A DNA stretch of 64,000 nucleotides, taken from the NCBI GenBank assembly GCA_003481745.1, contig QULP01000003.1, positions 124,001 through 188,000 on the forward strand. Reading direction: 5' to 3'. Below are positions 1 through 64,000 of this stretch, piece by piece. The position numbers and the translations under genes were made by a program. The DNA comes from Firmicutes bacterium OM04-13BH (lineage in GTDB: Bacteria; Bacillota; Clostridia; Lachnospirales; Lachnospiraceae). A model generated the notes under the pieces. That model ran no database searches. It worked only from the letters and a program-made list of their open reading frames with translations, and was not told where the DNA came from. The first letter of the stretch is position 1, and every line of letters begins with the position of its first letter.

Positions 1-2400
1 TGTTTTCTTTGCAGTATCAGAGATGGTACGTGCCGGATAAACAGAAATACTGTCGCCAGAATGGATACCGGCTCTCTCGATATGTTCCATGATACCAGGA
101 ATCAAAATATCCTGTCCATCACAGATTGCATCGACTTCGATTTCTTTTCCCTGAAGATACTTATCAACCAGAATCGGGTGTTCCTGTGCAATTCGATTGA
201 TGATTCCGATATACTGTTCCACGTCTTCATCGTTGATTGCAATCTGCATACCCTGACCGCCAAGTACATAAGAAGGACGAACTAAAACCGGATATCCCAG
301 CTCATGTGCTGCCTGTTTTGCTTCTTCTGCTGTATATACTGTATGCCCCTGTGGTCTTGGAATATGACACTCTTCAAGAATCTTATCAAAGAGTTCACGG
401 TCCTCTGCCGCATCTACATCTTCTGCAGATGTTCCAAGAATCGGAACACCCATCTTCATCAAGGCCTCTGTCAATTTGATTGCTGTCTGTCCACCAAACT
501 GAACCACTGCTCCGTCCGGTTTTTCGACATTTACTACATTTTCTACATCTTCCGGTGTTAATGGCTCGAAATACAGTTTATCTGCAATATCAAAGTCTGT
601 ACTTACGGTTTCCGGATTGTTGTTGATAATAATAGTTTCATAGTTTTCCTTCTTAAATGCCCAGGTACAATGTACAGAACAGAAGTCGAACTCGATACCC
701 TGTCCAATACGGATTGGTCCGGAACCAAGTACCAGTACTTTTTTCTTTGTTGTCTCACCAACCGCTTCATTTTCTCCACCATATACAGCATAGTAGTATG
801 GTGTTTCTGCTGCAAACTCTGCTGCACAGGTATCTACCATCTTATAAGCAGCGGTGATATTCCATTCTTTTCTTAATGCTTTGATTTCATCTTCTGTCTT
901 CCCTGTGATACGTGCAATGACATTGTCCGGGAATTCGATTCTCTTTGCCTCACGCAGTAAGTCTTCTGTTAATTCCTGTTCTCTTAACGCCTGTTCCATT
1001 TCTACAAGAATTGCAAGTTTATCGATGAACCAGATGTCAATCTTTGTAATTGCATGAATTTCTTCATAAGAAATGCCTTTTCTGATTGCTTCTGCAATTC
1101 TCCAGATTCTCATATCATCGACAATTTTTAATTCTTCGATTAATTCTTCTGTTGTCAAGTTTGAAAAGTCATAAGACATAAGACTGTCTACATGCTGTTC
1201 CAGAGAACGGATGGCTTTCATTAATGCACCTTCAAAGTTATTGCAGATGCTCATAACTTCTCCGGTTGCTTTCATCTGTGTAGTTAAAGTTCTCTTTGCA
1301 CTGATAAATTTATCGAATGGCAGACGCGGAATCTTTACAACACAGTAGTCCAGCATCGGCTCGAAACTTGCATAAGTTTTTCCTGTAATTGCATTTGGAA
1401 TTTCATCAAGTGTATAACCAAGTGCAATTTTTGCTGCAACTTTTGCAATCGGGTATCCGGTTGCCTTAGAAGCTAGTGCAGAAGAACGTGAAACTCGCGG
1501 ATTTACTTCGATAACACAATATTCAAAGCTATCCGGATTTAATGCATACTGTACGTTACATCCACCTGTAATTCCAAGTTCTGTAATGATATTGAGTGCA
1601 GAAGTACGAAGCATCTGATACTCTTTATCACCAAGAGTCTGAGATGGTGCAACTACGATACTGTCACCGGTATGAACACCAACCGGATCAATGTTTTCCA
1701 TGTTACAAACGGTAATACAATTTCCTGCACTGTCACGCATTACTTCGTATTCAATTTCTTTCCATCCTGCGATACAACGTTCTACTAAAACTTCTCCAAC
1801 ACGAGAAAGACGCAGACCATTTTCCAGAATTTCTACTAACTGTTCTTCATTATAAGCGATACCTCCACCGCTTCCACCAAGAGTATAAGCCGGACGAAGC
1901 ACAACTGGATAACCGATCTTATTCGTAAACTCAATACCTGCTTCTACACTACGTACAACTAAAGATGCTGCAACCGGCTCTCCGATTTTTTCCATGGTAT
2001 CTTTAAATTCCTGACGGTCTTCCGCTTTTTTGATTGTCTGGGAAGTCGTACCGATCAGACGTACATGATGTTCTTTTAAGAATCCTCTTTCTTCAAGTTC
2101 CATTGCAAGGTTTAATCCTGCCTGTCCACCAAGAGTCGGAAGCACACTGTCCGGTTTTTCTTTCATAATTAACTGCTCTACCACTTCAACGGTAAGCGGT
2201 TCAATATAAACGCGGTCTGCAATATCTTTATCTGTCATGATGGTTGCCGGATTGGAGTTTAAGAGTACAACTTCAATTCCTTCTTCTTTCAAGGAACGGC
2301 AAGCCTGTGTTCCCGCATAGTCAAACTCTGCTGCCTGTCCGATTACAATCGGGCCGGAGCCGATTACAAGTACTTTTTTAATATCCTGAATCTTCGGCAT
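1..2400 (-). CDS. carB: Carbamoyl-phosphate synthase large subunit, C-terminal part beyond the window edge
   Basis: Makes carbamoyl phosphate from bicarbonate, ammonia delivered by CarA, and two ATP, for pyrimidines and arginine. The reading frame is open from the ATG at 2400 to base 1, about 800 of the usual ~1,070 residues. Two homologous synthetase halves are visible. Each opens with a nucleotide-fold motif: [13 protein letters not shown] near residue 10 and [13 protein letters not shown] near residue 560. The first ATP-grasp half carries a glycine-rich GGSGGG loop near residue 175. The rest of the second ATP-grasp domain and the allosteric MGS domain lie outside the window. The start codon overlaps the carA stop by one base (TAATG), so the two are translationally coupled. 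Confidence 0.97.
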
Positions 2401-3473
2401 TATTTGCTTTCCTCCATCATCTTCATAAATCTGTCAAATAAGTATCCTGAATCCTGTGGTCCCGGGCATGCTTCCGGATGGAACTGTACGGTAAAAATAT
2501 TCTTTCCGATATATTTCAGTCCTTCGTTCGTCTTATCATTTACATTTTCAAATGCCGGCACTGCCACATTTTGGTCTAAGGTATCTGTATCTACCATATA
2601 ACCATGGTTCTGAGAAGAAATATAAACTCTTCCGGTTTCCAAATCTTTTACCGGATGATTTCCTCCTCTGTGTCCGTATTTCATCTTCTTGGTATCTGCA
2701 CCTGTTGCTAATGCCATTAACTGATGTCCAAGGCAGATTGCAAAAATCGGAACTTCTGAATCATAAAGTTTCTTTACTTCTTTTATAATGGAAACACATT
2801 CTTTCGGGTCCCCAGGTCCGTTTGAGAGCATAATTCCGTCCGGATTGCTCTTTAAGATTTCTTCAGCTGGTGTTGCTGCAGGATAAATTGTCACTTCGCA
2901 TCCTCTCTCATTTAAGGATTTCGCGATGTTTTCTTTTGCACCAAAGTCAAGCAGTGCAACTTTTGGACCATTTCCTTTTAAAACATGTTTTTCTTCGCAG
3001 GTAACCCGCTCAACTACTTTTCCGGTTGTATATTCTTTTAATTTCGGAATAATCTCATCCAGATTGTAGCTTTCATTCGTTGTAATCATACCATTCATGG
3101 TACCTTTTTCTCTTAAGATTTTTGTCAGTGCTCTTGTGTCGATTCCGGCAATTCCCGGAATATCATACTTCTTAAGAAAGTTTTGAACTGTATCTTCACA
3201 GCGGAAATTACTTGGAATTCGTGATAATTCTCTGACGATGTAACCATCTGGCCACGGTCTCAAAGACTCCTGGTCTTCGTGGCAGATGCCATAGTTACCA
3301 ATTAACGGATATGTCATGCAGACAGCCTGTCCGGCATAAGAAGGGTCCGTAAGGACTTCAAGATAACCTGTCATAGATGTATTAAAGACTATCTCACTAA
3401 TAATTTCTTTTTTCGACCCAATGCTGGTGCCGGTAAAGACGGTGCCGTCTTCCAGTATCAAAAATGCTTTCAT
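2400..3473 (-). CDS. carA: Carbamoyl-phosphate synthase small (glutaminase) subunit
   Basis: Hydrolyses glutamine and passes ammonia to CarB. At 357 aa it has normal family length. The N-terminal CPSase small-chain domain covers about residues 1-150 and the class I glutamine amidotransferase domain about 170-357. The catalytic triad is visible: nucleophile Cys247 in AICLGHQ, with His332 and Glu334 in [10 protein letters not shown]. The start follows a GGAAAGGGAG ribosome site. The genes are ordered carA-carB with a one-base overlap. A promoter candidate lies about 75 bases upstream. I found no obvious PyrR-binding attenuator in the leader. Confidence 0.97.
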
Positions 3474-3546
3474 TTTTTCACCTGTCTCCCTTTCCTATTT
3501 CTTGCTGTTAGTTTACGGGTTTCCTATTTTTCCCCAAATTGTAAAA

Positions 3547-3575
3547 AGTGTATCACAAGATATTTCATTTTTCAA
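3547..3575 (-). promoter_or_regulatory. Promoter candidate for carA-carB
   Basis: On the minus strand, TTGAAA (3570-3575) is separated by 17 bases from TACACT (3547-3552). A TG one base before the -10 box makes it an extended -10. The predicted transcript start is about 65 bases before the carA ATG. Seen directly in sequence; use in the cell is inferred. Confidence 0.6.
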
Positions 3576-3693
3576 CCTTTTTTTCTATATTTTTTACAGT
3601 TTTAAAATTTTTTATCTTCTGCTCACTTTTTCCTGTTCCCTCAGACAATCAGCCACAAAGATAAGTTCCGTAAATATTCTGAGATTACTTTAT

Positions 3694-3699
3694 ATTATA
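3694..3699 (-). promoter_or_regulatory. Second -10 candidate upstream of carA
   Basis: A perfect TATAAT preceded by TGG (extended -10, TGnTATAAT) lies on the minus strand about 220 bases before carA. There is no good -35 at 17 bases. It could give a longer carA leader or be a decoy in A/T-rich DNA. Confidence 0.35.
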
Positions 3700-3744
3700 C
3701 CACATCTCTTTTTATCTTTTTCGATTATTTTTTTCAAAATAGTC

Positions 3745-3773
3745 TTGACTTTTTTTGCATATTATTGTATAGT
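3745..3773 (+). promoter_or_regulatory. Promoter of first tRNA-Leu gene
   Basis: TTGACT (3745-3750), a 17-base spacer and TATAGT (3768-3773) precede the first tRNA-Leu by 40 bases. The second tRNA copy has the same arrangement, which supports function. Confidence 0.75.
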
Positions 3774-3797
3774 ATTCCTCGTGCTTACAAAAGCGCA

Positions 3798-3917
3798 AAC
3801 TTAATAACAGATGCAGGAGTGGCGGAATTGGCAGACGCGCAGGCTTCAGGTGCCTGTGGTAGCAATATCGTGTGGGTTCAAGTCCCATCTCCTGCATCCT
3901 TTTTTTATTCTTTTTTA
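3798..3917 (+). repeat. First copy of a 120-bp tandem repeat containing tRNA-Leu
   Basis: Bases 3798-3917 are identical, by eye, to 4031-4150, an offset of 233. The repeat covers AACTTAATAACAG before the tRNA, the whole tRNA and the T-rich tail after it. Upstream of it the two copies share only the promoter elements and diverge in the spacer. Confidence 0.85.
3813..3896 (+). tRNA. tRNA-Leu (anticodon CAG)
   Basis: 84 bases. The acceptor stem GCAGGAG pairs with CTCCTGC and the discriminator base is A; CCA is not encoded. The anticodon stem CAGGC/GCCTG holds loop TTCAGGT, giving anticodon CAG for CUG codons. A variable arm of class II length and a GGTTCAAGTCC T-arm are present. A T7 run follows at once and may end transcription. 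Translating this segment gives small false proteins, which were not annotated. Confidence 0.97.
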
Positions 3918-3978
3918 TTTTTACTTACGGATTGCAGGAATTTATTTTTATGAATTGCAGGAATTTTCCAAAAAAGTA

Positions 3979-4007
3979 TTGACATTTTCAACATACTATT
4001 GTATAGT
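3979..4007 (+). promoter_or_regulatory. Promoter of second tRNA-Leu gene
   Basis: Consensus TTGACA (3979-3984), a 17-base spacer and TATAGT (4002-4007). It is closer to consensus than the promoter of the first copy. Confidence 0.8.
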
Positions 4008-4030
4008 ATTGCTTGTGTTCGCGAGAACAT

Positions 4031-4150
4031 AACTTAATAACAGATGCAGGAGTGGCGGAATTGGCAGACGCGCAGGCTTCAGGTGCCTGTGGTAGCAATA
4101 TCGTGTGGGTTCAAGTCCCATCTCCTGCATCCTTTTTTTATTCTTTTTTA
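4031..4150 (+). repeat. Second copy of the 120-bp tRNA-Leu tandem repeat
   Basis: Identical to 3798-3917. After both copies the short motif ATTGCAGGA recurs (near 3932, 3954 and 4163). It resembles the tRNA 5' end and could be debris of further copies. Confidence 0.85.
4046..4129 (+). tRNA. tRNA-Leu (anticodon CAG), second copy
   Basis: Identical in sequence to the tRNA at 3813-3896, with the same acceptor stem, CAG anticodon and T-arm. Two identical copies with separate promoters suggest a dosage increase for CUG decoding. Confidence 0.97.
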
Positions 4151-4157
4151 GAATTTT

Positions 4158-4186
4158 TTGGAATTGCAGGATTATCGTTCCATTAT
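4158..4186 (+). promoter_or_regulatory. Weak promoter candidate for the MerR-methyltransferase gene
   Basis: TTGGAA (4158-4163), 17 bases, CATTAT (4181-4186), 38 bases before the ATG. Half-sites TGGAA and TTCCA flank the spacer, as expected for a self-binding MerR operator, but the match is short. Read-through from the tRNA is an alternative. Confidence 0.3.
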
Positions 4187-4223
4187 CTTGGATTTCTTAT
4201 ATTTTTTATGGAGGACTTTTCTT

Positions 4224-5405
4224 ATGAAACTGCCAGGTTATTATTCTTCAGGGCAGTTTGCCCGCATGGCAAATGTCTCTGTACGCACGATTCGATTCTA
4301 TGATAAACAAAACATTTTAAAACCTTCTTATGTGACGCCAGCCGGTGCACGTTTCTATACGGACTCTGATTTTGCCCGTCTCCAGCAGATTCTACTGTTA
4401 AAATATCTTGGTTTTTCCCTCGACGATATTCGTGAAATGACCATCGACGATTCTGATTATCTCTTTCTGTTAAACTCCCTTAATCTTCAAAAGAAATTAA
4501 TCCAGGACCAGATTGAACAGATGCAGCTTGTAGAAAGTGCAATCGAAGATACCGTCCGAGTAATTGAAAAGGAACACCAAATTGACTGGAGCCAGATGCT
4601 TGACCTGATTCATTTAACAAATATGGAAAAAAGTCTCAAATCTCAATATCAGAATGCTTCCAATATTTCCAGCCGAATTCGTCTGCACAAGGAATATTCT
4701 ACCAATTCAAAAGGCTGGTTTCCGTGGATTTTTGAACATTGCAATTTAAAGCCCAATGAGCGGGTACTTGAAATTGGCTGTGGAAATGGAGCATTATGGA
4801 CAGAAAATCTGAATCATATCCCATCGAACCTCTCTATTTTATTATCGGATGTTTCAGATGGAATGTTACGAGATGCCAGAAGAAACCTGCCGTCCGGTGA
4901 TAAGCGGTTTTCCTTTGCCTGTTTTGACTGTCATTCTTTTCCGTCTTCGCTTTCTGCCTTTGATTTAATTATCGCAAACCATGTTCTGTTTTACTGCAAT
5001 GATTTACCAAAAGTTTTTAAGCAGATTCAAAGAGCATTAAAAAAAGGCGGTCATTTTCTCTGCAGTACCTATGGAAAGCACCACATGATTGAAATCAGTG
5101 AACTCGTTCAGGAATTTGACAGCCGGATTGTCTTATCTGCGGAAAAATTATATGAACAGTTCGGGCTTGAAAATGGAGAAGCACTTTTAAAGCCTTACTT
5201 TTCTGACGTTCAGTGTATCCGATATGAAGATTCGATTGAGCTTGACCGTGCCGAACCTTTAATTGAGTACATTCTTTCCTGTCATGGAAATCAAAACCAG
5301 ATGTTATTGGAACGTTACCATGAGTTTCGCAGCTTTGTTGAGAAAAAAACCTCAAATGGATTTCACATTACAAAAGACGTCGGAATTTTTTTATGCACTT
5401 TTTAA
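4224..5405 (+). CDS. MerR-family regulator fused to a SAM-dependent methyltransferase
   Basis: 393 aa if started at the ATG at 4224, which has GGAGG 9 bases upstream. An upstream in-frame ATG at 4158 has no ribosome site and adds only 22 residues. Residues 6-75 form a MerR winged helix-turn-helix with the typical VSVRTIRFYDKQNILKP and YTDSDFARLQQI motifs. Residues about 80-120 are a dimerisation helix. From residue 180 there is a class I methyltransferase with motif I VLEIGCGNGALW and a later FDLIIANHVLFY segment. MerR proteins sense a ligand through the C-terminal domain, so the methyltransferase fold may act as sensor or as enzyme; the substrate is unknown. It lies directly before the rhamnose genes on the same strand, which does not prove a link. 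Confidence 0.85.
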   Translation: MKLPGYYSSGQFARMANVSVRTIRFYDKQNILKPSYVTPAGARFYTDSDFARLQQILLLKYLGFSLDDIREMTIDDSDYLFLLNSLNLQKKLIQDQIEQMQLVESAIEDTVRVIEKEHQIDWSQMLDLIHLTNMEKSLKSQYQNASNISSRIRLHKEYSTNSKGWFPWIFEHCNLKPNERVLEIGCGNGALWTENLNHIPSNLSILLSDVSDGMLRDARRNLPSGDKRFSFACFDCHSFPSSLSAFDLIIANHVLFYCNDLPKVFKQIQRALKKGGHFLCSTYGKHHMIEISELVQEFDSRIVLSAEKLYEQFGLENGEALLKPYFSDVQCIRYEDSIELDRAEPLIEYILSCHGNQNQMLLERYHEFRSFVEKKTSNGFHITKDVGIFLCTF

Positions 5406-5413
5406 AAAAACTC

Positions 5414-5444
5414 TTGAAGGTGACCTTACGTCATCTTTTATAAT
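5414..5444 (+). promoter_or_regulatory. Promoter candidate for the rfbABDC operon
   Basis: TATAAT at 5439-5444 with TTGAAG at 5414-5419. The spacer is 19 bases, longer than ideal. Between them lies TGACCTTACGTCA, a small inverted repeat (TGAC/GTCA) that could be an operator. The -10 is good and the -35 uncertain. Confidence 0.45.
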
Positions 5445-5512
5445 AGCATTATCAGAAACTACGAGACAAAAAGTAACATTAAACTACCTCTTTTAAGAAA
5501 GGAGATTTTCAC

Positions 5513-6409
5513 ATGAAGGGAATTATTTTAGCCGGTGGTTCCGGAACCCGCCTCTATCCTTTAACTATGGTAACTTCTAAACAGCTGTTGCCAATTTATG
5601 ACAAACCGATGATTTACTATCCGATGTCCGTACTGATGAATGCCGGCATCCGTGATATCTTAATTATTTCTACTCCGCAGGATACTCCTCGTTTTAAGGA
5701 ACTCTTAGGCGACGGACATCAATTTGGAGTGCATCTGTCTTATGCCGTACAGCCAAGCCCGGATGGACTGGCACAGGCTTTTATTATCGGTGAGGACTTT
5801 ATCAAAGATGACACTGTCGCAATGGTGCTTGGAGACAACATTTTTGCAGGTCACGGTCTGAAAAAACGCTTAAAAGCCGCCGTTGAAAATGCAGAATCCG
5901 GAAAGGGTGCAACGGTATTTGGATACTATGTTGATGACCCGGAACGTTTCGGTATTGTTGAATTTAATCACGAAGGCAAAGCTGTTTCTATCGAAGAAAA
6001 ACCGGAACATCCAAAGAGCAATTACTGTGTCACAGGACTTTATTTCTATGACAACAAAGTAGTCGAATATGCAAAGAACTTAAAACCAAGTGCACGTGGT
6101 GAGCTTGAAATCACTGACTTAAACCGTATCTACTTAGAAAACGGTAACTTAAATGTTGAACTGCTTGGTCAAGGATTTACCTGGCTTGATACCGGCACAC
6201 ACGAAAGTCTGGTTGAGGCAACCAACTTTGTAAAAACCATGGAATCCCACCAACACAGAAAGATTGCCTGCCTTGAAGAAATCGCTTACTTAAATGGCTG
6301 GATTACCAAAGAAGAGGTTCTTAAAGTGTATGAAGTCTTAAAGAAAAACCAGTACGGACAATACTTAAAAGACGTACTCGATGGAAAATATTTAGACGTT
6401 TTACACTAA
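5513..6409 (+). CDS. rfbA: Glucose-1-phosphate thymidylyltransferase
   Basis: First step of dTDP-L-rhamnose synthesis: glucose-1-phosphate plus dTTP gives dTDP-glucose and pyrophosphate. 298 aa, normal length. The N-terminal nucleotidyltransferase loop [13 protein letters not shown] (residues 6-18), GLAQAF and the metal-site VLGDN are present. AAAGGAG precedes the ATG. It is followed at 36 bases by rfbB, as the first of four co-directional genes. Confidence 0.97.
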
Positions 6410-6445
6410 TCATTATTCGCATCACGAAAAGGAGAATTTTAAATT

Positions 6446-7465
6446 ATGACAATTATTGTAACCGGCGGTGCCGGATTTATTGGAAGTAACTTTATTTTTC
6501 ATATGTTAGACAAATACCCGGATTATCGTATTGTCTGCTTAGACTGCTTAACTTATGCCGGAAATCTTTCAACACTGGAATCCGTTATGGAAAACCCAAA
6601 TTTCCGTTTTGTAAAAGAAAGCATCACAGACCGTGAAGCCGTTTATAAACTGTTTGAAGAAGAACATCCTGACATGGTTGTAAACTTTGCCGCTGAAAGC
6701 CATGTTGACCGTTCTATCGAAAATCCGGAAGTATTTCTTGATACAAACATCAAAGGTACTGCCGTCTTAATGGATGCCTGCCGTAAATATGGAATCAAAC
6801 GTTATCATCAGGTATCTACCGATGAAGTTTACGGAGACCTGCCACTTGACCGCCCAGACTTATTCTTTACAGAAGAAACTCCGATTCACACCAGCAGTCC
6901 TTACAGTTCTTCCAAAGCGGGCGCAGACTTATTGGTTCTTGCATACCACAGAACTTACGGACTTCCTGTTACCATCAGCCGTTGTTCTAACAACTACGGA
7001 CCATATCATTTTCCTGAAAAACTGATTCCGCTTATGATTGCAAATGCATTAAATGACAAACCGCTTCCGGTTTACGGAAAAGGTGAAAACGTAAGAGACT
7101 GGCTTTACGTGGAAGACCACTGCAAAGCAATCGATTTAATCATTCACAACGGACGTGTCGGTGAAGTTTACAACATCGGCGGACATAATGAGATGAAAAA
7201 CATTGATATTGTAAAAATTATCTGTAAAGAACTCGGAAAACCGGAAAGCCTGATTACTTATGTCACAGACAGAAAAGGACATGACATGCGCTACGCAATC
7301 GACCCGACCAAGATTCACAATGAACTGGGATGGCTTCCGGAAACCAAGTTTGCAGATGGAATCAAGAAAACAATCCAGTGGTATTTAGATAACAAAGAAT
7401 GGTGGGAAAATATCATTTCCGGTGAATATCAGAACTACTATGAAAAAATGTACGGAAACCGCTAA
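6446..7465 (+). CDS. rfbB: dTDP-glucose 4,6-dehydratase
   Basis: Converts dTDP-glucose to dTDP-4-keto-6-deoxyglucose with bound NAD. 339 aa. It is an extended SDR enzyme with NAD-binding GGAGFIGSNF (residues 7-16), the catalytic Thr125-Asp126-Glu127 and the Tyr153-xxx-Lys157 pair in SPYSSSK. AAAAGGAG precedes the ATG. Its product is also the substrate of the aminotransferase RffA encoded at 45246-46376, so this enzyme may feed two sugar pathways in the window. Confidence 0.97.
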   Translation: MTIIVTGGAGFIGSNFIFHMLDKYPDYRIVCLDCLTYAGNLSTLESVMENPNFRFVKESITDREAVYKLFEEEHPDMVVNFAAESHVDRSIENPEVFLDTNIKGTAVLMDACRKYGIKRYHQVSTDEVYGDLPLDRPDLFFTEETPIHTSSPYSSSKAGADLLVLAYHRTYGLPVTISRCSNNYGPYHFPEKLIPLMIANALNDKPLPVYGKGENVRDWLYVEDHCKAIDLIIHNGRVGEVYNIGGHNEMKNIDIVKIICKELGKPESLITYVTDRKGHDMRYAIDPTKIHNELGWLPETKFADGIKKTIQWYLDNKEWWENIISGEYQNYYEKMYGNR

Positions 7466-7487
7466 TTATTAAAGGAGGAAACCTTCC

Positions 7488-8384
7488 ATGAAAGTTTTAG
7501 TAACAGGTGTAAAAGGCCAGCTTGGATACGATACCGTAAATGAACTCAAAAAAAGAGGTCATACTCCAATCGGTGTTGATATCGAAGAAATGGATATCAC
7601 AGACTCTGCTTCTGTCAACCAGGTTATCAAAGAAGCAGCTCCGGATGCAGTGATTCACTGTGCCGCATGGACTGCGGTTGACGCCGCTGAAGATGAAGCA
7701 AATCAGCAAAAAGTTATGCTTGTAAATGGCACCGGAACTCAGAATATTGCCAATGTCTGCAAAGAACTTGGCATCAAAATGATGTATATTTCCACAGACT
7801 ATGTCTTTGACGGTCAGGGAGAAACTCCATGGGAACCGGACTGCAAGGACTACAAACCGTTAAATGTCTATGGAAAGAGTAAACTTGCCGGAGAACTTGC
7901 AGTATCGGAAACGCTTTCCAAATACTTCATCGTAAGAATTGCATGGGTATTTGGTTTAAACGGAAATAACTTTATTAAAACCATGCTCAAAGTTGGAAAA
8001 AATCATGATAAATTAACCGTAGTAAATGACCAGATTGGTACACCGACTTATACCTTTGACCTTGCCAGACTCTTAGTTGATATGATTGAAACAGAAAAAT
8101 ACGGTTACTATCATGCAACCAATGAGGGCGGTTACATCAGCTGGTATGATTTTGCCACAGAAATCTTCCGTCAGGCTTATGAAATCATGGGCGAGGAGGA
8201 GTATTCCAAAGAACATTTAACCGTAGCTCCTGTCACAACTGCCGAATATGGTATTTCCAAGGCAGCAAGACCGTTTAACAGCCGTCTTGACAAGGGCAAA
8301 TTAACCGCAAATGGTTTTGCACTCTTACCAACCTGGCAAGATGCATTAAACCGTTATCTTAAGGATTTAAAAACACAGGAGTAA
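7488..8384 (+). CDS. rfbD: dTDP-4-dehydrorhamnose reductase
   Basis: Last step to dTDP-L-rhamnose, reduction of the 4-keto group with NAD(P)H. 298 aa. It is an SDR with N-terminal GVKGQLGYD, a STDYVFDG motif near residue 103 and Tyr128-xxx-Lys132 in VYGKSKLAGE. The ribosome site AAAGGAGG is strong. Pathway order would be A-B-C-D; here D precedes C, a common arrangement. Confidence 0.96.
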   Translation: MKVLVTGVKGQLGYDTVNELKKRGHTPIGVDIEEMDITDSASVNQVIKEAAPDAVIHCAAWTAVDAAEDEANQQKVMLVNGTGTQNIANVCKELGIKMMYISTDYVFDGQGETPWEPDCKDYKPLNVYGKSKLAGELAVSETLSKYFIVRIAWVFGLNGNNFIKTMLKVGKNHDKLTVVNDQIGTPTYTFDLARLLVDMIETEKYGYYHATNEGGYISWYDFATEIFRQAYEIMGEEEYSKEHLTVAPVTTAEYGISKAARPFNSRLDKGKLTANGFALLPTWQDALNRYLKDLKTQE

Positions 8385-8389
8385 ATAAA

Positions 8390-8998
8390 ATGGGACAGAT
8401 TAAAGTTGAAAAAAATGCAGGTGGTATCGAAGGACTCTGTGTAATCGAACCGACTGTACATGGAGATGCCAGAGGATATTTCATGGAAACCTACAATCAG
8501 AAAGATATGATAGAAGCCGGACTTACCATGAATTTTGTACAGGACAATCAGTCCAGTTCTACCAAGGGAGTCTTACGTGGACTTCATTTCCAGAAAGAAT
8601 TTCCACAGGGCAAACTGGTGCGTGTGGTAAAAGGCTCTGTCTTTGATGTCGCCGTTGATTTAAGAAGTGACAGCAAGACTTATGGAAAATGGTTTGGTGT
8701 GGAACTGACCGAAGAGAACAAAAAACAGTTTTATATTCCGGAAGGCTTTGCACACGGATTTCTTGTATTAAGTGACATTGCAGAATTCTGCTACAAATGT
8801 ACTGATTTCTATCATCCGGGAGATGAAGGCGGTCTTGCATGGAACGACCCGAAAATCGGTATCAAATGGCCAAAATTAATCGGTACTTATAATGGCACTG
8901 CATCTTCTGAAGGCTATGTCTTAGAAGACGGCACTGCATTAAATTTAAGTGACAAAGACCAAAAATGGCTTGGGTTGGCAGATACCTTTAAATTTTAA
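8390..8998 (+). CDS. rfbC: dTDP-4-dehydrorhamnose 3,5-epimerase
   Basis: Epimerises dTDP-4-keto-6-deoxyglucose at C3 and C5. 202 aa, close to the usual ~185-200. A cupin fold is indicated by the active-site RGLHFQ (His66) and FYIPEGFAHGF motifs. It starts 5 bases after rfbD and ends the operon before a strong two-way terminator. Confidence 0.96.
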   Translation: MGQIKVEKNAGGIEGLCVIEPTVHGDARGYFMETYNQKDMIEAGLTMNFVQDNQSSSTKGVLRGLHFQKEFPQGKLVRVVKGSVFDVAVDLRSDSKTYGKWFGVELTEENKKQFYIPEGFAHGFLVLSDIAEFCYKCTDFYHPGDEGGLAWNDPKIGIKWPKLIGTYNGTASSEGYVLEDGTALNLSDKDQKWLGLADTFKF

Positions 8999-9020
8999 TT
9001 GTAATAACTTATAAAAAATA

Positions 9021-9059
9021 AAAAAAGAAAGAGGACAAATCGCCCTCTTTCTTTTTTTA
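9021..9059. terminator. Bidirectional Rho-independent terminator between rfbC and the rhamnan operon
   Basis: Inverted repeat AAAAAAGAAAGAGG / CCTCTTTCTTTTTT around a short loop, with an A-tract on one side and a T-tract on the other. It can stop both converging transcripts. The stop codon of the minus-strand gene at 9057 lies inside the T-tract. Confidence 0.85.
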
Positions 9060-11234
9060 ACCCGTAATCTCTCCAAACACTTCATCCATCTGCATCATCG
9101 GTGAATTTTCAGTCTGACCGTAAATCAAAATTCGATAGGTTCCTGTCTTATAATAGAAGTCCATCGCCTTGATTCGAAGCAGATAGGTTCCATCACCCTG
9201 ACGTTTCGCCTGATAGGTTTTTAATGCCACAGTACCATCCTTTTCCCAAACCGTACATTCAATTGCAGTAACCGGCTCTGTACTTTCTACATTACTTAAA
9301 ATGACATCAAAGTAACCTTTTCTGAAATCATAGTTTGTTACTGTCACATCTGCCGTTATCTTAGACTCCGGCTCTTTGATTTCGCCGGTAACAGTTTTAA
9401 TAACAGATGGATCATAGCCTTCTGCCTGTCCATAGACAATGACATCATAACTGCCTTCTTCGTGCGCAAGGTCACTGCCCTTTACTTCGATACTGTAAGT
9501 ACCATCTTCTTGTTTTTCAGCTTCATACCACACAAGGGCTTTCATGCCATCGGATTTCCATACTGTACATTGGATGGATTCCACCGGGAGCTGGCATTTT
9601 ACCTTACTTAAGCTTACTTTAAACGAATCACTCAGTGCATCATAATCTGAAACCGTGATATCTGCAGTAATTTTTTTCTCCTCTGCTTCTGCCTTTTCTT
9701 CTTCCTGCACTTTTTTGGCGTTTTCCACTACAATATCTTTTGTTAGCTCATCCATAAATTTGGATTTCATTTTCAATCCGGTATTAACTTGCTCTTTTCC
9801 ATATGTTTCAATTAATGTCTCTTCGCTTGAAAATAAATTTGTACCAAGCCCTAAACGATTTCCCGAAATCTCTACGCCAAGGCTTGCAAGGGTTGTCGGA
9901 AAGTTATCCATTGTGGAATATTCTCTATAGTCTTCTGTCTCCGGTTGTACTGCGGAATTGATATAAGTAGTATAGACTTTTCGTTCATAAGAGGACGGCA
10001 CATCATCACAGAAATTGCTGTCCATTGTCAGATGGTCTCCCGAAATGACAATCGTAGTATTTTCATAGAAATCCTGTTCTTGAATCCATTTTACAAATTC
10101 CGTTACTTTTTTACTTGAGCATGCCATTACATTTGCATACTGGTCATCTCCGAAAGTATTCGGACAGTCCTTACAACGATATCCATCTTCAAAATGCGTA
10201 TCGACCGTCAACATTGAAAAGTTAAATGGTTCGTTATTTTTACTGATTTGGGTCAAATGCTGTTTTGCAAATTCAAACAGTTTCGCATCTTCATAGCCCC
10301 AGAACACGTGATAATCTTCTGGAATTTCTCCATTTTCGAGACTGTAATTATAATCATAAATCGTATAATTGCCATGCTGCTTATAATACAAATCGCGTCC
10401 GGCAAATTCTGCCTCTGAACCCATCAGAAAGTACTGTTTGTATCCGTTCTCTTCTAAGATATCTCCAAGATTGGTTATACCTGGAAGAAATTCAGACTGC
10501 GTACTCATCAAATCTCCTCGAATCGGAAGATTCAAAGGCAGACCAGAAGTTTGTGCGAATAATGCCCCCATAGTCCAGGTTGCCCCGTACATTGGAATTC
10601 CACCATTTAAGGCTGTGCTATTTCCGGAAAAATTCTCATTTTCAAGTGATAATTTTGCAAGTTCCGGAATCCGGCTCTTTTCAAATGCACCTCCGCTTTT
10701 TTCATCTGCATAAGTATTTTCCATCGATTCCAGATAAATATAAATCAAATTTCGTTTTTTCTCCGGAAAAGTCAGCTCTACTTCTTTTGGGTCTGCATAA
10801 TTATCCTCGATAAACGTAGATTCTGTTGTCTGATTTTTTGCATAAGCGGTAATGTCAAGCCGATTCCACATATAACCAACAGAAAATGCTGCTACTGCAA
10901 GAAATGCCACCATTAAACCCAAAACCGCAATATCTTTTATTTTTCCCAGTCTTTTATGTAGCAATAAAATTACTAACGTTAACACAATCGAAATCAAAGG
11001 GCACGTTAGAATAAAACTCGAAATAATTCCCGAATCTGTTCCTGTTGTCGGTGCCTGAATGTGGAATACCACCTCTTCCATTGTAAGGCCCTTCCAGGTG
11101 CGAAATACCCAGGCAACCGTTGTTGCAATTAACAGCGACAGGAAGATAAAAACATATTGCAAAATCACTTTTACTTTTCTTAAAATTTTTTTCTGCTTCT
11201 CGGAAAGCTCTTTTTTTCCTACCTGTATCTTCAT
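9057..11234 (-). CDS. LTA-synthase/sulfatase-superfamily membrane phosphotransferase with two C-terminal GBS-Bsp-like repeats
   Basis: 725 aa. Three N-terminal membrane segments (about residues 23-45, 70-92 and 101-122) precede an extracellular sulfatase-fold domain (about 160-480). Likely metal and active-site residues are Glu169 (YLESME), a Thr at 219 or 221 (GATWTMG), His347 (DTHFEDG) and Asp400-His401 (VISGDH). Two Ig-like repeats follow, about 522-610 and 632-722, each with KITADxTV and a GTYxxxI pattern. The family moves phosphoglycerol or similar groups onto surface glycans. LtaS has five membrane segments and lacks such repeats, so this may be a polymer-decorating relative. It is the last gene of the rhamnan operon. 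GAGAGGAAACA precedes the ATG. Confidence 0.8.
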   Translation of the reverse strand: MKIQVGKKELSEKQKKILRKVKVILQYVFIFLSLLIATTVAWVFRTWKGLTMEEVVFHIQAPTTGTDSGIISSFILTCPLISIVLTLVILLLHKRLGKIKDIAVLGLMVAFLAVAAFSVGYMWNRLDITAYAKNQTTESTFIEDNYADPKEVELTFPEKKRNLIYIYLESMENTYADEKSGGAFEKSRIPELAKLSLENENFSGNSTALNGGIPMYGATWTMGALFAQTSGLPLNLPIRGDLMSTQSEFLPGITNLGDILEENGYKQYFLMGSEAEFAGRDLYYKQHGNYTIYDYNYSLENGEIPEDYHVFWGYEDAKLFEFAKQHLTQISKNNEPFNFSMLTVDTHFEDGYRCKDCPNTFGDDQYANVMACSSKKVTEFVKWIQEQDFYENTTIVISGDHLTMDSNFCDDVPSSYERKVYTTYINSAVQPETEDYREYSTMDNFPTTLASLGVEISGNRLGLGTNLFSSEETLIETYGKEQVNTGLKMKSKFMDELTKDIVVENAKKVQEEEKAEAEEKKITADITVSDYDALSDSFKVSLSKVKCQLPVESIQCTVWKSDGMKALVWYEAEKQEDGTYSIEVKGSDLAHEEGSYDVIVYGQAEGYDPSVIKTVTGEIKEPESKITADVTVTNYDFRKGYFDVILSNVESTEPVTAIECTVWEKDGTVALKTYQAKRQGDGTYLLRIKAMDFYYKTGTYRILIYGQTENSPMMQMDEVFGEITG

Positions 11235-11270
11235 TGTTTCCTCTCTATACTTCTTTCTATGTCTATTATG

Positions 11271-11305
11271 TACTTTCGAAATCTTTCTGTAAAATTTCGA
11301 AAGTA
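11271..11305. repeat. 12-bp perfect inverted repeat upstream of the LTA-synthase-like gene
   Basis: TACTTTCGAAAT (11271-11282) and ATTTCGAAAGTA (11294-11305) around an 11-base loop, in the 73-base gap between two operon genes. It could form an mRNA hairpin that dampens read-through or protects an end. No long T-run follows. Confidence 0.6.
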
Positions 11306-11307
11306 TC

Positions 11308-12282
11308 TTACTTTCTCTTTTCAGAACGAAAGCGTTTTCCTATGTTTTTATATAATTCCAGCTGTATCTTCCAACACCGTTCCCTCTGATGTGCTACATT
11401 TCTTACTTTCTTTTCCTTGTTCTCTTTCGAGATTACAATTCCATTCCACATTCCTTTGATGTAATCTTTTCCAAAACCTTTGCTTGCAAAAAAGACTGTT
11501 TTTATTGTAAATCCCACAAACAAAAGCGGGAAATTTAAAATAATCTGCCAAAGAGGCATATTTTTATAAATCAAATACAGATTGTTTCTTGAAGAATATC
11601 GGATTTTAAATAAATTATATCTCGAGCCACTTGTTCCGCTTCCAACATGCAGTACTCTCGCAGTCGGACAAAACAGATTTCGATATCCATGCAGTTTAGC
11701 ACGATATCCGATATCAACATCCTCAAGATAGGCAAAATGTTCCTCATCAAAATAGCCAATTTCATCTAAAATTTCTTTACGATAAATCGCAGCTCCCGCA
11801 CAGGAAGCAAAAATTTCTCTGGTCTTATTGTACTCTGACTCCGGTTTTCCCTTTCCATCGGCAAATGCCCATCCAAGTGCGCAGTAAAAATTTCCTGCGT
11901 CATCCATCTTGTTTTCATCCTGAATCTGAAGCATTTTCGCCTGACATGAAAAGATATCCGGTGCCCGTTCGATTGCATGAACCAGTTCTGTAATAAATTC
12001 CGGAAATACAATCGTATCGTTATTTAACAACAATACATATTCTGATTTTGACTCACGGATTCCTGCATTGACTCCGCCACAAAAACCGGTATTTTCTTTG
12101 AGCGCAATCACATGTACCTCCGGATAATTTTCCTTTGTCCATTCCACACTTCCATCTTCTGAGCCATTATCGACCAAAATCACTTCAAAATACAAATAAT
12201 CCTGTTTTCTTAACGAGTCCAGGCACTCTTTTAAATACTTTTTTCCGTTAAAATTCGGAATAATCACTGATACATCCTGCAT
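11308..12282 (-). CDS. GT2-family glycosyltransferase, probable rhamnosyltransferase
   Basis: 324 aa. GT-A fold: SVIIPNFNGKKYL at the N-terminus, VDNGSEDGS, the metal-site LLLNNDT, and an acceptor-site EDVDIGYR motif. This pattern is typical of WbbL-like rhamnosyltransferases. A single hydrophobic segment near residues 240-260 may be membrane-associated. It starts 11 bases after the preceding gene. Sugar and linkage are inferred only from the adjacent dTDP-rhamnose genes. Confidence 0.85.
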   Translation of the reverse strand: MQDVSVIIPNFNGKKYLKECLDSLRKQDYLYFEVILVDNGSEDGSVEWTKENYPEVHVIALKENTGFCGGVNAGIRESKSEYVLLLNNDTIVFPEFITELVHAIERAPDIFSCQAKMLQIQDENKMDDAGNFYCALGWAFADGKGKPESEYNKTREIFASCAGAAIYRKEILDEIGYFDEEHFAYLEDVDIGYRAKLHGYRNLFCPTARVLHVGSGTSGSRYNLFKIRYSSRNNLYLIYKNMPLWQIILNFPLLFVGFTIKTVFFASKGFGKDYIKGMWNGIVISKENKEKKVRNVAHQRERCWKIQLELYKNIGKRFRSEKRK

Positions 12283-12293
12283 ACCTGTTCCCC

Positions 12294-14120
12294 TTACTCA
12301 AATGGCTTTAAAGAATAATTCCACTTTGTCAGTGAAAAATGCTTATTGTAATACGGGTCTCCGGCTTTTAACAGTTTCTCCCAGCGACAGCGCATAAACT
12401 CAATTTCTTCCTGAAATCTTCTGACTTTTTCTTTACTGTCCTCTGTTCCCCTGCTTTTTGATTCATAATGATACAGTTCCACGTAAGGGTCATATACGAT
12501 TAATTCGCCCTGTGCACGAATTCTGAGACACAAATCCACATCATTAAAGGCAACTGAAAGTTTCTCTTCAAATCCGTTTACTGCTTCAAATACACTTCTC
12601 TTTACCATCATACAGGCTGCTGTCACTGCACTTAAATCCTGCTGAATCGCTGCCTTATGCATATATCCGGTACGTTCTCCCGGCATATCAACAAACATAT
12701 GACCGGCAATTCCGCCAATTCCGATAATCGTGCCGGCATGCTGAATCGTCTCGTTTGGATAATAGAGTCTTGCCCCAACTGCCCCTGTTCCCTCTCTCTG
12801 ACAGTGTCCAAGCAGTTCTTCCATCCAGTCCGATGCAATCACTTCCATATCGTTATTTAAGAACAAAAGATACTCACCTTTTGCCTTCTTTGCCGCAAAG
12901 TTATTAATTGCAGAATAGTTAAATCCCTCTTTCCATTTTAACAGGCGAATTTTAGGATTATCACTTAATTCTTTATAGTACTCAAAGATTTCTTTTGAAG
13001 TACTGTTGTTTTCTACAATTAAAATTTCATAATTTTCATAAGTCGATTTTTTCTCTATCGAATCAATGCATTTTTTTAAGGACTCTCTTTCATCCTTATT
13101 TGGAATAATAATCGAGATAAGCGGTGTACCTTCCACCTCGTATTTAACACGGTAAAAACCAAGGTCTTTGGTATGACTGACTTCTGCTTTTAAATGACAT
13201 CTTTCTAAATTACCTTCAATTGCACGTTTTCCGGCTTCAAACGCATACATCTTACTTGCCGGATTATCTGCTGTCGATGCCTGATGCGTTCTCCAGTGAT
13301 ATAAGATTTCCGGCACATGATAAATCTCTTTCGCACTTTCACAACAACGGAAAATAAAATCATAATCCTGTGCTCCGTCATATTCTTTCCTGAATCCACC
13401 AATTGTTTCCACAATTGTCCGGCGCACCACAAAGAAATGGCAAATATAATTATTAGAACGAAGTAAATCAAGGTTAAAATCCGGTTTTAAATTCGGCTGG
13501 AAATGTTCCGATAAATCTGCTCTTACCTTATCCTCATCCGTATAAATCACATCAGTCTTCGGATGACTCTCTAATGCTTTTGCAACTTCATACAGTGCAT
13601 TTGGTGCAAGCAGGTCATCATGATCTAACAAACCGATAAAATCTCCTGTTGCCATCTTCAATGCTTCATTGGTGTTTTCTGCAATTCCTGCATTGTTAAG
13701 AAGCGGTTTGACACAGATTCTGGCATCTTTTTTGCAGTATTCTTCCAAAATCTGGCTCATCCCTGCTTCATCTGGACTTGCATTTGCAATACAAAGCTCC
13801 CAGTTTACATAGCTTTGCGCAAGCAGAGAATCTATCATCTCTCTTAAAAATTTCTCCGGTGTCTTATAAGCAGGAACAACTACACTGATTTTCGGTTCGT
13901 AGTTCCATTTTTTCTTTTTCTGTTTTTCCAGTTCTTCCGGTTTCACCTTATATTCCTCATACCATGGACCATAAGGGACTTCTTCGGGTTCAAATCTTTC
14001 ATGAAGCCGAATCCAGAATTCTTTCGGACCATAATGCTTCATATAGCGAAGCCCTTTTAGAATGGTATAAGGAGAAAGTTTCCCTAACATTCTGCCCCAT
14101 TCAATTTTTCCTTTTGCCAT
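12294..14120 (-). CDS. Tandem-domain GT2 glycosyltransferase
   Basis: 608 aa with two GT-A domains. The first starts near residue 78 (KISVVVPAYKTPEKFL, with LDHDD as metal motif). The second starts near residue 325 (PLISIIIPNKDERESL, with LFLNNDMEV, then NDVDLCLR). Such double GT2 proteins often add two residues of a repeat unit; here it may build the rhamnan backbone or branch. No membrane segment is seen, so it should act on the cytoplasmic face. The genes on both sides are co-directional with gaps of 11 and 15 bases. Confidence 0.85.
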   Translation of the reverse strand: MAKGKIEWGRMLGKLSPYTILKGLRYMKHYGPKEFWIRLHERFEPEEVPYGPWYEEYKVKPEELEKQKKKKWNYEPKISVVVPAYKTPEKFLREMIDSLLAQSYVNWELCIANASPDEAGMSQILEEYCKKDARICVKPLLNNAGIAENTNEALKMATGDFIGLLDHDDLLAPNALYEVAKALESHPKTDVIYTDEDKVRADLSEHFQPNLKPDFNLDLLRSNNYICHFFVVRRTIVETIGGFRKEYDGAQDYDFIFRCCESAKEIYHVPEILYHWRTHQASTADNPASKMYAFEAGKRAIEGNLERCHLKAEVSHTKDLGFYRVKYEVEGTPLISIIIPNKDERESLKKCIDSIEKKSTYENYEILIVENNSTSKEIFEYYKELSDNPKIRLLKWKEGFNYSAINNFAAKKAKGEYLLFLNNDMEVIASDWMEELLGHCQREGTGAVGARLYYPNETIQHAGTIIGIGGIAGHMFVDMPGERTGYMHKAAIQQDLSAVTAACMMVKRSVFEAVNGFEEKLSVAFNDVDLCLRIRAQGELIVYDPYVELYHYESKSRGTEDSKEKVRRFQEEIEFMRCRWEKLLKAGDPYYNKHFSLTKWNYSLKPFE

Positions 14121-14135
14121 CTTCTCACCTGCTTA

Positions 14136-15443
14136 TCATTTCTTTTTTTTCTTTTTTATCACAGAAATCACGATTAAAATCAGTCCAAGTCCAATCAGAC
14201 CTACAAGCACAACCACTGCCATTTCAAATGTACTAAAAGAACCGCTTTGTGCCTCGTTATTCTGGCTCTGCTCTTCTTTTGACTCTTCTTCCTTCTGTGC
14301 TTCTTCAGCTTTTTTATCCGCCTCATAAGCTTTCTTATCTACAACTGCCTGACCGACTTCATATCCATTAAATAAAAAGGTTTCCTGTTCGTTTCCATCT
14401 TCGTTTTGTGTACTCTGTATCTCAAGCGCATCCGTTGTTGTTCCTTTTGGCACGACTGCGGTTCCGCCTGAGAGTGTATATTTTTTTTGTGATACCTGCA
14501 GTTTTTCGAATTCTTTGGTATATTCTGCAAGCATAACTGTATCGGTAAAAACTTCTGTACCTTTGTAATGTAAAACCACACAAATATAAACGGTTCCGTC
14601 TTTTTCAAAATAAGTGACTAACGTATTTAAAGCGGTGTCGGTATAACCGGTCTTTCCTCCAAGACAGCCGTCATAATGCCAGTCACCCTCTCCAAGCAAC
14701 GCATGATGGTTTGCAAGTACACGCTCCTCGGCAGTCTTATTCGTTGCCGGAATCGTATAATAACGACTTCCTACAATTTTGCGAAATTCTTCGTTTTTGT
14801 AAGCTTCCTGTGCAATCATCGCCAAATCGTGCGCGGTTGTATAATGGTTTTCATCATGAAGTCCGTTCGCATTGACAAAATGTGTATCTTTACATCCGAT
14901 TTCCTGGGCTTTCTCATTCATCATTTCCACAAAGCCTTCTACGCTTCCGCCAACCTGCATTGCCACCTGTGTCGAAACTTCATTTCCTGAGACAAGCATA
15001 ATCGCATACAGACATTGTTCCATGGTGAGTGTCTCACCTTCCTGAATGACCGGAGTCACATAACTGTTTCCAGGAACAGCTTCTTTTAAACCTTCTGCTG
15101 TAAAGGTGACCGTATCAGTCAGATTAGAATGTTCCAGTGCGACCAGTGCCGTCATAATCTTTGTCGTACTTGCCGGATAACGGCGTTCATCCATTGCTTT
15201 ATTATAAAGCACTTCTCCACTTTCAGCTTCCATCACAACAGCTGAATCACACATAATTGCCGGTCCTTGTGGCCAGCCGTCAATGTCATTTGTCACTGTC
15301 GGGATATCATAGGTTGCATTTTTACAGGCATCTTTTGCCCTTTGAATCAGCCCTGGATTATCGTCCGCCCACACAACAGAAGTGCTAAGCACAACTGCCA
15401 AAATGCCAATCGTTACTCGTTTTATTAAGTTTTTTGCTTTCAT
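14136..15443 (-). CDS. D-alanyl-D-alanine carboxypeptidase (DacA/DacF type, class A low-molecular-weight PBP)
   Basis: 435 aa. Signal peptide 1-26, then a serine peptidase domain with Ser92-Thr-Thr-Lys95 (ASTTK), Ser152-Gly-Asn154 (VSGNE) and Lys264-Thr-Gly266 (GKTGYT), all three active-site motifs intact. A charged linker leads to a C-terminal membrane helix (about 405-428) with a poly-Lys tail, so it is held outside by a true transmembrane anchor. It trims the terminal D-Ala of peptidoglycan stem peptides. Its place inside a glycosyltransferase operon suggests coordination of wall trimming with polymer attachment. Confidence 0.93.
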   Translation of the reverse strand: MKAKNLIKRVTIGILAVVLSTSVVWADDNPGLIQRAKDACKNATYDIPTVTNDIDGWPQGPAIMCDSAVVMEAESGEVLYNKAMDERRYPASTTKIMTALVALEHSNLTDTVTFTAEGLKEAVPGNSYVTPVIQEGETLTMEQCLYAIMLVSGNEVSTQVAMQVGGSVEGFVEMMNEKAQEIGCKDTHFVNANGLHDENHYTTAHDLAMIAQEAYKNEEFRKIVGSRYYTIPATNKTAEERVLANHHALLGEGDWHYDGCLGGKTGYTDTALNTLVTYFEKDGTVYICVVLHYKGTEVFTDTVMLAEYTKEFEKLQVSQKKYTLSGGTAVVPKGTTTDALEIQSTQNEDGNEQETFLFNGYEVGQAVVDKKAYEADKKAEEAQKEEESKEEQSQNNEAQSGSFSTFEMAVVVLVGLIGLGLILIVISVIKKKKKK

Positions 15444-15447
15444 CCTT

Positions 15448-17634
15448 TTATTCTCCTGCTTCCAGATACAGATTTAAAATCTGCTGTTTTACAGTTTCCC
15501 ATTCTCTTTGCCTTGCAGTCTTAAGTCCGCCTTCTGTCAGATGTTTCCGAAGTGTCTCATTTTCTGCCAATTCCATAATCTTTTCCACTGCCTCAGAAAT
15601 ATTTTCAGGCTCATATAACAGACAGTTTTCCCCATCTCTTAAATATTCTTTGTTTCCACCATTTGGACGGACAACTGCAAGACCTCCGGTTGCCATCATC
15701 TCAAGCGGAGGATAGGAAAAGCTCTCCAGTATGCTTGATTTTACCAGAATATGGCACTGTTTGTATACTTCTGACACTTTTTGAAATGGAACTTTATGAA
15801 GAAAACGGTCCGGCTTGTACCATTCTTTTGGCTCTGAATTGTAGGAAAGATACCAGATTTCAAATTTCTCTCTATCGAGTTTCTCTACAATCTGAAAACT
15901 TTCATCTACATTTTTATGCCATGCACCGCAGTCTCCCTCGATTAAAATTCGAATTTTTCCGCTAAAATCACGAGCACATGGAGTAAAAACCCGAGTGTCC
16001 AACCCATTTGGTGCATAAGCACATTCCTTTTCAAACCGTTCTTTTAACCATTCCTTACACCACTTTGATATCGTAACATACTGAATCTGGTTTTTGCAAT
16101 AGGTGGCGTTTGCCATTGCACGATATGGACTGCCTTTTTCATAAAAATCCGTCTCATAATTCTGCACCAGATAATATTTTTTATCAATATTCGAAAATAA
16201 TTCCAGCCATTTTACTGTGACCCACATCGTTGCAATCATCTTATCAAAGTGACCGCTGACTGCATCCTCTCTTAATGGGATCACCGGAAAATTCTGATTT
16301 TCAAAGACACATGAAGTTTCCGTTGTATTTTCTGAAAGAATCGTGACATCAAATCCAGCCTCCCTTAAGAAAACGGCATGCCACATTGCCACCATGATTC
16401 CACCGCTGATATTAAGTGCCGGAAGCAGGATTCCAACATTTTTGGTCCGTTTGGCTTTGATAAAATCTGCCAGCGTCTTTCCTGTATAGGTTGTAAGATA
16501 GGCTTCTTTACAAAATTGATATGCCTGCATCGCAGTTTTTTTGCGAAGCTTTGGCTGTTCAATCAAAGCGCACAGCGTTTCTTCCCATTCTTTTAAATCC
16601 TTGCATAAAAATCCGGTTTTTTGATTTTCAATCGTATCGGCAAATGCACCCAGATTCGACGCCACCGTTACCACCTGAACAAGGGAAGCTTCCACCCATT
16701 TATTTTCTGATTTTGCGCGGTTAAAAATCGTATCTTCGAGTGGAGCTAAATTAATATCTACATCTGAAATCAATTTCGGAAGATTTTTCCAGTCCACAAA
16801 CGGAAGAATCTTGATTCGGTCTGCAAATTCTTTTAATTCTTCCGGAGTTTCCAGCTCTCCCACACTGACAAATTCCAGATTCTTATATTGTCTCATTAAC
16901 TTTAAGAGCACCGGCAGCAGCATTTCAATGTCTGGATTATGCGTAATGCTTCCACTAAAATAACCTAAACGTACAACTTCTTTATGTTCTGTTTTTTGAT
17001 TTAATGCTGTTTCGGAAATCTGCATCATTTCCTCAGAAGCCCTGTTTCGATTGATGCAGACCTCTTTTACATGCAGCTTCAATGCTTCTGATAATTCCCC
17101 TGTAGTGGTAACAGCCCCCTGACATAAGTCAAGGAGCTGTCCATACGCCCGAACATTCTCATCATAGGCTTCTCTTTCTTTTTTTTCAAGCGCAGTTACA
17201 TAAGGAATCGTATCTGTGTATTTTGTATCAAATACAAGGTCATCAATATCATATAAAACTGTTTTTTGATACTTTTTTGCTAATTTTACAAATTTTTCCG
17301 TTGTCTCATTGAGTGGACAGCGAAAAAATACAAACACATTATACCAGCCAATCTGTTTTAAATCCAAATCTGCAAAGTACACCTGGTCTGATGTAATCCC
17401 ATAAGATAAAAGCTGTTCTCTTTGATGGCTGACACGATATCTTGACGGATGTGGCAGTACTGTTCCACATCCATCAATAAACAGCACATCTTTAAAAACC
17501 GGTTCGGACTCTTTTTTTGCTAAAGCTCCGAACCTTTTTTTTAAATATCTTCCACCGCGTTTTCCAAGTCCCAAAATTCCGTCTGCTTCTACCGTCTGAA
17601 TTACCTTTGACGTGAGATTGTTCCAATTTGGCAT
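15448..17634 (-). CDS. Large glycosyltransferase with two GT-B (GT4-like) halves
   Basis: 728 aa. The first half (about 45-390) contains YFSGSITHNPDIEML and an NKWVEASLVQVVTVASNLGA donor-binding region. The second half (about 400-728) begins VGILLPALNISGG and has a GT4 nucleotide-sugar motif near residue 640, ILESFSYPPLEMMATG, and PNGGNKEYL. Both halves look complete. The gene sits 4 bases before the carboxypeptidase gene. Likely one of the polymerising rhamnosyltransferases; specificity cannot be read from sequence. Confidence 0.8.
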   Translation of the reverse strand: MPNWNNLTSKVIQTVEADGILGLGKRGGRYLKKRFGALAKKESEPVFKDVLFIDGCGTVLPHPSRYRVSHQREQLLSYGITSDQVYFADLDLKQIGWYNVFVFFRCPLNETTEKFVKLAKKYQKTVLYDIDDLVFDTKYTDTIPYVTALEKKEREAYDENVRAYGQLLDLCQGAVTTTGELSEALKLHVKEVCINRNRASEEMMQISETALNQKTEHKEVVRLGYFSGSITHNPDIEMLLPVLLKLMRQYKNLEFVSVGELETPEELKEFADRIKILPFVDWKNLPKLISDVDINLAPLEDTIFNRAKSENKWVEASLVQVVTVASNLGAFADTIENQKTGFLCKDLKEWEETLCALIEQPKLRKKTAMQAYQFCKEAYLTTYTGKTLADFIKAKRTKNVGILLPALNISGGIMVAMWHAVFLREAGFDVTILSENTTETSCVFENQNFPVIPLREDAVSGHFDKMIATMWVTVKWLELFSNIDKKYYLVQNYETDFYEKGSPYRAMANATYCKNQIQYVTISKWCKEWLKERFEKECAYAPNGLDTRVFTPCARDFSGKIRILIEGDCGAWHKNVDESFQIVEKLDREKFEIWYLSYNSEPKEWYKPDRFLHKVPFQKVSEVYKQCHILVKSSILESFSYPPLEMMATGGLAVVRPNGGNKEYLRDGENCLLYEPENISEAVEKIMELAENETLRKHLTEGGLKTARQREWETVKQQILNLYLEAGE

Positions 17635-17700
17635 CTTATTCCCCCTTATGACTAATCATGCACTCCCAGAATCTGTCTGTTGAAGAATTCCGGAAATCCA

Positions 17701-19167
17701 TTAATGCAGACCATTATAGTTCTGAAGATATAATGGATACAACAGTCTTGCCCATAAAAACAGTGCAACTACAATTGTTCCTATTGAAACCAGATAATAG
17801 CAAAGCTGTTTTAATTTCTGATTTTTAATAAAATGGTCTGCGACTCTTGAATATCCCATCGTTACAAAATACATCATCGGAACTAACATCGGCATGCTGT
17901 AGCGTCCCTGTGGCTGATAATCTGAAGTATAAGAATAATATAAGTTCAAAACATTCGGAATTATCATTCCAAGTAAAAGACACAGATGGAATAATCCCTG
18001 CGGACGGATTCCTTTCTGACGGATTAATACCTGTTCTACGGTTTCTTCTTCATTAATTTTCTTCTCAAGCATAACCTGCTCTCGTTTTAAATAGAAAATA
18101 TCTCTTGCTTTCCAGATTACAAATACCAGCCCGACAAGAATCAATGCAAAATATGGATAATACACTTTTTTTCCAAGAAAGATCTGATTGTATCCAAAGA
18201 TTCCAACTACCCCATAGACTACCATTCCAACCCAGCGGTACTTAAAACCGGGAGCATGATATTTTAACATCGAGATAATGTTTGCCTCCGGATAATCCTT
18301 AAATGTCGTTACATTTTTGGGATTAAACTGTGGCTTTGCATATTTGATTGCATACTCATGCATGGTTTTTCTTGCAAGAAAATCTCCATCATAGATGATA
18401 TAGTTTCTTACAAACCACCATCCGGCAAGCACTGCGACAACTGCCGTGATTAACAGACCTCTTTTGAACATTAATTTAAAATCTGGTTTCTTTTTGCCAT
18501 AGCCAAGGGAGGAAACGACAAAGAATAAAATACTGCACAGTGCATAACCATAAGCATCATAATAGGAAAGCGCACAAAGTGATAATGCAACTCCAAGCAG
18601 AATACTGTTCTTCTTTGTCCAGCCCTCATTCATTGCCCTCACCCACATATAAATAATAAACGATGAGGAAAATAAGGCAAGTCCGTCACAATTGATATAA
18701 GTATATAAAATTGCAGCACCGGGAAGCAGGGTACAAAGGAAAAAGAACATCACCCTTTCTCCTTTTTTGAATAATGCTTCTCCGATTTTAAAAATACAAT
18801 ACGCTGACGCTGTTCCGAATAGAACATTAACCATTCTTGCAGAAATCAACAGTGCCCATTCATCTGTCGTAAAAAATGAAGTAATCTTCATAAACAACGC
18901 AGAAATCATGTAACTTAAAATCGGATTAAACGCATACGAAATTCCCCAATCTTCATCTCTTATCTCGGGGTCTCCACCGTGCGGCAGTTTTCCATGCTCA
19001 TAGATATACTGCACGATTCGGGAACGCATCCCTTCATCGGGTGAAAAATTATGCCTCTGACTGCAGGCCCATGCCAGATAAATTCCAAATACCAGAAGCA
19101 GGGCAAAAATCATGCAGACTGTCCGTCCAAGTTTCTGTTTATTTTTGAATTTTCTGCTCATCTTCAT
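17701..19167 (-). CDS. Polytopic membrane protein, GT-C-type glycosyltransferase candidate
   Basis: 488 aa, about ten hydrophobic segments. The first extracytoplasmic loop has an acidic SPDEGMR motif and HGGDPEIRDED, as in GT-C enzymes and DUF2142-type proteins, which use lipid-linked sugar donors outside the membrane. It starts at an ATG with AGAGGA 6 bases upstream and overlaps the previous gene by 29 bases. It probably adds side groups to the exported glycan; donor unknown. Confidence 0.65.
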   Translation of the reverse strand: MKMSRKFKNKQKLGRTVCMIFALLLVFGIYLAWACSQRHNFSPDEGMRSRIVQYIYEHGKLPHGGDPEIRDEDWGISYAFNPILSYMISALFMKITSFFTTDEWALLISARMVNVLFGTASAYCIFKIGEALFKKGERVMFFFLCTLLPGAAILYTYINCDGLALFSSSFIIYMWVRAMNEGWTKKNSILLGVALSLCALSYYDAYGYALCSILFFVVSSLGYGKKKPDFKLMFKRGLLITAVVAVLAGWWFVRNYIIYDGDFLARKTMHEYAIKYAKPQFNPKNVTTFKDYPEANIISMLKYHAPGFKYRWVGMVVYGVVGIFGYNQIFLGKKVYYPYFALILVGLVFVIWKARDIFYLKREQVMLEKKINEEETVEQVLIRQKGIRPQGLFHLCLLLGMIIPNVLNLYYSYTSDYQPQGRYSMPMLVPMMYFVTMGYSRVADHFIKNQKLKQLCYYLVSIGTIVVALFLWARLLYPLYLQNYNGLH

Positions 19168-20377
19168 GAATTCCTCTAAGAATTGCCTCTTTTACTTTTT
19201 CTGCTTCTCTTTCCCATGAAGTATTTTTTGCAAATTCCAGACCTTTTTTACGGATTGAAGCTAATTTTTCCGGGTGTTTGAAGTAATCTTCCATTGTATC
19301 TGCAATCTGATTCGGGTCATAATCTACTAAGATAGAATTTTCTTCATTGACAAGCCAGGTGCTGTTTTCTCCTTTCGAGCAGACTGCAACAGAGTTACAA
19401 GCCATAACTTCAAGTGGCAGCAGGGACAGGTTTGTGTTTGAAATAATCAGACACATATCACATTTTACATAAGAATCTGCAAGTACCTGTGGTGTTACAG
19501 TTCCAAGATTCTGATGTGGGAATGGAATTTCATAGTTGCTGACATCCCATCCTGCAAAAATAACCTCTAAGTCCGGCATTTTCTTCCATAATTCATTGAT
19601 TGCCAGCATACCAAGCTCAAAGTCACGTCTTGGAGTAACCGGTCTTGCATAGAAGAATACTCTCGGTTTGTCATCTGTTTTTTCTTTTGGTTTGTAAATC
19701 TTGTCATCGTAAGAGAATAAGAAACTATCTGCTGTCATGCCATAATCGTTTCTCATTACATCTTTTAACCAGTCACCGGCAGTAATTCCACGAAATCCCA
19801 TTTTATAAGTATTTTCTGCAAACTCATATTCTGAACCATGTGCATAGAAATACGGCTCAAAGTCCTGTACAAAATAAAATTTAGAAATGGTATTATTAAA
19901 TCTTCTGACATAGTAAGCAGTGGTCCATGCAGTTGCAACTGTACCGTGTGCAAATCCCATCTGAGATACATCACAGTAAACTTCTACTCTCTCATCTAAC
20001 AGTGGGAAATGCTGTTTTAAGAAACTGCGGATGGACTCATTATCTTTAAATGTCGGAGACATATACAGATAAATTTTGCTGTGAAAACCTAATTTTTCCA
20101 AATTTGATACAAAACGGAAAATTGTGGTATGTCCGCCTGAACCCGGACTCATTTCCGGAATGACCCAGTTTAATGTGATTTTTCCAGTTTTCTTTGCCTC
20201 TTCATACGCCTTTTTATCAAATGGAATTTCTTCTGTATTGACTACAAAATTATAAAATCCAAGCAGATTATTCTTTGGCGGAATCGGTGCAGGTCCGTTT
20301 TTCATACGTTTTAATGTTGCTTTCACGCCATTATTTTTTAAATATCTCATTCCTCTTTCTACTACATTATCGCTCAT
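19139..20377 (-). CDS. WsaF-like rhamnosyltransferase (GT-B fold)
   Basis: 412 aa from the ATG at 20377, which has AAAGGA 7 bases upstream; an upstream GTG at 20395 has no better signal. It contains LNWVIPEMSPGSGGHTTIFR, FVQDFEPYFY, FFYARPVTPRRDFELG and NLSLLPLEVMACN. These match the pattern I know from WsaF, a rhamnosyltransferase of Bacillaceae S-layer glycan assembly. It is consistent with the dTDP-rhamnose genes next door. No membrane segments. Confidence 0.75.
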   Translation of the reverse strand: MSDNVVERGMRYLKNNGVKATLKRMKNGPAPIPPKNNLLGFYNFVVNTEEIPFDKKAYEEAKKTGKITLNWVIPEMSPGSGGHTTIFRFVSNLEKLGFHSKIYLYMSPTFKDNESIRSFLKQHFPLLDERVEVYCDVSQMGFAHGTVATAWTTAYYVRRFNNTISKFYFVQDFEPYFYAHGSEYEFAENTYKMGFRGITAGDWLKDVMRNDYGMTADSFLFSYDDKIYKPKEKTDDKPRVFFYARPVTPRRDFELGMLAINELWKKMPDLEVIFAGWDVSNYEIPFPHQNLGTVTPQVLADSYVKCDMCLIISNTNLSLLPLEVMACNSVAVCSKGENSTWLVNEENSILVDYDPNQIADTMEDYFKHPEKLASIRKKGLEFAKNTSWEREAEKVKEAILRGIHEDEQKIQK

Positions 20378-20405
20378 TCTTTTTTCCTTTCTCACCTAAG
20401 ACCAG

Positions 20406-21377
20406 TTAAGCCTTTCTTTGTCTGTACTGCTGTGAAATATGTTTGTCCAGAAATTTCTGTTTTGCTTCCGAATAAGTATGGTACTTTCCGCCAAGTGTCC
20501 CCCCGACAAAACGGTCGAAATTACGAAATGCGGAGTAAATAGCCCATTTGATTTTTGTTTTCTTTCCAATCGGCTGTTGACGGATGTAAGCACAGTCTCC
20601 TCTGACCTGACGCACCCAAAGACGTGGGAGCTGTCGAAAATGCTGTGCCATCATATACTGATGAATTTCATAGAGACCTTTATATTCATCATAATATCTT
20701 GCAAAGTAAGTACTTAATTTAAAGTTGTGAGAATGATAAACCGGTGCAAACGGGCAGTATACTTTTTTATAACCCAACTCGATCATCTTTCTCGCCCAAA
20801 TCTGATCCTCTGCAAAATTAACATCATCATAAGGATGCTGTTCAAATACATCTCTTCTGACACAGGAATTATTATCTGAGAAGAAAGCAAGTACATGTCG
20901 ATATCCTTCTTCTCTTTCATAGCGTTCCTTATCTTCCATATAAAAAATCGTATTATCAGAACCAAATCCCTGAAATAATCCTTCAATATCTCTCTTATCT
21001 ATAAAATTACAGCCTGGATAAGGATAATGGATTCCAAATCCACCCACCACTTCCGGGTCTTTTTTCATGGCATCAATAAAATTCTGAAGCCAGGTGTCCG
21101 TTGCAGGAAGTGCATCCTGTGTAATAAATACAATATAAGTTCCTGTTCCCTTAGAAGCCCCGTAATTTCTGGTTTTTCCATGTCCAAATTCTGATGCCGG
21201 AATCTGATATAATTTGCACGGATATTTTTTAATTACCTCAAGTGTCTGATCTTTTGAACCGGAATCCACACAGATAACCTCATATTCATAAATGGTTTTC
21301 TGGGAAAATATCATATCCAGCACTTTTTCAAATAAAGAACCTGCATTCTTAGTAGGAATTACAATGGATACGTCCAT
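20406..21377 (-). CDS. GT2-family glycosyltransferase, probable rhamnosyltransferase
   Basis: 323 aa. GT-A motifs: SIVIPTKNAGSLF, VDSGSKDQT, FGHGKTRNYGA and FITQDALP as metal-binding region. The FGHGxTRN motif and QDA variant are frequent in bacterial alpha-rhamnosyltransferases. It is 4 bases upstream of the start of the WsaF-like cistron region and directly downstream of the kinase-like gene. Confidence 0.82.
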   Translation of the reverse strand: MDVSIVIPTKNAGSLFEKVLDMIFSQKTIYEYEVICVDSGSKDQTLEVIKKYPCKLYQIPASEFGHGKTRNYGASKGTGTYIVFITQDALPATDTWLQNFIDAMKKDPEVVGGFGIHYPYPGCNFIDKRDIEGLFQGFGSDNTIFYMEDKERYEREEGYRHVLAFFSDNNSCVRRDVFEQHPYDDVNFAEDQIWARKMIELGYKKVYCPFAPVYHSHNFKLSTYFARYYDEYKGLYEIHQYMMAQHFRQLPRLWVRQVRGDCAYIRQQPIGKKTKIKWAIYSAFRNFDRFVGGTLGGKYHTYSEAKQKFLDKHISQQYRQRKA

Positions 21378-21380
21378 ACA

Positions 21381-22724
21381 TCAATTACCCCTTTTCACTA
21401 TTTTACGTACTTTTTGATACATCTTATAGACTTTTAAATTTTCAAGCTGTCGGATTTTTTCTGCCTGATATTCTACGGTCGCCTGTAAGTCATTTAACTC
21501 TTTTCCAAGTTTGGCTATCCTGGCTTCGTGTGCTGCATTTTTTTCAGTCAGCATCTGTCTCTCATCTTTTAACGCTTTCTCATTCTGAATAAATGTCACC
21601 ATCTGGTCAATGACACCATCATTTCTGCGATAAACCAAATAATCAAATTCGATTTCTTCACATCCACCAAGTGCGATTTCAAGTACCGGTGGTTCTATGA
21701 AATAATAATCATCAATAATCACCAGTTTTGCATTATGAGTAAAATTCAAACTGACTTCCTGTTTTTCTTTCTTTCCGACCAGTTTCCTGATTTTTATAAT
21801 ACTTTTAGAATCCACCGGTTTGAACCGAAGTCTGGTATATTGGTTTGCTTTTAATTGAATCGTTCTCTTAATCTCAGAATGAATGGTCTGCTCGTAGCTG
21901 ATTTCTTCCCATTCTTCACCGGTATCTCCCTCGATACCGATAGAAAAGAACTGTTTCTTATAATCCCATTCACTGACAGGATAAGATTTACAGTGCATTT
22001 TCTGGTACAGATGGGACAGGGCATATTTTTCGCCTTTTCCAGCCACATGTTCTTGGAAGTTCACTTCCATTTGATAATAAACCGGCACTTCTTCCATATC
22101 TACACGGCCAATTGCATAGAGTTCTTCTAACTGACTCTTATCTAAACCGCAGACTGCTTCCTGCAAGAAAATGCTTCTTGCATAGATAAATTCTAATGGA
22201 ATCTCAAAGAAAAAGACCCATTCATAATCTGCCAGCACACATTTTTTACCAAGCAGAAGATTTGCCGGAATCATATCAACATTGGAAATATCTGCCGAAT
22301 GTTGCGCTTCTTTAAACTTTGGAAAGCCAAAAATTTCTTCAAATGCCGGACTGCTCTCGAATGTATGCATTCCTTTTACGGAAAAAATAATCTTTGCAAG
22401 AAAACGATAATCCTCTTTCAAGGCTTCATAGTCATTTGCTTCTGAATGGCGGTGGATTCTTTCTTCTAAGCTTTCCCCCTCCACAAATAAAAAACGGACC
22501 TGACCATTTTCCTCTTTGCATGGACACATTTCCACACCTGAATTTACAAATAATTCCGAAAGCAGTTCTCGGGATTCGACCATCTTTCTTACATGGGCTT
22601 CTCCCTCTTTATGCATCGCTTTTTTTATGACCGATTTTTCTCCGTTTTCTTCTACAATCATCGTTGCAATCTGAAATTTTTTCTGACGGTCTTTTGAAAA
22701 TTTTGAATATAATATCTCAGGCAT
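21381..22724 (-). CDS. Kinase-like protein with C-terminal coiled coil (WbdD-kinase-like)
   Basis: 447 aa. Residues about 15-200 show a eukaryotic-type kinase pattern: Lys34/35 (VIKKA), an acidic EGEAH helix at 40-44, a catalytic-loop-like VDMIPANLLL with Asp150 and Asn155, and a DFG-like ADYEW with Asp166. A middle beta-rich part (240-370) is unassigned. Residues about 380-440 form a heptad-rich coiled coil (KNAAHEARIAKLGKELNDL). The gene overlaps the methyltransferase gene by 8 bases and has a strong AGGAGG. E. coli WbdD is methyltransferase plus kinase plus coiled coil in one chain and caps O-antigen with methyl phosphate. Here the same parts appear split over two cistrons beside wzt. The family call is inferred from motifs. 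Confidence 0.6.
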   Translation of the reverse strand: MPEILYSKFSKDRQKKFQIATMIVEENGEKSVIKKAMHKEGEAHVRKMVESRELLSELFVNSGVEMCPCKEENGQVRFLFVEGESLEERIHRHSEANDYEALKEDYRFLAKIIFSVKGMHTFESSPAFEEIFGFPKFKEAQHSADISNVDMIPANLLLGKKCVLADYEWVFFFEIPLEFIYARSIFLQEAVCGLDKSQLEELYAIGRVDMEEVPVYYQMEVNFQEHVAGKGEKYALSHLYQKMHCKSYPVSEWDYKKQFFSIGIEGDTGEEWEEISYEQTIHSEIKRTIQLKANQYTRLRFKPVDSKSIIKIRKLVGKKEKQEVSLNFTHNAKLVIIDDYYFIEPPVLEIALGGCEEIEFDYLVYRRNDGVIDQMVTFIQNEKALKDERQMLTEKNAAHEARIAKLGKELNDLQATVEYQAEKIRQLENLKVYKMYQKVRKIVKRGN

Positions 22725-23652
22725 TGTTTTCCTCCTTTTTCTGAATTTCTACAAAAAAGGAATTGGAAAAATGCGGGAATAATTCAGCACTAATCATGGT
22801 ATCAAAGGCAAGTCCCTCATCAAAAAGCAACAGACGCTCTGCATCAAAATTTCGGCGGTTATTCCGCAGTTCTCCTTTTTTTGGAAGATAAGAATCTGAA
22901 TAAATGGTTGTTGCAAATTTATAATCCGGATAAGGATAATAGAACCGATAATTGTGATAGCCATTTGCATCGAGCAGTTTCTCTAATTCTCTTTTGCTGA
23001 ATGTCTCTACTCCGGATGTATTTTTATAGCCTTCAATTCCTTCAAACATCCGACCGACATGGTCTTCTTTACAGCCTGCAAAGTATTTTAGTCCCAGCTT
23101 ATTTTCAATTGCCATCAAAATCTTTCCATTCGGTTTTAAATGACGGTTGATTTTATCTAAAAATACCCGATATGGCTCTTCTTCCTGAATATAAGTCTTT
23201 GCATACTCAAACACGCCAATCAAGGTAACATAATCAAAGGTTTCTGTCAGATTATCAGATACCGTATTAAAGTTTCCGACTACAATCTCCAGATTTTCTG
23301 CCTCTTTATTCTTCCATGCATTAATTGAACTTCTCATCTTAGACAGGTCATTTGCCACAACCCGTCCGGCTTTTTTTGCAAGCACACCAGAGATTGCACC
23401 ACATCCGGCTCCGATTTCAAGCACGGAATCTTCCTTTGTTATCGGATACCACTCTAAAATATTCTCTCTTTGCTGTGAAAGATGATACATCACAGCCCAG
23501 TTTTTTTCTTTTAAGATAATATCCTGATACTCTTCAGGTTCGTGATGTTTCACCAGCTCTAACAGATGCTCTTCAATCACACCGTCACTGTAAAAATCCT
23601 GACCTTCATAATAGTCCAGATTTAATGTAACTTTCCCAATCTTTTCGTTCAT
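22717..23652 (-). CDS. SAM-dependent methyltransferase, candidate glycan chain-capping enzyme
   Basis: 311 aa. Class I fold with motif I VLEIGAGCGAISG (residues 77-89), acidic loop VANDLSK, FDYVTLIGVFEY and LKPNGKILMAIEN. An N-terminal extension of about 70 residues includes NWAVMYHLSQQRENIL, which may bind acceptor. It lies between wzt and the kinase-like gene and overlaps the latter by 8 bases, so the two are probably made in fixed ratio. A role in methyl capping of the exported glycan is inferred from position and from the WbdD and WsaE precedents. Confidence 0.75.
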   Translation of the reverse strand: MNEKIGKVTLNLDYYEGQDFYSDGVIEEHLLELVKHHEPEEYQDIILKEKNWAVMYHLSQQRENILEWYPITKEDSVLEIGAGCGAISGVLAKKAGRVVANDLSKMRSSINAWKNKEAENLEIVVGNFNTVSDNLTETFDYVTLIGVFEYAKTYIQEEEPYRVFLDKINRHLKPNGKILMAIENKLGLKYFAGCKEDHVGRMFEGIEGYKNTSGVETFSKRELEKLLDANGYHNYRFYYPYPDYKFATTIYSDSYLPKKGELRNNRRNFDAERLLLFDEGLAFDTMISAELFPHFSNSFFVEIQKKEENNA

Positions 23653-23676
23653 CCCATATAATCCTTCTATTATTTA

Positions 23677-24993
23677 TTATTTCGTTTGTATTGCCCCGTC
23701 ATAAGAAACCGTTGAATTCAAATCAAAGAAACCAAGCGTTCCCTCTTTCTTTGAAAAGACTTCAAGGTGGCAGGCATTATAAAGTCTGTGATAAATCTCC
23801 AAATCATCCCCATTATAACCGGTACAACCAAAAGAAAGAAAATACTGCCCTGGCTGAAGCGTCATAATCTGGTCAAAATTAACGATAACGATCTCCCCTG
23901 CCTTACAGTGTGCCGGTGTATAATTTTCCAACATGGTATTGGTACCTGTAATTTCCGTACCTTTTCTGTCTTTAATCGTATAAGCAAAAATTGGATGGTC
24001 CACATCTTTTTTAAACTGAATCTTCATCTTAATACGGAACTGTTTATTTTTATCTACGGAAGAACTGATTTCTCCCTTATCATTCACAATTGCAAAATCC
24101 ACAATCTCTGCATCCAGACTTCCATAAGAATCCAGATTGCTGTTTAAAGTTAATTTACTCTTCCAGCCTTTTGCTTCCTGTTTTTCTTTCGTTTCTGTTT
24201 CCTGAGTTTCTACCTCTGTAGTTTCTTCCTGTTCTTCGTCCTTTGCACTGTCATCATATTGATTTGCAAGGATTTTCTTATATACATCCACTGCTTCTGC
24301 GGACGTTCCGGTCAGTACATGATGTCCGTGATGAATCAGCATACTTCTTTCACAGTATTTGATAACACTTCCCATATCATGCGTAACAAAAATAATTGTT
24401 TTTCCTGCTTCTTTAAATTCATTGAATTTACGGTAACATTTCGACTGGAAGAAAATATCTCCAACGCTCAATGCTTCATCGACAATCAAAATATCCGGCT
24501 CTACATTGATAGCAACTGCAAATGCAAGGCGGGCAAACATACCGCTCGAATAAGTCTTACATGGCTGATTGATAAAATCGCCAATCTCTGCAAAATTAAT
24601 AATATCATCAAGTTTTGCTGTCATCTCTTCTCTTGAAAACCCAAGCATGGTACCATTCAGATAAATATTTTCAATTCCCGTATATTCCATATTAAAGCCG
24701 GCACCCAATTCAAGAAGCGCACTGATTTTCCCATTGACGGTAACACTTCCGGTTGTCGGACTTAATACACCGGTAATAATCTTTAACAGCGTAGATTTTC
24801 CGGAACCGTTTGTTCCGATAATTCCAACACATTCTCCCTTATGCACATCAAGTGAAATTCCCTCTAAGGCAAAATGATCCTGATGATAGCTCTTATGCGT
24901 AATAGACAGGGATTCTTTCAGCCTGTCTATCGGTTTATCATATAATTTGTATACTTTACTGACATCTTTAATTGATACTACAATATCGTCCAT
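23677..24993 (-). CDS. wzt: Polysaccharide ABC transporter ATPase with C-terminal carbohydrate-binding domain (Wzt)
   Basis: 438 aa. ATPase domain 1-250: Walker A GTNGSGKST (residues 60-68), signature YSSGMFARLAFA (148-159), Walker B ILIVDEALS (168-176). An acidic linker (about 250-275) leads to a beta-sandwich of Wzt_C type (about 285-435) with IKMKIQFKKDVDHPIFAYTI and PGQYFLSFG. In O9a-type systems this domain recognises the capped glycan end, so its presence next to a methyltransferase and a kinase-like protein is meaningful. GGAGG precedes the ATG. Confidence 0.92.
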   Translation of the reverse strand: MDDIVVSIKDVSKVYKLYDKPIDRLKESLSITHKSYHQDHFALEGISLDVHKGECVGIIGTNGSGKSTLLKIITGVLSPTTGSVTVNGKISALLELGAGFNMEYTGIENIYLNGTMLGFSREEMTAKLDDIINFAEIGDFINQPCKTYSSGMFARLAFAVAINVEPDILIVDEALSVGDIFFQSKCYRKFNEFKEAGKTIIFVTHDMGSVIKYCERSMLIHHGHHVLTGTSAEAVDVYKKILANQYDDSAKDEEQEETTEVETQETETKEKQEAKGWKSKLTLNSNLDSYGSLDAEIVDFAIVNDKGEISSSVDKNKQFRIKMKIQFKKDVDHPIFAYTIKDRKGTEITGTNTMLENYTPAHCKAGEIVIVNFDQIMTLQPGQYFLSFGCTGYNGDDLEIYHRLYNACHLEVFSKKEGTLGFFDLNSTVSYDGAIQTK

Positions 24994-25002
24994 GTGTCCC
25001 TC

Positions 25003-25800
25003 CTACAATACATCTGAGAAATGTACTCTTAATCTACGGAATACAGTAAATCCAATCACTCCGATAATTAAAGTTACAACCCAGAAGTAAATCGTCATCT
25101 TTGGTCTCTCAAAGAACCAGATTCCATCCATGAAACTGTCACGATATCCCTGTACAACATAATACAGCGGATTTAATTTTAAAAGAAATTCAACTTTTGC
25201 AGGCATTTTAAACGTTGACATATCCCACATAATCGGGCATGCCCACATACCAACCTGCATCAGGATATTGATAATCGTTCCAAAATCTCTGAAAAACGGT
25301 ACGATGGAACAGGTAAAATAGGCAATCGCAGTAATTAGACAGATTGCGCAGATTGTATAGTAGCCAAGCTGAGCCATCTGAACAATCGGTGTCTTTCCCA
25401 TAATAATATAGATAAAAATCGCAAATGCAATAAAAAACAAATGTACAAATAACGCCGATAAAATTTTTACAAGCGGAAGTACACTGATTTTAAATACGAC
25501 TTTCTTTACCAGATAACTATATTCCATCAAACAGTTGGTTGCATTGATAATTCCCTCTGAAAAGAAAAACCAGGGAATAATACCTGCAATCAGCCACAGC
25601 GCATACGGATATCCGTTTGGCGTATCCATAACGCGAAATCCAAACTGGAAAATAAAAATGTAAATCAAAATTGTAACCATAGGCTGTACAAAGGCCCATA
25701 AAATCCCAAAATAAGAACCTGCATACTTTGTTTTGAAGTCATTTTTACCCAGTTTCCACACCAGGGTCTTGTTTCTCCACAATTCTCTAAATATGTTCAT
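25003..25800 (-). CDS. wzm: Polysaccharide ABC transporter permease (Wzm)
   Basis: 265 aa, six predicted membrane segments, ABC-2 type. An N-terminal amphipathic stretch LVWKLGKNDFKTKYAGSYFG and an FFRDFGTI motif near residue 170 are typical. With Wzt it exports a finished polysaccharide, here probably the rhamnan. It is the first gene of its transcription unit, 9 bases before wzt, behind an extended -10 promoter. Confidence 0.92.
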   Translation of the reverse strand: MNIFRELWRNKTLVWKLGKNDFKTKYAGSYFGILWAFVQPMVTILIYIFIFQFGFRVMDTPNGYPYALWLIAGIIPWFFFSEGIINATNCLMEYSYLVKKVVFKISVLPLVKILSALFVHLFFIAFAIFIYIIMGKTPIVQMAQLGYYTICAICLITAIAYFTCSIVPFFRDFGTIINILMQVGMWACPIMWDMSTFKMPAKVEFLLKLNPLYYVVQGYRDSFMDGIWFFERPKMTIYFWVVTLIIGVIGFTVFRRLRVHFSDVL

Positions 25801-25819
25801 TCTAATCTCCTCTACTTAT

Positions 25820-25837
25820 GGTAAAGTATACTTAACC
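25820..25837. promoter_or_regulatory. Palindrome at the transcript start of the wzm operon, operator candidate
   Basis: 18 bases, GGTAAAGTATACTTAACC, with a perfect 10-base core AAGTATACTT and only one mismatched pair in the flanks. It sits just downstream of the -10 box, at about +1 to +17, where a bound repressor would block the polymerase. Confidence 0.5.
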
Positions 25838-25842
25838 TTTAC

Positions 25843-25871
25843 AATATACCATTTTCTCTTATGAATTTCAA
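25843..25871 (-). promoter_or_regulatory. Promoter of the wzm-wzt rhamnan operon
   Basis: On the minus strand TTGAAA (25866-25871), 17-base spacer, TATATT (25843-25848) with TG one base upstream (extended -10). It lies between a terminator and the wzm start, so the 9-25.8 kb genes appear to form their own unit. Confidence 0.75.
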
Positions 25872-25882
25872 TCGAAAGGATT

Positions 25883-25915
25883 AAAAAATGCCTGTACCCA
25901 AAAAGATACAGACAT
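25883..25915 (-). terminator. Rho-independent terminator ending the upstream polysaccharide operon
   Basis: Read on the minus strand: GATGTCTGTATC, loop, GGTACAGGCAT, then a T6 run. The stem has two G-U pairs. It follows the stop at 25926 by about 10 bases. Confidence 0.75.
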
Positions 25916-25925
25916 CTCATACTTG

Positions 25926-26702
25926 CTATTTGTCAATTCTATAAATACAATACTCATCAATTTTTGCGATTTTTTCGTATTCTTCTTCCGCATACCAGTC
26001 CATGGTATGCTCTTCTGAAAGTACAAGATAATTACAGCCGGAAAGAGCAAGCGCTTCCCGAAAGGTCTCTTTATCCTGTTCTTCATTATTAATCACATCA
26101 TACACAATCGCAGCTTCCATGGTATCGGTTCTTGAATCCTTGCCTGCATCGCGTCCATAAATCAGGTGAATCGACGGGTCATACTGTCTGACATAAGAAA
26201 TCAGCTCATCCGGAACAATTGCCCGAATTTCCTCTCCATCGGCATTTTTTTTCATTGCATCACACACACCAAGCACGGTCTGTGGCAGTTTATAATAATT
26301 GGTTGATTTATGAAATACATCTTTGTTGTAAACCAGCCGACCACTAAAGGCAAGTCCGGACAGCATCAGCACTGCCAGTACCACTGCAAAAAGTCTGTTC
26401 TTTAACTGTGAGATACACGATACAGCAAAATAAGCAATCACAAACGTAATCGGAAGCAGCCAGAACATTCTCCAGTAAACCGTCTTTCCAATTGCATAGT
26501 CCATAATAATTTTTGCCGTATACGGAATCCAGTACAAAATCAGTCCACCAATACAGTACCAAAACAGATAACGGTTATATTTCCTTCTCTCTCTTAAAAA
26601 CAAAAGCAGAACCATACAGCCTAAAAAGAGATACAGGTAAAATCCCTTTCCATTATAATGCTTCCAGAAAAATTTAATCAAATCAAATACTTCACTACTC
26701 AT
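25926..26702 (-). CDS. Membrane protein of unknown function, possible C-terminal half of a GT-C-like protein
   Basis: 258 aa. Four membrane segments (about 20-35, 46-62, 74-93, 102-120) are followed by a soluble, probably extracytoplasmic domain of about 135 residues that ends IDEYCIYRIDK. It overlaps the upstream gene by 4 bases (ATGA). The layout of helices then a soluble tail is that of the second half of some polytopic glycosyltransferases, and the preceding gene supplies only helices. I do not recognise a named family. Confidence 0.6.
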   Translation of the reverse strand: MSSEVFDLIKFFWKHYNGKGFYLYLFLGCMVLLLFLRERRKYNRYLFWYCIGGLILYWIPYTAKIIMDYAIGKTVYWRMFWLLPITFVIAYFAVSCISQLKNRLFAVVLAVLMLSGLAFSGRLVYNKDVFHKSTNYYKLPQTVLGVCDAMKKNADGEEIRAIVPDELISYVRQYDPSIHLIYGRDAGKDSRTDTMEAAIVYDVINNEEQDKETFREALALSGCNYLVLSEEHTMDWYAEEEYEKIAKIDEYCIYRIDK

Positions 26703-27760
26703 CCCATTCCCTCAACTCTTAACAGCAGATAAATTCCTGTCAGTATGATACAAGGAATACATCCAGCCAGCAATTTCCATGCTATTCCTATTTTTCTTGT
26801 CTGTATGATTCCCGCAAATGCCCCAAGCGCCACCATAATCGGTGCTAAGAAAATTCCCATGGAAGAGGTCAGCGCTGCTGCTCCTGTCGTCAGAAAAATC
26901 TGGATAATATCCTGAATTTGATACTCATTTTTATAAGCACAAAGCAGATAATAAAACAACAATGGAAGAATCACTGCTGCCAGGACTGCTTTTCCCTGCC
27001 AGATACGAATCAGTAAAAAAGTAGACATCGTATACACGGAATAATAACCAAATATATTCATCCATGCCAGGAAAAGTAAGAACAATCCTCTCTCTTTTCT
27101 TTTATTTTTCCAGAAAAAACTGCCCAGCAGGTCATAAACAAAATAAGCAACCGGAAGAAAAATCAAAAACATTCCCGTATGTCCCAAAACGGTTGAAGGT
27201 ACTCCATAAAGCCTGCTTAAACCCGCTTCAAAAATTGGAAATGGAGATAATACATAACGGCTTGGAAGGGACTCGTACTCATCTCCTGTATACGCATTGT
27301 ACTGAAACACCGTATCTGTCTCGAGAGTTGTTGACGCCGTCGCTACATAAAAAGCATCATCATCGTCAATGTGTGTGTAAAAAATCCCTGCATACATCTG
27401 AACGACTATTAAGACAACCGCCGGAAGATACCAGAGTCTGCTTCCTTTTTGTTTTTTCGTTTCCTGTTTCTTAAACCGGATTAATCTCATAATAAAATCC
27501 CAGTTTTGAACAATCGAACTGACAAACAGCACCACCGAGATTCCCAGTACCAGCCAGTAAAGCGTATGAAATTTCCATCGAAAGAAAACTGCACACAATG
27601 CCAATATTTCAAATAAAAAGAAAAATAATATCATTCCACCCATAAGCAGTTCTGTAATTTTTTTCGTCCGCTTTGCCGGTGTATGAAATCCTATGACAAT
27701 CAAAAACAACCAAAATGCCACTGTGAACAGTATCATTTTTACAATTGATACAACTTCCAT
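26699..27760 (-). CDS. Polytopic membrane protein of unknown function (paired with the downstream gene)
   Basis: 353 aa, about nine hydrophobic segments. The third loop has YTHIDDDDAFYVATAST, an acidic motif like the catalytic first-loop aspartates of GT-C glycosyltransferases. It ends at TGA inside ATGA, which also starts the next gene. It begins at the ATG immediately after the stop of the small choline-binding protein (TAAATG). Probably a side-chain transferase or part of the polymerisation machinery; no family name assigned. Confidence 0.6.
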   Translation of the reverse strand: MEVVSIVKMILFTVAFWLFLIVIGFHTPAKRTKKITELLMGGMILFFFLFEILALCAVFFRWKFHTLYWLVLGISVVLFVSSIVQNWDFIMRLIRFKKQETKKQKGSRLWYLPAVVLIVVQMYAGIFYTHIDDDDAFYVATASTTLETDTVFQYNAYTGDEYESLPSRYVLSPFPIFEAGLSRLYGVPSTVLGHTGMFLIFLPVAYFVYDLLGSFFWKNKRKERGLFLLFLAWMNIFGYYSVYTMSTFLLIRIWQGKAVLAAVILPLLFYYLLCAYKNEYQIQDIIQIFLTTGAAALTSSMGIFLAPIMVALGAFAGIIQTRKIGIAWKLLAGCIPCIILTGIYLLLRVEGMG

Positions 27761-28264
27761 TTAATCTTTTACCCATTCTCCTGTTTTATTAAAGTGAAAC
27801 GTATGCCCCATCAGGTAACGTTCTGTATTCTTTGCCAGTTTTCCATTCGATTCCAGATAGTACCATTTCTTTTTCCAATGTGTCCAACCGGTTTTCATTC
27901 TTCCACTTGACTCACTTAAAAAATACTCATCTTTCTCGATTTTAATCCAGCCTTTCTGCATCGCACCGGTTTCTTCATCCAGATAGTACCATCCACCACT
28001 TTTCCAAAGCCAGCCTCTTTGCATGACTCCATTGGCATCAAAAAAGTACCATTCCTCTTCGATTTTTGCCCACTGGTCCGTAATCATTGTTCCATCCCAT
28101 AGAAAATATCGGTAAACGGTTTCCCCATCTTCCGTTTCCTGATTTTCGTCTTTTGACCAGTAGCCATCGAGAGAATCCTGCGTATCATCCGCATACACAG
28201 ACTGTGCACCGAACACCATAAAAATCGCACACAGTATCAGCATCCATCGTCTAACTTTCCCCAT
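27761..28264 (-). CDS. Small secreted choline-binding-repeat protein
   Basis: 167 aa. Signal peptide 1-25 ending in VYADD, then about five aromatic repeats of the kind GWxxxxxxWYYLxxxTGxMxxGW, with little other sequence. It is a binding module without a catalytic domain. It lies inside the polysaccharide operon, with its stop directly touching the next start, so it is made with the polymer it may bind. Confidence 0.8.
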   Translation of the reverse strand: MGKVRRWMLILCAIFMVFGAQSVYADDTQDSLDGYWSKDENQETEDGETVYRYFLWDGTMITDQWAKIEEEWYFFDANGVMQRGWLWKSGGWYYLDEETGAMQKGWIKIEKDEYFLSESSGRMKTGWTHWKKKWYYLESNGKLAKNTERYLMGHTFHFNKTGEWVKD

Positions 28265-28312
28265 CCGGTCATATCCTTTCTCATTTATTCCAGCTTTTGT
28301 CCTAACGCTTCT

Positions 28313-29668
28313 CTATGCCTGTTTTTTCTTGATATCATTTATTTTACAGCACAGATACGCCATTGTCATCCAGAAAATATAATGAACACTTGAGTTTGCA
28401 TATAAGATTCTGGATTCCATAAAATCCGATAGTAAAATTCCACCGCAAAGCCCCATTAAAATAAATGTCGATGTATCTGTTTTTGTGAAAAGTGCTCTTA
28501 CAAAACGGATAAATACCATAATTAAAAAGACGAATAAAATTCCAAGTCCTACGACACCAGATGCTACCAGCGTTGTCACATAGACATTGTGAAGTCCGCC
28601 ATTATGAAGCGCCTGTGCGGTTCCTTTATCTAAATCTCTCTTTGCATATTCATAGATGCAATTTGCACCTGCACCAAATACAGGAGAATTTTTCCAGACT
28701 TTTAATCCGGCTTTCCAGATTTCCACTCGTCCGTTGCTGACACTGTTTGCATCTTCTTCTTCAAAAAATTCTTCGGTTCTTACAATTTCTGTTTTCTCTT
28801 CCTGTCCTTTCAAAGAACTTACTGCATCCGGAATCAATACAATGGTATGTTTTACAATCGGAGAGAGTGCCAACACACAGGCAAAAATGACAACTGACTT
28901 TAAAAGACTCTTTATGCAGGTTTTCCTATCCTTTGTGACTAGATTCTCTCTTTTGACCCAGACAAATCCAATTACAATCAGAATAAAAAAGACAAACGCT
29001 CCATAAGCACTTCTTGACTGTGTTAAAATCAGATACAGATATTGAATTACAATATTTGCAATCAGAAGTTTTTTCTTTTGTACTGACTTGTTTATCAGAT
29101 AAAGAGAAAATGCCGTGGAAATCACCGCCATCATTCCACCAGTGTTCGGGTTGAATAAGCCCCAGAGACGATTTTCAAACATTCCAAGATACTGATATCC
29201 ATTCGGAAGTTCATAGCACACTTGAACGGAAAGTAAAAATGTAATTAATGCAATTGAGGCATAAATAAGCGGCATAATCACATTCATCCAGGAAAAGATT
29301 TTTATTTTCTTTTCCACTTCCTCTTCCTCTTTCTGCCAGTACATATTAAAAACTAAAAGCAGTGAAGTGGTCATATAACCAAACGTAAAAATATTGCTGC
29401 TTAATTTGGTTCTCCAGTTTACAAGTATCGTGATTCCATTTGCAACACAGAACAAAAACAAGACCAGTGCAAATTTATTTTCCAGATAAGCTCTGTAGTT
29501 TTTTATCAAAAAGATGGCAAGCAAAACCGCTCCCCATACCAGACCTGCTTTTCTGAAAACTCCAAGATGAATCTTCAAAAATGCCGGTGCTCCAAGATAA
29601 GCAATTAACAGCATATACATGGCAAACCAGAACGGATCGCTTATCATCTTTCGTATATCGAGTTTCAT
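28313..29668 (-). CDS. O-antigen ligase/polymerase-like membrane protein (Wzy/WaaL family)
   Basis: 451 aa, about eleven membrane segments. A large extracytoplasmic loop (about 270-365) contains the family hallmarks NGRVEIWKAGLKVWKNSPVFGAG and NGGLHNVYVTTL, with Arg and His. LTQSRSAYGAF is the usual motif before it. With the flippase at 36337 and the WbaP-type initiator at 34857 it completes a Wzx/Wzy-type pathway that polymerises or ligates lipid-linked repeats outside the membrane. Confidence 0.87.
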   Translation of the reverse strand: MKLDIRKMISDPFWFAMYMLLIAYLGAPAFLKIHLGVFRKAGLVWGAVLLAIFLIKNYRAYLENKFALVLFLFCVANGITILVNWRTKLSSNIFTFGYMTTSLLLVFNMYWQKEEEEVEKKIKIFSWMNVIMPLIYASIALITFLLSVQVCYELPNGYQYLGMFENRLWGLFNPNTGGMMAVISTAFSLYLINKSVQKKKLLIANIVIQYLYLILTQSRSAYGAFVFFILIVIGFVWVKRENLVTKDRKTCIKSLLKSVVIFACVLALSPIVKHTIVLIPDAVSSLKGQEEKTEIVRTEEFFEEEDANSVSNGRVEIWKAGLKVWKNSPVFGAGANCIYEYAKRDLDKGTAQALHNGGLHNVYVTTLVASGVVGLGILFVFLIMVFIRFVRALFTKTDTSTFILMGLCGGILLSDFMESRILYANSSVHYIFWMTMAYLCCKINDIKKKQA

Positions 29669-29722
29669 ATTATAATTTATCCTTTCTTATACACGCTCGT
29701 TTACAAAAACTTTGAGCCTGCC

Positions 29723-30706
29723 TTATTTTTCAAAAGAAGATTTTTCCGGAAAATAAGACTGTAATAATTTTTTCAGCCATTCTTTTTCTTTTTCAAACTC
29801 AAGTTCCGGTTTATCGTCACTTAAACATAACATTTTATATTGTTTTGTCTTCAATGCCTGTTCAATGAGTTCATCGTCTTTTCCAATCGAATAAAATTTT
29901 CCAATATAAGGATTTCCAGGCTCGAACTGTCCTTTGGCAAACTGCCAGTAACGGCACAGCCATTGATTGACATCCATATTATTTCTCAATTTATGTTTAC
30001 AGGTTTCCTCTAATACTTCCGGTTCTTTCTCCCAGACTTCCTCAAACGTACTCTTTAAATATGCAAGCGGAATATGTGGATTGACAAATCCAGGAAACTG
30101 TTTGACCCCTAACATATAGATATTTTTTAATAATAATCGTTTATAATTTAAGGAAAACCATTTCTTGCGGTATTTTTTCAAAGTATCTTTTTTCAGAAAG
30201 TGGTCGTTTAATAATTCCAAATCGTTTGCAACAATGTGGTCAATTCCACCTTTTTTAAAGACATGTACTCTCTCAAGCGGACAGTCGCATGGCAGACCGT
30301 TTTTAAAGAAATGTTCCGGTCTCATCGGTGCAACAAAAAAAGTATCATCATTCGCATAGATAAAATGCTCTGCTAAATCTGGAATCCTATGTAAATTCAG
30401 TTCAATCACATGGGAGTTATAGGTAGGAAGATATTCTTTTGGAATATAATCGGTATGTTTTACAATATTTAATTTCGGATGATTTGCTTTCATCCATTTC
30501 GGTACATGCCCCCAGGTGATAAAATGAATCTTTCGAATCCATGGAAGATTTTTTTCAATTCCACGAAACAGATATTCCAGATTATCCCATTCACGGAAAC
30601 GGTTTGCACGTCCGTCTCCCTCTTCCTCTTTTAAGCAGGCTCTTTTTTCGGCAAGCCACTTCGGGTCGTTGCCATCGACCCATGGGATTACTAAATCAAT
30701 TTCCAT
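29723..30706 (-). CDS. Stealth-family hexose-phosphate transferase
   Basis: 327 aa. Conserved region 1 DLVIPWVDGNDPKW (residues 4-17), region 2 with YLFRGIEKNLPWIRKIHFIT and FIYANDDTFF, and HIPLAY further on. Stealth proteins transfer sugar-1-phosphate to make phosphodiester-linked polymers such as capsules. The start overlaps the end of the GT4 gene by 11 bases. This predicts phosphate in the backbone of the second polymer. Confidence 0.88.
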   Translation of the reverse strand: MEIDLVIPWVDGNDPKWLAEKRACLKEEEGDGRANRFREWDNLEYLFRGIEKNLPWIRKIHFITWGHVPKWMKANHPKLNIVKHTDYIPKEYLPTYNSHVIELNLHRIPDLAEHFIYANDDTFFVAPMRPEHFFKNGLPCDCPLERVHVFKKGGIDHIVANDLELLNDHFLKKDTLKKYRKKWFSLNYKRLLLKNIYMLGVKQFPGFVNPHIPLAYLKSTFEEVWEKEPEVLEETCKHKLRNNMDVNQWLCRYWQFAKGQFEPGNPYIGKFYSIGKDDELIEQALKTKQYKMLCLSDDKPELEFEKEKEWLKKLLQSYFPEKSSFEK

Positions 30707-31805
30707 GTTTCATCCCTCTCTTTTCCAGTATTTTTTGAATCGTATTAAGCATCTTTTCAAGACTTACTTCACTTTGTAATAACACTTCGGTTTCCGAACA
30801 TTTTTCAGAATGGAGTTCTTTTAATACAGCCTCCGCCCATTGTTTCTCTCCTTCCTCTAAAGAAAGAAAATGCATCTCTTTTGTCAGTCCCATTTCTTTT
30901 GGAACGGCTTCTTTGCTTCCAAAAGTCGGAAGTCCTGCTGCCTGTGCTTCAATCAGTGAAATCGGATACCCCTCAAACAGCGACGGAAATACAAATACAT
31001 TCATCACCTGAAGTACATCGGGCACATCTCTTCTGACCCCAAGAAAACGAACAGAGTCACGGATTCCAAGTGCTTCTGCCTCTTCTTCTAACTGTTTTTT
31101 CTGAGCTTCATCTCCGCCTCCACATAAAAGCAGAACGGCAGACGGCTCTTTTTTTTGAATTTCCTGAAAGATGCGAAATAAAAAGCTGTGATTTTTCTCT
31201 TTGGAAAGGCGTCCTACATGACCTACAACCGGTTCGTCTCCAAGTCCCAGTTCTTTGCGCATCTTCTCTTCTCGTTCTTTTGTGTAAGTATATTTTCGGA
31301 TATCGACTCCGTTTATAATAATCTGTGCTTCTTTCGCTTTCTCCCCAAACATCCAGACACCCGCTTCTTTCGAGCAGGCTAAGAGCTGATTGGCATAATT
31401 TGCCACCTGACGTCTGTTTTTCTTATGCATAAACAGCGTAAATTTTGTTCCTCTGTTTTCAGAGGAATGAGAATGGACGATCCGAAGCGGTACCTGATTT
31501 TTCTTTGCCGATTTTAAGGCTTCAATATTACTAATCGTTGTTTTGTTGGTCCAGAATACATCATACTGTGTCTGTTTAAAAATGGTATCCAGCTCTTTTC
31601 TTGACTGAAGAACACTTTTAGAACGTGGAGTCACATGATAAACCTTAGATCCGCCTGCTTTTAATTCGTCTTCAAACACAATCTCATCGTCATAAGCGAT
31701 AAAATCCATGCGATAGCTCTCACGGTCGAGTCCACGGTACACAGACATGATAAAAGCTTCCATTCCACCAAGCTGTCTTGACATTCCTTCAATTAAAATA
31801 TTCAT
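30696..31805 (-). CDS. GT4-family glycosyltransferase (EpsF-like)
   Basis: 369 aa, two Rossmann halves. N-terminal MNILIEGMSRQLGGMEAF with its acceptor-side glycine loop, middle VVGHVGRLSKEKNHSFL, and donor-site FPSLFEGYPISLIEAQAAGLP with the E-x7-E pattern. Retaining enzyme, cytoplasmic. It starts 2 bases from the CDP-glycerol transferase gene. Confidence 0.88.
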   Translation of the reverse strand: MNILIEGMSRQLGGMEAFIMSVYRGLDRESYRMDFIAYDDEIVFEDELKAGGSKVYHVTPRSKSVLQSRKELDTIFKQTQYDVFWTNKTTISNIEALKSAKKNQVPLRIVHSHSSENRGTKFTLFMHKKNRRQVANYANQLLACSKEAGVWMFGEKAKEAQIIINGVDIRKYTYTKEREEKMRKELGLGDEPVVGHVGRLSKEKNHSFLFRIFQEIQKKEPSAVLLLCGGGDEAQKKQLEEEAEALGIRDSVRFLGVRRDVPDVLQVMNVFVFPSLFEGYPISLIEAQAAGLPTFGSKEAVPKEMGLTKEMHFLSLEEGEKQWAEAVLKELHSEKCSETEVLLQSEVSLEKMLNTIQKILEKRGMKHGN

Positions 31806-31807
31806 AC

Positions 31808-33016
31808 TTAAAGACTCTCCTGCAATTTTTTAATCTCTTCATAATTTCGTTTGCAGTTATCGGTATCCCAAATCGTAAAAAATTCTTTCTCTCGATTTAG
31901 ATAAACTTCCGGATTTTTTAAATTTTCATCAATCGCACGTTTTAATGCTGTTTTTAACTCTTCAAATGTTTCACATACCGGTCCAAAACCATCTTCCTTA
32001 AAAGAAAAATACCCTTCTTCATACTGTGCTTTTCTGAATTTTTCATTATCAAACTGATAATAAATCATCGGTTTTCTCATATATGCAAAGTCATTAAAGA
32101 TACTTGAATAATCCGTAATCAAAAATGCGGATTCTTTTAATAACTGCTGAACGTCGTAGTGTTCCCAGTCTGCAATCTTTACGTGCTTGCTCTCTGTCTT
32201 AAAAAACGAGATAAATTTCTGCATATTTCTGTGTGGATAAAAGACCAGTTCCATTCCAGCATTTGCAAGCCATTCTTCAATTTCACTGCTTCTTAAGACT
32301 TCCATCCAGCGTTTGCAGTATTCCGTTGCCTCAAAACTGCTCATATCGTCTAAGGTTGCCGAAACGGAACTTGGAACAGAAATCCATTTTCTCCAGGTCG
32401 GCATGACCAGAATCTGATTTTTCTTTACTTTTGCATCATGCAGCCCATCGAGTCTTGCTATTCCGACGCATTTGACCCATCCATCCGGATAACCAAATTT
32501 TTCACAGATAAACTGATGCTCTCTTGGCGCAGTTGTGATAAACATCCGCATCTTCGTATTTTCATAATGTAAAAACGGCAGATCATTTTCAATGACACCA
32601 TGCTGTAAAAACACTCTGGTATTTTTTAAAATTCCATAGACCTCTAATAAATAGCAGACTGCCGCATTTGGCTTTCCGCCTTTTTGGGAACTGATATTAA
32701 TCGAAGCTGCCAGATAATATGCCCAATGTTTGATTGAGCCGTACTGAATCACTTCTCCCAAATTTTTAATTTTTTCATAATCTACGGATTCTTTGTTAAT
32801 CGCATAAACCACATCCTGCTCGGGATGCGCTTTTCTGATATATTTGTAAAGCCAATAACCATTGTCTCTGGCCTCATTATATTCTTCGCAAACCAGCCAC
32901 ATCTGTTTTCTCTTTTTTTTCAGACAGGCAGCATAGGGAATCGAAACCAGCATCTTAAGTCCTGAGACAAGGTCTGCCGGTTTGACAAATTCCAGTTTTT
33001 CTAAAAATCTACTCAT
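31808..33016 (-). CDS. CDP-glycerol glycerophosphotransferase family protein (TagB/TagF type)
   Basis: 402 aa. Single-domain size like TagB, smaller than polymerising TagF (~750). Motifs: FLQHGVIENDLP, ILVMPTWRKW, FYPHRNMQ and LITDYSSIFNDFAYMRKPMIYYQFD, the CDP-binding and catalytic signatures. It adds glycerol- or ribitol-phosphate to the repeat, so the polymer is teichoic-acid-like. Confidence 0.9.
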   Translation of the reverse strand: MSRFLEKLEFVKPADLVSGLKMLVSIPYAACLKKKRKQMWLVCEEYNEARDNGYWLYKYIRKAHPEQDVVYAINKESVDYEKIKNLGEVIQYGSIKHWAYYLAASINISSQKGGKPNAAVCYLLEVYGILKNTRVFLQHGVIENDLPFLHYENTKMRMFITTAPREHQFICEKFGYPDGWVKCVGIARLDGLHDAKVKKNQILVMPTWRKWISVPSSVSATLDDMSSFEATEYCKRWMEVLRSSEIEEWLANAGMELVFYPHRNMQKFISFFKTESKHVKIADWEHYDVQQLLKESAFLITDYSSIFNDFAYMRKPMIYYQFDNEKFRKAQYEEGYFSFKEDGFGPVCETFEELKTALKRAIDENLKNPEVYLNREKEFFTIWDTDNCKRNYEEIKKLQESL

Positions 33017-33026
33017 AAGCCACTCT

Positions 33027-33839
33027 CTATTTTCTAAGAAATTTTTTATAAAACAGTTCTCTTAAGCGGTTCGGAATCAGACAAATCATCATCTGACCTC
33101 CTGCACAGACCACAAAATCCAAAAAACTGCTCAGGCCGCTTTTCCATAAAAAAAGCCGGAAATGTAACATTGATTTTACATATTTCCAGCCACCTCTTCG
33201 TTTGTACATTCCTGTTCCAGCACGCATGTAAAGAAGGGTATCCGGAAGATTTCTCGCCTCAACTCCCAAAAGCAACATTCTCGCCCAGAGATAATAATCC
33301 TCAAACAGATAAAAATGCTGGTATCCTCCTGCTTTTTCCACTGCTTCTTTACGATACATCACACATGGATGATTAAACGGATTTCTTCTTCCCGCAAATT
33401 TCAGAATTTCTTCCTTCGATAAAGGAAGGGTTCTTTTTGCTTTACAATGCAAAATGTCTTTCTCAAATTCTACTACGGTACCACTTACAATGTCAATTCC
33501 TTCTTCTAAAACACGAAGCTGTTTTTCACAGCGGTCTTTGCATGCAATATCATCGGAATCCATTCTTGCAACCGCTTCATTTTTACAGCACTTTAAGCCC
33601 TCATTTAAGGCTCGTCCCAATCCCACATTTTCTTTTAATCGTAAAAGATGAAAGACCTCTTTATGAGCTTTTTGATTTTCTTCTAATACTGCATCCAGCT
33701 CTTTTGTCAGAGGTCCATCACATACCACCCAAAAATCATTCGTTTTAACCGTCTGATTCCAGATACTTTCAATGCTTTCTCTTAAGTATTCCGGATTTTC
33801 TTTTGCATACACAGACATTAAAACACTATATTCTGCCAT
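33027..33839 (-). CDS. GT2-family glycosyltransferase
   Basis: 270 aa. YSVLMSVYAKENPEYL, GLGRALNEGL and the metal-binding ARMDSDDIA motif near residue 96; a NPFNHPCVMYR motif follows. The C-terminal hydrophobic patch suggests membrane association. Co-directional, 10 bases before the CDP-glycerol gene. Confidence 0.88.
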   Translation of the reverse strand: MAEYSVLMSVYAKENPEYLRESIESIWNQTVKTNDFWVVCDGPLTKELDAVLEENQKAHKEVFHLLRLKENVGLGRALNEGLKCCKNEAVARMDSDDIACKDRCEKQLRVLEEGIDIVSGTVVEFEKDILHCKAKRTLPLSKEEILKFAGRRNPFNHPCVMYRKEAVEKAGGYQHFYLFEDYYLWARMLLLGVEARNLPDTLLYMRAGTGMYKRRGGWKYVKSMLHFRLFLWKSGLSSFLDFVVCAGGQMMICLIPNRLRELFYKKFLRK

Positions 33840-33874
33840 TTCCCAATTCTCCGTTTTTCTTTCTAATCCATTTC

Positions 33875-34864
33875 TTAATACAGATGTAATTTTTCTTTTA
33901 ATGCAAACAAAAAGAGTAAGAACCCTCCCTGCTGTTTCTGAATTAAACGATTACAAAACCTCTGCTGTCTGTTTCCAAGCTGACAGACTCCACTTGCTTT
34001 TTGAACCGTCTGATTCTTTAAATAACCAAGTATTTTCTGTTTTCTTTCTGATTTGGAAAACCGTTCATCCTGATAAATATCAAATAAACTATAAATGACC
34101 GCCCGCATGGTCTTATCAGCAAACTCGCGCATCACCTGTGCTCCTTCCAGACAGGCTTCGCTAAATGCGAATACTTCTCTCATTAAATGAATTCGTATCT
34201 CAATCTCATCTTCTCGATAAGAAGAAGTAATCGACTCCCCACGGCAGTCATATTCATAATATGCTTTCGGAACAAAGGCAATCGTTTCAATCTTTCTTAA
34301 ATAGGCAAGATTAAATAACAAATCCTCACCATAAGTATACTCGGTTGAAAAAAATTCTTTAATTTTTTCTTTTTTATATAGTTTATTACAGCAGGACTGA
34401 AGCAGACAATTCAAAATCAGATGTTCAATTTCCGATTCCATCTTTGCAACTGTCGTCACACATTCTTTTTGAGGGATGCGAATCACATCCCCCCTTGTCC
34501 CGCCATGAATTTCACGAAATCCACAGATTGCTTCATCTGCCTCATTTTTTTGTACCGCCTCATAAAGTTTCTGCGTCATTTCTTTGTCAATGGTATCATC
34601 GGAATCAACAAACTGTAAGTACTCTCCTCTTGCCTCTTTGATTCCACAATTTCTCGCACTGCTGACACCACCGTTTTCTTTTTGAATGATGCGGATTCTC
34701 TTATCCTGTTTTGCATATTCCTCACAGACCGCCACACTGTTATCGGTTGAACCATCATCAACTAAAATCAATTCCAAATCCGTGTACGTCTGATTTAAAA
34801 TACTTGCAATACAGCTTCCTACTTTATTTTCACGGTTATATACCGGAACAATAATACTAATCAT
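33875..34864 (-). CDS. GT2-family glycosyltransferase
   Basis: 329 aa. Classic GT2 head ISIIVPVYNRENKVG, VDDGSTDNS, ENGGVSSARN and QFVDSDDTID. The C-terminal third is alpha-helical and poorly conserved, as in many capsule GT2s. The ATG overlaps the end of the initiating transferase by 8 bases. Confidence 0.88.
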   Translation of the reverse strand: MISIIVPVYNRENKVGSCIASILNQTYTDLELILVDDGSTDNSVAVCEEYAKQDKRIRIIQKENGGVSSARNCGIKEARGEYLQFVDSDDTIDKEMTQKLYEAVQKNEADEAICGFREIHGGTRGDVIRIPQKECVTTVAKMESEIEHLILNCLLQSCCNKLYKKEKIKEFFSTEYTYGEDLLFNLAYLRKIETIAFVPKAYYEYDCRGESITSSYREDEIEIRIHLMREVFAFSEACLEGAQVMREFADKTMRAVIYSLFDIYQDERFSKSERKQKILGYLKNQTVQKASGVCQLGNRQQRFCNRLIQKQQGGFLLFLFALKEKLHLY

Positions 34865-36257
34865 TTTTCTTCTCTTTCTCAGGCTGGTGGCTTAAGGCAA
34901 TTGTTTCTTCCCCTTCCATGCCTTCGGTGCTTTCTTTCATAAACATAATTTTAAAGGTAGATAAAATCAATTTCAAATCATTGATAAACGAATAACTTTC
35001 AATGTACATCATATCTAATTTTAGTTTGTCATAGGCTGTGGTATTATACTTTCCGTAAATCTGGGCATAACCGGTCAATCCTGCCTTCACTTTTAAACGG
35101 AACGCAAATTCCGGAATTTCTTTTTCGTATTCTTTTGCAATTTCCGGACGCTCCGGTCTTGGTCCAACCAGACTCATATCACCTTTGATGATATTTAAAA
35201 GCTGCGGAAGTTCGTCTAATCGTGTTGCACGAATCACTTTTCCAACCGGTGTAATTCTGCTGTCTCCTGCTTTTGCAAGGCGCGCCACACCATCTTTTTC
35301 TGCATCTACTATCATACTTCTGAATTTATAGACATAAAATTCTTTTCCATCAATGGTTAAACGTTTCTGTTTAAACAAAACCGGTCCTTTGTCATAAGCC
35401 TTAATTGCAATTGCAGTCACCAGCATAAATGGAGATGCCACAATAAACATCAAAACAGAAACCACCAAATCCAGAGTCCTCTTTGCAAAACGCTGACCGA
35501 TATTTAATCCATAATTACGACACAGTAAAAGCGGAGTGTCAAATAAATGAAGCGTTTCTCCATTTCTTACAATGATATCTGAAACTTTCGGAGTCAGATA
35601 CACACGAATCGAATGTGCATAACAAAACTTTAAAATCTGGTTTCTGTCAGAGGAATGAATATCTCCTAAAAGTACACCACCATTTTCATATTCCAGAATT
35701 TTTTTCTGAATGGTTTCAAAATCTTCATCCACAGAAATCCGCTCTTTAATACGGAATTTATCTTTTCTCGTTGCAATTTTTCCACCCAGTTTTTCCACCG
35801 GATACTCTCCATAAATCAACAGAATATCACGTGGCGGGAAAATATAACTGAACAGCTTATCAAAAAAATACGAACAAATTCCAATTACAAGCAAATCTGC
35901 CAGCGTCATTGCAAGCAAGGGACGCACATCCGGCAGACGACGGTATAACAGCACAATCTGAAGATACATAATTACATTGGCACAAAGTCCGGACAATGCC
36001 TGAGAATAAATCAGATTGCCTCTTTTGATATAACCAATTTTAAATCCACCATAAATATATAAAAACAACAGCATAAATGCCGCATACACCAATACAATGA
36101 AAATATTTCCTTTTGCATAGAACGGCTCAATCCAAAGCCCCCTGCTGTAATATTTATTCCAGACATAATAAAAAATAAAAGATTCCAGTACCAGAATAAT
36201 CATTACGGCTATGCTTCTGACTAAACGCCGAAATTGTTCTCTCTTTACACCTTTCAT
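34857..36257 (-). CDS. Polyprenyl-phosphate hexose-1-phosphate transferase (WbaP/EpsE-like initiating enzyme)
   Basis: 466 aa. Five N-terminal membrane segments, a soluble CoA-binding-like middle domain and a catalytic bacterial sugar transferase domain from about residue 260: KRTLDLVVS, KQKRLTIDGKEF, YKFRSM, TRLDELPQLLNIIKGDMSLVGPRPE and KAGLTGYAQI. It starts the repeat unit by moving hexose-1-phosphate onto undecaprenyl phosphate. It is the only such enzyme seen here, so the rhamnan must be primed by another gene, for example tagO elsewhere. Confidence 0.92.
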   Translation of the reverse strand: MKGVKREQFRRLVRSIAVMIILVLESFIFYYVWNKYYSRGLWIEPFYAKGNIFIVLVYAAFMLLFLYIYGGFKIGYIKRGNLIYSQALSGLCANVIMYLQIVLLYRRLPDVRPLLAMTLADLLVIGICSYFFDKLFSYIFPPRDILLIYGEYPVEKLGGKIATRKDKFRIKERISVDEDFETIQKKILEYENGGVLLGDIHSSDRNQILKFCYAHSIRVYLTPKVSDIIVRNGETLHLFDTPLLLCRNYGLNIGQRFAKRTLDLVVSVLMFIVASPFMLVTAIAIKAYDKGPVLFKQKRLTIDGKEFYVYKFRSMIVDAEKDGVARLAKAGDSRITPVGKVIRATRLDELPQLLNIIKGDMSLVGPRPERPEIAKEYEKEIPEFAFRLKVKAGLTGYAQIYGKYNTTAYDKLKLDMMYIESYSFINDLKLILSTFKIMFMKESTEGMEGEETIALSHQPEKEKKND

Positions 36258-36336
36258 CCATCCAACCTCTTAATATTCTTAGTCTCTTAACATTCATCTT
36301 AACATTTTGTTCAAGAAGATTCAACATTTACTTCAT

Positions 36337-37734
36337 TTATCTGTTTTTTATTGTACCTAAAATCTCCTTTAATTCCTTACGGAATACAAATAAAGTCAAC
36401 AATCCTCCCACAAAAACAGTTAACACATTGATGATGGCATTTGCATGCAGATAAATATAACTTACTCCAATGTAAACAATTGTCCATGCAACAATGAATT
36501 TCAAATCGATTGAAACCTGAATTTCTTTTTTCAGCAGATAAGCACGAATCGTATTATTTACCATAAAACCTAAAAACAGGGCAATACTTGCTCCCTGTAC
36601 CCCAACAACCGGTAATAACAGATGCACGCTGACTACATTTACCACACTTCCTGCCACTGTGGTATAAAACAATACATTATTTTTCTTAATTGCAGTAAAG
36701 ATATTTCCAAAGAAACTGCTGATGCAGGAAACAATGGTTGCAAGCAGATAATACGGTACCAACTGTTTTGCGTCCGCATAAGATTCATTAATCATAATCG
36801 GGAAGATAACTGAAATTGCAGGAATCAGCATTAAAAGCCCCATGCATAAAAACTTGATATAAGAATTTAAAGCAGTGGTATAAAATTCTCCCTGATTCGT
36901 CTGCTTCTGTGCTTCTCTTGAATAAGACATTTCCTGCCATGCCATATTAAAGCAGGTCGTAAACAACGTAATAAACGAAGAAAATCTTCCGGCAATCGAA
37001 TACAGACCATTTTCACTGACTGATAAAACATTTGAAATTGCGACACGGTTATAGGAAGTTAAAAACCAATATGCCACAGAATTCATGCAAAGCGGAAGTG
37101 AGAAAATCAGCATCCTTTTGAATAAATCTTTATCAAAGGCTGACACAGAAATCAGCTTTGGCAGCTTGATTCCCCATCCAAGCACTACGATGTTGACCAG
37201 ATATCCGATACAGGCAGAGATAAACAGTGCACTGTAATCCATGTGGAAATATACAATAAATAAAATGTTACATGCTACAGTTACAAAAGAGCTGACCAGA
37301 CCAGATGTGGTATATAACGCATTTTTTCCATAGGTTCTTGCAAGATATCCAACTAAAGTCTGAATGTTCATCATAATACCATACAGATAGATAAGTGGAA
37401 GATACTTGATATCAAAGATACATCCTGCTCCAAATAACACGATGGTATAAAGTACCGTAGAACCGGTGAAAATCGCAATTCCACTGGTAATCGGCTTTTT
37501 CCGCTCTTCTCCTTCATATTCAAAGGCAAAACGCATGATTCCGCTCCAGATATCCAGAAACAGAATCGAGCACAAGAAGTTAATATACGCAGTTGCAAGG
37601 TCATACGTTCCAAGATCTGCTTTGTCGATATATTTGGTATAAATCGGAAGCAGGAAGAACGTAATCAATTTATGTAACACCGTACCTATAAAATAGATAC
37701 CTGAAGTTTTTACAAATTTCCAAAGATTCTTCAC
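36337..37734 (-). CDS. Oligosaccharide flippase (Wzx, MOP superfamily)
   Basis: 465 aa from the GTG at 37734, which has AAGGAG 7 bases upstream. An in-frame ATG at 37764 lies inside the licD gene and has no ribosome site. About 12-14 membrane segments. N-terminal GTVLHKLITFFLLPIYTKYIDKADLG is the polysaccharide_synt pattern, with a positively charged pore expected. It flips lipid-linked repeats outward for the Wzy-like protein. Confidence 0.88.
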   Translation of the reverse strand: MKNLWKFVKTSGIYFIGTVLHKLITFFLLPIYTKYIDKADLGTYDLATAYINFLCSILFLDIWSGIMRFAFEYEGEERKKPITSGIAIFTGSTVLYTIVLFGAGCIFDIKYLPLIYLYGIMMNIQTLVGYLARTYGKNALYTTSGLVSSFVTVACNILFIVYFHMDYSALFISACIGYLVNIVVLGWGIKLPKLISVSAFDKDLFKRMLIFSLPLCMNSVAYWFLTSYNRVAISNVLSVSENGLYSIAGRFSSFITLFTTCFNMAWQEMSYSREAQKQTNQGEFYTTALNSYIKFLCMGLLMLIPAISVIFPIMINESYADAKQLVPYYLLATIVSCISSFFGNIFTAIKKNNVLFYTTVAGSVVNVVSVHLLLPVVGVQGASIALFLGFMVNNTIRAYLLKKEIQVSIDLKFIVAWTIVYIGVSYIYLHANAIINVLTVFVGGLLTLFVFRKELKEILGTIKNR

Positions 37735-37745
37735 AGTAATTCTCC

Positions 37746-38564
37746 TTATTTGGTTTTCCACCATGCTTTAAAATCATGATGGGTGACACGTTGTTCTACC
37801 GGTGGCAGGGTCATATAATCGCCATATTCAATTGTAAGATAGGTATCATAGCCTTTTGGCGCACGGAAATATTCGCCCTCAAATTCCAATTCAACTGCTT
37901 CTGAAAAAATTTCGGCCGGCATCATATCTTTTTCTTTATAACCGCCCACCAGACAGCCCACATACTTTGCCCCCTCTACCGGATACTTCTGACTTAAATG
38001 GTCTACCATACGGATAAAATTCTTTCCGCCAATCAGTCTTCTGACAGCCCAGAATACAAACCGTTTTGTATTTCCTGTAGTATGGTTTCCTTTTACACCT
38101 TTAAAACTCTGAAATCCTCTGTAACGCTGTTTTTCCAGATACAAACATTTTCTGACATGTTTGATATAATCCTCTTTTTTCTCCCCTGGGAGTCCATCAT
38201 AAGGAAAAATATCTACATAAATTCCCATTGGACAGTTGACTTCGATATTTTCTTTTAAAATTGTACGAGTATCAACTGCTTTTCCAAAGGCATAAATATA
38301 TCCCTTTGTATTTTTGTGATTTACTACTTTATAACAGGAACCTTCCTGATTCATAATCTGCTCTAATTTTTCATAGTCTTTTCTTGGCATCCATATATCA
38401 AGGTCATCATCCCACGGAATATATCCTTTATGTCGGACTGCCCCAAGCAGAGTTCCATCCGACATAAAGTATTTCAGATGATATGCCTTACAAAGTTTAT
38501 CTATTTCTCTTAAGATTCCAAGCTGTATTTCTTTTAATTCGGCAATCTCTGTAATTTCCTGCAT
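37746..38564 (-). CDS. LicD-family phosphotransferase
   Basis: 272 aa. Nucleotidyltransferase-fold core: YFMSDGTLLGAVRHKG, IPWDDDLDIWMPRKDY (DDDxD metal site, about residues 50-55) and YVDIFPYDGLP. LicD enzymes place phosphocholine or similar phosphodiesters on teichoic acids and capsules. It is the first gene of the minus-strand operon and is divergent from the Pce homologue. No choline kinase or CTP:phosphocholine cytidylyltransferase is in the window, so choline itself is inferred from the neighbouring choline-binding-type repeats. Confidence 0.88.
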   Translation of the reverse strand: MQEITEIAELKEIQLGILREIDKLCKAYHLKYFMSDGTLLGAVRHKGYIPWDDDLDIWMPRKDYEKLEQIMNQEGSCYKVVNHKNTKGYIYAFGKAVDTRTILKENIEVNCPMGIYVDIFPYDGLPGEKKEDYIKHVRKCLYLEKQRYRGFQSFKGVKGNHTTGNTKRFVFWAVRRLIGGKNFIRMVDHLSQKYPVEGAKYVGCLVGGYKEKDMMPAEIFSEAVELEFEGEYFRAPKGYDTYLTIEYGDYMTLPPVEQRVTHHDFKAWWKTK

Positions 38565-38628
38565 CTTAAACCTCCATTTCCTATTTTTTTATTATCTTTC
38601 TTTTTCACTTTTAAACCACTCTCGAAGT

Positions 38629-38657
38629 ATCTTACTATATTTCCTGTATAAAAGCAA
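38629..38657 (-). promoter_or_regulatory. Promoter candidate for the licD-wzx operon
   Basis: On the minus strand TTGCTT (38652-38657), 17 bases, TAAGAT (38629-38634), about 65 bases before licD. Matches are moderate. It would drive the 12.6-kb unit ending at 25883. Confidence 0.45.
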
Positions 38658-38710
38658 ATGCCAGAATCTGTCTCTCTTTCTTTTTTCTTTCTCATCCTTC
38701 TACATAACTA

Positions 38711-38740
38711 TTGAATTTTCGACAAAAAATAGCTTATAAT
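38711..38740 (+). promoter_or_regulatory. Promoter of the Pce-like gene
   Basis: TTGAAT (38711-38716), 18 bases, perfect TATAAT (38735-38740), 55 bases before the start. It is divergent from the licD promoter, so both lie in one ~230-base intergenic control region. Confidence 0.65.
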
Positions 38741-38795
38741 AGCAGGATAAGACGCAAAAACAATGCATACAAATAGAATAGAAAGGATATTATCT

Positions 38796-41700
38796 ATGCA
38801 CAAAAGGAAACCTTATTTTGCCAGATTTCTGGCACTGCTTCTTAGCACAACAACTGTATTTGGCTCTGTTCCGGTTTCTGCATCCTCTGTCTCTGGCAGT
38901 TCCGCTTTAGAATCTGCCGACTCTTCAAACACTTCAGAAGATGCCTCTGATTCCAGGAAATCATCCTCTGAGGATGAACTCAAAGACTCAGATACTTCCG
39001 ATTCGTTCGGAAGCAGTCAGAATCCAGATTCGTCAAATTCATCCGGTTCTTCGGATTCTTCCGGTGATATTCAAAATCCGGACGGTTCGAATTTTTCCGG
39101 TAATACCCAGAATCCAGATAGTTCGAATTCTTCCGGTGATATCCAGAATCCAGATAGTTCAAATTCTTCCGGTGATATCCAGAATCCAGATAATTCGGAT
39201 TCTTCCGGTGATACCCAGAATCCAGATTCATCCGATAAAGACGACAACGAAGAAGAACCGGAAGTTTCTTATTCAAAAATTCATTTTATCACTCTTCCGT
39301 ATAACAGTGATGCCATCCTGCTTGAAAGCAATGGACACTTTGGAATGATTGACTCCGGAGAAGACAGCGATTATCCGGATGGCAGTGACCCACGCTATCC
39401 ACTAAGAAACAATGTCTATACCGGAAAGGGCTATGAACAACAGGTACTTGATTACATGCACAGTGTTGGTGTCACGCAGGATAACTTTGATTTTTATCTT
39501 GGAACGCATCCTCACAGTGACCACATCGGTTCTGCGGATGAAGTCATTCGGGAATTTCATCCTCAAAGAGTCTATCTGATGGAATACAAAGATGAATACA
39601 TCACTTCACCCGGACTGTTATTTGACAATCTCTATGTTTACGATAAAGCAGTTGAGGCAGCGAAAGAAGTTGGAAGTACTTTGATTCAGAACTTCGATGT
39701 CAATGCACCGGTTGTTCCAGACCAGGCTGCTGAAGCTTCCGCTCAGACCGAAGAACAAAATATTTCTGCCGGTACGGATACCCGTTCTTATTCTTATATT
39801 ACAGAACAGGAAATTGAAGAAAAATATGGAGATTCTCCGGTTTCTGAAGATGACCCTGCAATGGAAGAGGCATTCCCCGAAGAAGGAATTGCTGTACTGA
39901 ATTCTTCTGACCCAAACTCACTAATCTACAGCACACCTGCAAGCACAACCGGAAATCCAAACTTCGATCTTGGGGACTTGCATCTTCAGATAATGAACTA
40001 CAGTGATGATTACAAGACAACCGGAAAACTCGATGCCAACTATTTTTCTCTTGGCGTAAAAGTTACTTCCGACAGCGGATATACTGCCTTTCTTAGCGGC
40101 GATATCGGTTTTGCAGACGGAGATGAAGCACGTCTTTCCAAAGTTTTAGGACATATTGATGTTTTAAAACTGGGTCATCACGGAATTGCAAATTCAAACT
40201 CTCTGGAGTATTTAAATGCCTTAAGTCCAACAATTGCCATTCAGTCAGGACTCTACAAGGTTCTTCCGGAAGACAGAATTGAGCTCTTAAATAAACTTGG
40301 AGCAAGACTTTACTCTCTTCCTGAATATACTTCCTACACTCCTGCCATCACACTGGATATGGATACGCTGGACTTAAATGTCTCTTCTTCTGATTATTTC
40401 TTTTACAGTAAAGACGAGACGCCTTATCTTTCCAGTTATTTAAATGGCCGTGAAAAAGCCTACACCGGTTTTGTGGACTATGATGGAGAAACTTATCATT
40501 TTTCTAATTCCATTACCGCAGATGAAAAGAAATGGATTCGCACAAATGCAACCTGGTATTATGCTGATGCAAAAGGTGCACTCGTTCATGGCTGGTTAAA
40601 AAATGGAAACTATTACTATTACTTAAAGAATGACGGCAGTATTTCAACCGGACTCTGCACCATTGATGAGGATACTTACTTTTTCAATGACAGCGGTCAG
40701 ATGCTCTCTGCTCAGTGGAAATGGATCAATAAAAAATGCTATTATTTCCAGAAAGACGGCACCATGGCAAAAAATGCCTGGATTGGAACATCTTATGTTG
40801 ATGAAAACGGAGTCTGGGACACTTCCAAAACCACAACCTCCAAAACCGGATGGAAACAGGATAAAAATGGCTGGTGGTATGTTCACGCAGACGGAAGCTA
40901 CACAAAAAATGGATGGGAAACCATTGATGGAGAAAAATACTATTTTGATTCCACCGGATATCGTCATATTGGATGGCTGTATCTTAATCAAACTTATTAT
41001 TATTTCGACCTCTCAACCGGAATCTTAAAGACCGGATGGGTAAAAAGTGGAAAATACTGGTATTACATGAATGAAAAAGGAATCATGCAGACTGGATGGC
41101 GTGAAATCGATGATAAATGGTATTACTTAAATTCATCCGGTATGATGCAGATCGGATGGCTTTACCACAAGCAGAAATGGTATTACCTAAACATTTCCGG
41201 TGTCATGCAGACCGGATGGGTAAAAGTTGGAAATAACTGGTATTATCTGGACAGCGACGGTATCATGCAGACCGGATGGACTTATATGTACACCCAGACT
41301 TATTATTTAAATAAGAGCGGTGTCATGCAGACCGGATGGCAGACACTTAACAACAAAACTTATTACTTTGACCCGACAAGCGGTGCTATGAAAACCAAAT
41401 GGATCAAAATCGGTACAAACCAGTGGTATTACTTAAATGAGAACGGAACCTTAAAAACCGGATGGCAGACACTCAATAACAAAACTTATTATTTTGAAAC
41501 TAATGGACTGATGCAGACCGGATGGAAACGACTCGATTCTAAATGGTATTACTTTGGCAATGCAAATGACGGAGCTATGAAAACCTACTGGCAGAAAGTC
41601 AATAATGCCTACTACTTCCTTGGTTCAGACGGTATCATGCGAACCGGATGGCAGAGCATCTGGGGCAAATGGTATTACTTAAATTCCTCTGGAGCAATGC

Positions 41701-42017
41701 TGACCGGATGGCAGAAAATTGACAATAACTGGTATCTTCTCCAGTCAAATGGTGCACGCATAGAAGGCTGGTATACAAACGGCAAGAATCGTTATTACCT
41801 TATGCCTTTAACCGGAGTGATGCAGAAATACTGGTTCTCTGTTGACGGCAAATGGTATTATGCAAATTATAGTGGAGTGTTACAGACCGGATGGGTTACC
41901 TCAAACGGCAAAACCTATTATCTGGACGAATCCGGAGTGATGCAGACCGGACTGAAATTAATCGACAAAAAATGGTATGTTTTCTCTGCTTCCGGAGAAC
42001 TGATAGGTTCTAATTAA
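38796..42017 (+). CDS. pce: Secreted metallo-beta-lactamase-fold phosphorylcholine esterase homologue with choline-binding repeats (Pce/CbpE-like)
   Basis: 1,073 aa from the ATG at 38796 (AAAGGA upstream; the ATG at 38763 lacks one). Signal peptide 1-30; Ser/Asp-rich linker with QNPDSSN-type repeats (about 70-150); MBL domain about 158-560; about 20 aromatic repeats from 580 to the end. The MBL zinc motif is His238-x-His240-x-Asp242-His243, with later LSGDIGFADGD and LKLGHHGI. The opening segments KIHFI, SDAILLESNGHF and GEDSDYPDGSDPRYP closely match my memory of pneumococcal Pce, which clips phosphocholine from teichoic acid. Compared with Pce there is an insertion of roughly 80 residues at about 315-395. 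An alternative is another wall phosphodiesterase. Confidence 0.8.
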   Translation: MHKRKPYFARFLALLLSTTTVFGSVPVSASSVSGSSALESADSSNTSEDASDSRKSSSEDELKDSDTSDSFGSSQNPDSSNSSGSSDSSGDIQNPDGSNFSGNTQNPDSSNSSGDIQNPDSSNSSGDIQNPDNSDSSGDTQNPDSSDKDDNEEEPEVSYSKIHFITLPYNSDAILLESNGHFGMIDSGEDSDYPDGSDPRYPLRNNVYTGKGYEQQVLDYMHSVGVTQDNFDFYLGTHPHSDHIGSADEVIREFHPQRVYLMEYKDEYITSPGLLFDNLYVYDKAVEAAKEVGSTLIQNFDVNAPVVPDQAAEASAQTEEQNISAGTDTRSYSYITEQEIEEKYGDSPVSEDDPAMEEAFPEEGIAVLNSSDPNSLIYSTPASTTGNPNFDLGDLHLQIMNYSDDYKTTGKLDANYFSLGVKVTSDSGYTAFLSGDIGFADGDEARLSKVLGHIDVLKLGHHGIANSNSLEYLNALSPTIAIQSGLYKVLPEDRIELLNKLGARLYSLPEYTSYTPAITLDMDTLDLNVSSSDYFFYSKDETPYLSSYLNGREKAYTGFVDYDGETYHFSNSITADEKKWIRTNATWYYADAKGALVHGWLKNGNYYYYLKNDGSISTGLCTIDEDTYFFNDSGQMLSAQWKWINKKCYYFQKDGTMAKNAWIGTSYVDENGVWDTSKTTTSKTGWKQDKNGWWYVHADGSYTKNGWETIDGEKYYFDSTGYRHIGWLYLNQTYYYFDLSTGILKTGWVKSGKYWYYMNEKGIMQTGWREIDDKWYYLNSSGMMQIGWLYHKQKWYYLNISGVMQTGWVKVGNNWYYLDSDGIMQTGWTYMYTQTYYLNKSGVMQTGWQTLNNKTYYFDPTSGAMKTKWIKIGTNQWYYLNENGTLKTGWQTLNNKTYYFETNGLMQTGWKRLDSKWYYFGNANDGAMKTYWQKVNNAYYFLGSDGIMRTGWQSIWGKWYYLNSSGAMLTGWQKIDNNWYLLQSNGARIEGWYTNGKNRYYLMPLTGVMQKYWFSVDGKWYYANYSGVLQTGWVTSNGKTYYLDESGVMQTGLKLIDKKWYVFSASGELIGSN
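39017..39228 (+). repeat. Degenerate 36-bp coding repeat (SSGDxQNPDSSN type)
   Basis: Five to six units rich in Ser, Asp and Asn form the flexible linker between signal peptide and catalytic domain. Units at 39120-39190 are nearly identical, so length variation between strains is expected. Confidence 0.75.
40534..42000 (+). repeat. Array of ~20 choline-binding-type repeats in the Pce-like gene
   Basis: About 60-bp units coding GW-x6-WYYLxxxGxMxTGW. Three aromatic residues per unit form the choline-binding cages in known choline-binding proteins. Units are mostly diverged at DNA level, unlike the autolysin gene at 42073. Confidence 0.8.
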
Positions 42018-42030
42018 ATCTAAATACAGC

Positions 42031-42075
42031 AAAAAAACAGACAGGATTTTGACATCATCCTGTCTGTTTTTTTTA
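42031..42075. terminator. Bidirectional terminator between the Pce-like gene and the autolysin
   Basis: Perfect inverted repeat AAAACAGACAGGAT / ATCCTGTCTGTTTT with a 9-base loop, A-tract before and T8 after. It serves both convergent genes; the stop codon at 42073 lies in the T-tract. Confidence 0.9.
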
Positions 42076-45051
42076 AATTGCTTTTAACTTGTTAATTAAT
42101 CCCAGTAAATCATTACCGTAATTCTTGCTTGCAGCCCAGCCGCCCCCATTTGGGTTTTCCTGAATTCCAAGCCATTCCACGTAAGGTGCACTTCCTCTTG
42201 TCACATAAAAGAAACGAACATCTACACAAGTATTTTTTAACGCCTCTTTATTGGCATAAGCTTTTAAATGCTGTACCTGAGCACGGATTCCGGTTCTTAC
42301 ATCCTTAAAAGAATTTCCTGCAACTCCGTTTCCGGTTGCTCCAAGTCCTGCGAAATTAAACTGACTGATTTTTACATCTCCGCCAAATTTCAGATATCCG
42401 GTTTCTAACATTGCCTGAATAAATACTACATCGGCTTTCATGTTTTCTGCATCGGCTTCTTCTTTTATTATTTTACAAAATGTTTCAATATCCGCTGCAC
42501 CACCCTTGGTCAGCGCTGCAGACGGATAGGCAATCGAAGAGTATGTATTATAATATTTTACCATCTGAGAAACAGTCACACTGCTTGTTCCCGTAATCTG
42601 ATATAATCCTTCATTTTTTGTTTCTTCTTTTAGTGCTCCACTGCTGTTAAATTCATACTTTGTTCCGCCAATTGTAACGGTTCCGACTGCCATTGCTCCT
42701 TCTGAATCAAAATAATAGGTTTTTCCATGAATCGTCTGCCAGCCGGTTTTCATTGCTCCATCTGAAGCTCCGCCAAAGTAGTACCAGACTCCTTTTATCT
42801 TCTGCCAGCCTGTCTGCATCACTCCATTTTCATCCAGATAGTACCATTTTCCCCAGATTTTCTGCCAACCGGTTCTTCTGACACCATTTGCTCCAAAGAA
42901 ATAGTAGTTTCCGTCGATTTTTCTCCAGTAAGTTTGCATCACCCCGCTGTCCACGATGTAATAGTACTCATGGTCAACTATCTGCCAGCCCACCTGCATT
43001 GCACCATTTTTCTCATTTCCAAAATAATACCATGCTCCATCGATTTTCTGCCAGCCGGTCTGCATCACTCCATCACTGTCAAAATGATAATATTTGCCCC
43101 AGATATTCTGCCAGCCTGTTCTTACGGAACCATTTGCTCCAAGGAAATAATACTTTCCCTTTTCCAGATACCAGTAAGTTTGCATCACTCCGTTTGAATT
43201 TAAGTAATACCACTTTCCATTAATCTTCTGCCAGCCGGTTTTCATTGCTCCATCCGAAGACCCTCCAAGATAGTACCAGACTCCTTTTATCTTCTGCCAG
43301 CCGGTCTGCATCACTCCATCACTGTCAAAATAATAATATTTTCCCCAAATATTCTGCCAGCCGGTTCTTACGGAACCATTTGCTCCAAGGAAATAATACT
43401 TTCCATTTTCCAGATACCAGTATGTCTGCATCACTCCGTTTGAATTTAAGTAATACCACTTTCCATTAACTTTCTGCCAGCCGGTCTGTTTTGCATTTGA
43501 CTTATAGTAATACCAGTTTCTATTTTCTTTGACCCAGCCATTCTTGTCTGAATTGCTGGAATTACTATTACTGTTATTATTAGAAGAATTCGAAAGTGTC
43601 ACACCAAAATACTGTGCAATTCCTTCTGCATCGGCTCTTCCAATCTTCTGTAAATCTGCTTCACTGTCTAAAAACTTTGCATCCACTGTACTGCTGATAA
43701 ATGCATGCTCCACAATAATGGATGGAATTCCTGCCTGCAATCCCTGACGAACAATTGCATAATAATCTGCGGTACTTCCATCCGGATATTTTGTACCACT
43801 TGCACTGTCACGATAAACCAGTCCACGATTGTATAAGCCTAAACTTACCAGTTTTTTCAAAATATCCTGTGCCAGTTGTCCGGCATTTTCCGCAACCTTA
43901 GAGTTATAGCGTCCTGTTCTTGGTACAAGGATTTCTGCTCCATTTGCGGTTTTTGAATCTGCGGAATTTAAATGCAGGCTTACTAAAATATCTGCATTCT
44001 TGGATGCCGCATAATTTACACGTTCACTTAACCCAACATAGCTGTCATCCGTTCTGGTCATATAGACAACAAACTGTGATGATTTCTCTAACTCCTGTTT
44101 TACATAATTTGCAATTTTTAATGTCAACTTTGATTCAGATTCGGAAGAAATTCCATTTTGATTTTCAGCCCCTCCATCATAACCACCATGTCCTGGGTCT
44201 AACACAATCACATACTTCTGTGCTGCTCTTCCCACAGACTCCATGGAAAATGTGCTGATTTGGGCAGTTACGTCTGCATCCGGAACGAGTTTTATTGATT
44301 TTTCAATTGAATCTGCAATTTCCTCTCCCGTAATTCCGTCTCCCTTTGTGGAAATGACAGAATCTTCTACCAGATTAGCAGTCTCTTCATCTAAAGACTC
44401 TTCAGTATCCTGCAATACTTCCGAAGCAGCTTCTTCTGAAACTTCTGTCTGCGTCATACCCTCAGAATCTTGAAGTGACACAGTATACTCAATCCCTGTA
44501 ATTCTCACTACAGCACTTTCCCATACACGTTCCACTCCATCCTGTGCAATCGGAAGCAAAAAAACGGCAAAGTTCTCTGCTACAGTATCTGACTCTGCTG
44601 TTTTTATCTCTCCTCCGTCACGGTATGTAAGTACTGCACTCTCAATCACTGTTGTTTCGTCTCCAAAGCTCATAATAACAGACTGATTGATTCCATCATC
44701 CTGAGTAACCACATAGTTAAACGCCACTTCTGAAACAGCATCCCGGGAATTTATTTCTTCTGAATTTGTTTCTTCCGAATTTGTTTCTTCTAAATCAGAA
44801 GTTTTCGAATTCTGCTCTTCCGTATCCTGTTCGTTTGTACTCTGTGCCTCCGAATTTTGTTCCTCCGAAACCTGTTCCTGTGAAATTTCATCTGCGCTTT
44901 TTTCTGTACTTTGCACCGCTTCCTGTGTCTGCACAGTTTCCGGCACAGCCTCTTCTGTACCTGGCTCTGCTCCGAATACCGGAGTCGCTACAGATAATAG
45001 CATTGTCAGTGTCAACAAGTAAGCAATCCATTTTTTTGTTGCCTTTTTCAT
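42073..45051 (-). CDS. Bifunctional autolysin: N-acetylmuramoyl-L-alanine amidase, choline-binding repeats, glucosaminidase
   Basis: 992 aa. Signal peptide 1-28; acidic Glu/Gln/Asn-rich linker with TNSEE repeats (30-110); an unassigned domain (110-260); Amidase_3 domain about 280-478 with zinc ligands His288 (DPGHGG), a Glu at 304-306 and His360 (SLHLNS), plus the catalytic IVEHAF Glu; about 15 aromatic repeats (500-805); a glucosaminidase domain 820-992 with AMLETGYLKFGG. It can cut both the stem peptide amide bond and the glycan strand. The catalytic domains flank the binding array, unlike pneumococcal LytA or LytB, which have one enzyme each. It probably acts in daughter-cell separation. 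Confidence 0.92.
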   Translation of the reverse strand: MKKATKKWIAYLLTLTMLLSVATPVFGAEPGTEEAVPETVQTQEAVQSTEKSADEISQEQVSEEQNSEAQSTNEQDTEEQNSKTSDLEETNSEETNSEEINSRDAVSEVAFNYVVTQDDGINQSVIMSFGDETTVIESAVLTYRDGGEIKTAESDTVAENFAVFLLPIAQDGVERVWESAVVRITGIEYTVSLQDSEGMTQTEVSEEAASEVLQDTEESLDEETANLVEDSVISTKGDGITGEEIADSIEKSIKLVPDADVTAQISTFSMESVGRAAQKYVIVLDPGHGGYDGGAENQNGISSESESKLTLKIANYVKQELEKSSQFVVYMTRTDDSYVGLSERVNYAASKNADILVSLHLNSADSKTANGAEILVPRTGRYNSKVAENAGQLAQDILKKLVSLGLYNRGLVYRDSASGTKYPDGSTADYYAIVRQGLQAGIPSIIVEHAFISSTVDAKFLDSEADLQKIGRADAEGIAQYFGVTLSNSSNNNSNSNSSNSDKNGWVKENRNWYYYKSNAKQTGWQKVNGKWYYLNSNGVMQTYWYLENGKYYFLGANGSVRTGWQNIWGKYYYFDSDGVMQTGWQKIKGVWYYLGGSSDGAMKTGWQKINGKWYYLNSNGVMQTYWYLEKGKYYFLGANGSVRTGWQNIWGKYYHFDSDGVMQTGWQKIDGAWYYFGNEKNGAMQVGWQIVDHEYYYIVDSGVMQTYWRKIDGNYYFFGANGVRRTGWQKIWGKWYYLDENGVMQTGWQKIKGVWYYFGGASDGAMKTGWQTIHGKTYYFDSEGAMAVGTVTIGGTKYEFNSSGALKEETKNEGLYQITGTSSVTVSQMVKYYNTYSSIAYPSAALTKGGAADIETFCKIIKEEADAENMKADVVFIQAMLETGYLKFGGDVKISQFNFAGLGATGNGVAGNSFKDVRTGIRAQVQHLKAYANKEALKNTCVDVRFFYVTRGSAPYVEWLGIQENPNGGGWAASKNYGNDLLGLINKLKAI
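42992..43484 (-). repeat. 246-bp tandem duplication inside the autolysin repeat array
   Basis: Two neighbouring blocks with offset 246 bp (82 codons, four repeat units each) are nearly identical; for example TGCATCACTCCATCACTGTC occurs at 43061 and 43307. This indicates recent unequal crossing-over. Outer boundaries are approximate. Confidence 0.75.
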
Positions 45052-45125
45052 TTCCTACCCTTCCCTTTTTGCTTTGCGTCAACTTTTTCCAAATTTATTA
45101 CATATATGTTAACCAAGTATTTCCT

Positions 45126-45154
45126 ATTATATAATACTTATTTTTAAATTGCAA
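45126..45154 (-). promoter_or_regulatory. Promoter of the autolysin gene
   Basis: On the minus strand TTGCAA (45149-45154), 17 bases, TATAAT (45126-45131), about 75 bases before the ATG. Confidence 0.65.
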
Positions 45155-45172
45155 TGTATATCAAATTAATAT

Positions 45173-45200
45173 TTGCGTTTTTTTTTAACTATGTTAAAAT
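45173..45200 (+). promoter_or_regulatory. Promoter of the rffA-like gene
   Basis: TTGCGT (45173-45178), 16 bases, TAAAAT (45195-45200) with TG one base before it (extended -10). It is divergent from the autolysin promoter. Confidence 0.55.
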
Positions 45201-45245
45201 GTTACCGTAGTTATTTGATTTAGAACAAAATTTTTAGGAGTCGTT

Positions 45246-46376
45246 ATGATTGATTTTAATATTGCCCCTCATACGGGAAATGAAGTAAAATACATACAAG
45301 AAGCCATCGCAAGCGGAAAAATCTGCGGAGATGGAACATTTACCAAAAAATGCAGTCAGTGGATGAAAGAACATTTTTATACCAATCAGGCATTTCTCAC
45401 CACTTCCTGCACTCATGCACTTGAAATGGCAGCTGTCTTAAGCGGTGTAAAACCGGGGGATGAAGTCATCCTTCCCTCCTACACCTTTGTTTCCACAGCA
45501 GATGCTTTTGTTCAAAGAGGTGCATCCCTTGTCTTTGTCGATATTCGTCCTGATACCATGAATCTTGATGAAACATTGATCGAGGACGCCATCACTGAAA
45601 AAACAAAAGTGATTGTTCCGGTTCATTATGCCGGAGTTGCCTGCGATATGGACACAATCATGAATATTGCAACGCGTCATCACTTAAAAGTTGTCGAGGA
45701 TGCCGCACAGGGATTCGCTTCTTATTATAAAGGAAAAAGTCTTGGAACAATTGGAGATTTTGGCTGTCTTAGTTTTCATGAAACCAAAAATTTAAGTATG
45801 GGAGAAGGCGGTGCATTATTCTTTCAAAATAATGCTTATCAGGAAAAAGCAGAAATTCTGCGTGAGAAGGGAACAGACCGCAGTAAATTTTTCCGTGGAC
45901 AGATTGATAAGTATACCTGGCAGGATTATGGTTCTTCCTATCTTCCAAGCGATTTAAATGCTGCTTATCTTTGGGCTCAGCTTGAAATGGCAGATGACAT
46001 TCAAAATGACCGCATGGCCACCTGGAACTTTTACAATGAAGCATTAAAACCACTTGCTGATAAGGAGCTGATTGAACAGCCGTTTATTCCAAAAGATTGT
46101 ATTCACAATGCTCACATGTACTATATCAAACTCCCGAATCTGGAAAGTCGCTCTGATTTTATTCATTATTTAAGAGAACACGGTGTGATGTCTGTTTTTC
46201 ATTATATTCCATTACATTCTGCACCAGCCGGAAAAAAATACGGACGTTTCTTTGGAGAAGACCGCTATACAACAAAAGAAAGCGAACGTCTGGTACGTCT
46301 TCCGATGTACTACCAGCTGTCACAAGCGGATAAAGAATATGTTGTTAAAACAATTTTTGATTACTTCAACCGGTAA
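45246..46376 (+). CDS. rffA: dTDP-4-amino-4,6-dideoxygalactose transaminase (RffA/WecE)
   Basis: 376 aa, DegT/DnrJ/EryC1/StrS family. It aminates dTDP-4-keto-6-deoxy-D-glucose to dTDP-Fuc4N using glutamate and PLP. The PLP lysine is Lys181 in SFHETKN; EDAAQG lies near residue 151. Long stretches such as GDEVILPSYTFVSTADAFV, PVHYAGVAC and GEDRYTTKESERL match E. coli WecE as I remember it, so substrate specificity is likely shared. AGGAG lies before the ATG. It is convergent with the minus-strand SMR/ATP-grasp operon, separated by a terminator. Its substrate is made by RfbB (6446-7465). Confidence 0.93.
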   Translation: MIDFNIAPHTGNEVKYIQEAIASGKICGDGTFTKKCSQWMKEHFYTNQAFLTTSCTHALEMAAVLSGVKPGDEVILPSYTFVSTADAFVQRGASLVFVDIRPDTMNLDETLIEDAITEKTKVIVPVHYAGVACDMDTIMNIATRHHLKVVEDAAQGFASYYKGKSLGTIGDFGCLSFHETKNLSMGEGGALFFQNNAYQEKAEILREKGTDRSKFFRGQIDKYTWQDYGSSYLPSDLNAAYLWAQLEMADDIQNDRMATWNFYNEALKPLADKELIEQPFIPKDCIHNAHMYYIKLPNLESRSDFIHYLREHGVMSVFHYIPLHSAPAGKKYGRFFGEDRYTTKESERLVRLPMYYQLSQADKEYVVKTIFDYFNR

Positions 46377-46382
46377 AAATTT

Positions 46383-46431
46383 TAAAAGAGTGGAACATTT
46401 TGCCAAATCTACAATCTGTTCCACTCTTTTA
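46383..46431. terminator. Two-way terminator between rffA and the small membrane protein genes
   Basis: Perfect 15-bp inverted repeat TAAAAGAGTGGAACA / TGTTCCACTCTTTTA with a 19-base loop. A/T-rich flanks on both sides support use from both directions. Confidence 0.8.
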
Positions 46432-46497
46432 TACTCTGTCTCTATAAATCCGTTTCTTATATTTATACATCTCATAATCGGCTTCTTCTTTGGAAGA

Positions 46498-46839
46498 TTA
46501 AAACGGCAGGGTATAAATAAACACTCCACTCATAATAATCAAATTTCCAATTAATTTTTCCTTTGTAAACTTTTCTTTTAAAATAAAATACGACAATACC
46601 ATAACAAACACATAAGTAAAGGTATCAATTACTGCACCATATTTCATGTCTACTTTTGTATACGCATAAGTATTTAGAAACAAAACGGCTGCAAAAATTC
46701 CGTAAGAAAGAATCACGCGCCAATTTAAATATTCAAAAATCGGATTTTTATAGGTTTTATTTGCACTCTGCTTTAATAACAGCTGTGAGAACGCACTGAA
46801 AAATGTTCCGATAAATAACAGCCACATATAATTATTCAT
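46498..46839 (-). CDS. SMR/EamA-type small membrane protein, ArnF-like subunit
   Basis: 113 aa from ATG 46839; a longer frame to 46884 has no ribosome site. Four membrane helices. LLLKQSANK and TKVDMKYGAVIDTFTYVFV are SMR-like, the latter carrying acidic and aromatic residues. It overlaps the preceding paralogue by 8 bases. Paired unequal SMR proteins act as heterodimers; ArnE/ArnF flip undecaprenyl-phosphate-aminoarabinose. Here it may flip a lipid-linked Fuc4N derivative. A drug efflux role is possible but less likely in this operon. Confidence 0.75.
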   Translation of the reverse strand: MNNYMWLLFIGTFFSAFSQLLLKQSANKTYKNPIFEYLNWRVILSYGIFAAVLFLNTYAYTKVDMKYGAVIDTFTYVFVMVLSYFILKEKFTKEKLIGNLIIMSGVFIYTLPF

Positions 46840-47182
46840 ATTTCTGCACCACCAACACTCCAATAAAGACAACCAGCAAACCAATCATATTTGTCACTGT
46901 AAGACTTTCATGAAAAATAAAAACAGCCCATATCTGGCTCCAGATTAAATATACCGTACGGTTTGCATAAGCAACATTTAAATCAAATTTTTTGATAACC
47001 TTCTGCCACGCAATTGCATAAACAAAGCAGTTTAATAACATCAAAAAAGAAAATCCAATCATTCCTGCTGAAAACAGTCCGTGTTTATTAAACTGCTGTG
47101 ATGCCAGTTTGCTGAATACACTGGTAAATGAAAACAGCATGATATTTAAATGCAGTAAGATATAATCTTTTAATTTTTCCAT
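46832..47182 (-). CDS. SMR/EamA-type small membrane protein, ArnE-like subunit
   Basis: 116 aa, four membrane helices: LNIMLFSFTSVFSKLAS, a Tyr/Asn-rich NVAYANRTVYLIWSQIWAVFIF and GLLVVFIGVLVV. The start lies inside the end of the ATP-grasp gene (13-base overlap). It partners the next gene as a probable heterodimer. Confidence 0.75.
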   Translation of the reverse strand: MEKLKDYILLHLNIMLFSFTSVFSKLASQQFNKHGLFSAGMIGFSFLMLLNCFVYAIAWQKVIKKFDLNVAYANRTVYLIWSQIWAVFIFHESLTVTNMIGLLVVFIGVLVVQKYE

Positions 47183-48384
47183 CGTTCTTCTAAATTTCCT
47201 TTCGACAGCCAGACTGCTTCTCTCGCATGGCTTAACGCTTCTTCTAATTCCGCTTCGCTTTCTGTTCTCATAATGACCTGCCCAATCCGATCTGTTCCAT
47301 TCTTCATTGCCTCAATTTTATCACCGACCTGATAATCAAGCTGAACCTCAATACCTTTTTGAACCAGGCTTTTAAGTTTATCCATTTCAATCTTTTCGAT
47401 TATGCCATCCTGATTCGAAAACAGCAATGCGCCCATACAAGGATGTGTTTCTTCACTCTGAAACTCTGCCTCTTCGCCAAGTGCATAACTGATTATCTTT
47501 TCATACCAGTCATAACCCGTATAAATTGAAATCAGCTCCGGAATACAGGTTGCTCCTGTTCTTCCTCCAACTTCAATCAGCCAGACCTGCTCTCCTCTTA
47601 CAAATACATCGGCATTTAGCGGACAGTTTTTCATTCCCAGTGCTTTTATGGCAAGCTCAATCTGATGTTTCAGATTTTCCATCAGTTTTTTCGATGCATG
47701 ATAAGGAAATTTATGTCCGATTGGCATCGTTGTTCCATTTACCGTATAAGTAAATTTTTCATGTGGAAAAAATGCTTCTATTTTTTCTTCTCCAATAAAA
47801 GCATCTACCCCTATTTCATCGGCTTCAATAAATTCTTCTACCAGCACATACGGCTTCTTTGTTACCTTTTTTGCTTCCTGCCAGGCATATTCTAATTCTT
47901 CCATCCTGTCTGCACGGTGGATTCCACGGCTTCCTGAACTGTCCACTGCTTTTACCATAACCGGAAATCCAAGTGCATTAGCCGACTCAACACATTCTTC
48001 ATAAGAAGCGACCTTTCTAAAATCTGCGGTTGATACCCCTCCTGCCTTTAATGCCTCTTTCATCAAAAGCTTATCCGTGACCTTCCACGCTGCTTCTCTT
48101 GGAATCCCGCATAGTCCCAGATTATCACAGACAAAACCAATTGCCCGCACTGCCACGTCCGTTCCTGAGGTACAGATTCCGGAAATCTTTTCTCTTTTTG
48201 CGGTTTCTAAAATTTTTTCATAATCTCTTGTATCTATCTCATAAAAAGAATCCGCAAGCGCAATTCCCGGATAATTTCCTTTTATGCTTACAACCAGCGT
48301 TTCCAGCCCCATTTCTTTTGCTTTTTTTATTAAAGGCACTTGATAGATTCCTGCTCCTAATATCATTAATCTCTTCTTTGACAT
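47170..48384 (-). CDS. ATP-grasp ligase of unknown substrate
   Basis: 404 aa from the ATG at 48384 (GGGAG upstream); a longer in-frame extension to 48582 runs over the neighbour and shows no start signal. The N-terminal Rossmann-like part KRLMILGAGIYQVPLIKKAKEMG is followed by an ATP-grasp core with VMVKAVDSSGSRGI, YVLVEEFIEADEIGVDAFIG and NADVFVRGEQVWLIEVGGRTGA (Asn/Glu metal site). The family joins a carboxylate to an amine through acyl phosphate. Beside an aminosugar pathway, aminoacylation of the 4-amino group is a plausible role, not shown. Confidence 0.8.
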   Translation of the reverse strand: MSKKRLMILGAGIYQVPLIKKAKEMGLETLVVSIKGNYPGIALADSFYEIDTRDYEKILETAKREKISGICTSGTDVAVRAIGFVCDNLGLCGIPREAAWKVTDKLLMKEALKAGGVSTADFRKVASYEECVESANALGFPVMVKAVDSSGSRGIHRADRMEELEYAWQEAKKVTKKPYVLVEEFIEADEIGVDAFIGEEKIEAFFPHEKFTYTVNGTTMPIGHKFPYHASKKLMENLKHQIELAIKALGMKNCPLNADVFVRGEQVWLIEVGGRTGATCIPELISIYTGYDWYEKIISYALGEEAEFQSEETHPCMGALLFSNQDGIIEKIEMDKLKSLVQKGIEVQLDYQVGDKIEAMKNGTDRIGQVIMRTESEAELEEALSHAREAVWLSKGNLEERWKN

Positions 48385-48431
48385 TTCAAAATAACTCCCA
48401 TTTAGCTGATTTGCCAACTTTCTTGATTCGG

Positions 48432-49373
48432 TCAAATTTCTTCCCTTTGTTCGCTTACATTTATCGTTTCTCTTACAATAAACTGCGGAGTATGATTCAG
48501 CGTAAGAATAATTTTTCCAAGATATTCCCCGACAATCCCAAGACACATTAAAATCATGCCTGCAAATACCATCGTCACACACATCATAGACGCCCAGCCA
48601 ATCACCAGAGACGGGTCAACGATTTTTCGTATTGCTGTAATAACTGCCATCAAAAATCCGACTCCTGCAGCAATTCCACCTGCCACAGACGAAATTCGAA
48701 GCGGAATCACAGAATAATTCCAATATGCCAGCCATAAACGAATCAGCTTATGCAGGGTATAATTAGACGTTCCAACCTCCCTTTTATGATGTTCCACTTC
48801 CACATTTCCAATATTGTGGGTAATCCGATAAAAAATCCCATCAATATAAGGATTATAACTGTCATATTTCCTGGTTTCTTCTGCTACTTTTTTGGTGATA
48901 ATCCAAAAATTACTTGAAGTAATTTCTTTTGGCCGTCCCAGTAAAATTCTCGAAGAAACTTCATTTAATTTACTGCTTAAGTTCTTGAGAGAAGAATTTT
49001 TTCGTTTTCCATAATGTCCATAAACCAGGTCATATCCCTCTTGAATTTTCTCTACCAGCTTAAAAATCTGTGAAGGATGCGTCTGCATATCATCATCCAT
49101 TCCGAGTACATAATCACCTTTTGTATAATGAAGTGCCGCCATCAGTGCATTATGCTGTCCAAAGTTACGAATCAGATTGACTCCATGCACAAATGGATAT
49201 TTCTTTCCTAATTCTTTTATTTTTTCAAACGTTCCATCTGTCGATCCATCATTTACCAGGACAAACTCGCATTGATATTTTTTATGTGCATGAAATTCCT
49301 GAATCGTCAGCTCGACTACTTTCTGAATTGTTTTTTCCGAATAATAACAAGGTATTACAATAGAAATCAGCAT
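48432..49373 (-). CDS. Polyprenyl-phosphate glycosyltransferase (ArnC/GtrB-like GT2)
   Basis: 313 aa. GT-A domain 1-215 with LISIVIPCYYSEKTI, LVNDGSTDGTF and GMDDDMQTHPSQ; two C-terminal membrane helices (about 228-253 and 262-288). This layout is that of ArnC, GtrB and DPM synthases, which load a sugar onto undecaprenyl phosphate. Next to SMR flippase-like genes it completes a load-and-flip module, with final transfer done by an unseen or GT-C enzyme. Confidence 0.87.
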   Translation of the reverse strand: MLISIVIPCYYSEKTIQKVVELTIQEFHAHKKYQCEFVLVNDGSTDGTFEKIKELGKKYPFVHGVNLIRNFGQHNALMAALHYTKGDYVLGMDDDMQTHPSQIFKLVEKIQEGYDLVYGHYGKRKNSSLKNLSSKLNEVSSRILLGRPKEITSSNFWIITKKVAEETRKYDSYNPYIDGIFYRITHNIGNVEVEHHKREVGTSNYTLHKLIRLWLAYWNYSVIPLRISSVAGGIAAGVGFLMAVITAIRKIVDPSLVIGWASMMCVTMVFAGMILMCLGIVGEYLGKIILTLNHTPQFIVRETINVSEQREEI

Positions 49374-49378
49374 TTTTC

Positions 49379-50362
49379 TTATAACCTTCCTAAATCTTTT
49401 TTTTGTGTACCAAGCCAGTCATAGAAAAGAGGTGTTCCTCCGGTATGAATGAATAATATCTTTTTTCCAAAAATCTGATAATCTTCGATATAGTGTTCCA
49501 TTCCAAGAAATGCTTTTCCGGTATAAGTTCCATCCATTGCCACTCCATTTAAGGCAAACTCCTCACGGATACACTGCTCGATTTCCTCATCATACTGTCC
49601 ATATCCACCTTTTGTATACTCACTTGCCAGATGGATTTCTTTTTGGTCTTCCATGGAAAACTCTTTTCCAAGTCCTTTTAAGTATTCTCTTACTCCGGTT
49701 TCAATAATCGAAACCGCACGTTCATACTCTCTTGAGGAAATCAAAATCCCAACAATCTGCTTCTTATCTCTCGCCAAAAGATGTCCACAAGTCAGACCTG
49801 CCTGTGTTGCTCCTGTTCCCGATGCATGAAAAATATAATCAAAGAAAATCCCTTGGTTTTTCTCAAAATTCAAGATCTCCTGATAAGCTTTTGCATAAGC
49901 AGAAGCAGAAACCCCCTCGTTTCCGGTTCCAAATTTATTTCCATAGATATAATACGGTTTGTGTCCTTCCTGTATTAACCGATTCATCGTTGCCTCTACT
50001 GTCTCTGCAATCTGATTTTTTCTACATTTTACAATTTTTACCTTAAGCATCTGCATCAAATGGCTGTTGCTTGTCTCTTTTTCCTCACTTTCGCCCTCTT
50101 CAAATGAACAAATCATATAACAGGGAATCTTTTTTCTGAAACATTCGTTTGCAATCACCCTGCATAAATTAGATCGCACATTTCCATAAGCAATCATAAT
50201 ATCACAACCTTTTTTCTGCATATCTTCAAAAAAGGCATTTGCAATTCTTACTTTATTTCCTCCAAGTGAAAATGGCAGTAAATCTTCTCTCATGATATAG
50301 AGCTGATTTCCCGACTGTTTTCTGTCAAAAATCTCATAAATTGGTGTTCTTTCCAATTCCAT
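49379..50362 (-). CDS. PLP-dependent ACC deaminase/D-cysteine desulfhydrase family protein
   Basis: 327 aa, fold type II PLP enzyme. The PLP lysine is in LGGNKVRIA (near residue 37); HASGTGATQAGL is the phosphate-binding loop. Substrate cannot be told from sequence: D-cysteine, ACC or another amino acid are options. It is the first gene of the operon, behind a consensus promoter, so it may supply or modify the amino acid used by the ATP-grasp ligase. That link is inference only. Confidence 0.82.
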   Translation of the reverse strand: MELERTPIYEIFDRKQSGNQLYIMREDLLPFSLGGNKVRIANAFFEDMQKKGCDIMIAYGNVRSNLCRVIANECFRKKIPCYMICSFEEGESEEKETSNSHLMQMLKVKIVKCRKNQIAETVEATMNRLIQEGHKPYYIYGNKFGTGNEGVSASAYAKAYQEILNFEKNQGIFFDYIFHASGTGATQAGLTCGHLLARDKKQIVGILISSREYERAVSIIETGVREYLKGLGKEFSMEDQKEIHLASEYTKGGYGQYDEEIEQCIREEFALNGVAMDGTYTGKAFLGMEHYIEDYQIFGKKILFIHTGGTPLFYDWLGTQKKDLGRL

Positions 50363-50393
50363 TTTTTTCGCCTCTCAATCGTACCTTTCTATC

Positions 50394-50422
50394 ATTATAA
50401 GCGAAAAGAAGAGACGTGTCAA
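50394..50422 (-). promoter_or_regulatory. Consensus promoter of the PLP/ArnC/ATP-grasp/SMR operon
   Basis: On the minus strand perfect TTGACA (50417-50422), 17 bases, perfect TATAAT (50394-50399). The -35 box lies within the terminator hairpin of the upstream L,D-transpeptidase gene. Confidence 0.9.
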
Positions 50423-50444
50423 AAAAACACGCCTCTCTTCTTTT
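50404..50444 (-). terminator. Terminator hairpin of the L,D-transpeptidase gene, overlapping the next promoter
   Basis: Minus strand: AAAAGAAGAGAGGCGTGT, loop TTTTTTG, ACACGTCTCTTCTTTT. The stem is interrupted by a two-base GG bulge. The 3' arm and loop contain the TTGACA of the downstream promoter. Confidence 0.75.
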
Positions 50445-50488
50445 TTAAGCAAAATCTAAAAACAAAATTTTCTTTAGTCGGTATCTGC

Positions 50489-52723
50489 TTAACACTGGGT
50501 CGGGTCCATAAGATTTGTTCCCGGTGCCAGTTTAATCGTAGCCGGTTTATCAAATGGCTCATAATAGCCATCACCAATTGTAATCTGTGAACCTCTGCTT
50601 ACATTTGTATAAATCCATTTTGCATCTCTTACACAAAGTCGGATACATCCGTGAGATGCCGGACGTCCTAAGTTATTGTAATCTGCTGCATTTAAGTTAT
50701 AAATGTTCTGCCGTCCACCTGCTACAGAGTGAATAAAGATTCCCTGATATACATGAGACGTATACTGACCCCAGGATGGTCCCATTAAGATATGCCATCT
50801 GTCCTGGTCACCAATGTAGAATGTTCCTGTTGGGGTTGGGGTTGCCGGAAGTCCTACAGAGCAGGTCATTGATTTAACCGGAATAATATATCCGTTTGAA
50901 CCATCTTTTGCAAATACAGTAACCATGCAGGTCGTACGATTTACACGCAGTCTGTATGGTCCACTTACCATACTGCTGACATCCTGCTGCAATGCTCCAT
51001 TGGATTTAAAGTATAATTTGTATCCATTGACATACTGCCAGCCGGTCTGCATAACACCATTCGCATCCATATAAAATCTGGTATTTCCGGTTTTAATATA
51101 ACCAGTCTGCATCACTCCGTTACTGTCTAAGTAGTACCATTTGCTGCCAACAGAAGTCCAGCCGGTTTTCATTGCTCCGTCTGCAGTACCTCCGAAATAA
51201 TAATACTTGCCATCAATCTTCTGCCAGCCAGTTTTCATGACACCGTCGTTTGCTCCGCCAAAATAATACTTTTTATTTCCGATTCTCTGCCAACCGGTTT
51301 TCATAGAGCCATCACTTGCTCCGCCAAGATAATAGTATTTTCCATAAATCTTCTGCCAACCGGTTCTCATAGAGCCATCACTGCCAAGGAAATAATATTT
51401 TCCATAGATTTTCTGCCAGTAGGTTTTCATCGCGCCATCATTTCCATGACCTAACCAATAATACTTACCGTCAATTTTCTGCCAGTAATATTTCATCGCA
51501 CCATCATTTTCTTTTCCAAGATAGTACCATTTGCCATAAACCTGCTGCCAGCCGGTTTTCATTGCTCCATCTCTTCCGAGCCAATAATATTTACCATAAA
51601 TATTCTGCCAGTAAGTTCTCATAGAACCATCTGCGCCAAGGAAATAGTATTTTCCATCTACCTGTGTCCAGTAGGTAGCCATGATTCCATTCGATTTCAG
51701 ATAGTAATATTTACCACTTGTCAAAATCCAGGTACCTGCCGCATATGTTCCATCAGCCTGTTTCCATTTCCAGCCATCAGCTGTCTTTTCCCAGCCCGGT
51801 TTATAATTGGAAGTACATTTTCCGTCTGCTCCAAAGACATAAGTCACTCCATTTATGACTTTCTGACCATTTTTAAAAATTTCTCCATTTTCTTCCAGAA
51901 AATAAGTTACTCCATTTTCAATATCTGTACGGAGTCCTGTTTTAGAAGCATCTTTCTTTCCTTCTGCATTAAAATAATAATAATACTCTGTTCCGGTTTC
52001 ACTTCTATATTTTTTCCATGCGTTGGATGCAAATTGACCCTTTGCATTTAAATAATAACTGTCTTTTCCAATCTGATAAACATCTTCACTTAAAACAACC
52101 GGTGTTACATCAGTTTCAGCCTCATATTTTACCCAAATACTTTTTTCTACTTCAAACACCCATTTTTCTGTCAGCGTGTCTGCATTTGTAAGATTTTCAT
52201 AATAACGATAAATTATCTGTTTTGATTTATTGGATGCATCCACTACAGTTTCTAACGTCCAGTGTTCATCAATTTTTTCACCTTTTAATTCATTATTTTT
52301 CAGTACAGTAATTGTATCCGTCGGCTGTCGTTCTTCCAGTCCCTCCTGTGAAGGTTCTTCTGTCTTTGCCTCATCCGCCGGAGTCTCATTCGGCTCTTCT
52401 TTCATATCCTCAGACGGAGCCTCAGCTTCTGCATCCGGAGTTTCTTTCACATCCGGAGTTTCTTTCACATCCGGAGTTTCTTTCACATCTGGAGTTTCTT
52501 TCACATCTGGAGTTTCTTTCACGTCCGGAGTTTCTTCTCCTGTCTCTTGCTCTCCAACTTCCTGCTGTCCGCCATCCGGTTGTCCCTCTAAAAGAGTTTG
52601 TGAACTTTCCTGGCTCTGTACCGCTCCTTCTGATACAGTCGCTGCACTTACCGGCAATACCGTTGTCATAGTAACGGCCACGGTAAGCATCAAGGATAAC
52701 AGTTTCATTCTTCTTTTTTTCAT
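50489..52723 (-). CDS. L,D-transpeptidase (YkuD) with choline-binding repeats
   Basis: 744 aa. Signal peptide 1-27; acidic linker with DVKETP tandem repeats (about 65-100); a region of unknown fold (140-300); about 13 aromatic repeats (310-610); C-terminal YkuD domain about 615-744 with IFIHSV and the catalytic ASHGCIRL (Cys nucleophile, His). It forms 3-3 cross-links in peptidoglycan or attaches proteins to it. In many clostridia YkuD proteins carry SH3 or PG-binding domains instead, so docking on a choline-type polymer is noteworthy. Own promoter and terminator. Confidence 0.92.
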   Translation of the reverse strand: MKKRRMKLLSLMLTVAVTMTTVLPVSAATVSEGAVQSQESSQTLLEGQPDGGQQEVGEQETGEETPDVKETPDVKETPDVKETPDVKETPDVKETPDAEAEAPSEDMKEEPNETPADEAKTEEPSQEGLEERQPTDTITVLKNNELKGEKIDEHWTLETVVDASNKSKQIIYRYYENLTNADTLTEKWVFEVEKSIWVKYEAETDVTPVVLSEDVYQIGKDSYYLNAKGQFASNAWKKYRSETGTEYYYYFNAEGKKDASKTGLRTDIENGVTYFLEENGEIFKNGQKVINGVTYVFGADGKCTSNYKPGWEKTADGWKWKQADGTYAAGTWILTSGKYYYLKSNGIMATYWTQVDGKYYFLGADGSMRTYWQNIYGKYYWLGRDGAMKTGWQQVYGKWYYLGKENDGAMKYYWQKIDGKYYWLGHGNDGAMKTYWQKIYGKYYFLGSDGSMRTGWQKIYGKYYYLGGASDGSMKTGWQRIGNKKYYFGGANDGVMKTGWQKIDGKYYYFGGTADGAMKTGWTSVGSKWYYLDSNGVMQTGYIKTGNTRFYMDANGVMQTGWQYVNGYKLYFKSNGALQQDVSSMVSGPYRLRVNRTTCMVTVFAKDGSNGYIIPVKSMTCSVGLPATPTPTGTFYIGDQDRWHILMGPSWGQYTSHVYQGIFIHSVAGGRQNIYNLNAADYNNLGRPASHGCIRLCVRDAKWIYTNVSRGSQITIGDGYYEPFDKPATIKLAPGTNLMDPTQC
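52433..52540 (-). repeat. 18-bp coding minisatellite (DVKETP units)
   Basis: Five full copies of an 18-bp unit (ATCCGGAGTTTCTTTCAC on the plus strand, two with C to T) and a partial sixth. Repeat number should vary by slippage without breaking the frame. Confidence 0.9.
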
Positions 52724-52762
52724 ACCTATCCCTCGCTTCCTGGTATCTCCTGATTTTTACTT

Positions 52763-52791
52763 ATTTTACCATTTTTGACCTGTTTTTACAA
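52763..52791 (-). promoter_or_regulatory. Promoter of the L,D-transpeptidase gene
   Basis: On the minus strand TTGTAA (52786-52791), 17 bases, TAAAAT (52763-52768) with TG one base upstream of the -10. Confidence 0.6.
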
Positions 52792-52823
52792 CAAACAGAA
52801 TGTAAAACAATATTAAGTTTTCT

Positions 52824-53129
52824 TTACAGAAATGATAAAATTCTCTCCATAACAAACACAGCTATGCAAGAGAAACACGCTACTGTTACAAGACTTTTTT
52901 CTTTCAGGGCGAAAATCACTGCAACTACCAGCCCCGCAAACGCTGAAATTGGAGAATCTGTCGCATACAAAATTGCCGGAAATGTCATAGCGGTCAGACA
53001 GGCATAAGGTACATAATATAAAAACGAACGGATATAAACATTTGTAATTTTTTTCTGAAATAATGTGAGCGGAAGCATACGAATCAGATACGTTACTCCT
53101 GCCATCACAAAAATATAAGCATAAATCAT
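52824..53129 (-). CDS. azlD: AzlD-family branched-chain amino acid transport subunit
   Basis: 101 aa, three to four membrane helices. TYLIRMLPLTLFQKKI and the PYACLTAMTFPAIL motif are typical. It works with AzlC as a two-part exporter of branched-chain amino acids. The start overlaps azlC by 4 bases (ATGA). Confidence 0.9.
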   Translation of the reverse strand: MIYAYIFVMAGVTYLIRMLPLTLFQKKITNVYIRSFLYYVPYACLTAMTFPAILYATDSPISAFAGLVVAVIFALKEKSLVTVACFSCIAVFVMERILSFL

Positions 53130-53827
53130 GATTCTTCCTCCCTAATCGGAAACAGGACTGCGCCCATTCCAGCTGCTAATAACGTACAGATAATAATTTT
53201 AAACCCATCTGAAATCTTACAAAGCAGAGGCAGATAATAAAATCCTGTACTTAAAATCAATGCGGTAATTACAACAATACATACATTTTTCTCTTTTTTA
53301 GCCGGAGGAATAACAATCGCCACAAACATTCCGTATAAAGCAACACCCAATGCACTTCTGATAAATTCCGGCATAATTGTACTTGCCACCGCACCTCCAA
53401 GCGTTCCGGATACCCAGCCAACCACCGGAAGGAAAATCAATCCATACATGTACCACTGACCCACTTTTCCTTTTTTAGAACTTGCCACCGCAAAAATTTC
53501 ATCCGTGATACCATAAGCAATCGCCAGTCTGTGTCCGGTATGAACACTTCGTGCAAATTTCTGTGAAAGTGACAGTGACATCAACGCATAACGCATATTA
53601 ATGACAAGCTGGGTTAGTGCCATTTCCACCAGAGAAGACCCTGCCAGAATGACATTAAGTCCTGCAAACTGTCCTGCCGATGTCAGATTCAACAGTGAAA
53701 TCAATACTGCATGAAATGGTTTCATTCCATGATTCACTGCCAGCATGCCAAATGTAAAACTGACAGAAAAATACCCAAGTGCAATCGGAATTCCATCTTT
53801 TAAGCCTTGTTTTATATTATTCTGCAT
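53126..53827 (-). CDS. azlC: AzlC-family branched-chain amino acid exporter, large subunit
   Basis: 233 aa, about seven helices. GIPIALGYFSVSFTFGMLAVNHG, LNLTSAGQFAG and MRYALMSLSLSQKF are family motifs. A GGGGGA ribosome site lies before the ATG. I see no clear promoter in the 156 bases upstream, which hold two hairpins. Confidence 0.92.
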   Translation of the reverse strand: MQNNIKQGLKDGIPIALGYFSVSFTFGMLAVNHGMKPFHAVLISLLNLTSAGQFAGLNVILAGSSLVEMALTQLVINMRYALMSLSLSQKFARSVHTGHRLAIAYGITDEIFAVASSKKGKVGQWYMYGLIFLPVVGWVSGTLGGAVASTIMPEFIRSALGVALYGMFVAIVIPPAKKEKNVCIVVITALILSTGFYYLPLLCKISDGFKIIICTLLAAGMGAVLFPIREEES

Positions 53828-53875
53828 GTTTATCCCCCATTTTGTATTTTTTCTTTTTTATCATAATTACAGCAC

Positions 53876-53979
53876 AATGCTGGGGTCAAAATTTTTGCCC
53901 CAGCACTTTTGTATTTCTATTCTTATTTTTCTTTATAAGTTTCTGTCGCCGTGTATCCACATGCCTTTATGGCGTGTGG
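53876..53979 (-). terminator. Two hairpins between the HPr-like gene and azlC
   Basis: CCACATGCC / GGCGTGTGG (53957-53979, one mismatch) and GCTGGGG / CCCCAGC (53879-53904) with an A/T-rich inner stem. They fill the gap after the HPr stop and probably end that operon, though neither has a strong T-run on the minus strand. Confidence 0.45.
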
Positions 53980-53983
53980 TAGT

Positions 53984-54247
53984 TCACTCCTGAAGTGAAT
54001 GCTCCAGCAAATCAACCAAATGTTCCAAAGCGGTCTGTTCGTCCTCTCCCTCACATACCAGTTCAATGACCGCTCCACCTCTTACGCAGGCACCAAGTAC
54101 GCTCAGCACACTCTTTGCATTTGCTGTCACGTCTTTATAATGAAAGGTAATCAGACATTTATATTTCATTGCCTCATTACAAAGCTTTCCTGCCGGTCTT
54201 AAGTGCAGACCAATCAAATTATTTACTTTTACTTTCTGGCTTACCAT
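53984..54247 (-). CDS. HPr-family phosphocarrier protein
   Basis: 87 aa from the ATG at 54247 (GGGAG 8 bases upstream); a GTG at 54256 would leave no room for the ribosome site. The active-site His is in GLHLRPAG (HPr His15) and the regulatory Ser is in AKSVLSVLGA (HPr Ser46). It could pass phosphate to PTS proteins and act in CcpA signalling. No PTS enzyme is next to it. It lies at the end of the cda operon. Confidence 0.88.
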   Translation of the reverse strand: MVSQKVKVNNLIGLHLRPAGKLCNEAMKYKCLITFHYKDVTANAKSVLSVLGACVRGGAVIELVCEGEDEQTALEHLVDLLEHSLQE

Positions 54248-54295
54248 GTTTCTCACTCCCTGCTTCTGTTATTGTAAATCTGTGTTCAAAGTCCA

Positions 54296-55585
54296 CTATC
54301 CCGTCGTAATTTCTGCGGCTTTCACCAGTTTTAATTTTACTTTCACCGTATCCAGAGAGGTATATCCATCCGGAAGTGTAATCTGTACCGGAACTTCATA
54401 TTCTCCGACACTGTAAGATTTTAAATCAATACTTAACGCAATCTGCGCTTCTTTCAGATTTTCAAGTGCTTCTTCCGTTCCCAGAATTCTTACTGTTATT
54501 TTCTCTCTGTCAAAAACCAAATCCGTATCGGATGGCTTATTATTTACTGTGATACTGTTTACCGGAATTTCATACTCTTTACTATTTAACGGAAGAATCT
54601 TCACTGTCACAAGGGCTGTCTCACTGATATCTGTCGCAAGTTCAATATCTTCCGGAAGCAAATCTTCGAGATTTACTTTTACTTCATAATCCGAAGATTT
54701 TCCACTGATATTAACCAGTGATGCTGGAATTACCAGTTTATCTCCATCCTCTTCAAACTGTTTTAAGGCTTCCTGCGTTCCTGCAATACTGATGGTATTC
54801 GGCGTAGAAGAAACCTGGAATACATAATATCCCGCTTTTACCGTTCCGGAATATTTCACTTCCACCGGAACATCCTGTTTCACTTTCCATAATTCAACAT
54901 TTACATCTATTGTTGTAGACTGTATATCAAACTTCAGATACGACATCTGCTTTTCAGAAAGTTCTTCGAGGTTTTTGTCATAAACTTTAATCTCAGACTG
55001 TCTGGTATCATCCTTTGACATTCCACTGACATCTACCTGAGCCACGACATTTCCAATCTTATTCATAATCGATTCTGGTCCGATGATTGTCACACGGTCT
55101 GGATTTGTTTCCGTTTTTCCGACTTCATATCCTTTTTCCGGTTTCGTATCGCCTGTATTCACTGCAATTGTATATTCCTGACTGACTCTGTTTTCAATTG
55201 TAATCGGAATATTTCTTGGTCTTGCTTCTATGTTGTGCTCTTCAATACCGGAATAGCTGACATAGACCGGAACCACAATCGGATCAGACTCCAGATCTAC
55301 AATCTGGGTTAAATCCGCTACCGCTGAAATATTGTCCCTGCTGATTTTTTTTATAATCGAACTTGCACCTGTCACCTTGACATCCACAGTATCTTTCCCA
55401 TCTTCCATAAGCGCCACTTTATTCATACTTTCAATATAAGATTCGTTTGCAAATGTAACCGGTACATCGGTAATTGTAATTGTCCTTACAGGATCCTCAA
55501 TATTAACAACCAGAAGCCAAATAAATATGGCAATAAACAGTGAAAGAATTCTAAGAGTAAATTTATTCATCAGATTTTTTCTCAT
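54296..55585 (-). CDS. cdaR: CdaR, YbbR-domain regulator of diadenylate cyclase
   Basis: 429 aa. One N-terminal membrane anchor (about 10-25), then extracellular YbbR repeats, about four, each with the pattern VPVxxxGxxxxGYxV or similar. It binds and modulates CdaA. It overlaps the cdaA end by 23 bases, which fixes their pairing. The starts at 55585 and 55570 are both possible. Confidence 0.93.
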   Translation of the reverse strand: MRKNLMNKFTLRILSLFIAIFIWLLVVNIEDPVRTITITDVPVTFANESYIESMNKVALMEDGKDTVDVKVTGASSIIKKISRDNISAVADLTQIVDLESDPIVVPVYVSYSGIEEHNIEARPRNIPITIENRVSQEYTIAVNTGDTKPEKGYEVGKTETNPDRVTIIGPESIMNKIGNVVAQVDVSGMSKDDTRQSEIKVYDKNLEELSEKQMSYLKFDIQSTTIDVNVELWKVKQDVPVEVKYSGTVKAGYYVFQVSSTPNTISIAGTQEALKQFEEDGDKLVIPASLVNISGKSSDYEVKVNLEDLLPEDIELATDISETALVTVKILPLNSKEYEIPVNSITVNNKPSDTDLVFDREKITVRILGTEEALENLKEAQIALSIDLKSYSVGEYEVPVQITLPDGYTSLDTVKVKLKLVKAAEITTG

Positions 55586-56453
55586 TCTTTCCCCATCCCT
55601 TCCATATTATTTTTTTCCGTTTTGCATTCTCCGGTGTCGCATTCTGCTCTTTCTTCAGACGTTCTTTTAACTCATCCTTTGTCAATGCAACATCCAGTTT
55701 GCCCTGTTTTGCAACTGATACATTTCCGGTCTCTTCTGATACAATAATTGTAAAAGAATCGCTGACCTCACTGATTCCGACTCCTGCACGATGTCTTGTT
55801 CCAAGATTCTTATTCAGTGCCATGTTATCAGAAAGAGGGAGATAACAGGTCGCTGCCACAATTCTGTCTCCCCGAATGACAATTGCTCCGTCGTGAAGCG
55901 GTGTATTATGTTCAAAAATATTAATCAAAAGCTGACTACTTACTAAAGAATCCAGATAAATTCCGGTTCTCGCATATTCATTTAAAATGGTTTCTTCTTC
56001 TATTACAATCAAAGCTCCTGTTTTGACTGCTCCCATTTCAAAACTTGCACGAACAATTTCGTTAATTGTTTTATCAGAAAAATATCCGTCTTCTTCTTTG
56101 TTTCCTGAATCAAATGGAATGATACTGCTTACGATTTTTTTATGTCCCAGTTCTTCAAGTGCCTTTCTAAGCTCTGGCTGAAAAATAATCAATACGGCCG
56201 TAATTGCATATCCTGCCATGTTGGTAACCAGCCATAAAATTGTATTCATCTTCAATAAAAATGCAATGAAAATAAATGCAAGCACAATTAAGATTCCTTT
56301 TAAAAGCGAATATGCTCTGGTATTACGAATCCATAACATAAATTCATATACAAAGAAAGCAATCAACAGAATTTCAACAATATCACTCCACGTAAAATAC
56401 GGTAATCGGATACCAGTTAAGTAACTTGTTACGGATAATAAAAAATCTCCCAC
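55563..56453 (-). CDS. cdaA: Diadenylate cyclase CdaA
   Basis: 296 aa, GTG start with GGGGGTGA upstream. Three membrane helices (about 24-42, 50-68, 74-92) and a DAC domain with LHDGA (188-190 is DGA) and GTRHRA (220-222 is RHR), the catalytic motifs. It makes c-di-AMP, which controls potassium and osmotic balance and wall homeostasis. A Lys-rich C-terminal tail follows. No c-di-AMP riboswitch is seen in the window. Confidence 0.96.
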   Translation of the reverse strand: MGDFLLSVTSYLTGIRLPYFTWSDIVEILLIAFFVYEFMLWIRNTRAYSLLKGILIVLAFIFIAFLLKMNTILWLVTNMAGYAITAVLIIFQPELRKALEELGHKKIVSSIIPFDSGNKEEDGYFSDKTINEIVRASFEMGAVKTGALIVIEEETILNEYARTGIYLDSLVSSQLLINIFEHNTPLHDGAIVIRGDRIVAATCYLPLSDNMALNKNLGTRHRAGVGISEVSDSFTIIVSEETGNVSVAKQGKLDVALTKDELKERLKKEQNATPENAKRKKIIWKGWGKNEKKSDE

Positions 56454-56494
56454 AGTCTCACCCCCTTATAGTTCTTTTCTCTAACCTGAAATTT

Positions 56495-57676
56495 TTATAA
56501 GTTTTTTAAAGACTCCTCTAATTGTTTTTCAAAGTCAAAGTCTTCTTCTGCCACACGTTCTACCGGAACTGCCTCCGGTTCTTCCTGTGTTGTGTTCTGT
56601 TTCGCTGAAAAATCCTGTGTATGTGCTTTTTCGGTCTGACTCAGATTTCCTTCCGGAATTGGTTTTATTTCCTGATGCTGACTTTCCTGCTGATACGCCT
56701 TTGTTTCTTTATTTTGTCTGACTTCATCCAGCTTTACTTCTTCCACCACTTTAGAATTCGGTGTAAATTTCTTTACACTTTTTTTGCTTTCGGAAACCAA
56801 TGCTTTTGGAACCGCTTTTACATAATAGATATATTCATCGTCTTCAAACTGAGTCAGTTCTGTTCTTGAATAATCTACACCCAGTTCAAAGAATTCAATA
56901 ATAAATCCAATAATAATTGCAGCTACACCAGATAAAATAATCCCTGCAAGTTCTGTGCTGACGCTCATGAACATGCTTCCAAATACCATGATAACGATAT
57001 AAACAACTGAACCTGTCACAATTGCAATTCTCCATGCATAGTCAAAAGACGCTCTGCTGATGACACTTACAATCACAACAACTGCTGCAAAAACTACAAC
57101 TGTCAGCCACATTTCTTCATTTTTTAAGACACCGTCTAATAAAAGCTGTAATTTCTGCAGTGGCTCCGTTTCATTTCCCTGAAGTACCGTTGCTCTGTCT
57201 TTTACCAGTTTCATAAAGAAATATAATATTACCCCACATCCGGATGGTACTGCGCTTGATGCTCCTCTTAAAATGCCACAGCCTACCGGTACTGCTGCCG
57301 GAATATGCAGGGTAAAAGAAATCGGTGTAAGAATCAATGCGACATTATCTTCTGAAGTAAAACGAAGAAATAAAATCAGTAATAAAATCAGTAAGACTGC
57401 TGCAAATCCTGCCGTCTCAATTCCAACTGCATAACAATGACCAAGAATCAGGAGACACGCCAATATGGTCATCACATTAATTGAAAACATTGCACAAATC
57501 AAAGATAAAATCAAAACAACAAAAATGTTATCGATTTGTCTCATAAATCCTAATAAACCGTTAATCTGTGAAAATACAACAAATGCCAAAAGGAATTTAA
57601 ATAAAGGCGTAATCCAGAAATCATGCTCTCCATAAAATTCTTTCACTTTTTGTTTCCATAGTAATAGTTTCGTCAT
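56495..57676 (-). CDS. Conserved membrane protein of unknown function upstream of cdaA
   Basis: 393 aa. About ten hydrophobic segments in residues 20-270, then a charged cytoplasmic tail of about 120 residues rich in Glu, Gln and Lys, ending FDFEKQLEESLKNL. PVGCGILRGASSAVPSGCGVILYFF is a striking Gly/Cys/Pro stretch. It follows the next gene by 3 bases and precedes cdaA by 41, so it is probably functionally tied to c-di-AMP or wall signalling. I do not recognise a named family. Confidence 0.65.
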   Translation of the reverse strand: MTKLLLWKQKVKEFYGEHDFWITPLFKFLLAFVVFSQINGLLGFMRQIDNIFVVLILSLICAMFSINVMTILACLLILGHCYAVGIETAGFAAVLLILLLILFLRFTSEDNVALILTPISFTLHIPAAVPVGCGILRGASSAVPSGCGVILYFFMKLVKDRATVLQGNETEPLQKLQLLLDGVLKNEEMWLTVVVFAAVVVIVSVISRASFDYAWRIAIVTGSVVYIVIMVFGSMFMSVSTELAGIILSGVAAIIIGFIIEFFELGVDYSRTELTQFEDDEYIYYVKAVPKALVSESKKSVKKFTPNSKVVEEVKLDEVRQNKETKAYQQESQHQEIKPIPEGNLSQTEKAHTQDFSAKQNTTQEEPEAVPVERVAEEDFDFEKQLEESLKNL

Positions 57677-57679
57677 GCC

Positions 57680-58108
57680 TTATGCCTTCCTCCTTTTAGC
57701 CGCTTTACCAGCTTTTGTTTCTTCTCTGTCATACATCTTTTTAAGCTGGCTTAATTCCTGATAGTACTCCTCTACCCCCTCCTGTGCCTGTCTGTACTTT
57801 ACAGAACAATACACATAGGTAATAATACTGTATCCTGCAATCATAACCAGATAAAACAAAATTACTTTCACCCCGAGTGCAACCACGTCTATCTGATTGA
57901 TATTATCCATCAGATAATCACTTTTGCTTCCGAAATACACCAGAAGCAGCAAACCATAAGCAATTGTAGTAAGAAAAAAATTCTTAATCAAGGAAAGCCC
58001 GATATAATCACTTCTATAATACTTACTGATTCTAAGCTGCTTACGACCCTTGCCTGACTCATAGGTGGCCAGCTTTCTCATCTTCTTAATTTTCTGTTCA
58101 TTTAACAT
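57680..58108 (-). CDS. Conserved small membrane protein of unknown function
   Basis: 142 aa. Basic N-terminus, two membrane helices (about 42-60 and 78-100), then an amphipathic C-terminal helix YRQAQEGVEEYYQELSQL with a basic tail. First gene of the cda operon. Function unknown; a partner of the adjacent membrane protein is likely. Confidence 0.65.
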   Translation of the reverse strand: MLNEQKIKKMRKLATYESGKGRKQLRISKYYRSDYIGLSLIKNFFLTTIAYGLLLLVYFGSKSDYLMDNINQIDVVALGVKVILFYLVMIAGYSIITYVYCSVKYRQAQEGVEEYYQELSQLKKMYDREETKAGKAAKRRKA

Positions 58109-58155
58109 CTAATTTCCCTCTGCTTTCTTAAAGCAAATCTAATCATACGTTTTAT

Positions 58156-58185
58156 ATTATACCATACTTAAAGCAGACGAAGCAA
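58156..58185 (-). promoter_or_regulatory. Promoter of the cda operon
   Basis: On the minus strand TTGCTT (58180-58185), 18 bases, TATAAT (58156-58161) with TG one base upstream. It lies just downstream of the lipoprotein terminator. Confidence 0.6.
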
Positions 58186-58202
58186 CCCTTTCTGCGCATA
58201 CC

Positions 58203-58275
58203 AAAAGAGACCATTGTTTCTTTGTTACTGTTCTCTTTGTTCTTAGTAACATTTCTCTTTTCAATGGTCTCTTTT
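58203..58275 (-). terminator. Long nested hairpin after the lipoprotein gene
   Basis: Outer arms AAAAGAGACCATTG (58203-58216) and CAATGGTCTCTTTT (58262-58275) pair perfectly over 14 bp; an inner GTTACT/AGTAAC pair lies in the loop. Likely terminator; the long loop is unusual. Confidence 0.7.
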
Positions 58276-58309
58276 ATCTGTTTTTTCTTTATTTCATTTC
58301 TTTTGATTC

Positions 58310-59329
58310 TTATTGCTGAGTTTCTGTTGTTGTATTACTATCTGTCGTTGTATTATCAGGCGTCTGCTGATTCTGGTTTGCATCCTGATTCTGATTCTGG
58401 TTTGCATCCTGGTTCTGATTCTGGTTTGCATCCTGGTTCTGATTCTGGTTTGCATCCTGATTCTGATTCTGGTTTGCGTCCTGGTTCTGGTTTGCATCCT
58501 GATTCTGATTCTGGTTTGCATCCTGCTGCTGTTGTACCGCCTGCTCTTGTGCCTGCTTCTGTGCCTCTGCTGCTGCCTGCGCCTGTTTTTGTGCTTCCGC
58601 CGCCGCTGCTTCTGCCTGCTGTTTTGCTGCTGCCGCCTCCGCTGCCTGACGTTTTGCCTCTGCTGCTGCCGCCTCGTTCGCTTTTCTCTGCGCTTCTGCC
58701 GCTGCTGTTTCTTCTTTTGTCCTGATACTGCGCTCTTCGTCTTTTGTATCGACTTCTTTTTTCGTCTTGATACTTGTATAAGTCAGATAAGTAATCTCAT
58801 CTTCCAACTCTAATGTACCCTCTTTCATATCATCAAACGGAAAATTATGAAGAACTGCGGTGGTACCATTTAAGTATGTAATCTGAATATCATATTCAGG
58901 TACACTTTCGTCTGTTTCTTCCTCTGTATTACCGTCGTAATCTGCAGAAATCGTCTCCGTTTCTTCTTCTGAATTTTCCTGCTTATAGTCATAGTAAAAA
59001 TAACGCTTCTCACCTTTGACATAAACATCCTCATCTTCGAGCAGGTTCTCACCAAACTCACTGTTTTCACTTTTCTTAACTGCAAATCCGGTAATACTCT
59101 TTCCAGTATTATTTTCCAGTTTTATCTCAACAGTCCCCTTCAGCGGAACTCCGATTTTTTTCAAATCTTCTTTTTCAATTGGTGCAACCGGAGTTTCTTC
59201 CCATTCATCCTCTTCTTTTGCTTCACTTTTCTGTGTTTTGGCATCATCAGTTTCTGACTTTCCACATCCACCAAGAGTCAGAATTCCTGAAAGCAGACAT
59301 AGTACGATAAACAATGTTTTTTTTCTCAT
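58310..59329 (-). CDS. Lipoprotein with Ala-rich helix and QDANQNQN tandem repeats
   Basis: 339 aa. Signal peptide with lipobox LGGC (Cys22). A folded part (about 45-190) contains GTVEIKLENNTGKSITGFAVKKS and YDIQITYLNGT, a beta-rich domain resembling extracellular binding modules. An Ala/Glu/Lys/Gln helix (205-265) and 24-residue Asn/Gln/Asp repeats (270-320) form a stalk. It is probably a surface protein held by its N-terminal lipid. No enzyme motif is seen. Confidence 0.75.
   Translation of the reverse strand: MRKKTLFIVLCLLSGILTLGGCGKSETDDAKTQKSEAKEEDEWEETPVAPIEKEDLKKIGVPLKGTVEIKLENNTGKSITGFAVKKSENSEFGENLLEDEDVYVKGEKRYFYYDYKQENSEEETETISADYDGNTEEETDESVPEYDIQITYLNGTTAVLHNFPFDDMKEGTLELEDEITYLTYTSIKTKKEVDTKDEERSIRTKEETAAAEAQRKANEAAAAEAKRQAAEAAAAKQQAEAAAAEAQKQAQAAAEAQKQAQEQAVQQQQDANQNQNQDANQNQDANQNQNQDANQNQNQDANQNQNQDANQNQNQDANQNQQTPDNTTTDSNTTTETQQ
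58368..58523 (-). repeat. 24-bp coding minisatellite (QDANQNQN units)
   Basis: Units begin (TTTGCATCC) at 58377, 58401, 58425, 58449, 58473, 58491 and 58515. Spacing is 24 bp except one 18-bp unit. In frame, prone to length change. The opposite strand also reads open, but as a shadow. Confidence 0.9.
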
Positions 59330-59421
59330 TTTTACTCCTCTTTTCTAAAGCACAGCTCCTGTAAAAGTACTCACTGTGCTGACTTATGAAACAAAATGAT
59401 TTACCTCCCGATTCTTGCCCC

Positions 59422-59450
59422 ATTATATTCTATGAAAAATTTTTTGTCAA
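59422..59450 (-). promoter_or_regulatory. Consensus promoter of the lipoprotein gene
   Basis: On the minus strand perfect TTGACA (59445-59450), 17 bases, perfect TATAAT (59422-59427). A hairpin AGCACAG/CTGTGCT (59349-59380) lies in the 90-base leader. Confidence 0.88.
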
Positions 59451-59468
59451 TTTCTTTCTGATTATTTT

Positions 59469-60137
59469 CTAATTATTTCCAATACCGATTGCTATCGTCA
59501 GAAAATAGATAGCTTCTGCTCTTTGTGTTTCTTTTAAAACCCGACTGACTGCATCAATCGTACTTCCCGTTGTATAAATATCATCGATAATCAGTACATT
59601 TTTCCAGTGCGCCTGATTTTTTGCCGGCATAAATGCCCTCTGAAGACTTTTTCTGCGCTCCTGTGGATTTAATTCCTTTAACGGTTTTGTTTTTTCCACT
59701 CGTTTTACTGCATCCGTCACAACCGGAAGATTTAATTTTTCTCCCATCGCCCTTGCAATCACCTCTGCCTGGTTATAACCACGTTTTGCCAAACGGGACG
59801 GATGCAGCGGCACCGGAATCAGTACCTCAATCTTCCATGCCTGAATTTGTTTTTTTGCATACACTGCCGCATAATGCCCATAAAAAATTCCATACTCTTT
59901 TCTCGCATGATATTTTAACTGATAAAGGGACTGCGCCACCGGACTTTGATACCCAAACACCGCAATTCCCTGTTGATAAACATGTTTTTTTCTACTACAG
60001 TCATAGCAAAATTCCTGTCGTTCCTCTAAAAGTGGTCTGGAACAGCGGTAACATCGAACTCCTTTTATCGGTTTTAACATTGGGGCGCAGTCTTTACAGA
60101 TACTGCGCCCCCTTTGTGCTACGATTTCTCCGCACAC
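59469..60137 (-). CDS. comF: ComF-family phosphoribosyltransferase-like competence protein
   Basis: 222 aa from the GTG at 60137, with AAGGAGG 6 bases upstream. Zinc-finger cysteines (CGE, ICKDC, CYRC) are followed by a PRTase fold with VLIIDDIYTTGST near residue 180. ComF is needed for DNA uptake in B. subtilis. The frame upstream continues ILDILYPRRCPVCG, the usual ComF N-terminus, to an ATT at 60182 behind AAAGGA, with no ATG, GTG or TTG between. The GTG start would drop the first zinc cysteine, so the true start is uncertain. It is coupled to recD2. Confidence 0.9.
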   Translation of the reverse strand: MCGEIVAQRGRSICKDCAPMLKPIKGVRCYRCSRPLLEERQEFCYDCSRKKHVYQQGIAVFGYQSPVAQSLYQLKYHARKEYGIFYGHYAAVYAKKQIQAWKIEVLIPVPLHPSRLAKRGYNQAEVIARAMGEKLNLPVVTDAVKRVEKTKPLKELNPQERRKSLQRAFMPAKNQAHWKNVLIIDDIYTTGSTIDAVSRVLKETQRAEAIYFLTIAIGIGNN

Positions 60138-60163
60138 CGGACACCTCCTTGGATAAAGAATAT

Positions 60164-62413
60164 CTAAAATTCCTGCTGTAATCCGATTTCCTTTAATCTT
60201 AAGTCGAGTGTCGTGTAACGGCTTTGTTCCATTTGGTTTTCTTCCATTTCCCAGAATATTTTTTCATCTCCTACTAAAGTCACACATTTTCGTGCTCTGG
60301 TCACTGCTGTATATAATAAGTTACGGTTCATTAACATCTTTGGTCCATTCAAAAGCGGAATGACTACTGCCGGATATTCACTACCTTGTGACTTATGTAT
60401 CGTAATTGCATAAGCAAGTTCAAGTTCATCTAACTGCCTAAATGGATATTCTACAAAACGTCTCTCTTCAAATTCGACCGTCAGCGTCTCCGCAAACAGA
60501 TTGATTTCTCTGATAATTCCGGTGTCTCCATTAAATACACCTACACCTTTTTCAATACGGATGCCCCCGATTCCACGGATTTCCCACTCTGTCTGATAGT
60601 TATTTTTAATCTGCATGACCTTATCGCCTTCACGAAACAGTCCCTGTCTGTGCTCTTTTTCTCTTTTCTGATTATCTGGCGGATTTAAATACTGCTGCAA
60701 AACCATATTTAAGCGTTCCACACCTAAAAGCCCTTTTCTCATTGGAGTCAGAACTTGAATTTCATAAGGAGTCGCATTTACAAATTTCGGTAGTTTATTC
60801 TGAATCAGCGCTATCAATACACGGATAATCACGTTTGCATCGTAACGTTTTAAAAAGAAAAAGTCCATGCTCTTATTATCGAGTGTAACCGGTATTCCCT
60901 TATTGATTTTATGCGCATTAACAACGATATCACTCTGGGAAGCCTGACGGAAAATTTTTGTCAATTCTACCACGGCAAACTGACCGGACAAAATAATATC
61001 TTTCAACACGCTCCCTGCGCCCACGCTTGGAAGCTGATTGACATCTCCTACCAAAATCAGTCTTGTTCCCGGCATAATTGCCGAAAGCAGCGCATGCATT
61101 AAAAAAATATCTACCATCGACATCTCATCAATAATAATCACATCGGCTTCTAATGGATTCTGCGCATTTCTTTCAAAATGAATTCCTTTTTTTGTCTGAT
61201 TCTCCGGCATACCGGAAAGCTCCAACAGACGGTGAATAGTTTTTGCCTCATACCCCGTCGTCTCCGCCATTCGCTTTGCCGCCCTTCCCGTCGGCGCAGC
61301 TAAAAGAATTTCTTCATTCTGTTGTTCAAAATACCGGATAATCGCATTAATAGTCGTTGTCTTTCCGGTTCCCGGTCCACCTGTTACAACAAGCAGCCCA
61401 TTTGAGGCTGCCTGCATTACTGCTTGTCTCTGTTTTTCATCCAGCGTAATTTCTTCTGCTGATTCAAGTTCATCTAACTGAAGCTTTAACTTATCCTGAT
61501 TGATTTCTTCTTTTAAATCCAGTTCTTTTAACATCTGTGCCACATGCAGCTCTACCTGATAAAACTGGCTTGCATACACAATCTGCTCCTGTTCTTCTTC
61601 CCCCGGCATAATTTCTTTTATTACAACCTTCCGCTCAATTGCCAAATCCATGATATGTTTTTCCATGTAGGATTCTTCCACACACAAAAGCGCAGATGCC
61701 CTTCTTAAAAGAAGCTTCTTTGGAAGATAAACATGACCCTCTGCCGATGCCTGCGTCAGTATGTAAAGAAGTCCGCTTCGAATTCGATAATCTGAATCCG
61801 GCAAAATTCCAATTCTTCCTGCAATCTCATCTGCAATCTTAAATCCGATCCCCTCTACATCTTCTGCCATCTGATATGGATTTTCTTTTAAAACATGATA
61901 CATCTGTGGTCCATACTGCTTGTAAATTTTTCCTCCAAGTGCCAGAGAAATTCCATACTGCTGAAGAAACATCATTGCTTTTCGCATATCTGATTTTTCC
62001 ACTATCTGATCTGAAATCTCCTGCGCTTTTCTCAAACTGATTCCTTTTACCTCGGCAAGGCGTTCCGGTTCTTCCTCCATAATACGCAGGGTGTCTTCTT
62101 TAAATCTGCGGACAATTCTTGCTGCCAGTGCCGCTCCAATTCCCTTAACTGCTCCCGAAGCCAAATACCGCTCCATCGCCTGAGAATCCTGTGGAACAAT
62201 GACTTCATAAGAACTCATTACAAACTGCCGTCCATAGGAGGGATGTTCGGTATAATGCCCGAACGCTTTTATCGTTTCTCCCTCGTTCATATACTGAAAA
62301 CTGCCGACACAAGTTAATTCTTCGTCCTCTGTGACTACCACCATAACCGTATATCCATTATCCTGATTTCGAAAGATAATGTGGTCAACGTATCCTTCTA
62401 TGGTTTCCTCCAT
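60164..62413 (-). CDS. recD2: RecD2-type ATP-dependent 5'-3' helicase
   Basis: 749 aa. N-terminal OB-like and helix-hairpin-helix region (GAVKGIGAALAARIV near 88-102, AEVKGISLRKAQ near 120), then SF1B helicase core: Walker A TGGPGTGKT (344-352), Asp429-Glu430 in IDEMSMVD, PTGRAAKRM and C-terminal YAITIHKSQGSEYP. RecD2 works in repair and recombination without RecBC. The stop overlaps the comF N-terminal coding frame. 13 bases after mreB. Confidence 0.96.
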   Translation of the reverse strand: MEETIEGYVDHIIFRNQDNGYTVMVVVTEDEELTCVGSFQYMNEGETIKAFGHYTEHPSYGRQFVMSSYEVIVPQDSQAMERYLASGAVKGIGAALAARIVRRFKEDTLRIMEEEPERLAEVKGISLRKAQEISDQIVEKSDMRKAMMFLQQYGISLALGGKIYKQYGPQMYHVLKENPYQMAEDVEGIGFKIADEIAGRIGILPDSDYRIRSGLLYILTQASAEGHVYLPKKLLLRRASALLCVEESYMEKHIMDLAIERKVVIKEIMPGEEEQEQIVYASQFYQVELHVAQMLKELDLKEEINQDKLKLQLDELESAEEITLDEKQRQAVMQAASNGLLVVTGGPGTGKTTTINAIIRYFEQQNEEILLAAPTGRAAKRMAETTGYEAKTIHRLLELSGMPENQTKKGIHFERNAQNPLEADVIIIDEMSMVDIFLMHALLSAIMPGTRLILVGDVNQLPSVGAGSVLKDIILSGQFAVVELTKIFRQASQSDIVVNAHKINKGIPVTLDNKSMDFFFLKRYDANVIIRVLIALIQNKLPKFVNATPYEIQVLTPMRKGLLGVERLNMVLQQYLNPPDNQKREKEHRQGLFREGDKVMQIKNNYQTEWEIRGIGGIRIEKGVGVFNGDTGIIREINLFAETLTVEFEERRFVEYPFRQLDELELAYAITIHKSQGSEYPAVVIPLLNGPKMLMNRNLLYTAVTRARKCVTLVGDEKIFWEMEENQMEQSRYTTLDLRLKEIGLQQEF

Positions 62414-62426
62414 CTGCTTTCCTTTC

Positions 62427-63419
62427 TTATTTTCCCTCGACTTTACTCATTACATCAAGGTACTGTCCTGTTCCAACAGCCACTACCATTCCAGGGTCTT
62501 CTGCAACAACTGTATTAATTCCTGTTTCTTCTTCAATCAATTTTTCGAATCCACCCAAAAGCGCCCCGCCTCCAGTTAAGACAATTCCACGTTCAGCAAC
62601 ATCCGCAGCCAGTTCCGGCGGTGTTTTCTCAAGGACACTGTGAATCACTTCCATAATCTGAGCGATACATTCTGCAAGTGCCTCACGGATTTCTTCGGAT
62701 GAAATCTCTGCACTTTTTGGAAGTCCGGATACAGTATCTCTGCCCTTTACTTCTATTGTATGTGGAAGAGTTTCCGGATAAACCGTTCCTATCTTTATCT
62801 TTGCTGCCTCTGCTGTACGCTCACCAATAATCAGATTATAGTTTTTGCGGACATAACGCATAATTGCCTCATCAAAGTTATCTCCTGCTACTTTTATGGA
62901 AGTTGAAACTACCGTTCCGCCCAGCGAAATTACTGCAACGTCTGTTGTTCCTCCTCCGATATCTACAATCATATTTCCAAATGGAATTGTAATATCAATT
63001 CCAGCTCCAATCGCCGCTGCAATCGGTTCTTCGATGATTGCAACGTCTCTTGCACCGGCACGATAAGTTGCCTCTTCTACTGCTTTTTTTTCTACTTCTG
63101 TGACACTGCTTGGCACACAAATGCTGACTCTTGGTTTTCGAAACGCTCTTTTTCCCATTGCCTTTGAAATAAAGTATTTGAGCATCTTTTCTGTTACTTC
63201 ATAGTCTGAAATCACGCCCTGACGCATCGGACGTACCGCCATAATGTTCCCCGGTGTTTTTCCAATCATCTGTCTTGCCTCTTCGCCGACTGCACGTATT
63301 TTATTTGTATCTTTATCATAGGCAACAACGGATGGCTCTTTTAATATGATTCCTTTTCCTTTTACATATACCAGAATGTTCGCTGTGCCCAAGTCAATTC
63401 CAATCTCTGTAGCTCCCAT
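62427..63419 (-). CDS. mreB: MreB/Mbl rod-shape actin homologue
   Basis: 330 aa. Actin ATPase-fold motifs: IGIDLGTANILVYVKGKGI (phosphate 1, near residue 8), DIGGGTTDVAVISLGG (phosphate 2) and GIVLTGGGALL (adenosine). It forms membrane filaments that guide wall synthesis in rods. AAAGGGG precedes the ATG. mreC and mreD are not in the window; the neighbours are recD2 and comF, so this may be the mbl-type copy. Confidence 0.94.
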   Translation of the reverse strand: MGATEIGIDLGTANILVYVKGKGIILKEPSVVAYDKDTNKIRAVGEEARQMIGKTPGNIMAVRPMRQGVISDYEVTEKMLKYFISKAMGKRAFRKPRVSICVPSSVTEVEKKAVEEATYRAGARDVAIIEEPIAAAIGAGIDITIPFGNMIVDIGGGTTDVAVISLGGTVVSTSIKVAGDNFDEAIMRYVRKNYNLIIGERTAEAAKIKIGTVYPETLPHTIEVKGRDTVSGLPKSAEISSEEIREALAECIAQIMEVIHSVLEKTPPELAADVAERGIVLTGGGALLGGFEKLIEEETGINTVVAEDPGMVVAVGTGQYLDVMSKVEGK

Positions 63420-63498
63420 ATTTTTACCCCTTTCCTGCCTTTTATTTTCATCTTATTTTAAGATTCTGGCAGACCACAGCCTGACTGCTGTGTGTTTC

Positions 63499-63527
63499 AT
63501 TATACCGAACTTACCGAAAAATGAAAA
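63499..63527 (-). promoter_or_regulatory. Promoter of the mreB-recD2-comF operon
   Basis: On the minus strand TATAAT (63499-63504) with a weak TTTTCA (63522-63527) at 17 bases. A CACAGC/GCTGTG hairpin lies in the leader near 63474-63493. Confidence 0.55.
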
Positions 63528-63534
63528 GAGGCAA

Positions 63535-64000
63535 TCATTTCAAATATTTTGACACGTACTGACCTGTATAGGAGACAGGATTCGCTGCAACTTCTTCCGG
63601 TGTTCCAAATGCCACCACAGTTCCCCCGTTATCCCCTCCTTCCGGACCAATATCGATAAGATAATCCGCAGTTTTTATGACATCTAAATTGTGTTCAATG
63701 ACAACAACGGTATTTCCTCCTTCACAAAGACGCTGTAAAATTTCGATTAATTTATGCACGTCTGCAAAATGAAGTCCGGTTGTCGGCTCATCTAAGATAT
63801 AAATCGTCTTTCCGGTACTTCTTTTGCTTAACTCAGAAGCCAGCTTGATTCTCTGTGCTTCACCTCCGGAAAGCTCCGTAGAAGGCTGTCCTAAGCGGAT
63901 ATAAGAAAGTCCTACATCATAAAGGGTCTGAATCTTTCTTTTGATAGACGGTACATGTTCAAAAAATTCCAGTGCTTCTTCCACCGTCATATTTAACACA
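63535..64000 (-). CDS. uvrA: Excinuclease ABC subunit A, C-terminal end (start outside the window)
   Basis: About 155 C-terminal residues. The second ABC ATPase signature [15 protein letters not shown] and Walker [17 protein letters not shown] are visible, followed by [21 protein letters not shown], typical of UvrA. It recognises DNA damage in nucleotide excision repair. The frame is open to base 64000; the GTG at 63999 is internal, not the start. Confidence 0.96.

Follow-up and report, generated by a model that had tools for sequence, protein, structure and literature searches.

A kinase and a methyltransferase on separate chains as a probable polysaccharide terminator beside a Wzm-Wzt exporter in a Lachnospiraceae genome

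How might chain growth be ended for a polysaccharide that a Gram-positive bacterium exports by a Wzm-Wzt transporter, and what part would be played by the two overlapping genes that stand directly beside the transporter genes? The question is raised by a stretch of 64,000 nucleotides (hereafter the window) from Firmicutes bacterium OM04-13BH, a member of the Lachnospiraceae, in which a methyltransferase (MT) gene is followed by the gene for a kinase-like protein. A sequence-only reading had taken the pair for a split, WbdD-like module that caps a Gram-positive rhamnan and measures its length. Here, we describe the pair and its relatives and argue that it is probably a two-polypeptide chain terminator for the polysaccharide exported by the adjacent Wzm-Wzt system. 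The two genes and their parts are as follows.

22717..23652, minus strand: class I SAM-dependent MT, 311 aa, first cistron of the putative terminator pair (ORF and sequence)
23398..23418, minus strand: MT motif I EIGAGCG, residues 79-85 (sequence; intact in the window, changed in some relatives)
23059..23088, minus strand: MT motif KYFAGCKEDH, residues 189-198, mostly common to Gram-negative terminator MTs
22717..22724, minus strand: 8 bases shared by the end of the MT gene and the start of the kinase gene (sequence)
22731..22737, minus strand: Shine-Dalgarno sequence AAGGAGG of the kinase gene, within the MT gene (read from the sequence)
21381..22724, minus strand: kinase, beta-sandwich and coiled-coil protein, 447 aa, second cistron (ORF, homologues, predicted model)
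22035..22724, minus strand: APH-like kinase domain, residues 1-230 (predicted model, structural matches, alignment, profile comparison)
22623-22625, minus strand: kinase K34
22275-22277, minus strand: kinase D150
22260-22262, minus strand: kinase N155
22227-22229, minus strand: kinase D166
21624..21947, minus strand: predicted beta-sandwich, residues 260-367 (model; placed as the Ig-like CBM of ORF6^O7)
21441..21617, minus strand: coiled-coil helix, residues 370-428 (predicted model)
21384..21440, minus strand: residues 429-447, a basic tail of mild amphipathicity (permutation p 0.043 for the helical moment)

The two cistrons, their 8-base overlap and their products, an intact class I MT and a kinase-like coiled-coil protein, were confirmed as first read. 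The shared bases read ATGCCTGA in the mRNA, AAGGAGG sits 6 bases before the kinase ATG, and the genes look like two translationally coupled cistrons. Programmed frameshifting across the overlap was considered and dropped, because the kinase gene has a strong Shine-Dalgarno sequence of its own and no slippery heptamer was seen when the overlap was read by eye. At the other end of the kinase protein, the tail carries a net charge of +7 over residues 429-446 and may be a membrane anchor.

The Wzt gene lies 24 bases upstream of the MT gene, with the Wzm gene beyond it, and the kinase gene is followed downstream by a GT2 gene and then by a WsaF-like glycosyltransferase gene.

23677..24993, minus strand: Wzt-like ATPase of the polysaccharide exporter (domain search)
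23719..24132, minus strand: Wzt_C domain, presumed cap reader (Pfam PF14524, E 2.7e-43)
25003..25800, minus strand: Wzm-like permease (Pfam ABC2_membrane)
20406..21377, minus strand: GT2 glycosyltransferase adjoining the kinase gene (domain search; order kept in close relatives)
19139..20395, minus strand: WsaF-like glycosyltransferase, rhamnosyltransferase fold family (Pfam WsaF_C/WsaF_N)
5513..8998, plus strand: rmlA, rmlB, rmlD and rmlC for dTDP-L-rhamnose (NCBIfam, above NCBI cut-offs)

The claimed position beside a Wzt whose C-terminal domain is of the cap-reading type holds, rhamnose genes are present in the window, and the exported polymer is probably rich in rhamnose. The rml genes could serve either of two polymers, since the Wzm-Wzt cluster is adjoined by a second polysaccharide cluster of the Wzx/Wzy type (28313-38564), which encodes a Wzy_C polymerase/ligase, a flippase, a sugar-phosphate transferase, LicD, Stealth and a CDP-glycerol transferase. 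Slightly upstream of the exporter genes is a gene for a DUF6077 protein (26699-27760, E 6.9e-110). Other parts of the window encode a MerR-type regulator joined to a SAM-dependent methyltransferase domain (4158-5405), a phosphoglycerol transferase-like protein of the sulfatase fold with two GBS Bsp-like repeats near its C-terminus (9057-11234), and secreted proteins with long cell-wall-binding-like repeat arrays (38763-52723), which were named by eye as metallo-beta-lactamase-like, amidase-like and L,D-transpeptidase-like. Two tRNA-Leu(cag) genes of equal score (3812-3899 and 4045-4132) are possibly a recent duplication.

A kinase fold had been proposed for 21381-22724, and structure prediction indeed gave an APH-like fold, with APH(3') and LicA among the best structural matches. 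K34, D150, N155 and D166 are invariant in 45 of 45 aligned kinase sequences. Comparison with Pfam (also for the 45 members), NCBIfam and PDB sequences brought up no credible family, and JAK1 stretches among the best PDB sequence matches were set aside as chance-level. Profile comparison matched the kinase to ORF6^O7-type kinases (98.0%, E 2.9e-13, 199 columns; 0.2% or below in three controls), the Gram-negative alignment consisting of 27 rows, namely two plasmid proteins and 25 chosen from the 120 matches listed; against one ORF6^O7-type member alone the value was 96.1%, with five shuffles at 1.5% or below. The link to ORF6^O7 is bridged by a Pseudomonas asturiensis protein and published residue numbers: D150/N155/D166 align with D443/N448/D461 of the Pseudomonas protein, in which the six published MT residues of ORF6^O7 are all present at identical numbers and the catalytic Asp is residue 443, as against 441 in the published ORF6^O7 numbering (PMC11231755, in excerpt). 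An Arg of the Pseudomonas protein faces K34, so that the ATP-binding lysine is not common to the whole family. A Citrobacter protein compared weakly with the kinase profile (44.2%, 92 columns) and gave no match in an hmmsearch with it, and the comparison of the beta-sandwich with the Gram-negative Ig-like module was likewise weak (11.5% over 32 columns). Clusters with an ABC permease, an ATPase and a terminator are found on a Pseudomonas asturiensis plasmid (L098) and, together with rml genes, on a conjugative Citrobacter braakii plasmid (L097).

Among 47 homologues found with the kinase protein, P0034 (767 aa) bears an N-terminal MT. When P0034 itself was the query, 7993 candidates were scored and 3204 proteins reached E 1e-3 or better, of which those further down may match by the MT only; the best 120 are 590-831 aa long, except for seven GT2-bearing ones of 1238-1341 aa, and they cover 73-100% of the query apart from one at 41%. 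Gene order was surveyed in the best 80 of 240 loci, for which DYEWVFxF and ME[VE]xFQ[EKN][YF][VA] had served as seeds. MT and kinase are separate adjacent genes in 58 of the 80 (29 with a kinase ORF of at least 900 aa, many GT2-bearing), fused in 20 (8 of at least 900 aa), and an MT is absent nearby in 2, both at contig edges. Fused versions thus exist in relatives, and the module of the window is 'split' in that MT and kinase occupy two chains, but it is not odd in this. Upstream, a Wzt gene was found in 73/80 loci, at most 3 kb away in 66 and at a greater distance in 7; of the loci without Wzt, three have room for it upstream and four lie near a contig edge, and Wzm is present in 62. The eight query genes of the window, from Wzm to a double glycosyltransferase, recur in order in L001-L006, L008 and L012 (the last gene being cut in L006). 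Kinase D-x4-N and DYEW occur in 80/80 loci, a count that is biased, above all for DYEW, because the seeds picked the loci and the best 80 of 240 were kept. Some kinase domains come with further modules: P0045 carries Pfam PF05045, and in P0046 and L017/L021 the kinase domain is found with GT2 modules.

The pairing extends across the family. At a threshold of E 1e-4, a kinase-only alignment matched 150 of 298 genomes of the family of a Blautia MAG (G001) and 13 of 398 genomes of its phylum. The window MT had a match (1e-20) in 88 of 200 genomes of the same family, and the kinase was present in 88/88; in 30 of 30 loci examined the kinase match lay at most 88 bases from the MT match, and in 28 of these 30 a Wzt gene lay at most 900 bases upstream. 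Conversely, in the part that was compared, 15 of 103 kinase-positive genomes had no MT match, two of which (G408 and G414) are listed as searched, while the other 13 are presumed misses.

The MT half is clearly related to its Gram-negative counterparts: alignments of clostridial and Gram-negative ORF6^O7-type MTs match at 100% in hhalign (E 6.2e-68, 280 columns), and the window MT shares 33-34% identity with the two Gram-negative MTs. The state of the MT was scored in 77 of the 80 loci, a set picked by kinase and not by MT, leaving out L021 and L038 (without MT) and L066 (truncated), and motifs were called lost where neither GxxEY nor EDH was found at the aligned place. Motif I, GxxEY and EDH are all kept in 45 MTs and one is mixed. 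GxxEY and EDH are both absent in 31 of 77, beside kinases with intact motifs; 22 of these 31 have also lost motif I (an altered example reads LLQVGSDYG), and 9 retain it. The loci concerned are:

L026, L028, L030, L031, L033, L036, L039, L042-L046, L048, L050, L052, L053 (first part)
L055-L061, L064, L067-L069, L073, L075, L077, L079 (second part)

L075 is a mild case, with EEH for EDH. Twenty-seven of the 31 fall into one supported clade (98/95) that includes Hungatella, Lacrimispora, Enterocloster and others, and on the tree the motif-lost label requires four changes. By their motifs, these MTs would be inactive.

Taken as a terminator, the pair could work as follows. The kinase protein would add phosphate to the growing lipid-linked chain at its non-reducing end; the terminal phosphate would block more glycosyl transfer, so that chain growth stops; the MT would then methylate the terminal phosphate; and Wzt_C would recognise the cap, with the result that export is restricted to finished chains. 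The kinase protein would probably use its coiled coil and basic tail to keep the terminator in a membrane complex. The evidence for this reading consists of the predicted fold, the invariant catalytic residues, homology to the ORF6^O7 type in two domains, gene order and co-occurrence; from it we infer the reaction, its order, the sugar, cap reading by Wzt and a complex of MT and kinase protein. Phosphorylation looks like the core step, because the kinase accompanies the MT in every MT-matched genome, while two fifths of the scored MTs (31/77) have lost their motifs. A cap with 'possibly phosphate', as first proposed, was thus too weak a wording for what is the more constant half of the module.

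Could the cap instead be methyl only, with the MT acting on a sugar hydroxyl, as WsaE and the WbdD of E. coli O8 do, and the kinase-like protein serving as no more than a scaffold? WsaE, whose cluster includes Wzm-Wzt, does cap a Gram-positive rhamnan with a 2-O-methyl group (PMC2943079, in excerpt), and O8 WbdD is described as a simple methyltransferase (PMC3482155, in excerpt). Yet it is the catalytic residues of the kinase that are invariant (45/45), and it is the MT that loses motifs in a set picked by kinase; when picking is by MT, the kinase is there in all 88 genomes, and the window kinase is homologous to a proven kinase type, ORF6^O7. We therefore consider a methyl-only cap unlikely. 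A kinase that phosphorylates a sugar inside the chain or, in the LicA/APH manner, a small molecule, and sits behind Wzt as a matter of operon convenience, would fit the best structural matches, APH(3') and LicA, as well as the nearby LicD, Stealth and CDP-glycerol transferase genes, which show other phosphate decorations; an independent kinase of this kind is nevertheless improbable because of the pairing with the MT in 88/88 genomes, the fusion in 20/80 loci and the homology to ORF6^O7-type proteins.

The sequence-only reading had likened the kinase to WbdD, and a true Gram-positive WbdD, split but of direct descent and with its coiled coil as ruler, would have in its favour the domain order, the Wzm-Wzt-terminator gene order of E. 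coli HS O9, the D-x4-N spacing of WbdD D351/N356 and Foldseek matches of the fused P0034 model to 4azt (568 columns, rank 27, E 1.3e-7) and 4ax8 (580 columns, rank 37, E 2.2e-7), alignments that are loose (TM 0.17 by query, rmsd 17-19). Kinase homology to WbdD was, however, not detected: a single WbdD sequence gave 0.1% against the kinase profile in hhalign, where a single ORF6^O7-type sequence gave 96.1%, and 0.7 bits in hmmsearch, with none of this on the kinase domain. MT similarity to WbdD extends over 78 columns only (88%), and the coil is short and variable. WbdD is also absent among the 50 Foldseek and 50 VIA matches listed for the kinase protein, which does not speak for a different fold; the 50 VIA matches listed for the P0034 model are all taken up by the MT domain. 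True descent from WbdD is accordingly disfavoured and, to us, highly improbable, and the closest relative, judged on sequence, appears to be the ORF6^O7-type terminator. Of the original interpretation, the cap module beside Wzt and the predicted kinase fold are supported, and a kinase that is WbdD-like in sequence is not. The tail after the beta-sandwich has 78 aa in the window and 41-85 aa over 26 aligned sequences, and a measuring role is the weakest part of the claim because the coil is short in the window and variable among relatives; a function as chain-length ruler is unproven. Co-evolution of cap and reader is likewise not claimed. The partial correlation of the kinase with Wzt_C is 0.45, versus 0.27 with the ATPase part (74 sequences; Mantel permutation p 0.0005), but among divergent pairs the values of 0.15 and 0.14 are too close to carry it.

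A broader and more tentative reading, which we regard as conceivable rather than likely, is that the Lachnospiraceae in general use kinase-based, Wzt-read capping of their surface glycans in at least two chemical forms, a methyl phosphate and a phosphate-only cap. Chain growth would then be ended by phosphorylation, and methylation would be a swappable label to be matched by Wzt_C. Methyl phosphate would occur where the MT is intact (the window, Blautia and Fusicatenibacter). With the same reserve, the Hungatella/Lacrimispora/Enterocloster clade might have phosphate only, the MT having decayed to a non-catalytic partner while the kinase stays.

The kind of terminator is already known from Gram-negative bacteria, and the window probably holds its Gram-positive two-polypeptide form. 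That systems of this sort serve Gram-positive glycans has been noted in general terms (PMC3482155, in excerpt). The holders of ORF6^O7 relatives named in the excerpted part of PMC11231755 are alpha- and gammaproteobacteria, cyanobacteria and Methanoculleus, and the words 'Gram-positive', 'Firmicutes' and 'Bacillota' are absent from its main text. Our literature search turned up no such kinase reported for a Gram-positive bacterium; neither did it find, in the excerpts available of PMC3482155, PMC11231755, PMC2943079, PMC12413058 and PMC11127046, a description of the two-polypeptide kinase form and its frequency in the family, or of MT motif loss beside a kept kinase. A cluster of 23 genes is described for the R. 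gnavus glucorhamnan (PMC12413058, in excerpt). If the reading is true, the cap-and-check logic of O-antigens governs how a widespread gut family makes and exports its surface glycans, and polymers such as those from Blautia and Fusicatenibacter can be examined for a defined end group (methyl phosphate or phosphate). Separate genes allow kinase and MT to be removed singly without cutting a fused protein, and the clade in which the MT seems to have been lost allows a comparison as to which group Wzt reads.

Among known systems (the papers cited here being used in excerpt), APH(3') aminoglycoside kinases and the choline kinase LicA share 8% and 14% identity, respectively, with the window kinase and have other partners and another context. 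WsaE of the Geobacillus stearothermophilus S-layer rhamnan (PMC2943079) resembles the module in its Gram-positive host, Wzm-Wzt exporter, rhamnan, MT-based cap and WsaF-like neighbour, but is set apart by its description as an MT with two GT domains and a 2-O-methyl cap, no kinase being reported; that architecture was not encountered in the window, which has a kinase protein and no GT fused to MT or kinase. WbdD of E. coli O9a and K. pneumoniae O3 (PDB 4azs, 4ax8; PMC3482155) has in common with it the order of MT, kinase and coiled coil (on one chain in the fused relatives, on two in the window), the gene order, the catalytic Asp/Asn/Asp pattern and the presumed logic; it differs in being one chain, in a coil that is a demonstrated ruler (PMC11231755) and in the beta-sandwich, which is predicted for the window module, whereas PMC11231755 places a CBM in no terminator besides ORF6^O7. 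ORF6^O7, the Klebsiella pneumoniae O7 terminator described in 2024, adds methyl phosphate to a rhamnose-ended acceptor and in vitro yields phosphorylated and methylated-phosphorylated products, with none from D441A (PMC11231755). Its MT, APH-like kinase, coiled coil and ABC-transporter pathway have their counterparts in the window, where a beta-sandwich is predicted in the place of its Ig-like module and rml genes are present; ORF6^O7 acts on a rhamnose end, and the homology of MT and kinase runs through a Pseudomonas relative that itself follows an ABC permease and ATPase. ORF6^O7 is one chain fused to two GT2 modules, whereas the window has two proteins, no fused GT2 and a cluster of the Gram-positive type; clostridial relatives of the window module include fused and GT2-fused forms.
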